Below are positions 1 through 50,476 of a DNA stretch of 50,476 nucleotides, in pieces. The notes beneath the pieces are model-generated. The model was not told the DNA's origin. It searched no databases and saw only the letters and a program-made list of their open reading frames with translations. Where the stretch lies: the NCBI RefSeq assembly GCF_000716335.1, contig NZ_KL591008.1, positions 272,108 to 322,583 of the forward strand. Reading direction: 5' to 3'. The DNA comes from Streptomyces sp. NRRL S-118 (GTDB lineage Bacteria; Actinomycetota; Actinomycetes; Streptomycetales; Streptomycetaceae). Position numbers and translations under genes: made by a program. Positions within the stretch are counted from its first letter, which is position 1. The number at the start of each line of letters is the position of its first letter.

Positions 1-388
1 CCTCCAGCTCCTGCGGCAGGTCCCAGTGGTAGAGCGTCGCGACCGGCCGGATGTCCGCCGACCGCAGCTCGTCGACGAGCCGGCGGTAGAAGTCCAGGCC
101 CTTCTGCACCGCCGGGCCCCGGCCCGTCGGCTGGACCCGGGGCCAGGCGACGGAGAACCGGTAGTCCGACACCCCCAGGTCCTTCAGCAGCGCCACGTCG
201 TCCCGCATGCGGTGGTAGTGGTCGGCGGCGATGTCACCGGTGTCGCCGTTGCGGACCTTGCCCGGCACACGGCTGAAGGTGTCCCAGATGGACGGCGTCC
301 TGCCGTCCTCGTCGGCGGCACCCTCGATCTGGTACGCGGCGGTGGCCGTGCCCCAGCGGAAACCGGCCGGGAAGGTGAGCGCGGTCAT
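1..388 (-). CDS. GH1 family beta-glucosidase, N-terminal part (runs off the left edge)
   Basis: Cytoplasmic glycoside hydrolase that would release glucose from imported beta-linked oligosaccharides. The visible 129 residues start [20 protein letters not shown] and carry the GH1 N-terminal signature ([14 protein letters not shown]), followed by the usual SIWDTF, the DHYHR segment and the YRFSVAWPR strand. The catalytic glutamates lie beyond the window. A GGGAG stands 4 nt before the ATG. It begins 53 nt after the MalG-type permease on the same strand, so it is probably the last gene of the sugar-uptake operon and shares its LacI-type control. Family certain; substrate (beta-1,3 gluco-oligosaccharides) is inferred from the neighbouring GH81 gene. 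Confidence 0.93.
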
Positions 389-441
389 GAGACTCCCAAC
401 GGAGGTGAAGTGGACAGGAGGAGAGGGAAAGCGGGGGCCGG

Positions 442-1278
442 TCAGCCCTTGACGGCGCCCTGCATGATGCCGCCGACGATCTGCCGGCCCAGCAGCCCGA
501 AGACCAGCAGCACGGGCAGGGTGCCGAGCAGCGTGCCCGCCATGATCACGGACTGGTCGTGCACATAGCCGCCGCCCAGCTGGCGCAGCGCGACCTGCAC
601 GGTCGGGTTCTGCGAGGAGAGGGCGACGATCGGCCAGAAGAAGTCGTTCCAGGCCGCCATGAACGTCAGCATGCCCAGCACCGCCATTCCGGGACGGGCG
701 ACGGGGACGACGATCGACCAGAAGATACGGGCGTTCGACGCGCCGTCCACCCGTGCCGCCTCGATGAGCTCGTCCGGCAGCGACTGCACCAGGAACTGGC
801 GCATGAAGAACACGCCGAACGCCGACACCAGCCCGGGCAGGATCACCGACTGGAGCTGGTTGACCCACTCCAGCTTCGCGATCAGCATGAACAGCGGGAT
901 CACACCCAGCTGCGGCGGGATCATCATCGTGCCCACGGTCACCGCCAGCAGCGCGCCCCGGCCGCGGAAGCGCAGCTTGGCGAAGGCGAACCCGGCGAGC
1001 GTGCAGCACAGCACCGTGCCGACGGTGATGGAACCCGACACGATGAAGGAGTTCAGCAGCGCCGTGCCGATGTCCGCCTCCTCCAGCACCGCTTCCAGGT
1101 TCCGCATCAGGTTCGGTCCCGGGAGCAGAGCCGGCGGCACCTGCGCCAGGTCCGCGTTCGAACGGCTCGCGGCGACGATCGTCCAGTAGAACGGGAAGGC
1201 GGAGACGAGGACGGCCAGGATCAGGACCGCGTACGCGACCTTCCCGCCGTGCATCGTGCGCCCGGCGCGCGCGGTCAT
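442..1278 (-). CDS. Carbohydrate ABC transporter permease, MalG type
   Basis: Inner-membrane subunit of a sugar importer, 278 aa with about six membrane helices. The EAA loop that docks on the ATPase is visible ([20 protein letters not shown]). The ATG overlaps the stop of the upstream permease as ATGA, so the two are translationally coupled and I start at [13 protein letters not shown] rather than further upstream in the same open frame. No ATPase gene lies nearby; in streptomycetes such importers commonly share the MsiK ATPase encoded elsewhere (established for other sugar systems, inferred here). It is followed 53 nt later by the GH1 beta-glucosidase. Confidence 0.93.
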
Positions 1279-2216
1279 CGGGTGGCCTCCTTGCGGGCGC
1301 GGCGGCGCACCATCAGGGCGTTGACCCCGACGAGCACCAGGATCAACAGGAACATCACCCAGGCGACGGCGGCGGCCCTGCCCAGGTGGAAGAAGCCCCA
1401 GCCCTGCTCGTACAGGTACAGCCCGAGCGTCTGGTACTGGTGCGAGATGCCGCCGGAGACGCTGCCCTCGAACAGCAGCGGCTCGCCGAAGAGCTGCGTG
1501 GCGCCGATCGTCGACACGATGGTGGTGAACACGATCGTCGGGCGCAGCCCCGGCAGCGTGACGTGCAGGAACTGCCGCCAGCGCGAGGCACCGTCCATCT
1601 CCGCGGCCTCGTACAGCTCGGTCGGGATGGACTGCATGCCGGCGAGGTAGATCAGGGCGTTGTAGCCGGTCCAGCGCCAGATGACGATCGTCGACACCGC
1701 GATCTGCGAGGCGACGGTGCCCGTCTGCCAGTCGACCGGGCCGAATCCCACCAGCCCCAGGACGTAGTTGACCAGACCGAAGTCCCGCCCGAAGAGCTGC
1801 GCGAACACGAGCGTCGCGGCGGCGACGGACGTCGCGTACGGCAGCAGCATCGCCGTGCGGAAGAACGTCCGGCCGCGCAGCCTGTAGTTCAGCAGGTGCG
1901 CCAGGCCCAGCGCCATGATCAGCTGCGGGACCGTGGAGATGACGCCGATCGTGAACGTGTTGCGGAGCGAGATCCAGAAGAAGTCGTCCGTGAAGAGGGC
2001 GGTGTAGTTGCCCAGGCCGCGCCACTGCATGTCGCCGGGCGTCTGGAGTTCGACGCGGTACAGCGAGACGAAGGCGGTGTAGAGCAGCGGGAAGAGGCCG
2101 AAGGCGGCGAAGAGGGTGAGGAACGGAGCGATGTACGCGTACGGCGAGGCCGCCTGCCATGCGCGCCGGAGCCTCGTGCCGCGTGGGGCGGCGACGGGTG
2201 GAGCGGGGAGGGTCAC
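1275..2216 (-). CDS. Carbohydrate ABC transporter permease, MalF type
   Basis: Inner-membrane subunit of the same importer, 313 aa, with a short Pro/Arg-rich cytoplasmic N-terminus, about six membrane helices and the EAA motif ([21 protein letters not shown]). It pairs with the MalG-type protein with which it overlaps by 4 nt. It is separated from the upstream binding-protein gene by an unusually long 528-nt gap rich in repeats and a large inverted repeat, which may let the binding protein be made in excess over the permeases. It belongs to the unit controlled by the TGAGAGCGCTCTCA site at 4113-4126. Confidence 0.93.
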
Positions 2217-2324
2217 GGTACGGGCCCTTCAAACGAGTCGATACGAACACGAACGATGCGGCGGCTTCCGCTGCGCGGGGCGCTGCGTGCGGGGGCGCTC
2301 CGGGGTGCGGGGCCTGGTGGTTAC

Positions 2325-2410
2325 GTGGGTCCCGCCGTGGTCCGGGGCGGGTGCTTCGGTTCGGGGGCCCGTGCGGCTCGGTGGGTCGCGCCGTGGTCCG
2401 GGGTGGGTGC
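2325..2410. repeat. Imperfect 30-nt tandem-spaced direct repeat
   Basis: Copies at 2325-2354 and 2381-2410 share 28 of 30 bases, with a common core CGCCGTGGTCCGGGG, spaced 56 nt start to start. Found only in this spacer within the window. Confidence 0.7.
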
Positions 2411-2421
2411 CGGGGCCTCCG

Positions 2422-2494
2422 GTGGGGGGCGGCCGGACTCTCGTTCACCGCGCTTCGCGCGAGTTCGGTCGTCTTACGTCCGGCCACCCCCCAC
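2422..2494. repeat. Large inverted repeat (17-nt arms) in operon spacer
   Basis: Arm GTGGGGGGCGGCCGGAC at 2422-2438 pairs with GTCCGGCCACCCCCCAC at 2478-2494 with a single mismatch. The RNA of either strand could fold a long stem enclosing a second small hairpin (CGCG around CTTCG). On the minus strand it lies between the sugar-binding protein and the permeases, a typical place for an element that ends or stabilises the upstream message. Confidence 0.7.
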
Positions 2495-2511
2495 GCTCCG
2501 ACCCCGTCCCC

Positions 2512-2615
2512 CTCACGCGCTCCGGGGTTGCTCCCCCGCGCGGGTGGGCGCGCCCGGCCCCGTCTCCCTCGCGCGGGTGGTCGCCCCCGGCTCACGCGCT
2601 CCGGGGTTGCTCCCC
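2512..2615. repeat. Exact 25-nt direct repeat
   Basis: Copies at 2512-2536 and 2591-2615 are identical over 25 bases, starting CTCACGCGCTCCGGGGTTG. A partial third copy (GCGCTCCGGGGTGC) lies near 2295-2308. Confidence 0.75.
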
Positions 2616-2744
2616 GCCCAGGGGCCGTGGCCTGCCTCCTGCCTCGCCTCCGCGCGCAGGGCCCACCCCGGGGACCCCCGTGGCCGGGACCGGGCAGGGG
2701 TCCGAAGGCCAGGGAGGTACCGGGGGCGTAGCCACCGGTAAGGG

Positions 2745-4064
2745 TCAGCCCGTCGCGTTGGCGACGCCCTTCTTCGCGGTGGACCACGCCTCGTCCGGCG
2801 GCGTGCCCTTCCGCTCCACCTCGCTGAGCGCGTTCGTGATCTGGTCGGCGACGTTCTTGTCGTGGACCCCCAGCACCTGCACCGGCGCGGCCTTCGCCGC
2901 GTCGCCGAAGATGCGGCCGATGGGGGCGCCCGAGAAGTACGGGTCCGTGGCGTCCGCGATCGTCGCGATCGCGCCCGTCGACGACGGGAAGTTGCCCTGG
3001 GCGCGGAAGAGCTTGGCCTGCTGCTCCGGGGCCGTGAGCCACTGGATCAGCTCGTACGCCTCCTTCTTGTGCTTCGCCGCGCGCGGCACGCTCAGGTACG
3101 AGCCGCCCCAGTTGCCCGCGCCTCCCGGCAGCTTCGCGATGTCCCACTTGCCCTTGCCCGCGTCACCGGCCTGGCCCTTGATGTAGCCGAGCATCCACGC
3201 GGGGCAGGGGATCGTCGCGAACGACCCGGCGGCGAACGCCTGGTTCCACTGGGGCGACCACTGGTCGAGCTTGGCGCTGAGGCCCGCGGCCGCGGCCTCG
3301 GCGGCGGTGTCCCACGCGGCCTTGACGGCCGGGTTGGACTCGTAGATGAGCTCGCCGGAGGCGTTGTAGTACCGCTCCTCCTCCTGCCCGATCATGATCG
3401 TGTAGAGGCTGCCGACGCTGTCGAGCCATGCGCTCTTGGCGGGGGCCTTGGCCTTGTACTGCTTGCCGAGCTCCACGTAACCGTCCCAGGTGGACCACCG
3501 CTTCGCCAGCTCGGTGCGGTCGGTCGGCAGGCCCGCCTTCTTGAGGAGGTCCGTGCGGTAGCACATCGCCTCCGGCCCCACGTCGGTGCCGAGGCCCAGG
3601 ACGCGGCCGTCCTTCGTGGTCGCCGCGGACCACTTCGCCTCCGCGAACTGGTCCTTGAGCTTGTCCGCGCCGTACTTGGTCAGGTCCTCGAACTTGTCCG
3701 CCTGCTGCTGGGTGACCGACGCGATGCGGCCGACCTCGATGCCCTGGACGTCGGCGAGCCCGCCGCCGCCGGCGAGCCGCGTCTGGAGGGACTTCCAGTA
3801 GTCCTGCTCGTCCTCGGTGTCGGTCTGCTTGATCTTGATGCCGGGGTGCAGCTTCTCGTACTCGGCGTACAGCCCGGCCTCCTTGTAGCCGAAGGAGCCG
3901 AAGAGGTCGACGGTGACCGTGACCGTGCCGTCGGACGCCTCGTCCGCGGACCCGGATCCGCAGGCGGCGAGCAGCGCCCCGGCGAGCGTGACCGCGCCGA
4001 GCCGGACGGCGGTCCTGGTGACGGCCGATCTCGTGGCCCTACTGGCGGCTCGGGCGATGGGCAT
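2745..4064 (-). CDS. Extracellular sugar-binding lipoprotein of ABC importer
   Basis: 439-aa lipoprotein that captures the oligosaccharide for the two downstream permeases. The N-terminus has an Arg-rich stretch, a hydrophobic segment and a lipobox LLAAC with Cys35 as lipidation site, then a Ser/Asp-rich linker and an SBP_bac_1-type two-lobed domain with many surface Trp/Tyr. I start at MPIARAASRATRSA because GGGAGG lies 8 nt upstream; a longer in-frame ATG would place the operator inside the gene. It is the first gene of the operon (binding protein, two permeases, GH1). A promoter-like TTGACG-N18-CACGCT and the palindrome TGAGAGCGCTCTCA precede it. Confidence 0.94.
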   Translation of the reverse strand: MPIARAASRATRSAVTRTAVRLGAVTLAGALLAACGSGSADEASDGTVTVTVDLFGSFGYKEAGLYAEYEKLHPGIKIKQTDTEDEQDYWKSLQTRLAGGGGLADVQGIEVGRIASVTQQQADKFEDLTKYGADKLKDQFAEAKWSAATTKDGRVLGLGTDVGPEAMCYRTDLLKKAGLPTDRTELAKRWSTWDGYVELGKQYKAKAPAKSAWLDSVGSLYTIMIGQEEERYYNASGELIYESNPAVKAAWDTAAEAAAAGLSAKLDQWSPQWNQAFAAGSFATIPCPAWMLGYIKGQAGDAGKGKWDIAKLPGGAGNWGGSYLSVPRAAKHKKEAYELIQWLTAPEQQAKLFRAQGNFPSSTGAIATIADATDPYFSGAPIGRIFGDAAKAAPVQVLGVHDKNVADQITNALSEVERKGTPPDEAWSTAKKGVANATG

Positions 4065-4112
4065 GGGAAGCCTCCCTTGGCTTCGGAGGAGCGGGGATGC
4101 CGAGAGACGCTC

Positions 4113-4126
4113 TGAGAGCGCTCTCA
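4113..4126. promoter_or_regulatory. LacI-family operator, copy 1
   Basis: Perfect palindrome TGAGAGCGCTCTCA, about 8 nt downstream of the predicted transcription start of the sugar-binding operon. The same 14 bases occur at 4267-4280 and 8232-8245. It resembles the CebR-type box TGGGAGCGCTCCCA with the third base pair changed. Confidence 0.85.
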
Positions 4127-4140
4127 CCAAACTGCGTCGG

Positions 4141-4170
4141 AGCGTGCCCGCTGCGGCCCCCCGGCGTCAA
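4141..4170 (-). promoter_or_regulatory. Putative promoter of the sugar-uptake operon
   Basis: On the minus strand, TTGACG (4170-4165) is followed after 18 nt by CACGCT (4146-4141). The predicted start near 4134 puts the operator at 4113-4126 just inside the transcript. The -10 match is weak. Confidence 0.4.
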
Positions 4171-4226
4171 GACTCGAACGCATAACGGCTGCGGTCACCG
4201 GCCAACTCCCGCTGTTGCCGGATGTA

Positions 4227-4256
4227 TTGACAGTCATGTTTCAGGAGTCTTACGTT
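4227..4256 (+). promoter_or_regulatory. Promoter of the GH81 glucanase gene
   Basis: TTGACA (4227-4232), 18-nt spacer, TACGTT (4251-4256), a good match to the principal vegetative promoter. The expected start near 4263 lies directly before the operator 4267-4280, so a bound repressor would block initiation. Confidence 0.65.
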
Positions 4257-4266
4257 CCTCGGCAAT

Positions 4267-4280
4267 TGAGAGCGCTCTCA
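4267..4280. promoter_or_regulatory. LacI-family operator, copy 2
   Basis: Palindrome TGAGAGCGCTCTCA, identical to the other two copies, placed at about +5 to +18 of the GH81 transcript. Confidence 0.87.
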
Positions 4281-4313
4281 AGCGCTCGCCCCCCATACCC
4301 CGAGGTGCTGTCC

Positions 4314-7085
4314 ATGCCATCCCCGCGCACCCGATCAGCCGCATTGCTCCTGGCCACGGCCTTGGCGACGCTCGGCCTGGGCGGTCCCGCCGCCGCCCCG
4401 GCCGCAGCGGCCACCGTCCCGGTCGGTGCAGGCGGTTACTCCGACACCCGCCCCGCCGGAACCTCCGGCCCCACCACCAACACCGGCACCCCGGTCACCC
4501 CCAAGCTGACCGCGGCCGCCCAGGGGAAGCCCGTCCCCACCAACGACTGGTGGTCCTCGCTCGCCTTCCAGCGCTACGGGGACAACCCCTGGTCGACCCC
4601 CATGTACGGCCACCCCCTCACCTACCGGGCCACCGCCGCCGGCCTGGACGTCGGCTACCCCACGGCGCCCGCGATCGTCGGCGACGGCCGCCAGTACGAG
4701 TACGCCCACCAGCGCGACCTCACCCTCGGTCTGACCGGCCTGAACTCACCGGACACCAAGGCCGACGCCTGGTCCGACTGGACGGTCACCCCGTACTGGT
4801 CCGACGGCACCCGCACGCTGCGGACGACCATTGGGCACGGCCTGCCCTTCGTGTACGCGAAAGGAACCGGCGGAAGCGCCCGCATCACCACCGCCACCGC
4901 CCCGGCCGTCTTCGCCGACCAGGGCAACGTCCTCGGCATCACCGTCGCCGGCCACCACTACGCCCTGTTCGCCCCCACCGGCACCGACTGGACCGTCTCC
5001 GGCTCCACGCTCACGGCGCCCCTCGGCGGCAAGGACTACTTCTCGCTCGCCGTCCTGCCCTCGACGGACGCGCTCGCCCTGTACAAGAAGTACGCCTTCA
5101 GCTTCGTGACCGGGTCGAAGGCCGCCTGGAGCTACGCCGGCGGCACGGTCAGGGCCACGTACACCCTGACCACACAGCCGCAGGAAGGCACCGAGACCGG
5201 CAGCCTGCAGGCCCTCTACCGCCACCAGTGGCTGCACACGACCGACCCGCTGACGCCGTACACGTACGTCTCCCCGCGCGGCACCATGAAGGTCCGCGAG
5301 GGGCTGTCCTTCACCACGAGCCAGCGGGCCGCCGCCGTGCTGCCCGGGCTGCCGAAGTCGGCCGGCACCGACCCGGCCCGGCTGCGCGGCCACCTGCGCG
5401 AGGTCGCCGACGCGGCGGACCCGTTCGCCGGTGCCACCGACACCTACTGGACGGGCAAGGCCCTCGGCCGGCTCGCCCAGCTCGTGCCGCTCGCGGAGCA
5501 GACCGGCGACACCGCCGTCCGCGACAAGCTGCTCGGGCTGATCAAGGGCCGCCTCCAGGACTGGTTCACCACCGGCGGGCCGAACGAGTTCTCGTACGAC
5601 ACGGCATGGAAGACGCTGATCGGCTACCCCGCCTCGTACGGCAGCGACACCGAGCTCAACGACCACCACTTCCACTACTCGTACTACGTCTACGCGGCGG
5701 CGGTCGTCGCCCAGTACGACCCCGGCTGGGCCGCCGACTCCGCGTGGGGCGGCATGGTGAGGACACTCGTCCGCGACGCCGCCAATCCCAGCCGCACCGA
5801 CAGCGCCTTTCCCTTCCTGCGCGGCTTCGACGTGTACGCGGGCCACAGCTGGGCCTCCGGCCACCAGGGATTCGCCGCCGGGAACAACCAGGAGTCGTCG
5901 TCGGAGTCCACGAACCTCAGCGCCGGGCTGGTGCTGTGGGGCTCGGCCACCGGGGACACCGCCCTGCGGGACCTCGGGGTGTACCTGCTGACCACCGAGT
6001 CCGAGGCCATCGCCCAGTACTGGTTCGACGCCGACCAGCAGGTCTTCCCGGCCTCCTTCGGCCATGACACGGCCGGCATGGTCTGGGGCAGCGGCGCCGC
6101 CTACGCGACCTGGTGGACCGCGAATCCCGAGGAGATCCACGGCATCAACGTCCTGCCGGTGACCGGCGGTTCCCTGCACCTGGGCGGCGAGAAGGCGGCC
6201 ATCCGCCGCAACATCGCCGAGATGGAACGCGAGAACGGCGGCCCGGCCGTCGAATGGCGCGACATCCTCTGGGAGTTCCAGGCCCTCGCCGACCCCGCCG
6301 CCGCGAAGGCGAAGTGGGACGGCGGCCACGCCTCCTACACTCCGGAGGCGGGGGAGTCGAAGGCGCACACCTACCACTGGATCACCACGCTGGACGCGCT
6401 CGGCGCGCCCGACGCGGCCGTGACCGGTGACATCCCCACCTCGGCCGTCTTCACCAAGGGCACCGTCCGGACGTACGCGGCGCACAACCACGGCTCCACC
6501 GCCCGCACCGTGACCTTCTCCGACGGCGCGAAGCTCACCGTCCCCGCCCGGTCGACCGCCACGGGCACCGGCAGCGGCGGCACCGACCCGGACCCCGGCC
6601 CGTCCACCGGGGACACCTTCCAGCTCCGCTCCGGCGGCACCCTGACGACCGCCACCGGCGGGACGGCCGGCAGCGACACCATCGCCTCGGCGGGCGGCGC
6701 CAACCACGACGGCACCCCGTACCAGCCGCTGGTGTACGAGGCCCGGGGCGTCAACGGCACCCTGAAGACGGGAGGCGCCACCGCCTTCCGGCTCCAGGTC
6801 GACGCCGGGACCACGGTCGGGCTCGGGCAGCAGGCACGGGTCAGCTACGACCTGACCGGCGACGGGACCTTCGAGCGGACGGAGACGTACCACTACTTCG
6901 CCACCGACCCGGTGGCCGGCTGGGAGGAGTACGGCCAGGCCCGCGGCCTGAAGTCGGCGACCGGAGCACTGGGCGACCTCAAGGGCGGCACCGTGCGGCT
7001 GGAGGTGTGGCCCGCCATCGGGAGCGGCACCGCGAAGCTCCAGACCGGTACCGACCGGTCCGTGCTGGTGATCCCGTACCAGTAG
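4314..7085 (+). CDS. Secreted GH81 endo-1,3-beta-glucanase with C-terminal accessory module
   Basis: 923-aa exported enzyme that cuts beta-1,3-glucan such as laminarin or fungal wall glucan. Start chosen at MPSPRTRSAALLLATALA, with GAGGTG 6 nt upstream and a clear Ala-rich signal peptide. The GH81 domain (about residues 60-735) contains NDWWSSLAFQRYGDNPW near the N-terminus, the ELNDHHFHYSYY motif (Asp450, expected general acid) and NNQESSSESTN (Glu527 and Glu531, expected base region). A Gly/Asp/Pro linker near residue 760 leads to a 150-aa beta-rich module ending at the C-terminus; it resembles glucan-binding modules of other beta-1,3-glucanases, which I cannot confirm. Regulated by the operator at 4267-4280. 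It ends 3 nt from the convergent LacI gene. Confidence 0.93.
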   Translation: MPSPRTRSAALLLATALATLGLGGPAAAPAAAATVPVGAGGYSDTRPAGTSGPTTNTGTPVTPKLTAAAQGKPVPTNDWWSSLAFQRYGDNPWSTPMYGHPLTYRATAAGLDVGYPTAPAIVGDGRQYEYAHQRDLTLGLTGLNSPDTKADAWSDWTVTPYWSDGTRTLRTTIGHGLPFVYAKGTGGSARITTATAPAVFADQGNVLGITVAGHHYALFAPTGTDWTVSGSTLTAPLGGKDYFSLAVLPSTDALALYKKYAFSFVTGSKAAWSYAGGTVRATYTLTTQPQEGTETGSLQALYRHQWLHTTDPLTPYTYVSPRGTMKVREGLSFTTSQRAAAVLPGLPKSAGTDPARLRGHLREVADAADPFAGATDTYWTGKALGRLAQLVPLAEQTGDTAVRDKLLGLIKGRLQDWFTTGGPNEFSYDTAWKTLIGYPASYGSDTELNDHHFHYSYYVYAAAVVAQYDPGWAADSAWGGMVRTLVRDAANPSRTDSAFPFLRGFDVYAGHSWASGHQGFAAGNNQESSSESTNLSAGLVLWGSATGDTALRDLGVYLLTTESEAIAQYWFDADQQVFPASFGHDTAGMVWGSGAAYATWWTANPEEIHGINVLPVTGGSLHLGGEKAAIRRNIAEMERENGGPAVEWRDILWEFQALADPAAAKAKWDGGHASYTPEAGESKAHTYHWITTLDALGAPDAAVTGDIPTSAVFTKGTVRTYAAHNHGSTARTVTFSDGAKLTVPARSTATGTGSGGTDPDPGPSTGDTFQLRSGGTLTTATGGTAGSDTIASAGGANHDGTPYQPLVYEARGVNGTLKTGGATAFRLQVDAGTTVGLGQQARVSYDLTGDGTFERTETYHYFATDPVAGWEEYGQARGLKSATGALGDLKGGTVRLEVWPAIGSGTAKLQTGTDRSVLVIPYQ

Positions 7086-7088
7086 CGG

Positions 7089-8153
7089 TCAGGCCGACGC
7101 CCGCCGGACCAGTTCCGTCGGCGTGATCACCGAGCCCGGGGCGCTGCCCGCCCCGGGCTCGTCCCCGTTCTCCGCCCGGTTCAGGACGCGCATCAGCAGC
7201 CGGACCATGAGCCGCCCCATGCCCTCCACGTCCTGGCGGACCGTCGTCAGGGGCGGGTCGGTCGCCTCCGCGATGGACGTCATGTCGTCGAAGCCGACCA
7301 GCGCCACGTCCTCGGGCACCCGCAGCCCGCGTTCGCGCAGCACCCGCAGCGCTCCGGACGCCATCAGGTCGTTGGCGGCGAACACCCCGTCCAGGTCGGG
7401 CCGGCGCGCCAGCAGCTCCGCCATCGCCCGCGCCCCGCTCTCCTCGGTGAAATCGCCCTGGGCGATCAGCCCGGGCCCGGCGTCCAGCAGGACGTCCCGG
7501 TAGCCGTCGAGCCGGTCCACCGCGGACGTCTGGTCGCGCGGCCCGGCGATGTGCCCGATGCGCCGGCGGCCCAGCGAGAGCAGGTGCCGCACGGCCTCCC
7601 GGGCCCCACCGCGGTTGTCCGCGTCCACGTACGGCACGGCGAGTTCCCCGGTGGCCCCGGCCCAGCCCGGCCGCCCGCCGAACACGGCCGGGATCTGCAC
7701 GCGGCGGATCACCCCGGGCAGCTCGTCGTCGTCGTGCACGGAGAAGGCGAGCGCGCCGTCGACGTGGCCCCCGCCGAGGTAGCGGCCGATCCGGTCGTAG
7801 TCGCCGGGACCCTCCACCCACAGCAGGACCAGCTGGGAGTCGTGGGCCGTCAGCTCACGGCTGATGCCGCGCACCTGCTGTTCGAAGAAGGGGTCCGAGA
7901 AGATGCGGAACTCCGGCTCCGCGATGATCACGGCCACCGCGCCGTTGCGGCGCGTCACCAGGGTGCGGGCCGCGTGGTTGGGGATGTAGCCGAGCTCCTC
8001 GACCGCCCGGCGGACCTTCTCCACCAGGGGCGTGCGGACCCCGGCGGCGCCGTTCACGACGCGCGAGACCGTCGCCCGGGAGACCCCGGCGCGGGCCGCG
8101 ACGGCTTCCAGGGTGGGACGGGCCCCGGGGGTGGGCTCGGGCAAGGCGGGCAA
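7089..8153 (-). CDS. LacI-family transcriptional repressor of the beta-glucan locus
   Basis: 354-aa regulator. An N-terminal helix-turn-helix with hinge (RPTLEAVAARAGVSRATVSR, then NGAAGVRTPLVEKVRRAVEELGYIPNHAARTL) is followed by a periplasmic-binding-protein-like effector domain. I chose a TTG start at 8153 because GAGGAG lies 5 nt upstream and the protein then begins 12 residues before the DNA-binding domain, as is usual. It very probably binds the three TGAGAGCGCTCTCA sites, including one in its own promoter region (8232-8245), so it is likely autoregulated. The inducer is probably a beta-1,3 gluco-oligosaccharide, inferred from the controlled genes. Confidence 0.92.
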   Translation of the reverse strand: MPALPEPTPGARPTLEAVAARAGVSRATVSRVVNGAAGVRTPLVEKVRRAVEELGYIPNHAARTLVTRRNGAVAVIIAEPEFRIFSDPFFEQQVRGISRELTAHDSQLVLLWVEGPGDYDRIGRYLGGGHVDGALAFSVHDDDELPGVIRRVQIPAVFGGRPGWAGATGELAVPYVDADNRGGAREAVRHLLSLGRRRIGHIAGPRDQTSAVDRLDGYRDVLLDAGPGLIAQGDFTEESGARAMAELLARRPDLDGVFAANDLMASGALRVLRERGLRVPEDVALVGFDDMTSIAEATDPPLTTVRQDVEGMGRLMVRLLMRVLNRAENGDEPGAGSAPGSVITPTELVRRASA

Positions 8154-8206
8154 GGGCGCTCCTCGGCTGCGCGGCGGACCGTACGCGGGCTTGTACGTAC
8201 AGGAGC

Positions 8207-8245
8207 AGCGTAGCCGGTGGCGGCGACTGCGTGAGAGCGCTCTCA
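8207..8245 (-). promoter_or_regulatory. LacI gene promoter region with operator copy 3
   Basis: On the minus strand a -10-like TACGCT lies at 8212-8207. The palindrome TGAGAGCGCTCTCA (8232-8245) covers the expected -35 position (8230-8235), a different geometry from the two structural-gene promoters and one suited to autorepression. Confidence 0.7.
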
Positions 8246-8285
8246 CGAGGTGGGACGGGAGGTGGATCGGTGGTGCCGGGGCCGG

Positions 8286-8319
8286 GAGCCGCCGCCCCAC
8301 CCCTGAGGGGCGGCGGCTC
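8286..8319 (-). terminator. Intrinsic terminator hairpin after the M1 peptidase
   Basis: GAGCCGCCGCCCC (8286-8298) and GGGGCGGCGGCTC (8307-8319) form a perfect 13-bp stem with an 8-nt loop, 8 nt beyond the stop codon on the minus strand. No U-run, as is common in streptomycetes. Confidence 0.8.
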
Positions 8320-8327
8320 CGCGGTGA

Positions 8328-9854
8328 TCAGTGCCGGTCGCGTCCGTGGTCGTGCCCGTGGTCGTGGACCGAGTTGGTCTCGGCGATCTTCTTCCACGAC
8401 TTCGGCGGGGCGGGCGGCGTGGCCGTCCGCGACCGCGCCGTGATCCCGGCCTCGGCCGCCGTCGGCGCCGCCGGCTTCGACGGCTGGTACAGCCAGGTGT
8501 CGAAGAGCCCGGCGAGGGGCTTGCCCGAGATCCGCTCGGCGTACGCCACGAAGTCGCTCACCTTGGCGTTGCCGTACGCCCGCTCGGCCGGCCAGCCCTT
8601 GAGGACGGCGAAGAAGTCCTCGTCACCGATCTCGTTGCGCAGGGCCTGCACCGCGAGCGCGCCCCGGTCGTAGACGGCGATGTCGAACTGCTTCTCCGGG
8701 CCCGGGTCGCCCGGCTTGACCGTCCAGAACGGGTCGTCGGCGGCACGCGTGGCGTACACCCAGTCCGCCAGCTCCTGCGCCGTGCCCTCGCCCTCCTTCT
8801 CCGACCACAGCCACTGGCTGTAGCGGGCGAAGCCCTCGTTGATCCAGATGTCCTTCCAGCCGTCCACCGACACGCTGTCGCCGTACCACTGGTGCGCCAG
8901 CTCGTGCACGACCACCGAGACGTTCGCGCCGTTGGCGAACTGCCGCGGGCTGTAGAACGGCCGGGTCTGCGTCTCCAGGGCGTATCCCGTGGTCACGTTG
9001 GGGACGTACCCGCCGAGCGCGTTGAAGGGGTACGGCCCGTAGACCTCCTCCAGCCACTCGGCGACCTCCTTGGTGCGCTCGATACTGGCGCGCGCCGCGC
9101 CCGCGTTGGCCCCGAGGTCCTTGCTGTACGCGTTCAGGACGGGCAGGCCCTTGTCCGTCTTGTCGGTGGTGATGTCGAACTTGCCGACGGCGAGCGTGGC
9201 GAGGTAGGTCGCCTGCGGCTTGTCGGAGCGCCAGTTGAAGCGCGTCCAGCCGAGGCGCGAGGACTGCGACTGCAGGACGCCGTTGCTGATGGCCTGCGTC
9301 CCGTCCGGCACCGAGACCGAGACGTCGAACGTCGCCTTGTCCAGCGGGTGGTCGTTGGACGGGAACCACCACACGGCCGAGTCCGGCTCGTCCGCTGCGA
9401 CCGCGCCGTCGGGCGTGCGGTGCCAGGCCGTCCAGCCGCCGACCTTCACCTCGGACGGTTTGCCCGCGTACCGGACGACGATCGAGATCGCCCGGCCCTT
9501 CTCCAGCGGTGCGGCCGGCGTGACGACCAGCTCGTGGTCGCCGGACGCGCTGAACCTGGCCCGGGTGCCGTTCACCCGCACCTCGCTGACCTTCAGCCCG
9601 AGGTCCAGGTTGAAGCGGGAGAGGTTCTGCCGGGTGGTGGCGAGGATCGTCGCCGTGCCCTCCAGCAGGTCGGTCGCCGGCTGGTACTTCAGGCGCAGGT
9701 CGTAGTGCGACACGTCGTACCCGCCGTTGCCGCTCGTCGGGTAGTAGGGGTCGCCGATGCCCGCGGCGCCCGGGGTGTAGTCGGCGGCCGATGCCGGGAT
9801 CGCCAGCAGCAGCGAGGCCGCGAGTGCGCTTGGGACGATCAGTCTGCGGTGCAC
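8328..9854 (-). CDS. Secreted M1-family zinc metallopeptidase
   Basis: 508-aa exported aminopeptidase-like enzyme. Signal peptide ends about PASA|ADY, followed by the M1 beta-domain and the thermolysin-like domain with His317-Glu318-x-x-His321 and the third ligand Glu340 in NEGFA (HExxH-x18-E). I start at the GTG at 9854 because GGAG lies 8 nt before it; an in-frame GTG at 9863 overlaps that GGAG. It lacks the large C-terminal helical domain of full-length M1 aminopeptidases, like other short secreted actinomycete members. The C-terminal tail is unusual: it ends HDHGHDHGRDRH, a His/Asp cluster that could bind metal. Divergent from the S15 peptidase gene. Confidence 0.93.
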   Translation of the reverse strand: MHRRLIVPSALAASLLLAIPASAADYTPGAAGIGDPYYPTSGNGGYDVSHYDLRLKYQPATDLLEGTATILATTRQNLSRFNLDLGLKVSEVRVNGTRARFSASGDHELVVTPAAPLEKGRAISIVVRYAGKPSEVKVGGWTAWHRTPDGAVAADEPDSAVWWFPSNDHPLDKATFDVSVSVPDGTQAISNGVLQSQSSRLGWTRFNWRSDKPQATYLATLAVGKFDITTDKTDKGLPVLNAYSKDLGANAGAARASIERTKEVAEWLEEVYGPYPFNALGGYVPNVTTGYALETQTRPFYSPRQFANGANVSVVVHELAHQWYGDSVSVDGWKDIWINEGFARYSQWLWSEKEGEGTAQELADWVYATRAADDPFWTVKPGDPGPEKQFDIAVYDRGALAVQALRNEIGDEDFFAVLKGWPAERAYGNAKVSDFVAYAERISGKPLAGLFDTWLYQPSKPAAPTAAEAGITARSRTATPPAPPKSWKKIAETNSVHDHGHDHGRDRH

Positions 9855-10044
9855 GTCAGACACTCCAAGTCGTATGGTCGGAAGATCTCCTGAAGGCTAT
9901 TCAGCCGTCGCACACCTCGCCATGTCCATGGCCCCATCCGTCACACGATCGCCATTCGGCCGACATGAACGGTCATCACCCACCCCGCCCCATCCATCCC
10001 TTTGGTGGTGTTCCGGCCCTCTGTCCCGCGGCAGACGACGCGTG

Positions 10045-10050
10045 TACGTT
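10045..10050 (+). promoter_or_regulatory. -10 box of a leaderless promoter (S15 peptidase)
   Basis: TACGTT ends 7 nt before the ATG at 10058 and there is no Shine-Dalgarno sequence, the arrangement expected when transcription starts at the A of ATG. Confidence 0.5.
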
Positions 10051-10057
10051 CCCGCCC

Positions 10058-12067
10058 ATGCCTCTACACATACGCGGCAGCCGCCCGGCGAGGAGATCCC
10101 TGGCCGTGGCGGCAGCGGCCGCACTGCTGTCCGTCGTCCCCGCCCCGGCCGCGAGCGCGACGCACGGGGCGCCGCCCCGGGAGTCGGCGCCCGTCCACTC
10201 GTACGACAACGCCATCCGCGAGTCCGTGTGGGTCGACACCGGGCTCGACGGCGACCGCGACGGGAGGCCCGACCGCGTCGCCGCCGACATCATCAGGCCG
10301 CGCGAGGCGGACCGGCGGGGCCGGAAGGTTCCCGTGATCATGGACGCCAGCCCGTACTACGCCTGCTGCGGGCGCGGCAACGAGAGCCAGCGCAAGACGT
10401 ACGACGCCCAGGGCGACCCCGTCCAGTTCCCGCTGTTCTACGACAACTACTTCGTCCCCCGCGGTTACGCCTTCGTCGCCGTCGACCTGGCCGGTACCAA
10501 CCGCTCCGACGGCTGCGACGACGTCGGCGGACGCTCCGACATCCAGTCCGCCAAGGCCGTCGTCGACTGGCTGAACGGCCGCGGCCGCGCCTACACCACC
10601 CGCACCGGCTCCGAGCGGGCCCGCGCCACCGGCTGGTCCACCGGCGACACCGGCATGATCGGCAAGAGCTGGGACGGCACCATAGCCAACGGCGTGGCCG
10701 CCACGGGCGTCGAGGGGCTGAAGACCATCGTCCCGATCGGTGCCATCTCCTCCTGGTACGACTACTACTTCGCCCAGGGCGCCCCGCTGTACGACTCGGG
10801 CCCCGAGTGGCTGTCCCACTACGTCAACAGCCCCGACGCCCGCGCCCGCTGCGGCCACGTCCAGCGGCAGCTGGTCGACGGCGCCCCCCGCACCGGTGAC
10901 TGGACCCCGCTGTGGAGCGAGCGCGACCACGTCCCGGACGCCCGCAAGGTGAAGGCCAGCGTCTTCGTCGTCCACGGCCAGCAGGACCTCAACGTCCGCG
11001 CCAAGCACTTCGGCCAGTGGTGGGACGCCCTTGCCGAGCAGGGCGTCGAGCGCAAGATCTGGCTCTCCGGGACCGGGCACGTCGATCCCTTCGACTTCCG
11101 CCGCGCCGAGTGGGTGCGCACACTGCACCGCTGGTTCGACCACTACCTGCTCGGGTACGACAACGGGATCGACCGCGAGCCGATGGCCGACATCGAGCGC
11201 GCCCCCGACCAGTGGACCACCGACCGCGTCTGGCCGCCGCGCGCCACCACCGCCACCACCCTGCGCCCCGGCACGGGAACGGCCCCCGGCGTCGGCACAC
11301 TCGGCCTCGCCCCCGCCCGGCCCGGCACGACGGAGACCTTCACCGACGACCCCGCCCTCGGCGAGCTCGACTGGGCGGCCCACATCGACGCCTCCACCCC
11401 GTCCAAGGCGGGCTTCCTGTCCCGGCCCCTCGCCCGGGACCTGCGGTTGTCCGGCTCCTCCACGGTCACGGTCACCGCCACTCCCGACACCACGAGCGCC
11501 CACCTCTCGGCGGTCCTCGTCGACATCGGCCCCGACACCATCCGCGACTACACCGCCCGCGGCGAAGGCATCACCACGCTGGCCGAGCGCACCTGCTGGG
11601 GGGCGAGCACCACCGGCGACAGCGCCTGCTTCAAGGAGACCAGGGCGAAGACGGCCGACGTCGGCTTCACCGTCTTCAGCCGCGGCTGGGCCGACCTCGG
11701 CACCTGGGCCGACGAGAAGAAGGGCCGCCCGCTCACCCCCGGCAAGGCCCACACCATCACCCTCGGCCTCGCCGCCGCGGACCACGTCGTCCCGGCCGGA
11801 CACCGTCTCGCGCTGATCATCGGCGGCACCGACGCCGGACTCATCGACCCTCCCGCCGCCCCGGCCGCGCCCACGCTCACCCTCGACCTGACCCGCACCA
11901 AGGCGAAACTCCCGGTCGTCGGCGGCCCGTGGGCCTACCTCCGCGCCACGTCCGGCGCCCTGCACCCGACGCCCGACCGGGCGCCGCGCACGGCCCCGCT
12001 CGACGGAGTCGCCGAGCCGCCCGCGACGACCCGCGTCCCCGGCCCGGGAGGAGGCGGCACCCGATGA
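10058..12067 (+). CDS. Secreted Xaa-Pro dipeptidyl-peptidase (family S15)
   Basis: 669-aa exported serine peptidase that would remove X-Pro dipeptides from peptide N-termini. It has an Arg/Ala signal peptide ([14 protein letters not shown]...), then an alpha/beta-hydrolase domain with Ser204 in GKSWDG, Asp310 in HGQQDLNV and His341 in GTGHVDP, and a C-terminal jelly-roll domain typical of S15/CocE proteins. The start ATG has no ribosome-binding site but a TANNNT box at the leaderless distance. Its stop overlaps the start of the M14 carboxypeptidase gene (ATGA), so the two are cotranslated and probably finish extracellular peptide breakdown together. Confidence 0.92.
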
Positions 12068-13353
12068 GAGCCCGCCTCCGCGCCGCAGTACTGTCCGTGA
12101 CCGCCGCGGTCCTCGCCCTGCCGTTCGTCGCCGCCCCGGAGTCCCGGGCGTCGGCCACCGCGCCGCCCCGCACCGGCTTCGAGCGGAGCGGCGGCGCCCG
12201 CTGGACCGGGGAGGCCGAGGAGCAGCGCTTCCTCGCCGCCGTCGACCGGGCCAGCGACCGCGTGTCCGTGACCCGGATCGGCACCACCGGGCAGGGCCGG
12301 CCCCTCCGGCTCGTCACCGTCGGCACCGGCCGCACCGCCACCAGGCTCCTCCTCGTCTGCAGCCAGCACGGCGACGAACCGGCGGGCCGCGAAGCCTGCC
12401 TGACCACCGTGCGCGACCTCGCCCTCGCCGAGGATGCGGAAACGATTCGCTTCCTGTCCCGCACGACCGTCCTCGTCGTACCGACCGCCAACCCCGACGG
12501 GCGGGCCGCGAACACCCGCACCAACGCCGACGGCATCGACATCAACCGCGACCACCTCGCCCTGGAGACGGCCGAGGGCCGCGCCCTGGCCGCCGTGCAG
12601 CGCGACCACCGCCCCGACGTCGTCCACGACCTGCACGAGTACGACGCCACCCCGCCGTACTACGACAAGGCGCTGCTCTCCCTGTGGCCGCGCAACCTCA
12701 ACACCCACGCGCGCGTGCACGACGAGGCCCGCACCCTCTCGGAGGCGTACGTCCGCCCCGCCGCCGAGCGCGCCGGACACAGCAGCGGCGTCTACGGCAT
12801 CTGGACCGACCCGGTCACCGGCGAACCGCTCAAGCAGGTCGCCGGCGACGGCCAGGAGCGCATCCTGCGCAACACGGCCGGCCTCAAGCACTCCGTCGGC
12901 CTGCTCGTCGAGACCCGCATCACCCCCCTCACGGAGGAGGAGAAGCGGGACACGGCCGTCAACAACCGACGCCGGGTCACCACGCACCTCACCGCCCTCG
13001 ACAGCGCCTTCGCGTACGTCACGGAGCGCCGCGGCGCCGTCGAGGCCGCCACCACGGCCGCCCGCCTGGCCGGCCCGGGCGACCGGGGTCCGGTGTACCT
13101 CGGCGGTGCCGACAACGACCCCGCCGAACCGGCTGACATCCTGCGGGACCCGCCCTGCGGCTACCGCCTGACCCCGGCCCAGTACACCGACGTCCGCGAC
13201 GAGCTCGCCCTGCACGGCGTGCGCGCCCGACCGCGGGGCGACGGCTCCGCGTTCGTACCGCTGGGGCAGTCCCGGCGCGCCCTGGTGGCGCTGCTCCTCG
13301 ACGCACGCGCCGCGTACCACCTCGCAGAGGGGCAGCCCGTCATCGCCTGTTGA
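12064..13353 (+). CDS. Secreted M14-family zinc carboxypeptidase
   Basis: 429-aa exported peptidase with signal peptide ([25 protein letters not shown]). The M14 fold is shown by the zinc ligands His102 and Glu105 (SQHGDEPAG), a third His in VVHDLHEYD (His191 most likely) and the catalytic Glu283 in LLVETR. The conserved DINRDH segment lies between. It is longer than classical carboxypeptidase A domains, with an extra C-terminal region of about 110 residues of unknown role. Coupled to the S15 gene by a 4-nt overlap. Confidence 0.9.
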
Positions 13354-13383
13354 TCCCCATGCGTACCGGTCCGGTGTGGTAGG

Positions 13384-13389
13384 GGGTAC
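13384..13389 (+). promoter_or_regulatory. Possible stress-sigma -10 element before the BCCT gene
   Basis: GGGTAC lies 41 nt before the GTG of the BCCT transporter and resembles the GGGTAY -10 of SigB-type promoters. I find no convincing -35 at the right distance, so this is weak. Confidence 0.25.
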
Positions 13390-13430
13390 CGAGAAGCGAA
13401 TTCCCGTGGAATGCGTGAAAGGTACCGCCT

Positions 13431-15203
13431 GTGTCGCACGACGAACGGAAACCGGGCCAACGGCTGCGGCTGCCGGTGAAGGCGGCCCTCCCGGGCCGTC
13501 ACCCGCACGAGGGCGAGCCGCCGGTGACGGACCGGGTGGTGTTCGGCGTGACGGCGGCCCTCACCCTCGCCTTCGTCGTCTGGGGGTCCACCGCCACCAA
13601 GTCGCTGGAGACCGTCTCCGACACCATGCTGAGCGGCCTGATGCACAACGGCGGCTGGGCGTTCGTCCTGGCCGCCTCGGGCTTCGTCGTCTTCGCGCTC
13701 TGGCTCGCCATCAGCCGCTACGGCCGGATCAAGCTCGGCCAGGAGCACGAGCAGCCGGAGTTCCGCACCGTCTCGTGGGTCGCGATGATGTTCAGCGCGG
13801 GCATGGGCATCGGCCTGATGTTCTACGGCGTCAGCGAGCCGCTCGCGCACTACACCACGCCGCCGCCCGGCACGGACCCGGCCGACTCGGCGGACCGCAT
13901 GCAGACGGCCCTGGCCACCACGCTGTTCCACTGGACCCTCCACCCCTGGGCCATCTACGCCGTGGTCGGCCTCGCCATCGCGTACAGCACGTTCCGGCGC
14001 CGCCGGCGGCAGACCATCAGTGCCGTGTTCGAGCCGCTGATCGGCAGGAAGCACGCGTCGGGGGCGGCCGGCCGTGTGATCGACATCCTGGCGATCTTCG
14101 CCACGCTCTTCGGGTCGGCGACCTCGCTCGGCCTCGGCGCCCTGCAGATCGGCAGCGGCTTCCAGGAGCTGGGGTGGCTGGAGCGGGCCGGGGTCGGGCT
14201 GCTCGTCACCATCATCGCCGTGCTGACGGTGGGCTTCGTGCTCTCCGCCGTGTCCGGGGTGGAACGGGGCATCCAGTGGCTGTCCAACACCAACATGGTG
14301 CTCGCCGTCGTCCTCGCCCTGTTCGTCTTCGTCGCCGGGCCGACGATCCTCGTCCTCGACCTCGTCCCCACCTCGCTCGCCGCCTACATCGGCGACCTGG
14401 CGCAGCTCGCCGGGCGCACGGAGGCGGCGACCGGGGGAGGGGGCGTCGCCGACTGGCTGAGCGACTGGACCGTCTTCTACTGGGCGTGGTGGATCTCGTG
14501 GACGCCGTTCGTCGGCATGTTCATCGCCCGCATCAGCCGGGGCCGCACGATCCGCCAGTTCATCGGCGGCGTCATCCTCGTCCCGAGTACCGTCAGCCTG
14601 GTCTGGTTCGCCATCTTCGGCGGTACGGCGATGAGGCTGCAGGAGCGCAACCGGCTCGGCGACGAGACGACGCCCGAGGGGCAGCTCTTCGGCGTCCTGC
14701 AGGAGTTCCCGATCGCCGGCGTGATGAGCCTGGTGGTCATGATCCTGGTGGCGATCTTCTTCATCTCCGGCGCGGACGCCGCCTCCATCGTCATGGGCAC
14801 GCTCTCCCAGCAGGGCACCTTCGAACCGGCCCGGTTCGTGGTCGTCTTCTGGGGGGTGGTGACCGGGGGTGTGGCGGCGGTGATGCTGCTCGTCGGCGAG
14901 GGCAAGGGCGACGCGCTCGCCGGCCTCCAGCACCTGACGATCCTCGTCGCGGCCCCGTTCGTACTCGTGATGCTCGGCATGTGCTGGTCGTTGATGCGCG
15001 ACCTCCGCGACGACCCGCTGATCGTGCGCGGCCAGCTCGCCGAGGAGGCCGTGGAGGAGGCCGTGATCGCGGGGCACGAGAAGTACGAGGGCGACTTCGA
15101 GATCCGCATCGGCCCGGGTCCGGAGCACACCGGCAGGACCGGACCGGAGGAGCCCGACGCCGGTCCGGAGCCGGGTGCTGACGGACCGTCACCGGGACGC
15201 TGA
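13431..15203 (+). CDS. BCCT-family transporter (betaine/choline/carnitine type)
   Basis: 590-aa inner-membrane secondary transporter with twelve predicted helices. The glycine-rich helix (MMFSAGMGIGLMFYGVSEPL) and the substrate-site helix (YWAWWISWTPFVGMFIARISRG) with its conserved tryptophans are diagnostic of the BCCT family. Start GTG with GAAAGG 8 nt upstream. The C-terminal 60 residues are charged and end in a Gly/Pro/Glu-rich tail; such tails act as osmosensors in some family members. Probable role: uptake of a compatible solute. Substrate not determinable from sequence. Confidence 0.92.
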   Translation: MSHDERKPGQRLRLPVKAALPGRHPHEGEPPVTDRVVFGVTAALTLAFVVWGSTATKSLETVSDTMLSGLMHNGGWAFVLAASGFVVFALWLAISRYGRIKLGQEHEQPEFRTVSWVAMMFSAGMGIGLMFYGVSEPLAHYTTPPPGTDPADSADRMQTALATTLFHWTLHPWAIYAVVGLAIAYSTFRRRRRQTISAVFEPLIGRKHASGAAGRVIDILAIFATLFGSATSLGLGALQIGSGFQELGWLERAGVGLLVTIIAVLTVGFVLSAVSGVERGIQWLSNTNMVLAVVLALFVFVAGPTILVLDLVPTSLAAYIGDLAQLAGRTEAATGGGGVADWLSDWTVFYWAWWISWTPFVGMFIARISRGRTIRQFIGGVILVPSTVSLVWFAIFGGTAMRLQERNRLGDETTPEGQLFGVLQEFPIAGVMSLVVMILVAIFFISGADAASIVMGTLSQQGTFEPARFVVVFWGVVTGGVAAVMLLVGEGKGDALAGLQHLTILVAAPFVLVMLGMCWSLMRDLRDDPLIVRGQLAEEAVEEAVIAGHEKYEGDFEIRIGPGPEHTGRTGPEEPDAGPEPGADGPSPGR

Positions 15204-15239
15204 CGGGCCGTCCGGGCGCCCGCAACACGTACGCTATGG

Positions 15240-15253
15240 TTACCAATCGGTAA
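15240..15253. promoter_or_regulatory. Inverted repeat at the promoter of the small secreted protein gene
   Basis: TTACC-aatc-GGTAA. A TATGGT (15235-15240) that could serve as -10 directly adjoins it, so a regulator bound here would control the 98-aa secreted protein gene. The regulator is unknown. Confidence 0.45.
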
Positions 15254-15302
15254 TGATCACCCCCCACAACGGGCTTGTCATGCCCGGAAGTTGGAGTTCC
15301 AT

Positions 15303-15599
15303 ATGCGTGTACGTATCCCCGCTCTCGCCATCGGCGCGCTGATCGCCGGCGGCCTTCTGCTCGGCGGCGCCCCCGCCGCGCAGCAGCCGTCGCTGGAGAT
15401 CACGGCCGGCCACAGCACCTGCAACGTCCGGCAGATGCAGGCGGAGATCAAGGAGAAGCGGGATCGGGCGAAGCGCCTGGAGCGCGACGGCGCCCCGCGT
15501 GAGGCTGCCAAGGTCCGCGCCGAGGCCAACGCCATCGAGAAGAGGATGAGGGCCTGCATCAAGGCCGACGAGGACATGAGCAAGCCCTTCCCGGGCTGA
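15303..15599 (+). CDS. Small secreted protein with charged helical domain, function unknown
   Basis: 98-aa precursor. A signal peptide (MRVRIPALAIGALIAGGLLL, cleavage near PAAQQ) is followed by a strongly charged Lys/Arg/Glu-rich region expected to form one or two helices. It holds exactly two cysteines in the mature part (Cys40 and Cys85) that flank the helix region and could form a disulfide. GGAG lies 6 nt before the ATG. It stands alone, after the BCCT gene and before a strong terminator. I do not recognise the family. Confidence 0.8.
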   Translation: MRVRIPALAIGALIAGGLLLGGAPAAQQPSLEITAGHSTCNVRQMQAEIKEKRDRAKRLERDGAPREAAKVRAEANAIEKRMRACIKADEDMSKPFPG

Positions 15600-15725
15600 C
15601 CCCTCCGCTCCCCGGGCGGCTCGTCCGGTGACGCGCGCAACGCGCGTGCCACCGGCAGCGCCTGACGGAGTGCATGCTCTCCGGCCCGGCCGGCCCGTTC
15701 CCGGACGCGCCGCCCGGGAACCGCG

Positions 15726-15750
15726 AAAGGGCCGCCACCGGCGGCCCTTT
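15726..15750. terminator. Bidirectional intrinsic terminator
   Basis: AAAGGGCCGCC, loop ACC, GGCGGCCCTTT: a perfect 11-bp stem with A-run and T-run on the two sides, between convergent genes, able to end transcription in both directions. Confidence 0.88.
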
Positions 15751-15842
15751 CGGCATGTACGGGCGTACGGCGTACGGGCCTCGGGCGGCGCGGGCCCTCG
15801 CCGGCGGCGGGCCGTTGCGGCCGGTGCGGCGCGGCGGCGCCC

Positions 15843-16095
15843 GGCGGGGGCACCGGAGGCGGGGCCCGGCGGTGCGTGGCCTTTCCGGTCTGCGGGAGCT
15901 GCGGGCGCGGGTGCCGGCACGGCGGGTGCGCGGGGTGCGGGTCGTGCTGAGAGGGAGAGCCCGCGGCCCGGGGTGTCTCCGGTCGGCCGGGTACTGCGGC
16001 GCGGGCGCCGGTGCCGGAACCGGCACCGCGGGCGGGGGCACCGGAGGCGGGGCCCGGCCTTTCCGGTCTGCGGGAGCTGCGGGCGCGGGTGCCGG
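15843..16095. repeat. 65-nt direct repeat, one copy with a 10-nt insertion
   Basis: Copy A 15843-15917 and copy B 16031-16095 are identical apart from a 10-nt insertion (GGTGCGTGGC) in copy A at 15871-15880. The shared sequence includes CTTTCCGGTCTGCGGGAGC. The copies are 188 nt apart, start to start. Confidence 0.85.
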
Positions 16096-16150
16096 GGCAG
16101 CACAGCCGCAGCGCGGGGGGCTCGCCGGTCGGTGGGTCCACGCCGGGGTG

Positions 16151-17089
16151 TCAGTCGTGGCGGAGCGCCAGCGACGCCGCCTCCCGTGCGCAGCCCCACG
16201 CCACCGTCACGCCCGCCCCGCCGTGGCCGTAGTTGTGCACCAGCACCCCGCCGCCGGCCAAGGGCTCCGCGTCGAGCCGTACCCCGCCCGCCCGTACCGG
16301 GCGCAGGCCCACCCGGTGCCCGAGGACGCGGGCGTGCGCGATGTCCGGGTGGACGCGCGCGCACCGGGCCACGATCGCCGCGGCCGTGCGGGCATCGGGT
16401 TCCGTGCGCTCGTCGCCGTCCTCCGCCGTGCCGCCCAGCACGAGCCGCCCCGGCTGCGGGAAGAAGTACGTCGTCGTGCTGTCCGCGGCGTCCGCCGCGG
16501 TGAACCACTCCTCGATCCCCGGGTTCTCCACCAGCACCAACTGGCCCCGCACCGGCCGCAGCGACGGGTCGGGCACGAGCTCGCGCGCGCCGAGTCCTGT
16601 GCAGTTGACCACCACGGGCGCTCGCGCCGCCGCCGGGGCGAAGGACGTCACCCCGCGCGTCTCGACGGTCCCGCCCGCCGCCTCCAGCCGGGAACGCAGC
16701 CACGCCAGGTGCACCGGCATGTCGATCAGGGGCAGCCGGGCCGCCAGCGCGCCGGAGGCCAGCTGCCGCAGTTCCGCGACCTCGCCCGCCCACCGGCCCA
16801 GCCCCGCGAGGGCGGTGTCCGCATGGATGCCCGCCACCATCCGTACGCCCGTCGCCGCCGGATCCGCGGCGAGTTCCTCGTACGTCCGAAGCGTCGCCGA
16901 GGCCCAGGCACCCACCCGTTCCTCCGGTTCGATGCGGTAGGGCCACCACAGGGCACCCGCCACCGCCGAGGTCGTGGCGTCCGGTGCGTCGCGCGTCCAC
17001 ACGCGCACCCGTCGGCCCCGCTCCGCCAGGACGACGGCGGTCGTCAGGCCGATCACGCCGCCGCCCACCACGATCACGTCACCGCTCAT
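16151..17089 (-). CDS. FAD-dependent D-amino-acid oxidase family protein
   Basis: 312-aa cytoplasmic flavoenzyme of the DAO fold, expected to oxidise a D-amino acid to its imino acid with release of peroxide. It shows the dinucleotide-binding GGGVIGL at residues 8-14, a central VVNCTGLGA strand, a TTYFFPQ segment, the substrate-carboxylate Arg region (GLRPVR) and the C-terminal NYGHGGAGVTVAWG motif typical of D-amino-acid and D-aspartate oxidases. Its length is a little below eukaryotic DAOs. No ribosome-binding site precedes the ATG; instead a TACCGT lies 6 nt upstream, suggesting a leaderless mRNA. Divergent from the next gene, 44 nt apart. Confidence 0.9.
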   Translation of the reverse strand: MSGDVIVVGGGVIGLTTAVVLAERGRRVRVWTRDAPDATTSAVAGALWWPYRIEPEERVGAWASATLRTYEELAADPAATGVRMVAGIHADTALAGLGRWAGEVAELRQLASGALAARLPLIDMPVHLAWLRSRLEAAGGTVETRGVTSFAPAAARAPVVVNCTGLGARELVPDPSLRPVRGQLVLVENPGIEEWFTAADAADSTTTYFFPQPGRLVLGGTAEDGDERTEPDARTAAAIVARCARVHPDIAHARVLGHRVGLRPVRAGGVRLDAEPLAGGGVLVHNYGHGGAGVTVAWGCAREAASLALRHD

Positions 17090-17095
17090 GACGGG

Positions 17096-17101
17096 ACGGT
17101 A
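17096..17101 (-). promoter_or_regulatory. -10 box of a leaderless promoter (DAO gene)
   Basis: TACCGT on the minus strand, 6 nt before the ATG at 17089, with no Shine-Dalgarno sequence. Confidence 0.5.
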
Positions 17102-17133
17102 GCCGACCGCTCCGCGGCGGGAATACTCCCGGC

Positions 17134-18246
17134 ATGCCTGCCGAGCACGAGCACGAGCACGCCCCCGCCCACGCCTCCTTCGCCCTGGCCCCGGCTGTCC
17201 GGGCCGGTGCCGTCCTGGCCGGCGGCGGCTACCGGGTGCACCGCGACTTCATGGACTTCATCGTCGACGGACACCCGCTGCTCCATCAGCTCTCCGACCT
17301 CGACGCCGTGTCCCCGCTCGCCTCCGACGTACCGCCCGCCGTGATCACCGGCCATGTGCGCCGGCTGCTGCTGGAGGCGGATGCTCCCCTTCCCGACGGG
17401 CGGTACGTCATCTACGGGTGCCCCGAATGCGAGGACCTCGGCTGCGGCGCCGTCACCGCTGTGATCGAGCGGGACGGCGACGACGTCGTGTGGCGCGACT
17501 TCGCCTGGCAGACCGACGAGACCGCCGACCTGGAACGCAACGGCTACCACGGCATCGGCCCCTTCCGCTTCCGCGGCGAGGAGTACCGCACCGAGCTGGA
17601 GCGGCTCCTGACCGGCGGTCCCGGGGTGCACGGCGACTCCGCGGACCCGGCGGACCCCGGCCCTCCCGGCAGCGCGGACGGGACCACCGCCCCGGTACGC
17701 CACCGCGTCCTGCTGATCGGCGCGCGCGTCGCGATCCTCGCCCGCCTCGCCGCCGCCCTGCGCGGCATCGGCGTCGGCGCCGACATCGCGGAGGACGCCA
17801 CCAACGTGCCGCCCGAGGAACTGCGCGCCTACGACGCGGTGGCGTTCGGCCGGGCGGTCGGGGAGGAGCGGCGCGCCGCCGTGCGGGACGCCTTCCGCCG
17901 GGCGGGCGCGGACATCGCGTACGTCGACGGGCTCGCCCCCGTCATCCCGCTGCTCGTCGCGCAGATCGAGCATGCCCTGGACCGCACCCCCTTGCCGAGG
18001 CGGCGCCTGACCGGCCTGACCGTGGCCGACAGCGAGGCGGTCGTGGAGGTCACCTCCGCCTGCCGCGTCCAGCTGGTCGCGTACCGGCTCGACCGCCTCC
18101 ACCGCACCCGCACCCACGAGCTCTTCGACGGCGTCCTGGAACCGGGCAGCCACCGCATCCCGCTGGGGACACGGGCGGCCAGGGGTGGCTCGTACCTGGT
18201 CGCGCGCACCATGGACAGCGTGCTGGTCGCACCGGCGACGGCCTGA
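17134..18246 (+). CDS. Uncharacterised two-part protein with a cysteine cluster
   Basis: 370 aa, soluble. A His-rich N-terminus (HEHEHAPAH) leads to a first part of about 165 residues holding Cys96-x2-Cys99-x4-Cys104 in YGCPECEDLGCGAV, which could bind a metal. After an Ala/Asp/Pro linker (about 175-190) comes a part starting RHRVLLIGARVAILARLAAALRG with Rossmann-like beta-alpha pattern, then a C-terminal beta-rich stretch. Streptomyces homologues are sometimes labelled oxidoreductase, but no clear nucleotide motif supports that. The start ATG has no strong ribosome-binding site. Function unknown. Confidence 0.82.
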   Translation: MPAEHEHEHAPAHASFALAPAVRAGAVLAGGGYRVHRDFMDFIVDGHPLLHQLSDLDAVSPLASDVPPAVITGHVRRLLLEADAPLPDGRYVIYGCPECEDLGCGAVTAVIERDGDDVVWRDFAWQTDETADLERNGYHGIGPFRFRGEEYRTELERLLTGGPGVHGDSADPADPGPPGSADGTTAPVRHRVLLIGARVAILARLAAALRGIGVGADIAEDATNVPPEELRAYDAVAFGRAVGEERRAAVRDAFRRAGADIAYVDGLAPVIPLLVAQIEHALDRTPLPRRRLTGLTVADSEAVVEVTSACRVQLVAYRLDRLHRTRTHELFDGVLEPGSHRIPLGTRAARGGSYLVARTMDSVLVAPATA

Positions 18247-18443
18247 GCGGCCTGGCGAGGATGACGTTGCCGCGGCGCGCCGGGGCGGGCCTCAGCAGGC
18301 CGCTGGGCCCGGACGCCCTGGGCCGGTTCGGGGCCGGGAGGCGGCGGAGACCCGTCCGGCGGGCGGGCGGGGCTCCGGCGGACACTCTCCGGGGCCGGTC
18401 CCGCCGAGCAGGACGGGCACGGCGCGGGCCACCGGGCACCCTT

Positions 18444-18449
18444 TAGGAT
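18444..18449 (+). promoter_or_regulatory. -10 box of the ABC-F gene
   Basis: TAGGAT ends 10 nt before the ATG at 18460; the leader would be at most a few bases and contains no Shine-Dalgarno sequence. Confidence 0.45.
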
Positions 18450-18459
18450 CGACCACCTG

Positions 18460-20100
18460 ATGACTGCCACCCTCGTCGCCAAGGACCTCGCCGCCGGCCA
18501 CGGCGAACGCTCCCTCTTCTCCGGTCTGGACCTCGTCGTGGCGCCCGGAGACGTGATCGGCCTCGTCGGCGCCAACGGCGCCGGCAAGTCGACCCTGCTG
18601 CGCCTCCTCGCCGGGCTCGACACGCCCGAGCAGGGGCAGCTGCGCCTGTCGCCGCCCGCCGCCACGGTCGGTCACCTCCCGCAGGAGCCGGAGCGGCGCG
18701 AGGGCGAGACCGTACGCGGCTTCCTCGCCCGCCGCACCGGCGTCGCCGCCGCGCAGACAGCGATGGACGAGGCCACCCAGGCCCTCGTCGACGGTGCCCC
18801 GGGCGCCGACGACGCGTACGCCACCGCACTGGAACGCTGGCTCGGCCTCGGTGGCGCGGACCTCGACGAGCGCGCCGAGGAGGTCGCCGGCTCGCTCGGC
18901 CTGACCGTCGGCCTCGACCAGCCGATGACCGCGCTCTCCGGCGGCCAGGCCGCCCGCGCCGGACTCGCCTCGCTCCTGCTGTCCCGTTACGACGTGTTCC
19001 TGCTCGACGAGCCGACCAACGACCTCGACCTGGACGGTCTGGAGCGCCTGGAGCGTTTCGTCACCGGTCTGCGCGCCGGGACCGTCGTCATCAGCCACGA
19101 CCGCGAGTTCCTCGCCCGCACCGTCACCAAGGTCCTCGAACTGGACCTGGTCCAGCAGCGGATCACCCTCTACGGCGGCGGCTACGAGGCGTACCTGGAG
19201 GAGCGCGAGACAGCCCGCCGCCACGCCCGCGAGGACTACGAGGAGTACGCCGACAAGAAGGCCGCCCTCGAGGACCGCGCCCAGATGCAGCGCTCCTGGA
19301 TGGACAAGGGCGTCAAGAACGCACGCCGCAAGGCGGGCGGCGACAACGACAAGATCGGCCGCAAGTTCCGCAGCGAGGCCAGCGAGAAGCAGGCCGCCAA
19401 GGCCCGTCAGACACAGCGCATGATCGAGCGCCTCGACGCGGTCGAGGAGCCCCGCAAGGAATGGGAGCTGCGGATGGAGATCGCCACCGCCCCGCGCTCC
19501 GGCGCGGTCGTGGCGACCCTGCGCGACGCGGAGGTGCGGCGCGGCGACTTCCGCTTCGGACCGGCCTCGCTCCAGGTCGACTGGGCCGACCGGGTCGCGA
19601 TCACGGGGGCCAACGGCGCCGGCAAGTCCACCCTGCTCGCCGCGCTCCTCGGCCGCCTCCCACTGGACGCGGGCCACTGCGCCCTCGGCTCCGGGGTCGT
19701 CGTGGGGGAGGTGGACCAGGCGCGCCGCCTCTTCCACGGGACCCTGTCCCTGCTGGACGCGTTCTGCGCGGCGGTGCCCGACACCGAACCGGCCGACGTA
19801 CGCACCCTGCTGGCGAAGTTCGGCCTCAAGGCCCAGCACGTGCTGCGCCCCGCCGCCTCCCTCTCGCCCGGCGAACGCACCCGCGCCGCGCTCGCCCTGC
19901 TCCAGGGCCGGGGCGTGAACCTGTTGGTGCTGGACGAGCCGACGAACCACCTCGACCTGCCGGCCATCGAGCAGCTGGAGACGGCCCTCGACGCGTACAC
20001 CGGCACACTGCTGCTGGTCACCCACGACCGCCGCATGCTCGACGCGGTCCGCACGACCCGCCGGGTCGAGGTGGCGGACGGCAAGGTCACCGAACTCTGA
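18460..20100 (+). CDS. ABC-F family ATPase (ribosome-associated, no membrane domain)
   Basis: 546-aa cytoplasmic protein with two ATP-binding cassettes. Cassette 1: Walker A GANGAGKST, signature LSGGQAARAG, Walker B FLLDEPTNDLDL. Cassette 2: Walker A GANGAGKST, signature LSPGERTRAA, Walker B LVLDEPTNHLDL. Between them lies a charged linker rich in Lys/Arg/Glu that in ABC-F proteins reaches the ribosomal P-site region. No transmembrane segments. Family members either protect ribosomes from antibiotics or act in translation; the sequence alone does not say which. It stands alone and is convergent with a 59-aa gene. Confidence 0.9.
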   Translation: MTATLVAKDLAAGHGERSLFSGLDLVVAPGDVIGLVGANGAGKSTLLRLLAGLDTPEQGQLRLSPPAATVGHLPQEPERREGETVRGFLARRTGVAAAQTAMDEATQALVDGAPGADDAYATALERWLGLGGADLDERAEEVAGSLGLTVGLDQPMTALSGGQAARAGLASLLLSRYDVFLLDEPTNDLDLDGLERLERFVTGLRAGTVVISHDREFLARTVTKVLELDLVQQRITLYGGGYEAYLEERETARRHAREDYEEYADKKAALEDRAQMQRSWMDKGVKNARRKAGGDNDKIGRKFRSEASEKQAAKARQTQRMIERLDAVEEPRKEWELRMEIATAPRSGAVVATLRDAEVRRGDFRFGPASLQVDWADRVAITGANGAGKSTLLAALLGRLPLDAGHCALGSGVVVGEVDQARRLFHGTLSLLDAFCAAVPDTEPADVRTLLAKFGLKAQHVLRPAASLSPGERTRAALALLQGRGVNLLVLDEPTNHLDLPAIEQLETALDAYTGTLLLVTHDRRMLDAVRTTRRVEVADGKVTEL

Positions 20101-20112
20101 CGCGCCCCGCCG

Positions 20113-20292
20113 CTACGGGCGGTCCTCGGGCTCCTCGTAGGTGTCCTCGGAGGCGTCCTCGCCGGGTCGGGGGCGCCCGGCGCGGTCCGGCCGGTCCGCG
20201 TCCGCGGCCCCGCGCTCCTTGTGCCGCGCCTCCCGCTTCTCCTCCTCCAGGTGCTTGCGGACTTCCTCGGGCTTTTCTCCGAGCTGGTTCAT
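20113..20292 (-). CDS. Small hydrophilic protein, unknown function
   Basis: 59 aa, start MNQLGEKPEEVRKHLEEEKR, extremely charged and probably disordered after an N-terminal helix, ending in an acidic Glu/Asp/Pro tail. GGAGG lies 5 nt before the ATG, a strong signal for such a small gene. Similar short acidic proteins are widespread in streptomycetes; none I recognise has a known role. Confidence 0.65.
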   Translation of the reverse strand: MNQLGEKPEEVRKHLEEEKREARHKERGAADADRPDRAGRPRPGEDASEDTYEEPEDRP

Positions 20293-20375
20293 GACCGCCT
20301 CCGTCTGGCGCCTGTGGTCGTCGGACGACCTCGTGACGCGGTCAGGGTCACACAGCCCGCCGCCGCCCGCACGTC

Positions 20376-20407
20376 GTGGGGCGGGCGGGAACACCCTCCC
20401 GCCCCAC
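20376..20407 (-). terminator. Intrinsic terminator after tex
   Basis: GTGGGGCGGG (20376-20385) and CCCGCCCCAC (20398-20407) form a 10-bp stem with a 12-nt loop, 50 nt beyond the tex stop. Confidence 0.6.
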
Positions 20408-20457
20408 GGTCACGGCCACCCGGGACGGCACCTCGGCACCGGGCGGCCCGGGGGAGG

Positions 20458-22851
20458 TCAGCGGCGGCCCTTGCCGCCGCCTCCTCCTCCGCCGAGCAGT
20501 CCCGCCTTGCGCAGGGCGTCCGCCATGGCACTGTTGGCGGGCGCCGGGGCCTGGGACGTACGGCCGCCGCCCCCGCCCTTGCCGCCGCCGGCCCCGCCCT
20601 TGCCGCCCCCGCCGCCCTTGCGCTGCTGCGGGGGCCGGCCGCCCCGCTCCCGCTTCGGCGCCGGAGCGCCGTCGGAGCCGGTGGTCTCGTCGTCCAGGCG
20701 CAGCGTCAGCGAGATCCGCTTGCGCGGGATGTCGACGTCCAGCACCTTCACCTTCACCACGTCACCCGGCTTCACCACCTCGCGCGGGTCCTTGACGAAG
20801 TTCCGGGACATGGCCGACACGTGGACGAGCCCGTCCTGGTGCACACCGACGTCCACGAAGGCACCGAACGCGGCCACGTTCGTGACGACACCCTCCAGCA
20901 CCATCCCGGACTCCAGGTCGCCGATCTTCTCGACGCCCTCCTTGAAGGTGGCGGTCCTGAACGCGGGCCGCGGGTCGCGCCCCGGCTTCTCCAGCTCCCG
21001 CAGGATGTCCGTGACCGTCGGCAGACCGAAGGTCTCGTCCACGAAGTCGTCGGCCCGCAGCGACCGCAGCACCGACGTGTTGCCGATCAGCGACGCGACC
21101 TCGCCGCCCGTCGTCTTCACCATCCGCCGCACCACCGGGTACGCCTCGGGGTGCACGCTGGACGCGTCCAGCGGGTCGTCGCCGCCGCGGATCCGAAGGA
21201 AGCCGGCGCACTGCTCGTACGCCTTCGGGCCGAGTCGCGCCACGTCCTTGAGCGCCTTGCGTGAGCGGAAGGGGCCGTTGGCGTCCCGGTGGGCCACGAT
21301 GTTCTCCGCGAGACCCGCACCGATCCCGGACACCCGCGAGAGCAGCGGCGCCGAGGCGGTGTTGACGTCGACGCCGACACCGTTCACACAGTCCTCGACC
21401 ACCGCGTCGAGCGACCTGGACAGCTTCACCTCGGACAGGTCGTGCTGATACTGGCCGACGCCGATCGACTTGGGGTCGATCTTCACCAGCTCCGCGAGCG
21501 GGTCCTGCAGCCGCCGCGCGATCGACACGGCGCCGCGCAGCGACACGTCCAGGTCCGGCAGCTCCTGCGAGGCGAACGCGGACGCGGAGTACACCGAAGC
21601 GCCCGCCTCGGACACCATCACCTTCGTGAGCTTCAGCTCCGGGTGCTTCGCGATCAGTTCACCGGCCAGCTTGTCGGTCTCGCGCGAGGCCGTGCCGTTG
21701 CCGATGGCGACCAGCTCGACGGCGTGCTCCTTCGCGAGCCGCGCCAGGGTGGCCAGCGACTGGTCCCACTTGTTGGCCGGGACGTGGGGGTGGATCGTGT
21801 CGGTGGCGACGACCTTGCCGGTCGCGTCCACGACCGCGACCTTCACGCCCGTGCGGAAGCCGGGGTCGAGCCCGAGCGTCGCCCGCGTCCCGGCCGGCGC
21901 CGCGAGCAGCAGGTCACGCAGGTTGGCGGCGAAGACCCGTACCGCCTCGTCCTCCGCCGCCGTGCGCAGCCGCAGCCGGAGGTCGATGCCGAGGTGCACG
22001 AGGATCCGGGTGCGCCACGCCCAGCGGACCGTGTCGGCGAGCCACTTGTCGGCCGGCCGGCCACGCTGCGCGATCCCGAACCGGGCGGCGACGATGCCCT
22101 CGTAGGACGAGGGACCCTCGACCGGCTCCTCCGGTTCCAGGACGAGGTCGAGGACCTCCTCCTTCTCCCCGCGGAACATGGCCAGCACCCGGTGCGAGGG
22201 CAGCTCGGTGAAGGGCTCGGCGAAGTCGAAGTAGTCGGCGAACTTCGCGCCCGCCTCCTCCTTGCCCTCCCGGACCTTCGCCACCAGCCGTCCGCGCGTC
22301 CACATCCGCTCGCGCAGTTCGCCGATCAGGTCGGCGTCCTCCGAGAACCGCTCGGTGAGGATGGCGCGCGCGCCCTCCAGGGCGGCGGCCGGGTCCGCGA
22401 CGCCCTTGCCGGCGTCGACGAACGCGGCGGCCGCGGCCGGCGGGTCCACCGACGGATCGCCGAGCAGCCTGTCGGCCAGCGGCTCCAGCCCGGCCTCCCG
22501 GGCGATCTGCGCCTTGGTGCGCCGCTTCGGCTTGAACGGCAGGTAGATGTCCTCCAGCCGCGCCTTGGTGTCGGCCGCGAGGATCCGCTCCCGCAGCTCC
22601 TCGGTGAGCTTGCCCTGCTCGCGTACGGAGTCGAGGATCGCGCTCCGCCGCTCCTCCAGCTCCCGCAGATAGCGCAGCCGCTCCTCGAGCGTGCGCAGCT
22701 GCGCGTCGTCGAGCATCTCGGTCGCTTCCTTGCGGTAGCGCGCGATGAACGGCACGGTCGACCCGCCGTCGAGCAGCTCGACGGCCGCCCTCACCTGCCG
22801 CTCCCGTACGCCGAGCTCCTCGGCGATCCTGCCTTCGATGGACGTCGTCAC
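20458..22851 (-). CDS. tex: Tex-family RNA-binding transcription accessory protein
   Basis: 797-aa cytoplasmic nucleic-acid-binding protein. Domains in order: Tex N-terminal helical region (from [20 protein letters not shown]), YqgF/RNase-H-like domain ([19 protein letters not shown]), helix-hairpin-helix ([20 protein letters not shown]) and S1 RNA-binding domain ([20 protein letters not shown]) near residues 640-715. The C-terminus carries an extra 80-residue low-complexity tail of Gly/Lys repeats, typical of actinobacterial homologues. Start GTG at 22851. Known homologues act on RNA polymerase-coupled RNA handling. Single-gene unit with its own terminator. Confidence 0.94.
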
Positions 22852-22968
22852 GGTGTCCCGACTCGCCTTCTCGTGCCTCCAGCTTGCCGTTGCATTCTGC
22901 CGGGTCGGCCCGCGACGTGTCGCGTGCCCCGGCGCCGGGGCGCGGCGCGTTCCGGCCGGGGCGGCGGC

Positions 22969-23364
22969 CTACGGCCGGTCGGCGAGGTCGTCCAGCACCC
23001 GCATCGCCTCGGCGTGGGCGCTCATCCGCAGGCTGACGGCGCCCACGGTGAGGAGGACCGATCCGGCGACGGCGAGCGGCACCGAAAGCCCCAGCACGGC
23101 CAGTGCCTCGGGCCAGTCCCGCTCGTCCGCGCACCGGTCACCGCGCCGGACACCGTCGTTGGCCGTCCCCGCATCGGTGAACAGGCGCGCGGCGCACTCC
23201 TCGGGATGGCGGTCGCCGGGCCCTTCGTCCACCTCGTACGGCGTGATCAGCAGCAGGGCGCACCACGTCCACAGCAGGGCCGCCACCGCCAGCAGCGCCG
23301 CTCCCAGACCCCGGGTCCGGGCGGCCCGGTCGCGGAAGTCCCGGTCGTACTCATGTGATCGCAT
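22969..23364 (-). CDS. Small membrane protein with two helices, unknown function
   Basis: 131 aa. A basic N-terminus (MRSHEYDRDFRDRAARTRG) precedes a first membrane helix (AALLAVAALLWTWCALLLI). An outward loop of about 45 residues with two cysteines (PEECAAR and GDRCADE, possibly a disulfide) follows, then a second helix (VLGLSVPLAVAGSVLLTVGA) and a short cytoplasmic tail. The ATG has no ribosome-binding site; TACGTT ends 8 nt upstream, suggesting a leaderless message. No recognised family. Confidence 0.75.
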   Translation of the reverse strand: MRSHEYDRDFRDRAARTRGLGAALLAVAALLWTWCALLLITPYEVDEGPGDRHPEECAARLFTDAGTANDGVRRGDRCADERDWPEALAVLGLSVPLAVAGSVLLTVGAVSLRMSAHAEAMRVLDDLADRP

Positions 23365-23372
23365 GACGGAGG

Positions 23373-23378
23373 AACGTA
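23373..23378 (-). promoter_or_regulatory. -10 box of a leaderless promoter (membrane protein gene)
   Basis: TACGTT on the minus strand, 8 nt before the ATG at 23364, no Shine-Dalgarno sequence. Confidence 0.45.
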
Positions 23379-23400
23379 GCAAGCGCCCGCACGGCGGCGA

Positions 23401-24987
23401 TCACCGCGTGAGCGCGTACTCCAGGACGCGGCCGTCGACCGTCCCGACGAGCAGCCGGTCCCCGGGCGCGACCGCCAGGGACAGCCCGACGGTCGGCGCG
23501 CCGCCGACGCGGAGTTCCGTGCGCCACCGCACCGAGCCGTCACCGGCGTCCAGCGCCACCAGGGAGCCGGAGTTGCAGGTCACGTAGACCGTGGCACCGT
23601 CGGTGTCGAGGGCGGTCGCGGGATGGTCCGAGCGGTACCGCCACCGCACCGCGCCGTCGGTCAGGGACCGCCGTACGACGTACGCACCCCCGGGCTGGAG
23701 GCCGTGACCGTGGTGGACGGTTCCGGCGTGCACCAGGGACCGGCCGGTCTCCACGGCCGGACCGCCGCCGTGGTGCTCCTCCGCGGCCCACGAGTGCGGG
23801 AAGAGCCGTCGCAGCGTGCCGTCGGCCTCCAGGGCCGTGACCCACTTGTCCACGTGCGGTTCTCCGGGATCGGAACCGACGAGCAGGTACGGGCGGCCGG
23901 CGCGCCGCACCGGGAACGCGTGGTTGAACGGGTCGAAGCCGCTGACCCCGGGGCCTTCGGCCGGGCCCCCGGAGCGGAGCAGCACCAGCCGCCCGGTCCG
24001 CCCCCGGGGTACCTCCAGGGGCCGCAGGACGGTCCGCCCGCCGCCCGGGACGAGGACCACGGGCCCTTCGGGGTCCGCGGTCTCCAGCACCCGCCCTCCG
24101 TCGACCGCGATGCGGACGAGCCGGGTGGTCTCCCGGTCCGCCGGTGACCGGCGGCCGCGGCGTTCGGAGTTGGCCCAGACCGACGTCCCACCGGCTGCCG
24201 GCACGAGCTGCCGACCGCCCTGCTCGTCTCCGACGGCCCACTGCCGTTCGCCCGACGGGAGCCACGACTCCGCCAGGACCCCGTCCAGAGCCGCCAGTAC
24301 GCGGCCGTCCTCCAGACCCTCCACGGCCCACACCCGGCGGCGCCGGGACCATGGCAGGCCGGCTTCCGCCGCGAGCTCCGCGAGGAGACGGCGGGCCTCC
24401 TCGGCGGAGTCCCGCACCGGCAGGGGCTCCGGGGGCGCGGCCAGCTCCCGCGCGCCGATCGCGCCGTCCGCGACCGCGCGCCAGTCGGCGCGTTCGACGA
24501 CGGCCGTGTGCCCCTGCCCGTGGGCCCCGGGGTTGTCCCAGTCGTCCGGCGGCGAGAGGACCAGACGCAGCGCCGTACCGCTCAGCCACTCGACGGCGCG
24601 CACCTCCCGCCGGTCCTCCAGCGCGGAGACGACCGTCCCGGTGTCCAGGTCGACCAGGAGCAACTCGCCTTCGAAGAAGTAGCCGCCGTCGTAACCGCCG
24701 GTGGCGACGGCGAGCAGCGGAAGGACGGGATGGAAGGCGAGCGAGCGGACCGGGTACGAGGACCGCACCAGGTGCCGGCACCGCAGACCGTCCCGTTCGT
24801 AGACCCCGGCCCGGTGGCCCGTCCACTTCTGGTCCGCCGTTCCGTCGCCCGACCACTGGAGCCATCCGACGTCCCCGCCCACGGCGATCAGCCGCGAGCG
24901 GTCGTCCACGACGGCCACGGCGGGTTCACCGGTCTGCGCGAACGGCTCGTCGCCGAACACGCGCCGGACGTCCGGAACAAGGGGCAT
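23401..24987 (-). CDS. Beta-propeller (WD40/PQQ-like repeat) protein, unknown function
   Basis: 528 aa, no signal peptide. Repeated blade-like segments are visible at both ends: VRSLAFHPVLPLLAVATGG near residue 80 and, at the C-terminus, TVYVTCNSGSLVALDAGDGS, VRWRTELRVGG and LLVGTVDGRVLEYAL, which look like PQQ-type blades. The middle is rich in Arg/Gly and less regular. AGGAGGG stands about 6 nt before the ATG. No enzymatic motif is visible; such propellers usually serve as binding platforms. Cytoplasmic location is inferred from the lack of an export signal. Confidence 0.82.
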   Translation of the reverse strand: MPLVPDVRRVFGDEPFAQTGEPAVAVVDDRSRLIAVGGDVGWLQWSGDGTADQKWTGHRAGVYERDGLRCRHLVRSSYPVRSLAFHPVLPLLAVATGGYDGGYFFEGELLLVDLDTGTVVSALEDRREVRAVEWLSGTALRLVLSPPDDWDNPGAHGQGHTAVVERADWRAVADGAIGARELAAPPEPLPVRDSAEEARRLLAELAAEAGLPWSRRRRVWAVEGLEDGRVLAALDGVLAESWLPSGERQWAVGDEQGGRQLVPAAGGTSVWANSERRGRRSPADRETTRLVRIAVDGGRVLETADPEGPVVLVPGGGRTVLRPLEVPRGRTGRLVLLRSGGPAEGPGVSGFDPFNHAFPVRRAGRPYLLVGSDPGEPHVDKWVTALEADGTLRRLFPHSWAAEEHHGGGPAVETGRSLVHAGTVHHGHGLQPGGAYVVRRSLTDGAVRWRYRSDHPATALDTDGATVYVTCNSGSLVALDAGDGSVRWRTELRVGGAPTVGLSLAVAPGDRLLVGTVDGRVLEYALTR

Positions 24988-25096
24988 ACGGTTCCCTCCT
25001 GGGGCGGCACACGCGAACGCCGCCCCGGGAGGCGGGACGGCGGTCCATGATCGCGTCGGGGCGGCGGTGCGCGCCAGTCCGTTCTGGGGGCGCCCC

Positions 25097-25225
25097 TCAG
25101 GCCCGGCGCGCCCTGCCGCCGTGCGAGGCCCCGCCGAAGAGCCGGGCCAGCAGCCGGAAGGGCAGGGTCACCACCGTGGCGACCGCGGAGCCGATCATGC
25201 GGAAGAAGTCGGCGATCGTACGCAA
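25097..25225 (-). CDS. 42-aa LPFR-motif small protein
   Basis: Very short gene starting with TTG at 25225, GGAGG 6 nt upstream. The product starts MRTIADFFRMIGSAV, continues with one hydrophobic/amphipathic helix containing LPFRLLARLFGG, and ends in a Gly/Arg-rich basic tail. The LPFR sequence matches a group of tiny actinobacterial proteins that I remember being named after this motif. Probably membrane-associated. Function unknown. Confidence 0.7.
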   Translation of the reverse strand: MRTIADFFRMIGSAVATVVTLPFRLLARLFGGASHGGRARRA

Positions 25226-25288
25226 GGGGCACCTCCGTGTGCTCTCGGGTTGCCTCCTGCGGGTTGCCGCCGCGTACCTGCCGAAACG

Positions 25289-26152
25289 TCAGCCCTTGCC
25301 GACCAGGTCCTGCGGGAACGCGCCCGCCGTCGCGGCGGCGCCCAGGAAGACCCGCCCCAGCTCCGTCAGCCGCTCGACACCCGCGGCGCCGAGGTGTTCG
25401 TACGGGGCCGCGTCCAGGCGATCGGTGTGCTCCTCCAGCTCCGCGCGCAGCGCCGTGCCCGCCTCGGTCAGCTCGCCCCGCTCGTCCAGCACACCGCGCT
25501 CGCGCAGCCGGTCGGCCGCCGCGTCCCAGTCGCCGCGCCGCCAGCCGCGGGTGGCGAGGATCCAGCGGGGCGCCATGCCCTTGCCGGTCGCCGTGTGGCT
25601 GACCAGCGCCTCCAGCGGGTCGAGGCCGGCGGAGAGCAGGGCGACGAGGTGGGCGTCACCGCGGTGTTCGCGCAGCAGTGTCGCCGCGTGCCAGTAGGCG
25701 AGGTGCGGTTCCTCGGGCACCGGCAGGTCGGCATGCGCGGCGTACAGCGGCCGGGCGTGCCGGGTGCACCCTTCCGCGGCGCGCAGCGCGAGCCCGGCGG
25801 CCTCCGCCATCGCCTCCGAGGCGACCGTGTCGTCCCCGAGCAGCCGGCGCAGGGTGGTGTCGGCGGCCCGCAGCCGCGCGGCGAGCACGGCCGCGGGCGG
25901 GGCGACGTCCCAGACGGCCGGGAGGTGCTGGGCGATCAGCTCGTGGCTGAAGTTGTAGAAGGTGGCTGCGACGGTGCCGGGGCCCACGGCTCCCATGGCG
26001 GCGGCCCGGCCGGCGAAGTAGGCGGCGTTGGAGTCCTCGATGCCCAGTCCGGCGAGCTCCTTGGCGTAGTCGGGGGAGAAGTAGACCGTCGAGTGGAGCG
26101 GATTCAGGGCGTTGTGGCACCGGCGCCCGGCGCGCGGCGGCAGAGTCGTCAT
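25289..26152 (-). CDS. SCO6745-family helical protein
   Basis: 287 aa, soluble, mainly helical. It contains HNALNPLHSTVYFSPDYAKEL near the N-terminus, YNFSHELIAQHLP, and a C-terminal segment with RGWRRGDWDAAADRLRERG followed by a winged-helix-like stretch. The pattern matches the family named after S. coelicolor SCO6745, whose function is not established. No Shine-Dalgarno sequence; TAACCT ends 6 nt before the ATG, indicating a leaderless message. A palindrome-like site (26163-26178) lies just upstream of this -10, between this gene and the divergent GlxA-type regulator. Confidence 0.88.
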   Translation of the reverse strand: MTTLPPRAGRRCHNALNPLHSTVYFSPDYAKELAGLGIEDSNAAYFAGRAAAMGAVGPGTVAATFYNFSHELIAQHLPAVWDVAPPAAVLAARLRAADTTLRRLLGDDTVASEAMAEAAGLALRAAEGCTRHARPLYAAHADLPVPEEPHLAYWHAATLLREHRGDAHLVALLSAGLDPLEALVSHTATGKGMAPRWILATRGWRRGDWDAAADRLRERGVLDERGELTEAGTALRAELEEHTDRLDAAPYEHLGAAGVERLTELGRVFLGAAATAGAFPQDLVGKG

Positions 26153-26158
26153 GGCGCC

Positions 26159-26164
26159 AGGTTA
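26159..26164 (-). promoter_or_regulatory. -10 box of a leaderless promoter (SCO6745-family gene)
   Basis: TAACCT on the minus strand, 6 nt before the ATG at 26152, no Shine-Dalgarno sequence. Confidence 0.5.
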
Positions 26165-26178
26165 CCGACTGGTTGGTA
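26163..26178. promoter_or_regulatory. Operator-like imperfect palindrome
   Basis: TACCGACTGGTTGGTA: outer arms TACC/GGTA are perfect, inner part partly symmetric. It abuts the -10 of the SCO6745-family gene and resembles TetR-type operators. The binding protein is unknown; the divergent GlxA-type regulator is one candidate. Confidence 0.4.
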
Positions 26179-26263
26179 CGCGCTCCATGGGCGGGAACCG
26201 ATGGCAGAAAGGGTGGGATCTTCGTCCTTGCGGCCGTACCGCCGGCCCCGAAGGATGAAACGC

Positions 26264-27232
26264 ATGACGAAGCGCCCCGTGCTCGTCGTCCTCTACGACG
26301 GCGTGCAGAGCCTGGACGTCACCGGACCGGTGGAGGTGTTCGCCGGAGCGGCCCGCTGCGGTCCCGCCGGTGACGCCTACCCCCTCCGCACCGCCTCGCT
26401 CGACGGCGCGCCCGTGCGCACCTGGAGCGGCCTGCGCCTGGCCGCCGACACCTCCCTCGCCGACGCCGGAGCGCCGCACACCCTGCTGGTGCCCGGCGGC
26501 GAAGGCTCCCTCCGGCCCGACCCGCGGCTGATCGACTGGCTGCGCCTGCACGCCCCGCGTGCCGAGCGCCTGGTCTCCGTCTGCACCGGCGCGCTGCTGC
26601 TCGCCCGGGCGGGCCTCCTCGACGGCCACCGCGTCACCACGCACTGGGCCTTCTGCGACCGCCTCGCCCGTGAGCACCCGGAGGTCACGGTCGACCCGGA
26701 CCCGATCTTCGTACGGGACGGGAAACTGGCGACCTCCGCCGGTGTCACCGCGGGCATCGACCTCGCCCTGGCGCTCGTCGAGGAGGACCTCGGCCGCGAA
26801 GCGGCCCTCACCGTCGCCCGCCACCTCGTGGTCTTCCTGCGCCGCCCCGGCAACCAGGCGCAGTTCAGCGCCCAGCTCGCCGCCCAGACCGCCCGCCGCG
26901 AACCGCTGCGCGAACTGCAGCAGTTCATCACCGAGCACCCGGCCGCCGACCTCTCCGTGGAGGCCCTGGCCTCCCGGGCCCGCCTCTCACCACGCCACTT
27001 CGCCCGCGCCTTCCACGCGGAGACCGGCACGACACCCGGCCGCTACGTCGACCGCGTCCGTCTCGAACACGCCCGCCGCCTCCTGGAGGAGACCGCCGAC
27101 GGCGTCCAGGAAGTGGCACGCGCCTCCGGCTACGGAACGCCGGAGGCCATGCGCCGCGCCTTCGTCAGGACGCTGGGCACCCCGCCGGCCGAGTACCGGC
27201 GGCGCTTCCACGCCCCCCTGCCCACCCGCTGA
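26264..27232 (+). CDS. GlxA-family transcriptional regulator (DJ-1/PfpI plus AraC domains)
   Basis: 322 aa. Residues 1-190 form a DJ-1/PfpI-like domain (VLVVLYDGVQSLDVTGPVEVF; nucleophile-position Cys107 in SVCTGALLLA). Residues 215-322 form an AraC-type double helix-turn-helix (DLSVEALASRARLSPRHFAR, then TPGRYVDRVRLEHARRLLEE and the GYGTPEAMRRAF motif). Start at the ATG at 26264 with GAAGGA 8 nt upstream. Followed after 15 nt by a stand-alone DJ-1/PfpI enzyme, its probable regulatory target. Confidence 0.93.
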   Translation: MTKRPVLVVLYDGVQSLDVTGPVEVFAGAARCGPAGDAYPLRTASLDGAPVRTWSGLRLAADTSLADAGAPHTLLVPGGEGSLRPDPRLIDWLRLHAPRAERLVSVCTGALLLARAGLLDGHRVTTHWAFCDRLAREHPEVTVDPDPIFVRDGKLATSAGVTAGIDLALALVEEDLGREAALTVARHLVVFLRRPGNQAQFSAQLAAQTARREPLRELQQFITEHPAADLSVEALASRARLSPRHFARAFHAETGTTPGRYVDRVRLEHARRLLEETADGVQEVARASGYGTPEAMRRAFVRTLGTPPAEYRRRFHAPLPTR

Positions 27233-27247
27233 AAGGACAGCCTCCGC

Positions 27248-27889
27248 ATGCAGATCGCCTTCCTCCTCTACGACGGCTTCACCGCGCTCGACGCCGTCGG
27301 CCCCTTCGAGATGATCAGCCACCTGCCCGGTGCGGAGACCGTCCTGGTCGCCAAGGAGGCCGGCCCGGTCCGCAACGACCAGGGCAACCTCGCCCTCGTG
27401 GCCGACCGCTCCCTCGCGGAGGTCACCCGGCCGGACATCGTCCTCGTCCCCGGCACCGGCGACTGGGAGCCCGTCGTCCGCGACGAGGAGACCCTCGACT
27501 GGCTGCGCACCGCCGACGCGACGAGCACCTGGACCACCTCCGTGTGCACCGGTGCGCTGATCCTGGGCGCCGCCGGACTCCTCGAAGGCCGCCGCGCCAC
27601 CACCCACTGGCTCTCGCTGGACGAGCTGAAGGCGTACGGGGCCGAGCCGGCGGAGGAGCGGGTCGTCACCGACGGCAAGTACGTCACGGCCGCCGGAGTC
27701 TCCGCCGGCATCGACATGGGCCTGCATCTGCTCGGCCGGATCGCGGGCGACCGGCACGCCCGAACCGTCCAGCTCATCACCGAGTACGACCCGCAGCCCC
27801 CGTACGACGCGGGCTCCCCGGCCAAGGCCCCGGCGGAGATCGTCGCCTTCTGGCGCGACCGCTACGGGCAGGCCCCGGCGCCCCGCTAG
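27248..27889 (+). CDS. DJ-1/PfpI family protein, isonitrile-hydratase-like
   Basis: 213 aa, a single DJ-1/PfpI domain. Cys100 in TSVCTGALILG is the nucleophile-elbow cysteine and Asp15 (TALDAVGPFE) matches the acidic residue used by isonitrile hydratase. The order of motifs (LVPGTGDWE, TTHWLSLDEL, TAAGVSAGIDMGL) is that of the InhA branch rather than of proteases or glyoxalases. Substrate prediction is from family resemblance only. Cotranscribed with the GlxA regulator. Confidence 0.88.
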   Translation: MQIAFLLYDGFTALDAVGPFEMISHLPGAETVLVAKEAGPVRNDQGNLALVADRSLAEVTRPDIVLVPGTGDWEPVVRDEETLDWLRTADATSTWTTSVCTGALILGAAGLLEGRRATTHWLSLDELKAYGAEPAEERVVTDGKYVTAAGVSAGIDMGLHLLGRIAGDRHARTVQLITEYDPQPPYDAGSPAKAPAEIVAFWRDRYGQAPAPR

Positions 27890-27965
27890 GGCATCTCGTC
27901 CGGATCCCGCCGGGCTCGTGACGCCTGCACCTCGCGGCGTTGTCGTCGGTCGTCGCTGCCCCGCC
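27889..27965. repeat. Possible dispersed Streptomyces intergenic repeat
   Basis: Directly after the DJ-1 stop codon: GGGCATCTCGTCCGGATCCC through GGCGTTGTCGTCGGTCGTCG. I remember very similar sequence in intergenic regions of many streptomycetes. Only one copy is present in this window, so this rests on memory. Confidence 0.35.
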
Positions 27966-28054
27966 GTGCGATGCGTCCCCCGGGCCCTGACGGGCCTGGG
28001 GCCCCATGCACCGGACGCCACTGCCCGATCCGGCCCGGTCCGCACGAAAGACCC

Positions 28055-28080
28055 GGGCCCGCGGTCCCGCGCCGCGGCCC
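28055..28080. terminator. Probable terminator between convergent genes
   Basis: GGGCCCGCGG (28055-28064) and CCGCGGCCC (28072-28080) pair with one bulge and a 7-nt loop. It lies between the DJ-1 gene (+) and the crotonase-like gene (-). The rest of 27966-28135 holds only GC-rich sequence. Confidence 0.4.
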
Positions 28081-28135
28081 GCCCGCTCCGGCAGGCCGTG
28101 CGGCCGTACCTCGCGCGGCCCGGCCGGGGCGCCGC

Positions 28136-28894
28136 CTACACGCCGTAGGTGAAGCGCGGCGACCGCCGCTCCAGGAAGGCGGCGATGCCCTCGGCGGTGT
28201 CGTCGCTGCCGCGTGCCTGATCCGCCCAGTGGCCGTCCCGGTCGGTGCGCCCCGCAGCGAACTCCTTCGCCGCCGCCTGGGTCAGCTGGGAACGGGAGGC
28301 GAGGATCCTGGTGAACTCCGCCACCCGTTTGCCGAGCTGCCCGGCCGGCAGCACCTCGTCCACCAGGCCGGTGCGCAGCGCCCGGTCGGTGTCGATCAAC
28401 TCACCGGAGAAGAGCAGGTACTTGGCGGCCGAGGGACCCACCAGGGAGACCAGCCGACGGGTGGACGACGCCGGGTAGACGATGCCGAGCTTCGCCGGGG
28501 TCACGCCGAACAGCGCGCCCTCCTCGGCGAACCGCAGGTCGCAGGCGGCCGCGAGCTGGCTGCCGCCGCCCACGCAGTAGCCGCGCACGGCGGCGAGCGA
28601 CGGCTTGGGGAAGGCGGCCAGCGCCTCTTCGGCACGCACCGCGAGGGCCTGCTGCTCGTCGCCCGGTTCGCGCAGCGACGCGATGTCCGCGCCGGCGCAG
28701 AAGGTGGTGCCCGCGCCGGTGAGCACCAGGACCCGGACGGCGCGGTCGGCGGCCAGCTCCGCGAGGAGCCCGGGCAGCGCCCGCCACATGGCGGCCGTCA
28801 TCGCGTTGCGCTTGGCGGGGTTGCTGATGACGACCGTGGCGACGCCGTCCGTGACGCTGTGCTCCAGCTGCGGCTGCTGCTCCGTGCGCTCCAT
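28136..28894 (-). CDS. Crotonase (enoyl-CoA hydratase/isomerase) superfamily protein
   Basis: 252 aa. Crotonase-fold motifs are clear: NPAKRNAMTAAMW, the oxyanion-hole segments TTFCAGADI and RGYCVGGGSQLAAACDLRF, and STRRLVSLVG. Neither catalytic Glu of hydratases appears: the first aligns with Gln113 (GGGSQLA) and the second with about Ala134 (GVTPAKLG). Normal water addition is therefore doubtful, and the protein is better called a crotonase-superfamily member of unknown reaction. Start at MERTEQQPQLEHS: TAGCAT ends 7 nt upstream, a leaderless layout. A longer in-frame start would run through the promoter. Confidence 0.87.
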   Translation of the reverse strand: MERTEQQPQLEHSVTDGVATVVISNPAKRNAMTAAMWRALPGLLAELAADRAVRVLVLTGAGTTFCAGADIASLREPGDEQQALAVRAEEALAAFPKPSLAAVRGYCVGGGSQLAAACDLRFAEEGALFGVTPAKLGIVYPASSTRRLVSLVGPSAAKYLLFSGELIDTDRALRTGLVDEVLPAGQLGKRVAEFTRILASRSQLTQAAAKEFAAGRTDRDGHWADQARGSDDTAEGIAAFLERRSPRFTYGV

Positions 28895-28901
28895 GCGCCG
28901 G

Positions 28902-28907
28902 ATGCTA
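28902..28907 (-). promoter_or_regulatory. -10 box of a leaderless promoter (crotonase-like gene)
   Basis: TAGCAT on the minus strand, 7 nt before the ATG at 28894, no Shine-Dalgarno sequence. Confidence 0.5.
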
Positions 28908-28919
28908 TCCGGCGGGCCC

Positions 28920-28931
28920 GATCGTACGATC
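28920..28931. promoter_or_regulatory. Perfect 12-bp palindrome upstream of the crotonase-like gene
   Basis: GATCGTACGATC, about 13 nt upstream of the -10 box on the minus strand, overlapping where a -35 would lie. Also upstream of the divergent small gene at 28978. Candidate operator. Confidence 0.4.
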
Positions 28932-28977
28932 AAGAAGGGGGCGCCGTCCGGACGAGCGACAAGCAAGGAGGCGCGTG

Positions 28978-29253
28978 ATGACCGGTACGACTCCGCCGCC
29001 CGGCCCCACTCCCACCCCCGATCCCGCTCCGGATCCCACCCCATCTCCCGGCCCCGGCCCTTCCCCCGGCCGGGTCCGGGAGGGGGAGCCCGGACCCGAG
29101 GCGGTGCGCCGGGAGGGCAGGCGGCTCAGCCGCAGCTTCGGTGCCGCAGGATCGTTTCCCTCGTGTCGACAAAGATGTCAGAAGACAATCCCGAGCGGTC
29201 GAACACCTGACTTTGGCATATCCACCCGGTCGGAATCCGTCGATAGTCGTTGA
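28978..29253 (+). CDS. Possible small Pro-rich protein, unknown
   Basis: 91 aa. AGGAGG lies exactly 6 nt before the ATG, the best ribosome-binding site in this part of the window. The first 31 residues are a Pro/Thr/Asp low-complexity run (TPPPGPTPTPDPAPDPTPSP). The middle is Arg/Glu-rich, and the last 35 residues fall in lower-GC sequence that looks intergenic, so the end may have arisen by frameshift or loss of an earlier stop. Divergent from the crotonase-like gene. Confidence 0.4.
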   Translation: MTGTTPPPGPTPTPDPAPDPTPSPGPGPSPGRVREGEPGPEAVRREGRRLSRSFGAAGSFPSCRQRCQKTIPSGRTPDFGISTRSESVDSR

Positions 29254-29264
29254 CTTCTGGTCAA
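29250..29264. promoter_or_regulatory. Inverted repeat upstream of the regulatory ATPase gene
   Basis: TTGAC-ttctg-GTCAA, a perfect 5+5 repeat in a lower-GC stretch 40 nt before the GTG start. TTGACT could be read as a -35 or as a protein-binding half site. Confidence 0.45.
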
Positions 29265-29303
29265 CAGCCAGGCCGGAGGCGGCTCACTCCCAACACTCGA
29301 TGC

Positions 29304-29804
29304 GTGGCGACAATCGAGCACGAGGGTGAGAGCCGGACCATCGAGAGCCGTGGGGGAACCCCGGCACGGCCACCGGTGTACGAAGGGGTCTGGCGTTTCA
29401 CCGCTCCCGCCGTCGACCTCTCCGTACCCCAGGCCCGGCACGCCGTCAGGGATCTGCTGAAACGTCAAGGCGTCCCCGCCCACGACGACGTCGTACAGGG
29501 ACTGCTGCTGATCGTCTCCGAGCTGGTGACCAACGCCGTGCGGCACGCGGCACTGTTGTCGCCCGAGGTCGCGGTCGAGGTGGGGATCGGCACCGAGTGG
29601 ATCCGGGTGTCCGTCGAGGACAACCACCCCTACCGCCCCAAGGCGCTGGAGTCGGACGCCGCCCGCACGGGCGGGCGCGGACTGATGCTGGTCCGGGAGA
29701 TCACGCGCGAGGCCGGTGGTGTGTGCGACGTCGAGCACACGGCGAGCGGCGGCAAGATCGTCTGGGCGGCGCTGCCGCTCAGACCCGGCCCGGCCGAGCC
29801 CTGA
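29304..29804 (+). CDS. RsbW-like ATP-binding regulatory protein (HATPase_c_2)
   Basis: 166 aa. GHKL ATPase motifs: N-box LLLIVSELVTNAVRHA, G1 VEDNHPYRP (usual DNG/DxGxG position reduced), and G2 TGGRGLMLVREIT. This is the single-domain type found in anti-sigma factors and related partner-switching proteins; streptomycetes have dozens. I start at GTG 29304 (VATIEHEGESRT); a longer in-frame frame reaches 29250 but runs through promoter-like sequence. No clear ribosome-binding site. No anti-anti-sigma or sigma gene is adjacent, so its partner is unknown. Confidence 0.85.
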   Translation: MATIEHEGESRTIESRGGTPARPPVYEGVWRFTAPAVDLSVPQARHAVRDLLKRQGVPAHDDVVQGLLLIVSELVTNAVRHAALLSPEVAVEVGIGTEWIRVSVEDNHPYRPKALESDAARTGGRGLMLVREITREAGGVCDVEHTASGGKIVWAALPLRPGPAEP

Positions 29805-29844
29805 ACCCCGTCACCGGAGCCCAGGGCACGGCCTCGCGCGTGGC

Positions 29845-30438
29845 TCACCAGCCGCCGCTCTCCCCGGTCAGTTCCTTGATCGCCGGACGCGCCGCGTCCA
29901 GCACCGTCATGAACCAGGCCGAGAACGGCGCCGACGCGTGCCGGTCCTCCAGCTCCTGCGCCGTCACGAACGCCGTCTCCTCCACCTCCTGCGGATCCGG
30001 CCGCAGCGGAGCCTGCACCATCCCGACGAAGAGGTGGTTGTACTCCTGCTCCACCAGACCCGACGCCGGGTCCGGGTGGTTGTAGCGGACCGTGCCCGCC
30101 TCGGCGAGCAGCGACGGCGACACGCCCAGCTCCTCGTGCACCCGCCGGGAGGCCGCCGCGAACGGCGCCTCGCCCGGATAGGGATGCCCGCAGCACGTGT
30201 TCGACCACACGCCGGGGGAGTGGTACTTCCCCAGCGCCCGCCGCTGCAGCAGCAGCCGGCCCGCCTCGTCGAAGAGGAACACCGAGAAGGCGCGGTGGAG
30301 CTGCCCCGGCGCCTGGTGGGCGGCGAGCTTCTCCGCGGTGCCGATGGTGGTGCCGTCCTCGTCGACCAGTTCGAGCATGATCGAGGGCTTGACTCCGTTC
30401 GACGAGTTGTTCGCCGCGGTGGCTGGTGTGATCGGCAT
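29845..30438 (-). CDS. idi: Isopentenyl-diphosphate delta-isomerase, type 1
   Basis: 197-aa cytoplasmic Nudix-fold enzyme interconverting IPP and DMAPP. The catalytic cysteine motif TCCGHP (Cys83), the Nudix-type RRVHEELG and the EYNHLFVG segment are present; length is right for type 1. Start at MPITPATAANNSS with GAAGGA 5 nt upstream. In context it balances the isoprenoid precursors used by the hopanoid operon 11 kb away. It lies downstream of the methyltransferase-acetyltransferase gene on the same strand (120-nt gap). Confidence 0.95.
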   Translation of the reverse strand: MPITPATAANNSSNGVKPSIMLELVDEDGTTIGTAEKLAAHQAPGQLHRAFSVFLFDEAGRLLLQRRALGKYHSPGVWSNTCCGHPYPGEAPFAAASRRVHEELGVSPSLLAEAGTVRYNHPDPASGLVEQEYNHLFVGMVQAPLRPDPQEVEETAFVTAQELEDRHASAPFSAWFMTVLDAARPAIKELTGESGGW

Positions 30439-30558
30439 GACCATCCTTCGCTTCGGTTCCCGGCCCTGTGGGGCAGTCTCAGTCTGCCGCACAAAAGCCG
30501 CTTGTCGGCACACGTCGGCCCGCGCCCGTGATGTCTGAGCCACCGGAGTGACGGGAGG

Positions 30559-31815
30559 TCAGACGCCGAAGGCCGGCGGATAGTGGATCCTGCCCCGCGG
30601 AACGGGTCCCGAAGAGTCCATGACCAGCGCCATCATCGCCTCGTCCGGCACCTCGAAGGGCGCATCGATCCCGTACCGGGAGGCCGGGGCGAATCCGAAG
30701 CGCGGGTAGTACTCCGGATGGCCGAGAACCAGTACCAGCCGCTCCCCGCGCAGCCGCGCGGCGTCCAGCACCGCCCGCACCACCGCCTGACCCGCGCCCT
30801 GCCGCTGGTACGCGGGTGCCACGGAGACCGGCGCGAGCGCCGCCGCCGGAGCGCCGCCGACCCGGCAGCGGGTGATCAGCGCGTGCGCCGCCACCGTGCC
30901 GTCCGGGGCCTGGGCGACGTACGACAGGCCGGGCAGCCAGGCGGCCGGATCCTCGCGCAGGGCGTCGACCAGGTCGGCCTCCGCCCCGGTGGTGAAGGCC
31001 GCGGCCGTGACCTCCCGTACGGCGCCCCGGTCGGCGTCCGTCTCCGGCCGGGTGTGCCAGCGGGCGTCGGCGGGCCGCAGGGCGTAGCCCCGGTAGCCGT
31101 ACTCGGTGCCGTGCTCGCGGCGCAGGGCGATCTCCGCGCGCGTGGCGGCGAGGGCCTCGGCCATGCCGGGCGCCGACGGATCGGCGGCATCGGCCCGGGC
31201 ATCGAGCGGCCCGTAGTACTCGTCCCAGTCGCTCTCGGGCTGCAGGTGCGTGCCGAGGACGTGGTACCCGGCCGCGACCGCCGCCGCCGTGTTGGCGGCG
31301 GAGGTGCGCAACGGGTAGTGGGCGTCCCAGAACGCCCGCGCCGCGGCGGACGGCTCTCCGGCTGTCCACTCGCACTCGGTGACGACGAGCGCGCCGCCGG
31401 GGGCGAGCAGTCGCCGCCACGAGCGCAGCGCGCGGTCGAAGCCGATCGCGTACGCCGAGCTCTCCGCCCAGACGAGGTCGAAGGACCCGTCGGGGTACGG
31501 CAGCTCGGCCATGTCGGCCGCGACCGTACGGACGGACGCGGCGAGCCCGCGGTCGGCCGCGGCCCGCCGCAGCTCGGCCAGGAACGGTTCGTGCAGGTCG
31601 ACGGCCGTCACCTCGGCACCGGCCTCGGCGGCCAGCAGCAGCGCGGCGCGGCCGGGACCGCAGCCGAGGTCGAGCACCCGCGGACGCGCCGGGAGCGTGC
31701 CGGCGGCAGCGGCGAGACCGAGCAGTCGGCGGGTGGTGTCGTCGGAACCGGGTCCCTGCCGCGGCAGACCGTGGTGCAGGGAGAAGAAAGCATCGTGCAG
31801 AGCGTTGTCGGACAA
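30559..31815 (-). CDS. Fusion of SAM-dependent methyltransferase and GNAT acetyltransferase
   Basis: 418 aa. Residues 1-240: class I methyltransferase with motif I VLDLGCGPG (47-55), acidic VDLHEP and the FDLVWAESSAYAIGF segment resembling small-molecule methyltransferases. Residues 255-418: GNAT domain with the acetyl-CoA loop VAPAYQRQGAGQAVV and the C-terminal LGHPEYYPRFGF motif of the YhbS branch. TTG start at 31815 with AAGGG 8 nt upstream. A 19-codon open frame and a strong hairpin precede it. The substrate is unknown; the pairing suggests modification of one small molecule by both groups or self-protection. Confidence 0.88.
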   Translation of the reverse strand: MSDNALHDAFFSLHHGLPRQGPGSDDTTRRLLGLAAAAGTLPARPRVLDLGCGPGRAALLLAAEAGAEVTAVDLHEPFLAELRRAAADRGLAASVRTVAADMAELPYPDGSFDLVWAESSAYAIGFDRALRSWRRLLAPGGALVVTECEWTAGEPSAAARAFWDAHYPLRTSAANTAAAVAAGYHVLGTHLQPESDWDEYYGPLDARADAADPSAPGMAEALAATRAEIALRREHGTEYGYRGYALRPADARWHTRPETDADRGAVREVTAAAFTTGAEADLVDALREDPAAWLPGLSYVAQAPDGTVAAHALITRCRVGGAPAAALAPVSVAPAYQRQGAGQAVVRAVLDAARLRGERLVLVLGHPEYYPRFGFAPASRYGIDAPFEVPDEAMMALVMDSSGPVPRGRIHYPPAFGV

Positions 31816-31858
31816 CGTGGAAACCCTTGGTGTGAGGCGGGCCCCGGCCGACGTACGG

Positions 31859-31896
31859 GACCGCCGGTCCTCACTCGTGGAACGAGGACCGGGGTC
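31859..31896 (-). promoter_or_regulatory. Leader hairpin before the methyltransferase-GNAT gene
   Basis: Arms CCGGTCCTC (31864-31872) and GAGGACCGG (31884-31892) pair perfectly; GACC/GGTC extend the stem outward past one mismatch. It lies between the small open frame and the TTG start. No U-run follows, so translational control or weak attenuation is more likely than simple termination. Confidence 0.55.
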
Positions 31897-31910
31897 TTTC
31901 GCAGATCAGG

Positions 31911-31970
31911 TCAGCCGAGCACCCGAGGCTGAGGTTCGAGCTCGAGCGGGAAGGTCACCGCGACAGTCAT
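31911..31970 (-). CDS. Candidate 19-aa leader peptide
   Basis: ATG at 31970 with AGGAG 9 nt upstream, reading MTVAVTFPLELEPQPRVLG and stopping at TGA 31911. It precedes the methyltransferase-GNAT start by 95 nt. Its start region (GCTGAGGTT, 31972-31980) can pair with its own 3' half (31928-31936), so folding and translation of the frame are mutually exclusive. No similar peptide is known to me. Confidence 0.45.
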   Translation of the reverse strand: MTVAVTFPLELEPQPRVLG

Positions 31971-32011
31971 CAACCTCAGCTCCTCTCACAGGCATGGACC
32001 GGACAACCGTA

Positions 32012-32953
32012 TCAGTGGCAGAGCCTCGCCTCGTGCTCCGCGTGACCGCTCGGCTCCAGCTGGAACGTGCAGTGCTCGACGTCGAAGTGGTCGCCCAGGC
32101 AGTGCTGCAGGTCGTGGAGTATCTTCTCGTGCCCCACCGCGTCCAGCGCGCTCGGATCGACGACCACGTGCGCCGAGAGGACCGGCATCCCGGACGTGAT
32201 CGTCCACGCGTGCAGGTCGTGGACGTCCTCCACCCCCGGCAGCGCCAGCATGTGGGCGCGCACCTCCGCCATGTCCACGCCCTTGGGCGCCGCCTCGAGC
32301 AGCACGTCGAGGGTCTCGCGCAGCAGCTTCACCGTGCGCGGCACGATCATCAGGCCGATCACCAGCGAGGCGATCGGGTCGGCGGCCTGCCAGCCGGTGG
32401 TGAGGATGACGCCCGCCGCGATCAGCACCGTCACCGAGCCGAGCGCGTCGGCCAGCACCTCCAGATACGCCCCGCGCACATTGAGGCTCTCCTGCTGCCC
32501 CCGCACCAGCAGGGAGAGGGAGATCATGTTGGCGATCAGGCCGAACAGCGCGAACGCGATCGTCAGGCCCCCCTTGGTCCCGGCCGGCGTGATGAACCGC
32601 TGCACCGCCTCGAAGAGCAGGAAGCCGCCGGCACCGAGCAGCAGCAGGCAGTTCGCCAGCGCGGCGAGGATCTCGGCCCGGGCGTACCCGTAGGTGCGCT
32701 TCGCGGTGGCGGGGCGGCCGGCGAAGTGGATCGCCATCAGGGCCATCGCCAGGCCGACCGCGTCGGTCGCCATGTGCGTGGCGTCCGCGATCAGCGCCAG
32801 GGAGTCGGCCATGACGCCGCCGATGATCTCGGCCACCATGACACAGAGCGTGATCGTGAGCGCGATCCGCAGCCGGCCCTTGTACGCGGCGGCCGCGGTG
32901 CCGGTCGGCGGCGGGCCCCCGTGCGTATGCCCGTGGTCGTGCCCAGCCCCCAT
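32012..32953 (-). CDS. Cation diffusion facilitator (CDF) metal exporter
   Basis: 313-aa inner-membrane antiporter for a divalent metal such as zinc. A His-rich N-terminus (GHDHGHTHGG) precedes six helices with the transport-site residues in DATHMATD (helix 2) and LADALGS (helix 5). The C-terminal cytoplasmic domain carries VEDVHDLHAW and ends GHAEHEARLCH. Start at MGAGHDHG with GGAGG 6 nt upstream. A metal-regulator-like inverted repeat spans the predicted transcription start. Confidence 0.94.
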   Translation of the reverse strand: MGAGHDHGHTHGGPPPTGTAAAAYKGRLRIALTITLCVMVAEIIGGVMADSLALIADATHMATDAVGLAMALMAIHFAGRPATAKRTYGYARAEILAALANCLLLLGAGGFLLFEAVQRFITPAGTKGGLTIAFALFGLIANMISLSLLVRGQQESLNVRGAYLEVLADALGSVTVLIAAGVILTTGWQAADPIASLVIGLMIVPRTVKLLRETLDVLLEAAPKGVDMAEVRAHMLALPGVEDVHDLHAWTITSGMPVLSAHVVVDPSALDAVGHEKILHDLQHCLGDHFDVEHCTFQLEPSGHAEHEARLCH

Positions 32954-32965
32954 GCGATGCCTCCA

Positions 32966-32993
32966 GCCGCTCGACAACACCTGTTCGAGCGGC
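32966..32993. promoter_or_regulatory. Inverted repeat at the CDF promoter, ArsR/SmtB-like
   Basis: GCCGCTCGA (32966-32974) and TCGAGCGGC (32985-32993) pair perfectly around 10 nt. On the minus strand the centre reads TCGAACAGGTGTTGTCGA, close to the GAACA..TGTTC core bound by ArsR/SmtB metal sensors. It may act as DNA operator or, in RNA, as a hairpin just before the ribosome-binding site. Confidence 0.5.
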
Positions 32994-32994
32994 C

Positions 32995-33023
32995 AGTGAA
33001 CTACGGGTGGGGGGTATGTGCAA
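32995..33023 (-). promoter_or_regulatory. Putative promoter of the CDF exporter gene
   Basis: TTGCAC (33023-33018), 17-nt spacer, TTCACT (33000-32995) on the minus strand. The start near 32988 would lie within the inverted repeat. Confidence 0.4.
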
Positions 33024-33049
33024 GCCGGGACTGAACACCGTTGTCATAT

Positions 33050-33083
33050 GCTCTGACCTGCGGTGATGCCCGCAGGTCAGAGC
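33050..33083 (-). terminator. Intrinsic terminator after galE
   Basis: GCTCTGACCTGC (33050-33061) and GCAGGTCAGAGC (33072-33083) form a perfect 12-bp stem with a 10-nt loop, 18 nt beyond the galE stop. Confidence 0.88.
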
Positions 33084-33101
33084 GCCGGCCCCGCCGGATC
33101 G

Positions 33102-34088
33102 TCAGGGGGTTCGGCGCGCCTCGGGGTGGCGCAGGCACCAGCCCTCCCACGCCGACTCGACCATTTCGCGGACGCCGTACGACGCCGTCCAGCCCAGTTC
33201 CTCGGTGATCCGCTCGACCGACGCGACCGCCTTGGCGGCGTCGCCCGGCCGGCGCGCCTCGACCACCGGCTCGGCGGTGGCGCCGGTCACCTCGGCGACG
33301 AGCGCGGCGAGCTCCCGCACGGAGACCCCCTCGCCGCGGCCGATGTTGACCGTCAGGTCGCCGGGGCCGTCCTGTCCGGCCAGCCGGCGGGCGACGGCCA
33401 GGTGCGCGTCCGCGACGTCGGCGACGTGGATGTAGTCGCGGATGCAGGTGCCGTCCGGCGTCGGGTAGTCGGCGCCGAAGATCCGCGGAGCCTCGCCGCG
33501 GGTGATCCGGTCGAAGAACATCGGGATGATGTTGAACACGCCCGTGTCGGCCAGCTCCGGCCGCGCGGCCCCCGCCACGTTGAAGTAGCGCAGACAGGAC
33601 GTCGCCATGCCGTGGGCCCGGCCCGCCGCGCGGACCAGCCACTCGCCCGCGAGCTTCGTCTCGCCGTAGGGATTGATCGGCGCGGTCGGCGCGGTCTCAC
33701 CGATCAGCTCGGCGTCCGGAACGCCGTACACCGCCGCGGACGAGGAGAAGAGGAACCGCTTCACCCCGGCGGCGACCACGGCCTCCAGCAGCAGGGTCAG
33801 CCCGTGCACGTTCTCGCGGTAGTAATGGAGCGGCCGCTCGACCGACTCCCCGACCTGCTTCTTCGCCGCGAGGTGCACCACACCCGTGACGGCGTGCTCG
33901 GCGAGCGTCCGGTCGACCAGCTCACGGTCCGCGATCGACCCGCGCACCACGGGTATCGCGGCGGGCAGTCGTCCGGGAACGCCGGAGGACATCTCGTCGA
34001 GCACGACGACGCGCTCGCCGGCCTCCGCCATGGCGTGCGCCACATGGGCGCCGATGTATCCCGCTCCGCCTGTGATCAGCCAAGTCAT
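33102..34088 (-). CDS. galE: UDP-glucose 4-epimerase
   Basis: 328-aa cytoplasmic short-chain dehydrogenase/reductase-type epimerase. NAD-binding TGGAGYIGAHV at the N-terminus, catalytic Ser/Tyr/Lys in SSSAAVYG and PYGETKLAGE, and the GalE-type substrate region YFNVAGA and DYIHVADVA. Length is as expected. No ribosome-binding site; TAGGCT ends 7 nt before the ATG, a leaderless layout. Divergent from the envelope-polymer operon, for which it could supply UDP-galactose. Confidence 0.9.
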   Translation of the reverse strand: MTWLITGGAGYIGAHVAHAMAEAGERVVVLDEMSSGVPGRLPAAIPVVRGSIADRELVDRTLAEHAVTGVVHLAAKKQVGESVERPLHYYRENVHGLTLLLEAVVAAGVKRFLFSSSAAVYGVPDAELIGETAPTAPINPYGETKLAGEWLVRAAGRAHGMATSCLRYFNVAGAARPELADTGVFNIIPMFFDRITRGEAPRIFGADYPTPDGTCIRDYIHVADVADAHLAVARRLAGQDGPGDLTVNIGRGEGVSVRELAALVAEVTGATAEPVVEARRPGDAAKAVASVERITEELGWTASYGVREMVESAWEGWCLRHPEARRTP

Positions 34089-34095
34089 GACGGTC

Positions 34096-34101
34096 AGCCT
34101 A
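34096..34101 (-). promoter_or_regulatory. -10 box of a leaderless promoter (galE)
   Basis: TAGGCT on the minus strand, 7 nt before the ATG at 34088, no Shine-Dalgarno sequence. Confidence 0.5.
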
Positions 34102-34172
34102 TGCCCTGGGGGTCGGCGGTTTGTGGGCCGAGGCGTGGATCGACCATGATGATCTCGGCCGCCCGCACCCCC

Positions 34173-34214
34173 GGAAGCCTCGGTGAACTTCGGCTTCCGT
34201 TCATCCGATAGCCT
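34173..34214 (+). promoter_or_regulatory. Promoter region of the CDP-alcohol operon with inverted repeat
   Basis: An inverted repeat GGAAGCC-N12-GGCTTCC (34173-34198) is followed by TAGCCT (34209-34214), a plausible -10 box. The repeat covers the expected -35 position, so it may be an activator or repressor site. Confidence 0.4.
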
Positions 34215-34270
34215 CAGCCGGCGTGCCGTCGCGCCCCCCGTCCCTGTCCGGCTCCAAGGAGTGAGTTCGT

Positions 34271-36139
34271 CTGTCGACCGCCATCCTCACCGGTCCTCCG
34301 GTACCCGGATCGCCGCTCGAGGGCGATCTGCGGTCGCTGGGCTTCGACGTCCGCACCGCCACGGACCCGCGGGAGACCGCCGCACTGCTCGCCGCCGTCC
34401 CGGCCGCCGAGCGCGTCGCGGTCGTCGACCCCCGCTTCGTCGGGCACGTCCACGCCCTCCGGCTCGCGCTGACGGACCCCCGCTTCCCGGCGGCCGCGGC
34501 CCCCGGCGCGCTGACGGCGCAGCCGGAGGCCCGCACCGCCCTGACCCGGGCGCTGACGTCGCTGCCGCCCGGGGCCGCCGCGACCGCCCCCGGCGCCCAG
34601 GACGACACGGACGGCACCGGGCCGGGGCCCGCCGCGGACACCCGCACCGCCGTCGTGACCCTGCCCGACCTCATCGCCGACGCGCTCCGCGCCGAGGGCG
34701 TCGACGTGCACCGGCCGGAGTTCGGGACGCTGGTCGCCGCCGTGCCGGCCGACCCGCAGAGCCGCAAGGAGACGCGGGACGCCGTCGAGGCCGTCGACGA
34801 CGAGGCCGTACGGCTGCGCTCGGCCGTGAAGGCCCGCGACGGGTTCTTCACCACCTTCTTCATCAGCCCGTACTCGCGGTACATCGCCCGCTGGTGCGCC
34901 CGCCGGGGCCTCACCCCCAACCAGGTCACCACGGCCTCGCTGCTCACCGCCCTCGTCGCGGCGGGCTGTGCGGCGACCGGCACCCGCGGCGGGTTCGTCG
35001 CGGCCGGCGTCCTGCTGCTCCTCTCCTTCGTCCTGGACTGCACCGACGGGCAGCTCGCCCGCTACTCGCTGCAGTACTCGACGATGGGCGCGTGGCTCGA
35101 CGCCACCTTCGACCGGGCCAAGGAGTACGCCTACTACGCGGGCCTCGCCCTGGGCGCCGCCCGCGGCGGGGACGACGTGTGGGCGCTCGCGCTCGGCGCG
35201 ATGATCCTGCAGACCGGCCGCCACGTCGTGGACTTCTCCTTCAACGAGGCGAACCACGACGCCACTGCCAACACCAGCCCCACCGCCGCGCTCTCCGACA
35301 AGCTCGACAGCCGGGGCTGGACGGTGTGGGCGCGCCGGATGATAGTCCTGCCCATCGGTGAACGATGGGCCATGATCGCCGTGCTCACGGCGGTCACCAC
35401 ACCCCGCGTCGTCTTCTACGCCCTGCTCGTCGGCTGCGCCTTCGCCGCCTGCTACACCACCGCCGGCCGCCTCCTGCGGTCGGTCACCCGCCGGGCCCGC
35501 CGCACCGACCGCGCCGCCCTGGCCCTCGCCGACCTGGCCGACTCCGGTCCGCTCGCCCAGGGCTTCGCCGCGGCCTTCCGCGGCGCCGCCCGCGCCCTGC
35601 CCTCCTTCGCGCCCCCCGTCGCGGCACTGACCGGCGCCGCGGCCGTCGTCGCCACCGCGGCCCTCGCCCCGGCCGGCGGGCCCTGGCCGGCGGTCGCCGC
35701 CCTCGGCTACGCCTGCCTCTCGGGCCTGGCCGTCGCCCGCCCCCTCAAGGGCGCCCTCGACTGGCTCGTCCCGCCCTTCTTCCGGGCCGGCGAGTACCTC
35801 ACGGTCCTCGCCCTCGCCGCCCGCTCCGACGCCCCGGGGGCGCTCCCCGCGGCATTCGGCCTGGTCGCGGCCGTCGCCTACCATCACTACGACACGGTCT
35901 ACCGCATTCGCGGCGGCACCGGCGCGCCGCCCGCCTGGCTGGTGCGGACGATCGGCGGCCACGAGGGCCGCACGCTCGTGGTCGCGGTCCTCGCCGCGGC
36001 CCTGACGGCAGGCGACCACTTCACCGTCGCGCTCACCGTTCTCGCGGTGGCCGTCGCGCTGGTCGTGCTCGTGGAGTCCATCCGCTTCTGGGTGTCCTCC
36101 GGAGCACCCGCAGTACACGACGAAGGAGAACCCGCATGA
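34271..36139 (+). CDS. CDP-alcohol phosphatidyltransferase with N-terminal extension (probable CTG start)
   Basis: 622-aa membrane protein. The CDP-alcohol transferase motif is complete: Asp256-x2-Asp259-Gly-x2-Ala-Arg264-x8-Gly273-x3-Asp277-x3-Asp281, in helices around residues 225-345. Several further helices follow to the C-terminus. Residues 1-130 form a separate soluble part (STAILTGPPVPGSPLEGDL). I start at a CTG at 34271: AAGGAG lies 9 nt upstream, coding-like sequence begins there, and the only conventional in-frame start before the transferase domain (GTG 34655) has no ribosome-binding site. An in-frame TGA at 34262 rules out anything longer. From memory related proteins are annotated with DUF5941. 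First gene of the operon; ATGA overlap with the next. Confidence 0.85.
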   Translation: MSTAILTGPPVPGSPLEGDLRSLGFDVRTATDPRETAALLAAVPAAERVAVVDPRFVGHVHALRLALTDPRFPAAAAPGALTAQPEARTALTRALTSLPPGAAATAPGAQDDTDGTGPGPAADTRTAVVTLPDLIADALRAEGVDVHRPEFGTLVAAVPADPQSRKETRDAVEAVDDEAVRLRSAVKARDGFFTTFFISPYSRYIARWCARRGLTPNQVTTASLLTALVAAGCAATGTRGGFVAAGVLLLLSFVLDCTDGQLARYSLQYSTMGAWLDATFDRAKEYAYYAGLALGAARGGDDVWALALGAMILQTGRHVVDFSFNEANHDATANTSPTAALSDKLDSRGWTVWARRMIVLPIGERWAMIAVLTAVTTPRVVFYALLVGCAFAACYTTAGRLLRSVTRRARRTDRAALALADLADSGPLAQGFAAAFRGAARALPSFAPPVAALTGAAAVVATAALAPAGGPWPAVAALGYACLSGLAVARPLKGALDWLVPPFFRAGEYLTVLALAARSDAPGALPAAFGLVAAVAYHHYDTVYRIRGGTGAPPAWLVRTIGGHEGRTLVVAVLAAALTAGDHFTVALTVLAVAVALVVLVESIRFWVSSGAPAVHDEGEPA

Positions 36140-36870
36140 TCGGCCTCGTACTGGCAGCCGGTGCCGGACGGCGTCTGCGCCCCTACACCGACACGCTCCC
36201 GAAGGCCCTCGTGCCCGTCGACGGCGACCGGACGGTCCTCGACCTGACCCTCGCCAACTTCGCCGCCGTCGGCCTCACCGAGGCCGCCATCGTCGTCGGC
36301 TACCGCAAGGAGGCCGTGTACGAGCGCAGGGCCGCCCTGGAGGCCGCGTACGGCCTGAAGCTCACGCTGATCGACAACGACAAGGCCGAGGAGTGGAACA
36401 ACGCCTACTCCCTGTGGTGCGCCCGTGACGTCCTGAAGGAGGGCGTCATCCTCGCCAACGGCGACACCGTGCACCCGGTCTCCGTCGAGCAGAACCTCCT
36501 CGCCGCCCGCGGCGACGGGCGGAGGATCATCCTCGCCCTCGACACGGTGAAGAAGCTTGCCGACGAGGAGATGAAGGTCGTCGTCGACGGCCAGGGCGTG
36601 CGCCGCATCACCAAGCTCATGGACCCGGCCACCGCCGACGGCGAGTACATCGGCGTCACCCTCATCGAGCCCGAGGCCGCCGAGCCCCTCGCCGACGCGC
36701 TGAAGACCACCTTCGAGCGCGACCCGGACCTGTACTACGAGGACGGCTACCAGGAGCTGGTCGACCGGGGCTTCCGGATCGACGTGGAGTCCATCGGCGA
36801 CGTCAGGTGGGTCGAGATCGACAACCACGACGACCTCGCGAAGGGCCGTGGGATCGCGTGCCTGTACTGA
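36136..36870 (+). CDS. Sugar/alcohol-phosphate nucleotidyltransferase (probably CTP-using)
   Basis: 244-aa cytoplasmic NTP-transferase. N-terminal LVLAAGAGRRLRPYTDTLPKAL is the nucleotide-binding loop with the conserved Lys, and ANGDT carries the metal-binding Asp. Two motifs (DNDKAEEWNNAYSLW and EDGYQELVDRGFRIDVE) are typical of the branch near phosphocholine and inositol-phosphate cytidylyltransferases. Given the CDP-alcohol transferases on both sides, it most likely makes a CDP-alcohol from CTP and an alcohol phosphate. Start overlaps the previous stop (ATGA). Confidence 0.88.
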   Translation: MIGLVLAAGAGRRLRPYTDTLPKALVPVDGDRTVLDLTLANFAAVGLTEAAIVVGYRKEAVYERRAALEAAYGLKLTLIDNDKAEEWNNAYSLWCARDVLKEGVILANGDTVHPVSVEQNLLAARGDGRRIILALDTVKKLADEEMKVVVDGQGVRRITKLMDPATADGEYIGVTLIEPEAAEPLADALKTTFERDPDLYYEDGYQELVDRGFRIDVESIGDVRWVEIDNHDDLAKGRGIACLY

Positions 36871-37919
36871 CCCGGCTCATCCCCTCACCCGTCGTCGTCG
36901 ACATCCGCCGCGGGGCGATGGACGACCTGGCCGGCCTCCTCGCCGACCAGCGGATCTCCGCCTCCGGCAAGCTCGCCATGGCGATCAGCAACGGCTCCGG
37001 CCAGGCGCTGCGCGAAAAGCTCGCGCCGCTGCTCCCGGACGCCGACTGGTACCACGTGGCCGACGGCAGCATCGACTCCGCCGTGCGCCTCGCCGACGCC
37101 ATCAGGGGCAAGCGGTACGACGCCGTCGTCGGAGTCGGCGGCGGCAAGATCCTCGACGTGACGAAGTACGCCGCGGCGAGGGTCGGCCTGCCCATGGTCT
37201 CCGTCGCGACGAACCTCTCGCACGACGGCATCTGCTCGCCCATCGCGACCCTCGACAACGACAACGGACGCGGCTCCTACGGTGTCCCCTCGCCGATCGC
37301 CATGGTCATCGACCTGGACGTGATCCGGCGGGCTCCGGCGCGGTTCGTCCGTTCCGGCATCGGTGAGGCGATCTCGAACCTCTCGGCGATCGCCGACTGG
37401 GAGCTCTCCCACCGGCACACCGGCGAGCAGATCGACGGCCTTGCCGCCGCCATGGCCCGTACGTCCGGTGAGTCGGTGCTGCGTCACCCGGGCGGCGTCG
37501 AGGACGACGAGCTCCTCATCGTGCTCGCCGAGGCTCTCGTCCTCGGCGGCATCGCCATGTCGATCAGCGGCGACTCCCGCCCCTCGTCGGGCGCCTGCCA
37601 CGAGATCAGCCACGCCTTCGACCTGCTGTACCCCGGGCGCGCCGCGCTCCACGGCGAGCAGGTCGGACTCGGCGCCGCCTTCGCGATGCACCTGCGCGGC
37701 GCCCGCGAGCAGTCCGGGCTCTTCGCCGAGGTACTGCGCCGGCACGGCCTGCCGGTGCTGCCCGAGGAGATCGGGTTCTCCCCGGACGAGTTCGTCGCGG
37801 CCGTGGAGTACGCACCGCAGACCCGCCCCGGGCGCTTCACCATCCTCGAGCACCTCGACCTGTCCACCGACCAGATCAGGGACGCGTACGCCGACCATGC
37901 CAAGACCATCCGTAGCTGA
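36858..37919 (+). CDS. Glycerol-1-phosphate dehydrogenase-like metal-dependent alcohol dehydrogenase
   Basis: 353-aa cytoplasmic enzyme of the iron-containing alcohol dehydrogenase superfamily, in the Egs/AraM-like branch. NAD(P)-binding GVGGGKILDVTKYAA, SHDGICSPIA and the metal-site residues Glu170 (SGIGEAISN), His248 (GACHEISHAFD) and His265 (HGEQVGLG) are visible. As I recall, archaeal G1P dehydrogenases have Asp where Glu170 stands. GTG start at 36858, overlapping the nucleotidyltransferase by 13 nt. Probable reaction: reduction of dihydroxyacetone phosphate or another ketose phosphate to the alcohol phosphate that the previous enzyme activates. Confidence 0.86.
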   Translation: MPVLTRLIPSPVVVDIRRGAMDDLAGLLADQRISASGKLAMAISNGSGQALREKLAPLLPDADWYHVADGSIDSAVRLADAIRGKRYDAVVGVGGGKILDVTKYAAARVGLPMVSVATNLSHDGICSPIATLDNDNGRGSYGVPSPIAMVIDLDVIRRAPARFVRSGIGEAISNLSAIADWELSHRHTGEQIDGLAAAMARTSGESVLRHPGGVEDDELLIVLAEALVLGGIAMSISGDSRPSSGACHEISHAFDLLYPGRAALHGEQVGLGAAFAMHLRGAREQSGLFAEVLRRHGLPVLPEEIGFSPDEFVAAVEYAPQTRPGRFTILEHLDLSTDQIRDAYADHAKTIRS

Positions 37920-38676
37920 ACTCCGCCCGGTCGTCCATCCGGCGGGAGTGAAGGACCGGCGCAGCGGCGAGCACTGGGGCGGCCGCCTCTACATGCGCGA
38001 GATCTCGCTGCGCATCACCCGCCTGCTGGTCACCACCAAGGTCACGCCCAACCAGCTGACCTACGTGATGACCCTCTGCGGCGTGCTCGCCGCCCCGGCC
38101 CTGCTCGTGCCGGGCGTCTGGGGTGCCGTCCTCGGTGTGGTGGCGGTCCAGCTCTACCTGCTGCTCGACTGCGTCGACGGCGAGGTGGCCCGCTGGAAGA
38201 AGCAGTTCTCGCTCTCCGGCGTCTACCTGGACCGGGTCGGCGCCTACCTGTGCGACGCGGCGGTCCTGGTCGGCTTCGGCCTGCGCGCCGCGGACCTGTG
38301 GGGCAGCGGCCGGATCGACTGGCTGTGGGCCTTCCTCGGCACCCTGGCCGCGCTCGGCGCGATCCTGATCAAGGCCGAGACCGACCTGGTCGGTGTCGCC
38401 CGGCACCAGGGCGGGCTGCCGCCGGTCAAGGAGGCGGCCGCCGAGCCGCGCTCGTCCGGCATGGCGCTCGCCCGCCGGGCCGCCGGCGCGCTCAAGTTCC
38501 ACCGGCTGATCCTCGGCATCGAGGCGTCCCTGCTCATCCTGGCCCTCGCGGTCGTGGACCAGGTCCGGGGCGACCTGTTCTTCTCCCGCCTCGGCGTCGC
38601 CGTGCTGGCCGGCATCGCGCTGCTCCAGACGGTGCTGCACCTGGTGTCCGTCCTCGCCTCCAGCAGGCTGAGGTGA
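37897..38676 (+). CDS. Second CDP-alcohol phosphatidyltransferase family protein, altered motif
   Basis: 259-aa membrane protein with about six helices. The motif reads Asp91-x2-Asp94-Gly95-x2-Ala98-Arg99-x8-Gly108-x3-Asp112-x3-Ala116: the fourth aspartate, the usual catalytic base, is alanine. Start ATG at 37897 (MPRPSVAELRP) overlaps the preceding gene by 23 nt; no strong ribosome-binding site is seen and coupling is likely. A later GTG near 37948 is possible. A second transferase in one operon suggests two successive phosphodiester-forming steps or a regulatory partner of the first. Confidence 0.86.
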   Translation: MPRPSVAELRPVVHPAGVKDRRSGEHWGGRLYMREISLRITRLLVTTKVTPNQLTYVMTLCGVLAAPALLVPGVWGAVLGVVAVQLYLLLDCVDGEVARWKKQFSLSGVYLDRVGAYLCDAAVLVGFGLRAADLWGSGRIDWLWAFLGTLAALGAILIKAETDLVGVARHQGGLPPVKEAAAEPRSSGMALARRAAGALKFHRLILGIEASLLILALAVVDQVRGDLFFSRLGVAVLAGIALLQTVLHLVSVLASSRLR

Positions 38677-38681
38677 CGCGC

Positions 38682-39554
38682 ATGAGACTCGGTGCCGTCA
38701 TCATCACCATGGGCAACCGCCCCGACGACCTGCGCGCCCTCATCGAGTCCGTCCGCAAGCAGGACGGCGACCCGGTCGACATCGTCGTCGTCGGCAACGG
38801 CGCCCCGGTCACGGGCGTCCCCGACGGGGTGCGCACCATCGACCTCCCGGAGAACCTGGGCATCCCCGGCGGCCGCAATGTCGGCATCGAGGCCTTCGGG
38901 CCCCACGGCAGCGACGTCGACGCCCTGCTCTTCCTGGACGACGACGGCCTGCTGCCGAACACGGACACCGCCGAGCTCGTCCGCCGGGCCTTCGCCGCCG
39001 ACCCGGAGCTGGGCATCATCAGCTTCCGGATCGCCGACCCGGACACCGGCGTCACCCAGCGCCGCCACGTACCGCGGCTGCGGGCCTCCGACCCGATGCG
39101 CTCCTCGCGGGTGACGACCTTCCTCGGTGGCGCCAACGCCGTCCGCACGAAGGTGTTCGCCGAGGTCGGCGGGCTGCCGGACGAGTTCTTCTACGCGCAC
39201 GAGGAGACCGACCTCGCCTGGCGGGCGCTCGACGCCGGCTGGATGATCGACTACCGCGCGGACATGATCCTGTTCCACCCGACGACCGCGCCCTCCCGGC
39301 ACGCCGTCTACCACCGGATGGTCGCCCGCAACCGCGTCTGGCTGGCCCGCCGCAACCTGCCCGCGCCGCTGGTACCCCTCTACCTCGGCGTCTGGCTGCT
39401 GCTCACCCTCGCCCGCCGCCCCTCGGCGCCCGCGCTGAAGGCGTGGTTCGGCGGGTTCCGGGAAGGCTGGACGAGCCCCTGCGGTCCCCGGCGCCCGATG
39501 AAGTGGCGTACCGTGTGGCGGCTGACGAGACTGGGCCGTCCTCCTGTCATCTGA
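38682..39554 (+). CDS. GT2-family glycosyltransferase
   Basis: 290-aa glycosyltransferase of the GT-A fold. LGAVIITMGNRPDDLRALI opens the domain; ENLGIPGGRNVGIEAF and FLDDDG (metal-binding Asp residues) follow. GGANAVRTKVFAEVGGLPDEFFYAHEETDLAWR matches the acceptor/catalytic region of rhamnosyl- and galactofuranosyl-transferase-like enzymes. A hydrophobic C-terminal segment may anchor it to the membrane. GAGGTG lies 6 nt before the ATG, 5 nt after the upstream stop. Likely adds a sugar to the operon's polymer or lipid; sugar unknown. Confidence 0.9.
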   Translation: MRLGAVIITMGNRPDDLRALIESVRKQDGDPVDIVVVGNGAPVTGVPDGVRTIDLPENLGIPGGRNVGIEAFGPHGSDVDALLFLDDDGLLPNTDTAELVRRAFAADPELGIISFRIADPDTGVTQRRHVPRLRASDPMRSSRVTTFLGGANAVRTKVFAEVGGLPDEFFYAHEETDLAWRALDAGWMIDYRADMILFHPTTAPSRHAVYHRMVARNRVWLARRNLPAPLVPLYLGVWLLLTLARRPSAPALKAWFGGFREGWTSPCGPRRPMKWRTVWRLTRLGRPPVI

Positions 39555-39652
39555 CAAGCTCGTACCGACAAGCACCGGGCGTACCCGGGACCTGGCCGCC
39601 ACCTGACCCGCGCCCTTCCCGCCGCGCATCTTGAACACGAAAGTGCCAACTG

Positions 39653-40591
39653 GTGAGTGAGACAATCCATGACGGAGCGATCGCCGTGACCGCGGCCCCC
39701 GCCCCGCCATCCCCCGACGACGGCCTGTCCCCGGCGGAGCTGGCGGCCAAGTACGGTCTGTCGGTGAGCGGTGCCCGGCCGAGCCTGCCCGAGTACGTCC
39801 GGCAGCTGTGGGGCCGTCGCCACTTCATCCTGACCTTCTCGCGCGCGAAGCTGACGGCCCAGTACAGCCAGGCCAAGCTCGGCCAGCTGTGGCAGGTGGC
39901 GACTCCGCTGCTGAACGCCGCGGTCTACTTCCTGATCTTCGGGCTGATCCTGAACGCCGGGAAGGGCATGCCGAAGGAGGTGTACATCCCGTTCCTGGTG
40001 ACGGGTGTGTTCGTCTTCACCTTCACCCAGACCTCGGTGATGTCCGGCGTGCGGTCCATCGCCGGCAACCTCGGCCTGGTGCGGGCGCTGCACTTCCCCC
40101 GCGCGTCGCTGCCCATCTCCTTCGCGCTGCAGCAGCTCCAGCAGCTGATGTACTCGATGATCGTGCTGTTCGCGATCGTCGCGGCGTTCGGCAGCTACCC
40201 GTCGGCGAGCTGGCTGCTGATCCTGCCGGCGCTGACGATGCAGTTCGTGTTCAACACCGGGCTCGCGCTGGCCATGGCCCGGCTGGGCAGCAAGACCCCC
40301 GACCTCGCCCAGCTGATGCCCTTCATCCTGCGGACCTGGATGTACGCCTCCGGCGTGATGTTCTCGATCCCGGTGATGCTGCAGGACAAGCCGGCCTGGA
40401 TCGCCGACGTCCTGATGTACAACCCGGCCGCCATCTACATGGACCTCATCCGCTTCGCCCTGATCGACGGTTACGGCTCCGCGAACCTCCCCTCGCACGT
40501 CTGGTTCGCCGGCCTGCTGTGGGCGGTCCTCGTCGGCGCCGCCGGTTTCGTGTACTTCTGGAAGGCAGAGGACCGGTACGGCCGTGGCTGA
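39653..40591 (+). CDS. ABC-2 type polysaccharide export permease, TagG-like
   Basis: 312-aa inner-membrane protein. A cytoplasmic N-terminal region of about 60 residues precedes six helices; FTQTSVMSGVRSIAGNLGLVRALHFPRASLP is the typical cytoplasmic loop of O-antigen/teichoic-acid exporters. GTG start at 39653. With the ATPase that overlaps it by 8 nt, it forms a Wzm/Wzt or TagG/TagH type exporter for a lipid-linked polymer. Confidence 0.92.
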   Translation: MSETIHDGAIAVTAAPAPPSPDDGLSPAELAAKYGLSVSGARPSLPEYVRQLWGRRHFILTFSRAKLTAQYSQAKLGQLWQVATPLLNAAVYFLIFGLILNAGKGMPKEVYIPFLVTGVFVFTFTQTSVMSGVRSIAGNLGLVRALHFPRASLPISFALQQLQQLMYSMIVLFAIVAAFGSYPSASWLLILPALTMQFVFNTGLALAMARLGSKTPDLAQLMPFILRTWMYASGVMFSIPVMLQDKPAWIADVLMYNPAAIYMDLIRFALIDGYGSANLPSHVWFAGLLWAVLVGAAGFVYFWKAEDRYGRG

Positions 40592-41426
40592 GGACATCAA
40601 GGACATCACCGCCGGGGACGCCGAGGACGCGCCCCCGACCGTCACCGCGGACGGCGCCCGCATCCCGACCGTCATCGCCGACGACGTGCACATCGTGTAC
40701 CGCGTCAACGGCGGAGGCACGGCGGGCAAGGGCAGCGCCACCGCGGCGCTGAACCGGATAATCCGGCGGGACCGGGGCGAATCGCGCGGTGTGCGGAGGG
40801 TCCACGCCGTGCGCGGTGTCTCCTTCACCGCGTACCGCGGCGAGGCCATCGGCCTCATCGGCACCAACGGCTCGGGCAAGTCGACCCTGCTGCGCGCCAT
40901 CGCGGGCCTGCTGCCGTGCGAGAGCGGCAGGGTCTACACCGACGGCCAGCCCTCGCTCCTCGGGGTCAACGCGGCGCTGATGGGCGACCTGACCGGTGAG
41001 CGCAACGTCATCCTCGGCGGTCTGGCCATGGGCATGTCCCGCGAGGAGATCCGCGAGCGCTACCAGGACATCGTCGACTTCTCCGGCATCAACGAGAAGG
41101 GCGACTTCATCACGCTGCCCATGCGGACGTACTCCTCCGGCATGGGCGCCCGCCTGCGCTTCGCCATCGCCGCCGCCAAGGACCACGACGTCCTCATGAT
41201 CGACGAGGCGCTGGCGACCGGCGACCGCAAGTTCCAGATCCGCTCCGAGCAGCGCATCCGCGAGCTCCGCAAGGAGGCCGGCACCGTCTTCCTCGTCAGC
41301 CACAGCAACAAGTCGATCAGGGACACCTGCGACCGCGTGCTCTGGCTGGAGAAGGGCGAGCTGCTGATGGACGGCCCGACGGACGAGGTCCTCAAGGCCT
41401 ACGAGAAGGAAACCGGCAAGCCCTGA
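40584..41426 (+). CDS. ABC transporter ATPase for polysaccharide export, TagH-like
   Basis: 280-aa cytoplasmic ATPase. Walker A GTNGSGKST, signature YSSGMGARLRFA and Walker B VLMIDEALA are present. It has the GERNVILGG segment and an extended N-terminus (about 75 residues before the first beta strands) seen in TagH/Wzt-type exporters. It lacks a long C-terminal carbohydrate-binding domain. GTG start overlaps the permease gene by 8 nt. Last gene of the operon before a 36-nt palindromic terminator. Confidence 0.93.
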   Translation: MAEDIKDITAGDAEDAPPTVTADGARIPTVIADDVHIVYRVNGGGTAGKGSATAALNRIIRRDRGESRGVRRVHAVRGVSFTAYRGEAIGLIGTNGSGKSTLLRAIAGLLPCESGRVYTDGQPSLLGVNAALMGDLTGERNVILGGLAMGMSREEIRERYQDIVDFSGINEKGDFITLPMRTYSSGMGARLRFAIAAAKDHDVLMIDEALATGDRKFQIRSEQRIRELRKEAGTVFLVSHSNKSIRDTCDRVLWLEKGELLMDGPTDEVLKAYEKETGKP

Positions 41427-41463
41427 CCCCGGTGCCGCCGCTCCCGGGTCCGGCAGGGGCGTA

Positions 41464-41499
41464 CCCCGTCCGGTCCGGGCGCGCCCGGACCGGACGGGG
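41464..41499 (+). terminator. Perfect 36-nt palindrome, terminator of the export operon
   Basis: CCCCGTCCGGTCCGGGCG joined directly to its reverse complement, 37 nt after the ATPase stop. No spacer, so the loop is formed by the central GCGC. Ends the envelope-polymer operon before the hopanoid operon. Confidence 0.8.
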
Positions 41500-41746
41500 A
41501 CCGGTGCCACCGACGGCGGCGCAGCGGCCACGCGGACCCGGGCGGCCCTGCCGGCTCATGCGCGCCGTCCGGCGTCCGGGCGGTCCAAGTCCCGCGGTGC
41601 CGAGGGTGTTTGGTGGCATATGCGAACTTCTTCGGGTCCGTGTTCCCCGAGCGCGTAACACCCCGACAGGAGCTCCGGCGTTGTACAACGTAAGCTGTAC
41701 CGGTGCTGATTCGCGGCAAGTGGGGCGTTACCCCCGGAGGCGAACC
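41500..41746 (+). other. Upstream region of the hopanoid operon
   Basis: About 250 nt between the terminator and the first candidate small frame. It drops in GC after 41600 and contains the palindrome and -10-like box described at 41679-41700. I see no conventional gene. Confidence 0.6.
41679..41700 (+). promoter_or_regulatory. Operator-like palindrome over a probable hopanoid-operon promoter
   Basis: CGTTGTACAACG (41679-41690) is a perfect 12-bp palindrome, and GTACA-N8-TGTAC (41683-41700) a second inverted repeat using the same bases. TAAGCT (41691-41696) fits the TANNNT -10 consensus. This is a typical TetR-type repressor arrangement. Confidence 0.5.
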
Positions 41747-41848
41747 GTGGGGGCCCATGAGCCTGCCGGGCGGCCCCGCCACTCCGGCCCGCCAGTCCGG
41801 AGGACCGGCGGCGTGTCCGAAATAGGATGTTTTGGATCGGCAGTGTAG
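41747..41848 (+). CDS. Candidate 33-aa open frame in the hopanoid leader
   Basis: GTG at 41747 with GGAGG exactly 6 nt upstream; 33 codons starting MGAHEPAGRPRHSG and ending CFGSAV, stop TAG at 41846. It sits between the probable promoter and the next small frame. Codon use is not strongly gene-like, so translation is supported only by the ribosome-binding site. Confidence 0.3.
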   Translation: MGAHEPAGRPRHSGPPVRRTGGVSEIGCFGSAV

Positions 41849-41867
41849 AACGGGAGACGTGACGGCA

Positions 41868-41930
41868 ATGACGGTGAATCTCCAGCTCCGCGAGGATCCC
41901 GCCGTCCCCGCGCCGGGCAGTCCGCGGTGA
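41868..41930 (+). CDS. Candidate 20-aa upstream peptide coupled to hpnC
   Basis: ATG at 41868, GGGAG 11 nt upstream (an in-frame GTG lies at 41859), starting MTVNLQLREDPAV and ending PGSPR. Its TGA overlaps the GTG start of hpnC (GTGA, 41927-41930). HpnC has no ribosome-binding site of its own, so its translation may depend on ribosomes finishing this frame. Confidence 0.5.
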   Translation: MTVNLQLREDPAVPAPGSPR

Positions 41931-42838
41931 CAGGTACCCGGCAGGCGCGCCCCGACGCCTCCTCGCGCGCCACGCTCGACAAGGCCGCCCACGAGAACTT
42001 CCCCGTGGCCCCCTTCTTCCTGCCCCGGGCCTGGCGCGACGACCTGATGGCGGTGTACGGCTACGCCCGGCTCGTCGACGACATCGGCGACGGCGACCTG
42101 GCGCCCGGCGGCGGGGACGCCCGCCACCTCGGCGTCCCCCCGGAGCTCGCCGGCGACCGGCTCACCCTCCTCGACGCGTTCGAGGCGGACCTGCGCCGCG
42201 TCTTCGACGGCATCCCCGCCCACCCCCTGCTGCGCGCCCTGCAGCCCACCGTGCGGCGCCACGCCCTGAGCCCCGAACCGTTCCTCGGCCTCATCGAGGC
42301 CAACCGCCAGGACCAGCTCGTGCGCCGCTACGAAACGTACGACGACCTCGTCGCGTACTGCGAGCTGTCCGCCAACACCGTCGGCCGTCTCGTCCTGGGC
42401 ATCACCGGCACCACCAGCCCCGAACGCCTGCGCCGCTCCGACGCCGTCTGCACCGCCCTGCAGATCGTCGAGCACCTCCAGGACGTCGCCGAGGACCTCG
42501 CCGGCGACCGCGTCTACCTGCCCGCCGAGCACATGAAACGGTTCGGCGTCACCGAGGCCGATCTGGCCCGCCCCACCGCCGGCGCGGCGGTCCGCGCGCT
42601 GATCGCGTCCGAGGTGGACCGCACCCGCGCGCTCCTGGACGAGGGCATGCCCCTGGTCGGCAGCGTCCACGGCAGGCTCCGGCTGCTGCTCGCCGGGTTC
42701 GTCGCCGGCGGACACGCCTCGCTCGACGCGATCGAGGCCGCCGGACACGACGTACTGCAGGGACCGCCCAAAGCCGGCAGGCCGCAACTGCTGCGCCGGA
42801 TGGGAGCCGTCTTGCGAAGAGCGCGTGGAGAGGGGTGA
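41927..42838 (+). CDS. hpnC: Squalene synthase HpnC (hydroxysqualene step)
   Basis: 303-aa enzyme of the trans-isoprenyl diphosphate synthase fold, head-to-head type. Asp-rich motifs RLVDDIGD and EHLQDVAEDLAGDRVYLP bind the diphosphates. In characterised bacteria HpnC converts the presqualene diphosphate made by HpnD into hydroxysqualene. Together with HpnD and HpnE it makes squalene from farnesyl diphosphate. Start GTG, coupled to a small upstream frame. First large gene of the operon; 4-nt overlap with hpnD. Confidence 0.92.
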   Translation: MTGTRQARPDASSRATLDKAAHENFPVAPFFLPRAWRDDLMAVYGYARLVDDIGDGDLAPGGGDARHLGVPPELAGDRLTLLDAFEADLRRVFDGIPAHPLLRALQPTVRRHALSPEPFLGLIEANRQDQLVRRYETYDDLVAYCELSANTVGRLVLGITGTTSPERLRRSDAVCTALQIVEHLQDVAEDLAGDRVYLPAEHMKRFGVTEADLARPTAGAAVRALIASEVDRTRALLDEGMPLVGSVHGRLRLLLAGFVAGGHASLDAIEAAGHDVLQGPPKAGRPQLLRRMGAVLRRARGEG

Positions 42839-43785
42839 GCGGGACCATGGAAGGACGGACACACATGTCCGCGCCGGTGCAGGCCGCGTACAGCTACTGC
42901 GAGGCCGTCACCGGGCAGCAGGCCCGCAACTTCGCCTACGGCATCCGCCTGCTGCCCACCGAGAAGCGGCAGGCCATGTCGGCGCTGTACGCCTTCTCGC
43001 GGCGGGTCGACGACATCGGCGACGGCCGGCTCGGGACCGCGGCCAAGGAGGAGCGCCTCGACGCCACCCGTCAGCTGCTCGACCGCATCCGCAAGGACGC
43101 CGTCGACGAGGACGACACCGACCCGGTCGCCGTCGCCCTGTGCGACACCGCCCGCCGCTTCCCGCTGCCGCTCGGCGCCCTCGACGAGCTCATCGACGGC
43201 GTCCTGATGGACGTGCGCGGCGAGACGTACGAGACCTGGGACGACCTCAAGGTGTACTGCCGCTGCGTCGCGGGTGCCATCGGCAGGCTCTCGCTCGCCA
43301 TCTTCGGCACCACGAACGGCACCCGCGGCACCGAACGCGCCTCCGAGTACGCCGACACGCTCGGCCTCGCCCTCCAACTCACCAACATCCTCAGGGACGT
43401 TCGCGAGGACGCCACCAGCGGCCGCACCTACCTGCCCGCCGACGACCTCGCCAAGTTCGGCTGCACCGACGGCTTCCGCAGCGCCACCCCGCCGGCCGGC
43501 GCGGACTTCCCGGGCCTGGTGCACTTCGAAGTGCGGCGCGCCCGCGCGCTGTTCGCCGAGGGCTACCGGCTGCTGCCCCTGCTCGACCGCCGCAGCGGCG
43601 CCTGCGTCGCCGCGATGGCGGGCATCTACCGCCGCCTCCTCGACCGCATCGAGCGCGACCCGCAGGCCGTGCTCCGCGGCCGGGTCTCCCTGCCCGGCCG
43701 GGAGAAGGCGTACGTCGCCGTGCGCGGCCTGTCCGGCCTCGACGCCCGGACCATGTCCCGGCAGACCCTCAGGAGGCGTGCCTGA
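42835..43785 (+). CDS. hpnD: Presqualene diphosphate synthase HpnD
   Basis: 316-aa head-to-head prenyl synthase that joins two farnesyl diphosphates. Asp-rich motifs RRVDDIGD and NILRDVREDATSGRTYLP are intact, and YSYCEAVTGQQARNFAYGI opens the domain. GTG at 42835 overlaps the hpnC stop (GTGA). An ATG at 42865 (MSAPVQAAYS) has AAGGA 9 nt upstream and could be the true start, giving 306 aa. Paralogue of HpnC, as in other hopanoid operons. Confidence 0.93.
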   Translation: MSGTMEGRTHMSAPVQAAYSYCEAVTGQQARNFAYGIRLLPTEKRQAMSALYAFSRRVDDIGDGRLGTAAKEERLDATRQLLDRIRKDAVDEDDTDPVAVALCDTARRFPLPLGALDELIDGVLMDVRGETYETWDDLKVYCRCVAGAIGRLSLAIFGTTNGTRGTERASEYADTLGLALQLTNILRDVREDATSGRTYLPADDLAKFGCTDGFRSATPPAGADFPGLVHFEVRRARALFAEGYRLLPLLDRRSGACVAAMAGIYRRLLDRIERDPQAVLRGRVSLPGREKAYVAVRGLSGLDARTMSRQTLRRRA

Positions 43786-43865
43786 TGCCCCGTGGAGCAA
43801 CCCGCGCCCCGCTTCCCGCGTCCCTGACGGCGGCGGCCGGACGACGCAGGGGGGAGGTCGCATGA
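43785..43865 (+). CDS. 26-aa open frame bridging hpnD and hpnE
   Basis: AGGAGG at 43771-43776 stands 8 nt before an ATG that overlaps the hpnD stop as TGATG. The frame reads MPRGATRAPLPASLTAAAG then a basic RRRGEVA end, and its stop overlaps the hpnE start as ATGA. Both junctions are exact, so ribosomes could pass from hpnD through this frame into hpnE. The ASLTA..GR pattern reminds me of tiny Streptomyces proteins grouped as DUF6380 (from memory). hpnE also has its own GGGAGG. Confidence 0.55.
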   Translation: MPRGATRAPLPASLTAAAGRRRGEVA

Positions 43866-45250
43866 GCGACGACGGCCTGACGCCGGGCCCGCACGCCGTG
43901 GTCGTCGGCGGCGGGATCGCCGGCATCACCGCCGCCCTGCGCCTCGCCGGGGCCGGACTGGGCGTCACCCTCCTCGAAGGGCGGCCCCGCCTCGGCGGCC
44001 TCGCCTTCTCCTTCAAGCGCGGCGACCTCACCGTCGACAACGGCCAGCACGTCTACCTGCGCTGCTGCACCGCCTACCGGTGGTTCCTCGACCGTGTCGG
44101 CGGTGCCCACCTCGCGCCCCTCCAGCCACGGCTCGACGTCCCCGTCCTCGACGTCGCCCACCCCCGCGGCCCCCGCCTCGGCCGGCTGCGGCGCACCGCC
44201 CTGCCCGTACCGCTGCACCTCGCCGCGAGCCTCGCGACCTACCCGCACCTGTCGCTCGCCGAGCGCGTGAGCGTGGGCCGGGCCGCCCTCGCCCTCAAGA
44301 AGCTCGACCCGGCCGACCCGGCCCTCGACGGCGTCGACTTCGCCACCTGGCTCGCCCGCCACGGCCAGACGCCCCGCGCCGTCGAAGCCCTGTGGGACCT
44401 CGTCGGAGTCGCCACCCTCAACGCCACCGCGCCGCACGCCTCCATGGGCCTGGCCGCCATGGTGTTCAAGACCGGGCTCCTCTCCGAACCGGGCGCCGCC
44501 GACATCGGCTGGGCGCACGTCCCCCTCGGCGAGCTCCACGACACCCTCGCCCGCACGGCCCTCGACTCGCTCGGCGTCCGCACCCAACTGCGCACCAAGG
44601 CCACCTCGCTCTCCCGCACGGAGGACGGCCGCTGGCGGGTCGGGGTGCCCGGCGGAACGCTCCACGCGGACGCCGTCGTCCTCGCCGTACCGCAGACCGA
44701 GGCCCACGACCTGCTGCCGCCCGGCGCGCTCGACGACCCCGGCAAGCTCCTGGACATCGGCACCGCACCGATCCTCAACGTCCACGTCCTGTACGACCGC
44801 AAGGTGCTGCGGCAGCCGTTCTTCACCGCGCTCGGCTCCCCGGTCCAGTGGGTCTTCGACCGCACGGACGCCTCCGGGTACACCGACGGCCAGTACCTGG
44901 CCCTGTCCCAGTCCGCCGCCGGTGCCGAGATCGACGAGCCGGTCGCCGTCCTGCGCGAGCGCTACCTGCCCGAACTGGAACGGCTGCTGCCCGCCGCGCG
45001 CGGCGCGAAGGTGCGCGACTTCTTCGTCACCCGGGAGCGCACGGCGACGTTCGCCCCCACCCCCGGCGTCGGCCGGCTGCGCCCCGCCGCCCTCACCGAA
45101 GCGCCCGGCCTGTACCTGGCCGGCGCGTGGACCGCCACCGGCTGGCCCGCCACCATGGAAGGTGCGGTACGCAGCGGCTTCACCGCCGCGGACGCCGCCC
45201 TCTCGGCACTCGGCCGCCCCCATGTACATCCGCTCGAGGAGGCGGCATGA
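43862..45250 (+). CDS. hpnE: Hydroxysqualene dehydroxylase HpnE
   Basis: 462-aa FAD-dependent amine-oxidase-fold enzyme that reduces hydroxysqualene to squalene. N-terminal FAD loop VVVGGGIAGITAALRLA, then GRPRLGGLAFSF and the C-terminal FAD motif GLYLAGAWTATGWPATMEGAVRSG. It resembles phytoene desaturases but lies between hpnD and a squalene-hopene cyclase operon, which fixes the role. Start ATG at 43862 with GGGAGG 4 nt upstream. 4-nt overlap with the polyprenyl synthase gene. Confidence 0.93.
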   Translation: MSDDGLTPGPHAVVVGGGIAGITAALRLAGAGLGVTLLEGRPRLGGLAFSFKRGDLTVDNGQHVYLRCCTAYRWFLDRVGGAHLAPLQPRLDVPVLDVAHPRGPRLGRLRRTALPVPLHLAASLATYPHLSLAERVSVGRAALALKKLDPADPALDGVDFATWLARHGQTPRAVEALWDLVGVATLNATAPHASMGLAAMVFKTGLLSEPGAADIGWAHVPLGELHDTLARTALDSLGVRTQLRTKATSLSRTEDGRWRVGVPGGTLHADAVVLAVPQTEAHDLLPPGALDDPGKLLDIGTAPILNVHVLYDRKVLRQPFFTALGSPVQWVFDRTDASGYTDGQYLALSQSAAGAEIDEPVAVLRERYLPELERLLPAARGAKVRDFFVTRERTATFAPTPGVGRLRPAALTEAPGLYLAGAWTATGWPATMEGAVRSGFTAADAALSALGRPHVHPLEEAA

Positions 45251-46347
45251 GCCTGAGTACTGGAACAAGAGGAGAGACCGTGCCGACTGTGCCCCCGGTG
45301 AATCCGGCCGTCGACACCGTGGACGTCGCAGCCCTGCTGGAGCGCGGGCGGACCCTGTCCACCCCGGTGCTGCGCGCGGCCGTGAAGCGGCTCGCGCCGC
45401 CGATGGACACCGTCGCCGCCTACCACTTCGGGTGGATCGACGCCCACGGCCGGCCCGCCGACGGCGACAGCGGCAAGGCCGTACGCCCCGCCCTCGCCCT
45501 GCTGTCCGCCGAAGCGGCCGGCGCGGAGCCCGAGACCGGCGTCCCGGGCGCGGTCGCCGTGGAACTCGTGCACAACTTCTCGCTGCTGCACGACGACCTC
45601 ATGGACGGCGACGAGCAGCGCCGCCACCGCGACACCGTGTGGAAGGTCCACGGCCCCGCCCAGGCCATCCTCGTCGGCGACGCGCTGTTCGCGCTCGCCA
45701 ACGAACTGCTGCTGGAGCTCGGCACCGTGGACGCCGGGCGCGCCACGCGCCGGCTGACCACCGCCAGCCGCAAGCTCATCGACGGCCAGGCCCAGGACAT
45801 CTCCTACGAGCACCGCGAGCGGGTGACCGTCGAGGAGTGCCTGGAGATGGAGGGCAACAAGACCGGTGCGCTGCTCGCCTGCGCCTGCTCCATCGGCGCC
45901 GTCCTCGGCGGCGCCGACGACCGCACCGCCGACACCCTGGAGGCGTACGGCTACCACCTCGGCCTCGCCTTCCAGGCCGTCGACGACCTGCTGGGCATCT
46001 GGGGCGACCCGGAGGCCACCGGCAAGCAGACCTGGAGCGACCTGCGCCAGCGCAAGAAGTCGCTGCCGGTCGTCGCCGCGCTCGCCGCGGGCGGCCCGGC
46101 CTCGGAGCGGCTCGCGGAGCTCCTCGCGGCCGACGCCAAGAGCAGCGACCTCGACAGCTTCTCCGAGGAGGAATTCGCCATGCGCGCGGCCCTCATCGAG
46201 GAGGCGGGCGGCCGCGAGTGGACCTCCGAGGAAGCCCGCCGCCAGCACGCCGTCGCGATCGAGGCACTGCACCGCGTCGACATGCCGGAACGGATCCGCG
46301 CCCAGCTCATCGCGCTCGCGGACTTCGTCGTCGTACGAAAGAGATGA
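45247..46347 (+). CDS. Polyprenyl (probably farnesyl) diphosphate synthase
   Basis: 366-aa (from ATG 45247) prenyl-chain elongation enzyme. First Asp-rich motif LLHDDLMDGDEQRR (Asp116, Asp117, Asp120), conserved GKAVRPALALL, and second region FQAVDDLLGIWGDPEATGK. In this operon it most likely supplies farnesyl diphosphate to HpnD. AGGAGG lies 4 nt before ATG 45247, which overlaps the hpnE stop; a GTG at 45280 with GGAG 5 nt upstream is an alternative start giving 355 aa. Chain length cannot be read safely from sequence. Confidence 0.9.
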   Translation: MSLSTGTRGETVPTVPPVNPAVDTVDVAALLERGRTLSTPVLRAAVKRLAPPMDTVAAYHFGWIDAHGRPADGDSGKAVRPALALLSAEAAGAEPETGVPGAVAVELVHNFSLLHDDLMDGDEQRRHRDTVWKVHGPAQAILVGDALFALANELLLELGTVDAGRATRRLTTASRKLIDGQAQDISYEHRERVTVEECLEMEGNKTGALLACACSIGAVLGGADDRTADTLEAYGYHLGLAFQAVDDLLGIWGDPEATGKQTWSDLRQRKKSLPVVAALAAGGPASERLAELLAADAKSSDLDSFSEEEFAMRAALIEEAGGREWTSEEARRQHAVAIEALHRVDMPERIRAQLIALADFVVVRKR

Positions 46348-46397
46348 TCGCCATCGGGACGAGCAGCCGCCTCACCACCATATGAATCGCTAGTCGC

Positions 46398-46422
46398 CGG
46401 CCGGTGCCCCGCGCACCGGCCG
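46398..46422 (+). other. Intercistronic hairpin before shc
   Basis: CGGCCGGTGC (46398-46407), loop CCCGC, GCACCGGCCG (46413-46422): a perfect 10-bp stem without U-run inside the 122-nt gap between the prenyl synthase and shc. Could lower read-through or protect the upstream mRNA. Confidence 0.65.
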
Positions 46423-46469
46423 ACGGCCCACCCGCAGCCGCAGCACATCCACTGCACGAAGGGGAAGCC

Positions 46470-48482
46470 ATGACAGCGACGACCGACGGAAGCGCCGGAG
46501 CCCCCGAGCCCTGGGCCCCCTCGGCCATGGAAACAGCCACCACCCTCCCCGCCGGCCCCGCCGCCCCGAGGGACGGCGGCGTACGGGAGGCCGCGGAGCG
46601 GGCCGTCCGGCGCTCCGTCGAGCACCTCCTCGCCCGGCAGGACGCCGAGGGGTGGTGGAAGGGCGACCTGGAGACCAACGTCACCATGGACGCCGAGGAC
46701 CTCCTGCTCAGACAGTTCCTCGGGATCACGGACGAGACGGTCACCCGCGCCGCGGCCCGGCACATCCGCGGCCAGCAGCGCGAGGACGGAACCTGGGCCA
46801 CCTTCTACGGCGGCCCCGGCGAACTGTCCGCCACCATCGAGGCGTACGTGGCGCTGCGGCTGGCCGGCGACCGGCCCGACGAACCGCACATGGCCCGTGC
46901 CGCCGCCTGGATCAGGGCCCGGGGCGGCATCGCCGCGAGCCGGGTCTTCACCCGCATCTGGCTGGCGCTGTTCGGCTGGTGGAAGTGGGACGACCTGCCG
47001 GAACTCCCGCCCGAGCTGATCTACCTGCCACCGTGGTTCCCGCTCAACATCTACGACTTCGGCCAGTGGGCGCGGCAGACCATCGTGCCGCTCACCATCG
47101 TCTCCGCGAAACGCCCCGTCCGCCCGGCACCCTTCGCGCTGGAGGAGCTGCACACCGACCCCCGCCGGCCCAACCCGCCCCGGCCCCTCGCTCCGGCGAC
47201 CACCTGGGACGGCCTCTTCCAGCGGCTGGACAAGGCCCTGCACGCGTACCGCAGGGTCGCCCCGCGCCCGCTGCGCGGAGCAGCGATGAACGCCGCCGCC
47301 CGCTGGATCATCGAGCGGCAGGAGAACGACGGCTGCTGGGGCGGCATCCAGCCCCCGGCCGTCTACTCGCTCATCGCCCTGCGCCTGGTCGGCTACGACC
47401 TGAACCACCCGGTGATGCGGGCGGGCCTGGAATCCCTCGACCGGTTCGCCGTCTGGCGCGACGACGGCTCCCGCATGGTCGAGGCCTGCCAGTCACCCGT
47501 CTGGGACACCTGCCTGGCGACCATCGCGCTCGCCGACGCCGGCCTGCGTCCCGACCACCCCGCGCTGGTCAAGGCGGCCGACTGGATGATCGGCGAGCAG
47601 ATCGTCCGGCCCGGTGACTGGGCGGTGCGCAGGCCCGGGCTCACCCCGGGCGGCTGGGCGTTCGAGTTCCACAACGACACCTACCCGGACATCGACGACA
47701 CCGCCGAGGTGATCCTCGCGCTGCGCCGGGTGCGGCACCCCGACCCCGAGCGGCTGGACGCGGCCGTCGAGCGCGGCGCCCGCTGGACGCTCGGCATGCA
47801 GTCCCGCGACGGCGGCTGGGCCGCGTTCGACGCCGACAACACCAGCACCCTGCCCAACCGGCTGCCCTTCTGCGACTTCGGTGAGGTCGTCGACCCACCG
47901 TCGGCCGACGTCACCGCCCACGTGGTCGAGATGCTGGCGTACGAGGGCAAGGCCCACCACCCGCGGACGCGCAGGGGCATCGAGTGGCTGCTGGCCGAAC
48001 AGGAGGCGAACGGCTCCTGGTTCGGACGCTGGGGCGTCAACCACGTCTACGGCACCGGGTCCGTGGTGCCGGCGCTGACGGCGGCCGGGCTGCCGCACTC
48101 CCACCCCGCCGTCCGGCGCGCCGTCGCCTGGCTGGAGTCCGTCCAGAACGACGACGGCGGCTGGGGCGAGGACCTGCGCTCCTACCGCGAGGAGAAGTGG
48201 ATCGGCCGCGGCGCGTCCACCGCTTCGCAGACCGCGTGGGCACTGATGGCGCTGCTCGCCGCGGGGGAGCGGGACTCGGCCGCGGTGGAGCGCGGGATCC
48301 TCTGGCTCGCGCGTACCCAGCGCGAGGACGGCTCCTGGGACGAGCCGCACTTCACCGGCACCGGCTTCCCGTGGGACTTCTCCATCAACTACCACCTGTA
48401 CCGGCAGGTCTTCCCCCTCACCGCGCTCGGCCGGTACGTCAACGGCGAACCCTCCTTCGGTCACCTCGGCAAGGAGGGGTGA
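46470..48482 (+). CDS. shc: Squalene-hopene cyclase
   Basis: 670-aa monotopic membrane enzyme that cyclises squalene to hopene/hopanol. The protonating motif Asp407-Ile-Asp409-Asp410 (YPDIDDTAE) is intact. Repeated QW motifs are visible (QDAEGWWKG, QREDGTWATF, QENDGCWGG, QSRDGGWAAF, QEANGSWFGRWG, QNDDGGWGED, QREDGSWDE), as is the conserved GTGFPWDFSINYHLYR near the C-terminus. An extra Ala/Pro-rich N-terminal stretch of about 35 residues is usual for streptomycetes. GGGG/AAG ribosome-binding region just before the ATG. TGATG overlap with hpnG. Confidence 0.96.
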   Translation: MTATTDGSAGAPEPWAPSAMETATTLPAGPAAPRDGGVREAAERAVRRSVEHLLARQDAEGWWKGDLETNVTMDAEDLLLRQFLGITDETVTRAAARHIRGQQREDGTWATFYGGPGELSATIEAYVALRLAGDRPDEPHMARAAAWIRARGGIAASRVFTRIWLALFGWWKWDDLPELPPELIYLPPWFPLNIYDFGQWARQTIVPLTIVSAKRPVRPAPFALEELHTDPRRPNPPRPLAPATTWDGLFQRLDKALHAYRRVAPRPLRGAAMNAAARWIIERQENDGCWGGIQPPAVYSLIALRLVGYDLNHPVMRAGLESLDRFAVWRDDGSRMVEACQSPVWDTCLATIALADAGLRPDHPALVKAADWMIGEQIVRPGDWAVRRPGLTPGGWAFEFHNDTYPDIDDTAEVILALRRVRHPDPERLDAAVERGARWTLGMQSRDGGWAAFDADNTSTLPNRLPFCDFGEVVDPPSADVTAHVVEMLAYEGKAHHPRTRRGIEWLLAEQEANGSWFGRWGVNHVYGTGSVVPALTAAGLPHSHPAVRRAVAWLESVQNDDGGWGEDLRSYREEKWIGRGASTASQTAWALMALLAAGERDSAAVERGILWLARTQREDGSWDEPHFTGTGFPWDFSINYHLYRQVFPLTALGRYVNGEPSFGHLGKEG

Positions 48483-49153
48483 TGGCATCCGGACCGGAGT
48501 CGCCCGACTCCGACGCGGAGCTCGTCGCGCCGCCGCTGCTGATCGCCTGCGCGCTCGGCATCGAACGCTTCGCCCTGCGCGGCCGGCGCCGCCACGGGGG
48601 CGCGCCCGGTCCGGTGACCGTGCTGCGTACGGGCATGGGCCCCGCGAACGCCGAGCAGGCGGTGGCGCGGGCGCTCGCCGGGGAGCCGCTGCGGGACGCC
48701 GCCGTGGTGGCGTCCGGCTTCTGCGCCGGGCTGGCCCCGGGGATGCACCCGGGGGACCTGGTCGTCGCCGGCGAGACCCGGGGCCCCGGCGGCCCGGCCG
48801 CCTGCACGGGCACGGACCTGCTGGTCGAGGCGCTGGGGCGGGCCGTGCCCGGGCGTACGGTGCACACCGGCCCGCTGACCGGTTCCGACCACGTCGTCCG
48901 GGGCCCGGAGCGTGCCGACCTGCGGGCCACGGGCGCCATCGCGGTGGACATGGAGTCGGCGGCCACGCTCGGGGCCGCACTCGGCGCGGGGTCCCGCCCG
49001 GTTGCGGCCGTCCGGGTGGTCGTGGATGCTCCTGAGCACGAGCTCGTCCGGATCGGCACAGTGCGGGGGGGAATATCAGCATTCCTCGTTCTTCGCTCCG
49101 TCTTGCCCGCATTCTTTGAATGGCACCGTTCTTTGCTGCTCCCCAGGAGGTGA
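48482..49153 (+). CDS. hpnG: Hopanoid-associated nucleoside phosphorylase HpnG
   Basis: 223-aa cytoplasmic phosphorylase-fold enzyme that removes adenine from adenosylhopane. Conserved segments: LRTGMGPANAEQAVA, VVASGFCAGLAPGMHPGDLVVAGE, TGSDHVV and the nucleoside-binding AVDMESAATLG. The ATG overlaps the shc stop (TGATG). The last 25 codons run into lower-GC sequence that also carries the AGGAGG for hpnH. Pathway role is from characterised homologues. Confidence 0.9.
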   Translation: MASGPESPDSDAELVAPPLLIACALGIERFALRGRRRHGGAPGPVTVLRTGMGPANAEQAVARALAGEPLRDAAVVASGFCAGLAPGMHPGDLVVAGETRGPGGPAACTGTDLLVEALGRAVPGRTVHTGPLTGSDHVVRGPERADLRATGAIAVDMESAATLGAALGAGSRPVAAVRVVVDAPEHELVRIGTVRGGISAFLVLRSVLPAFFEWHRSLLLPRR

Positions 49154-49158
49154 GCCAG

Positions 49159-50181
49159 ATGGCCATGCCGCTTCGCCAGACCATCCGGGTCGGGACCTAT
49201 CTTTTCGAACAGAAGCTCCGCAAGCGTGAGAAGTTTCCCCTCATCGTCGAGCTGGAGCCGCTCTACGCCTGCAATCTGAAGTGCGAGGGCTGCGGGAAGA
49301 TCCAGCACCCGGCCGGAGTCCTGAAGCAGCGCATGCCGGTCGCCCAGGCGGTCGGAGCGGTCCTGGAATCCGGCGCGCCCATGGTGTCGATCGCGGGCGG
49401 CGAGCCGCTGATGCACCCGCAGATCCATGAAATCGTGCGCCAACTGGTGGCCAGGCGGAAATACGTCTTCCTCTGCACCAATGCCCTTCTGCTGCGCAAG
49501 AAGCTCCAGGACTTCACGCCCTCGCGGTATTTCGCCTTCGCCGTGCACATCGACGGGCTGCGGGAACGGCACGACGAGTCGGTGGCCAAGGAGGGTGTGT
49601 TCGACGAGGCGGTGGAGGCCATCAAGGAGGCCAAGCGGCGCGGTTTCCGGGTCACCACCAATTCGACCTTCTTCAACACGGACACCCCGCAGACCGTCAT
49701 CGAGGTGCTGAACTTCCTCAACGACGACCTGAAGGTCGACGAGATGATGATCTCGCCCGCGTACGCCTACGAGAAGGCACCCGACCAGGAGCACTTCCTG
49801 GGTGTCGAGCAGACCCGCGAGCTGTTCAGGAAGTCGTTCGCCGGCGGCAACCGGCGGCGCTGGAGACTCAACCACTCACCGCTCTTCCTGGACTTCCTCG
49901 AGGGCAAGGCCGACTTCCCGTGCACGGCCTGGGCGATCCCGAACTACTCGCTCTTCGGCTGGCAGCGACCTTGCTACCTGATGGCCGACGGATACGTCCC
50001 GACGTACCGCCAGCTCATCGAGGAGACCGACTGGAACGCGTACGGCCGCGGCAAGGACCCGCGCTGCGCCAACTGCATGGCGCACTGCGGCTACGAGCCG
50101 ACCGCCGTCCTCGCCACGATGGGCTCGCTGAAGGAGTCCCTGCGGGCCGCGCGCGAGACCGTCTCGGGAAGCCGCGGCTGA
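49159..50181 (+). CDS. hpnH: Radical-SAM adenosylhopane synthase HpnH
   Basis: 340-aa radical-SAM enzyme adding the 5'-deoxyadenosyl group to hopene. The iron-sulfur motif Cys38-x3-Cys42-x2-Cys45 (CNLKCEGC) and the SAM-binding GGEPLMHPQ follow the N-terminal helix. C-terminal region contains FPCTAWAIPNYSLFGWQRPCYL and RCANCMAHCGYEP, both conserved in HpnH. AGGAGG lies 8 nt before the ATG. First step of C35 side-chain synthesis, before HpnG. Confidence 0.96.
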   Translation: MAMPLRQTIRVGTYLFEQKLRKREKFPLIVELEPLYACNLKCEGCGKIQHPAGVLKQRMPVAQAVGAVLESGAPMVSIAGGEPLMHPQIHEIVRQLVARRKYVFLCTNALLLRKKLQDFTPSRYFAFAVHIDGLRERHDESVAKEGVFDEAVEAIKEAKRRGFRVTTNSTFFNTDTPQTVIEVLNFLNDDLKVDEMMISPAYAYEKAPDQEHFLGVEQTRELFRKSFAGGNRRRWRLNHSPLFLDFLEGKADFPCTAWAIPNYSLFGWQRPCYLMADGYVPTYRQLIEETDWNAYGRGKDPRCANCMAHCGYEPTAVLATMGSLKESLRAARETVSGSRG

Positions 50182-50190
50182 AAGCCGTGA

Positions 50191-50214
50191 CGACCGCCGC
50201 GCACACGGCGGTCG
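50191..50214 (+). terminator. Hairpin between hpnH and dxs
   Basis: CGACCGCCG, loop CGCACA, CGGCGGTCG: a perfect 9-bp stem 9 nt after the hpnH stop. It may partly terminate the hopanoid transcript before dxs. Confidence 0.6.
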
Positions 50215-50277
50215 CCGGGCCCCTCGGGGCCGCCCGCGCCACCGCCGGCCGAACCGGATCAGAGAGGGTGTCCGAGC

Positions 50278-50476
50278 GTGACGTTGCTGGAGACCATCCG
50301 CGGGCCGCGCGACCTCGCAGCGCTGGACAGCGCCGGGCTCGACGAACTCGCGGACGAGATCAGGCAGTTCCTCATCCAGGCGGTGGCCAGGACCGGGGGA
50401 CACCTGGGACCCAACCTGGGCGTGGTGGAGCTGACCATCGCCCTGCACCGGGTCTTCGAGTCCCCCAAGGACAAGA
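50278..50476 (+). CDS. dxs: 1-deoxy-D-xylulose-5-phosphate synthase, N-terminal part (runs off the right edge)
   Basis: 66 residues visible: [20 protein letters not shown], then [37 protein letters not shown], the start of the thiamine-diphosphate enzyme that makes the first MEP-pathway intermediate. GTG start at 50278 with a GAGAGGG 9 nt upstream. Next to the hopanoid genes it raises precursor supply. It follows hpnH after 96 nt; the ispG gene I would expect in between (by memory of S. coelicolor) is absent. Confidence 0.93.

Follow-up and report, generated by a model that had tools for sequence, protein, structure and literature searches.

Seven co-directional genes, g1 to g7, found in the window (the whole analysed stretch of 50,476 nucleotides of Streptomyces sp. 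NRRL S-118) are best explained as an operon for the synthesis and export of a teichoic-like glycoconjugate that contains glycerol phosphate and is built from its archaeal enantiomer, a reading to which we assign a probability of about 0.55. The observations behind it are the gene content and order, the family-level identity of the genes, their conservation and their co-occurrence with other genes, and they are described below.

Organization of the operon

The features of this region, with the evidence for each of them, are the following:

33102..34088, - strand: galE, UDP-glucose 4-epimerase (over the TIGR01179 cut-off), a divergent and optional neighbour
34256..34273, + strand: AAGGAG ribosome-binding site and CTG start codon of g1, the codon being CTG or TTG in relatives
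34271..36139, + strand: g1, CDP-alcohol phosphotransferase, AF2299-like, with a DUF5941 C-terminus (PF01066 CDP-OH_P_transf and PF19365)
36136..36870, + strand: g2, putative CTP:phosphoalcohol cytidylyltransferase of the LicC/PntC/IPCT group (PF00483 NTP_transferase)
36858..37919, + strand: g3, glycerol-1-phosphate dehydrogenase (G1PDH) homologue of the EgsA/AraM type (PF13685 Fe-ADH_2)
37897..38676, + strand: g4, second CDP-alcohol phosphotransferase, with the fourth signature Asp changed to Ala (PF01066)
38682..39554, + strand: g5, GT2 glycosyltransferase (PF00535)
39653..40591, + strand: g6, ABC-2 permease of the polymer-export type (PF01061)
40584..41426, + strand: g7, TagH/Wzt-like ATPase (PF00005)
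41927..50178, + strand: hopanoid genes hpnC, hpnD, hopene cyclase and hpnH, all four over their cut-offs

Coordinates and Pfam families placed all the genes listed in the original prediction in a single run on the + strand (34271-41426 by ORF coordinates), and its statements that most junctions overlap and that galE is divergent also held. Overlaps were found at four of the six junctions (g1/g2, g2/g3, g3/g4 and g6/g7), the remaining ones being gaps of 5 bp (g4/g5) and 98 bp (g5/g6). Its left border needs correction, the most likely start of g1 being some 100 bp further inside, at a CTG codon behind AAGGAG which relatives keep as CTG or TTG. Of the 101 sequences scanned, 64 carried the N-terminal motif, with CTG as start codon in 53 and TTG in 11, and AGGA or GGAG was present upstream of this start in all 64.

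Gene by gene analysis

By its sequence, g3 is a member of the EgsA/AraM family of G1PDHs in which the active-site positions are retained. Its best NCBIfam match was NF002022 (G1P dehydrogenase), with 245 bits, below the curated cut-off of 413 bits. Among solved structures, archaeal G1PDH chains matched with an E-value of 1.1e-42. The entry 3ce9, whose depositors named it a glycerol dehydrogenase, came close with 4.9e-42, the following glycerol dehydrogenase reaching only 8e-18. In an alignment from which matches of 700 bases or less were left out, His248, His252, His265 and the R-P-x-S-G motif were conserved in 141/141 rows, and residue 170, a further metal position, was Asp in 127 rows and Glu in 14. 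The three histidines and residue 170 presumably have metal roles.

The sequence profile of g2 is nearer to LicC, PntC and IPCT than to sugar nucleotidyltransferases, with 97, 88 and 77 bits, respectively, in a search of PDB sequences and 58 bits for the runner-up. Its structure was predicted with a pLDDT of 96.7. In a comparison of this model with VIA-align, IPCT and LicC were tied with sugar nucleotidyltransferases, and the seventh row given by Foldseek was RmlA, with the same E-value as the sixth. We propose that g2 is a CTP:glycerol-1-phosphate cytidylyltransferase.

AF2299 was the nearest solved structure for both g1 and g4 (E-value of 8.3e-13 for g4), and both also resemble the IPCT-DIPPS enzyme. 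All four signature Asp residues of g1 were kept in the 117 rows covering them, out of 121 aligned. The predicted g1 model was of middling quality (pLDDT of 73) and its match to AF2299 was loose (TM of 0.33 on model length). The N-terminus of g1 is probably a degenerate cytidylyltransferase-like domain, an assignment made from a single pairwise profile comparison with the g2 family. In g4, the first three Asp were present in 126/126 rows and the fourth position was Ala in 92 and His in 34, these from other lineages, and never Asp. Since the change of D to N at this fourth position is described to nearly abolish the activity of a PIP synthase (PMC4634129), g4 may be catalytically inactive.

The Asp86-Asp87-Asp88 motif of g5 was conserved in 124/124 aligned rows. 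g6 matched the NCBIfam galactan exporter NF050109 with 51 bits, under its cut-off, and for g7 the best NCBIfam match was TagH (NF010066), with 173 bits, below the curated cut-off of 320. The likeness of g6 and g7 to TagGH should be taken as a resemblance only.

Conservation and genomic neighbourhood

All 134 genomes sampled from the genus of the window carried g3, and g1 to g7 were found together in each of the 80 named Streptomyces loci studied, which were the best 80 among the matches listed. Outside this genus, 32 operon-type loci keep the core or parts of the run. In 28 of them g2 lies at 400 bp or less from g3, the same being true of 6 among 7 non-Streptomyces loci that are more distant, and g6 and g7 accompany in 16 of the 32. 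The complete set in those best 80 named loci, together with the parts kept outside Streptomyces, indicates that the clustering is more than chance. The galE gene (>300 bits) adjoins the operon in 33 of the same 80 best listed loci and lies within it in loci L151-L153. One Streptomyces genome (G058) with g3 only beside TagF-like genes was dropped as a candidate for a separate arrangement; an assembly break is likelier there, because a full-length g1 match exists elsewhere in the genome and g3 is at a contig end.

Relationship with TagF and TagD

Among 148 genomes of the class, 34 of the 35 carrying g3 also had a TagF-family gene (PF04464), and none of these 35 had a TagD match of at least 100 bits. 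Of the 51 class genomes whose PF04464 match had an E-value of 1e-50 or lower, 34 carried g3 and 6 a TagD match of at least 100 bits; the two were never found together, and 11 genomes lacked both. The p-values were 7e-4 for the exclusion between g3 and TagD and 1e-4 for the association at genus level, with relatedness partly controlled and thresholds picked after the tables had been seen. Weaker TagD-like matches (59-66 bits) appeared in 5 of the 13 Streptomyces of the class sample. In the window's genome, the best match to TagD (TIGR01518) had 30 bits and fell in an HldE-type protein, which together with NadD and CoaD makes up its three PF01467 genes, none of them being TagD. This genome has two PF04464 genes, of 413 and 411 bits, on a contig other than that of the window.

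Physical linkage was also observed, TagF being located within 10 kb in 7 of the 32 operon-type non-Streptomyces loci, against about 0.3 expected; PF04464 fragments of 41-43 bits near g3 in two genomes (G442 and G490) were excluded from this count. In the phylum sample, PF04464 was present in 17 of 42 g3 genomes, and it was missing from 4 of the 8 non-Streptomyces genomes with g3 above 300 bits. TagF as the sole consumer was rejected, since the operon is present with no PF04464 match in four genomes (G415, G228, G404 and G189). These absences count against our main reading, as do two published findings: according to PMC8262930, pure CDP-1-glycerol is used by one TagF-like polymerase and not by another, and the wall polymers of S. 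coelicolor, as reported in PMC7831098, are without glycerol phosphate.

Proposed pathway and rival explanations

The original prediction was a chain from a ketose phosphate to a CDP-alcohol, its transfer, glycosylation and export. This is still the best-supported reading, with the alcohol now narrowed to glycerol; chirality, acceptor and product do not follow from the sequence. In the pathway that we infer, with its substrates, chirality, acceptor, product and use by TagF, g3 would reduce DHAP to sn-glycerol-1-phosphate and g2 would activate this with CTP to give CDP-1-glycerol. From it g1 would move phosphoglycerol, by AF2299-like chemistry, to a probably membrane-held acceptor, with g4 perhaps as its modified partner; g5 would attach a sugar and g6/g7 would carry the product out. 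In Actinomycetes that have TagF-type polymerases and no TagD, the CDP-1-glycerol pool probably feeds these polymerases too. A bolder and less probable extension is that actinobacteria polymerise cytosolic CDP-1-glycerol and that their wall teichoic-type polymer is partly a mirror image of the classical one, with the G1PDH and g2 replacing TagD and g1 acting as the primer or lipid-anchor enzyme.

The alcohol could be other than glycerol if g3 reduced another ketone, be it a phosphonate or a longer ketose phosphate, so that a different CDP-alcohol would be made by g2 for the same type of export. We regard this as unlikely, as the conserved positions of g3 follow G1PDH and the nearest relative of g1 and g4, AF2299, is described with CDP-glycerol as donor (PMC4634129). 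The similarity of g1 and g4 to AF2299 and to the IPCT-DIPPS enzyme would also suit a small soluble or lipid-linked product, such as glycerophospho-inositol, made as in Archaeoglobus on an inositol-type acceptor and with no polymer. CDP-1-glycerol is named as the precursor of archaeal glycerophosphoinositol (PMC8262930), and some lineages have the operon without TagF. However, these genes are accompanied by a glycosyltransferase and by an ABC exporter of the polymer type (g6 and g7, constant in the best 80 named Streptomyces loci and kept in half of the operon-type loci outside), which makes such a product quite improbable.

Attachment of a phosphoglycerol or glycosyl-phosphoglycerol to hopanoids in Streptomyces is suggested by the neighbourhood, given that HpnC, HpnD, squalene-hopene cyclase and HpnH score above their cut-offs in the window and that hpnC and hpnD are beside the operon in 78 of the same 80 best-listed loci of named Streptomyces. 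This adjacency was seen only in Streptomyces, neither gene being a neighbour in any of the 32 operon-type loci of other genera, so hopanoid decoration is disfavoured as the main role and has little probability. The homology of g3 to AraM/EgsA could also point to an archaeal-type ether lipid, in which G1P is prenylated as in the Bacillus AraM-PcrB pathway. This was rejected and we give it almost no weight, because none of the 148 genomes of the class had a PcrB/GGGPS (PF01884) match above the cut-off; weak partial matches occurred in 11, none among the 35 with g3, and the window's own genome gave zero matches.

Novelty and significance

The original prediction considered an archaeal-type glycerol-1-phosphate unit in a bacterial envelope as remarkable. 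However, bacterial envelopes have been found before to contain Gro-1-P, namely in lipoteichoic acid, lipopolysaccharide and the rhamnose polysaccharides of streptococci, the donors being apparently other than CDP-1-glycerol (PMC8262930), and a 2021 paper states that CDP-1-glycerol is likely absent from bacteria. The novelty would thus lie in a bacterial route to CDP-1-glycerol in the cytosol. Should g3 and g2 have the proposed activities, this compound would be made by much of the Actinomycetota, with every examined genome of the window's genus among them. That would provide a source of CDP-glycerol for the TagF homologues of TagD-less genomes and a second bacterial use for the "archaeal" glycerol enantiomer, and chirality would give a clear test for actinobacterial envelopes.

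Comparison with known systems

In agreement with the original prediction, our literature searches found no published product for this gene set, although its genes have been grouped as teichoic-associated. A 2026 synteny paper on 929 Streptomyces genomes (PMC13118837) so names a region with crtB, tagH, tagG and araM, evidently the same locus, in which a nucleotidyltransferase is duplicated in 76 genomes; the available part of that paper gives no pathway, no test of TagD or TagF and nothing beyond Streptomyces.

With the Bacillus AraM-PcrB system the operon shares a bacterial G1PDH homologue, but the partner of g3 is a cytidylyltransferase instead of PcrB. LicC, PntC and IPCT resemble g2 in sequence profile and share its fold, as sugar nucleotidyltransferases also do, whereas g2 is paired with a G1PDH. 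The wall teichoic acid pathway TagD-TagB-TagF-TagGH has the same logic of a CDP-glycerol donor and a TagGH-like export, and TagF-family genes share the operon genomes and at times adjoin the operon; here, a G1PDH and an NTP-transferase-type enzyme stand in place of TagD, and the window's operon itself has no PF04464 gene. Finally, the Archaeoglobus AF2299 route is similar in the CDP-glycerol donor, which AF2299 accommodates and which is proposed here, and AF2299, a class I CDP-alcohol phosphotransferase like g1, has an N-terminal domain resembling cytidylyltransferases (PMC4634129, PMC8262930), as g1 probably does in degenerate form. In contrast to that route, the operon has its cytidylyltransferase as a separate gene (g2) together with a G1PDH, and adds a second transferase of altered motif (g4), a GT2 glycosyltransferase and an exporter.

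Organization and conservation of the operon

The features considered are the following.

33102-34088, galE (UDP-glucose 4-epimerase gene), divergent from the operon
34256-34273, + strand, g1 start region, with a CTG codon behind AAGGAG
34271-41426, + strand, seven-gene operon in one run: CDP-alcohol phosphotransferases (g1, g4), cytidylyltransferase (g2), glycerol-1-phosphate dehydrogenase (G1PDH) homologue (g3), GT2 glycosyltransferase (g5), TagGH-like exporter (g6, g7)
From 41927 onward, hopanoid genes; HpnC, HpnD, hopene cyclase and HpnH each score above their cut-offs

The gene run and the divergent galE of the original prediction were both recovered, and the overlaps that it placed at most junctions were found in four of the six gene pairs from the gene coordinates. 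On the - strand, the window also carries a single open frame (30562-31815) in which a methyltransferase and a GNAT acetyltransferase domain are fused.

In the order sample g3 was present in 138 of 147 genomes, by row count 134/134 of the window's genus and 4/13 others; the named relatives indicate that this genus is Streptomyces. A search of named genomes confirmed 262 places, of which the 80 best were all from Streptomyces; each of these 80 had g1-g7, 78 also had hpnC and hpnD (the two exceptions are short contigs), and galE adjoined 33. Another 20 loci from this genus were compared: 19 showed g1-g7 with hpnC and hpnD, and in the remaining one (L202, at a contig end) g3 lies next to TagF-like genes. 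The operon is real and conserved.

The most likely g1 start is the CTG behind AAGGAG. The start was scanned in 101 sequences (the window and 100 loci), and among the 64 with the searched N-terminal motif the codon was CTG in 53 and TTG in 11, behind a near-invariant leader. The first three signature Asp of g4 (37897-38676) are invariant in 126 relatives, and the fourth position, residue 116, is occupied by Ala in 92 of them and by His in the other 34. Residue 170 of g3 (36858-37919), a metal position, is Glu in the window versus Asp in 127 of 141 relatives.

Distribution outside Streptomyces and related loci

Thirty-nine loci of other genera were scored, some of their neighbour counts being reduced by contig ends. 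In the 32 with g3 above 300 bits, g3 was adjoined by g2 (28), g4 (23), g5 (22), g1 (21), g6 and g7 together (16) and galE (3), and neither hpnC nor hpnD was a neighbour in any. In the seven with weaker g3, g2 adjoined six and TagF one. The names that source records give to matches of one non-Streptomyces g3 include Nitriliruptorales, Euzebyales, Egibacteraceae, Gaiellaceae and Carbonactinosporaceae. Because of these counts and lineage names, the operon is a widespread actinobacterial module, and the presence of hopanoid genes beside it seems to be particular to Streptomyces.

In some Streptomyces genomes another copy of g3 lies near the genes for RNase E/G, L21 and Obg, as a g2-g3 pair in L155 (8302-10100) or alone in L154 (8382-9506); L154 and L188 lack a g2 match and carry two TagF-like genes. 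A g6-like permease (L165, 8277-9098) about 10 kb from the TagF-family genes of the window's own genome suggests a second exporter of this type there. One compared genome (G331) has TagF, g1, g7 and g6 in one island. Five loci (L144, L145, L147, L148, L150) paired a distant actinobacterial G1PDH homologue with a weakly matching nucleotidyltransferase, and no g1, g4 or exporter match was found at them.

Predicted pathway and relation to TagF

The route most likely begins with reduction of DHAP to G1P, which would be activated to CDP-1-glycerol; g1 would then transfer phosphoglycerol, with g4 modified or auxiliary, g5 would glycosylate and g6/g7 would export the product. Where TagF is present, operon and TagF probably draw on a common CDP-1-glycerol pool.

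The window's genome has two TagF-family (PF04464) genes on another contig, its three PF01467 genes are NadD, CoaD and an HldE-type protein, and it lacks the TagD-like match of 59-66 bits seen in 5/13 class-sample Streptomyces. Among the 148 class genomes, PF04464 occurred in 69 and g3 in 35, 34 of the latter with PF04464. TagD (TIGR01518) matched in 60 at 1e-3 and in 11 at 100 bits or more; neither TagD nor PcrB, the ether-lipid partner of AraM-type G1PDH, exceeded its cut-off in any. The 51 class genomes with PF04464 at 1e-50 or below comprised 34 with g3, six with TagD (at least 100 bits), none with both and 11 with neither. Exclusion in the joint g3/TagD counts (p 7e-4) and the genus-level association (p 1e-4) are to be read with thresholds set after seeing the tables and relatedness only partly controlled. 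A TagF-like gene (at least 150 bits) lay within 10 kb in 7/32 non-Streptomyces loci versus about 0.3 expected, a figure that assumes the copy numbers of three genomes, and envelope genes are clustered in any case. Of the 296 genomes in the phylum sample, 42 had g3, 45 had PF04464 and 17 had both (row count). PF04464 was present in four and absent from four of the sample's eight non-Streptomyces genomes with g3 above 300 bits; therefore, the operon must also be used without TagF.

Comparison with described systems

Literature searches, with most subscription papers outside their scope, found nothing linking glycerol-1-phosphate dehydrogenase, Streptomyces and cytidylyltransferase, nothing on a glycerol-1-phosphate cytidylyltransferase and no mention of DUF5941, each a weak absence. 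A published G1PDH alignment includes a Streptomyces sequence (PMC5059525). Other reports give the S. coelicolor wall polymers as a teichulosonic acid and a polydiglycosylphosphate (PMC7831098) and place its wall-teichoic genes at other loci (PMC3937824). A further report describes as teichoic-associated a region of Streptomyces in which these protein clusters occur along with crtB, tagH, tagG and araM; its nucleotidyltransferase is duplicated in 76 genomes (PMC13118837). The operon has been partly noticed before, and the biochemical reading is new and testable.
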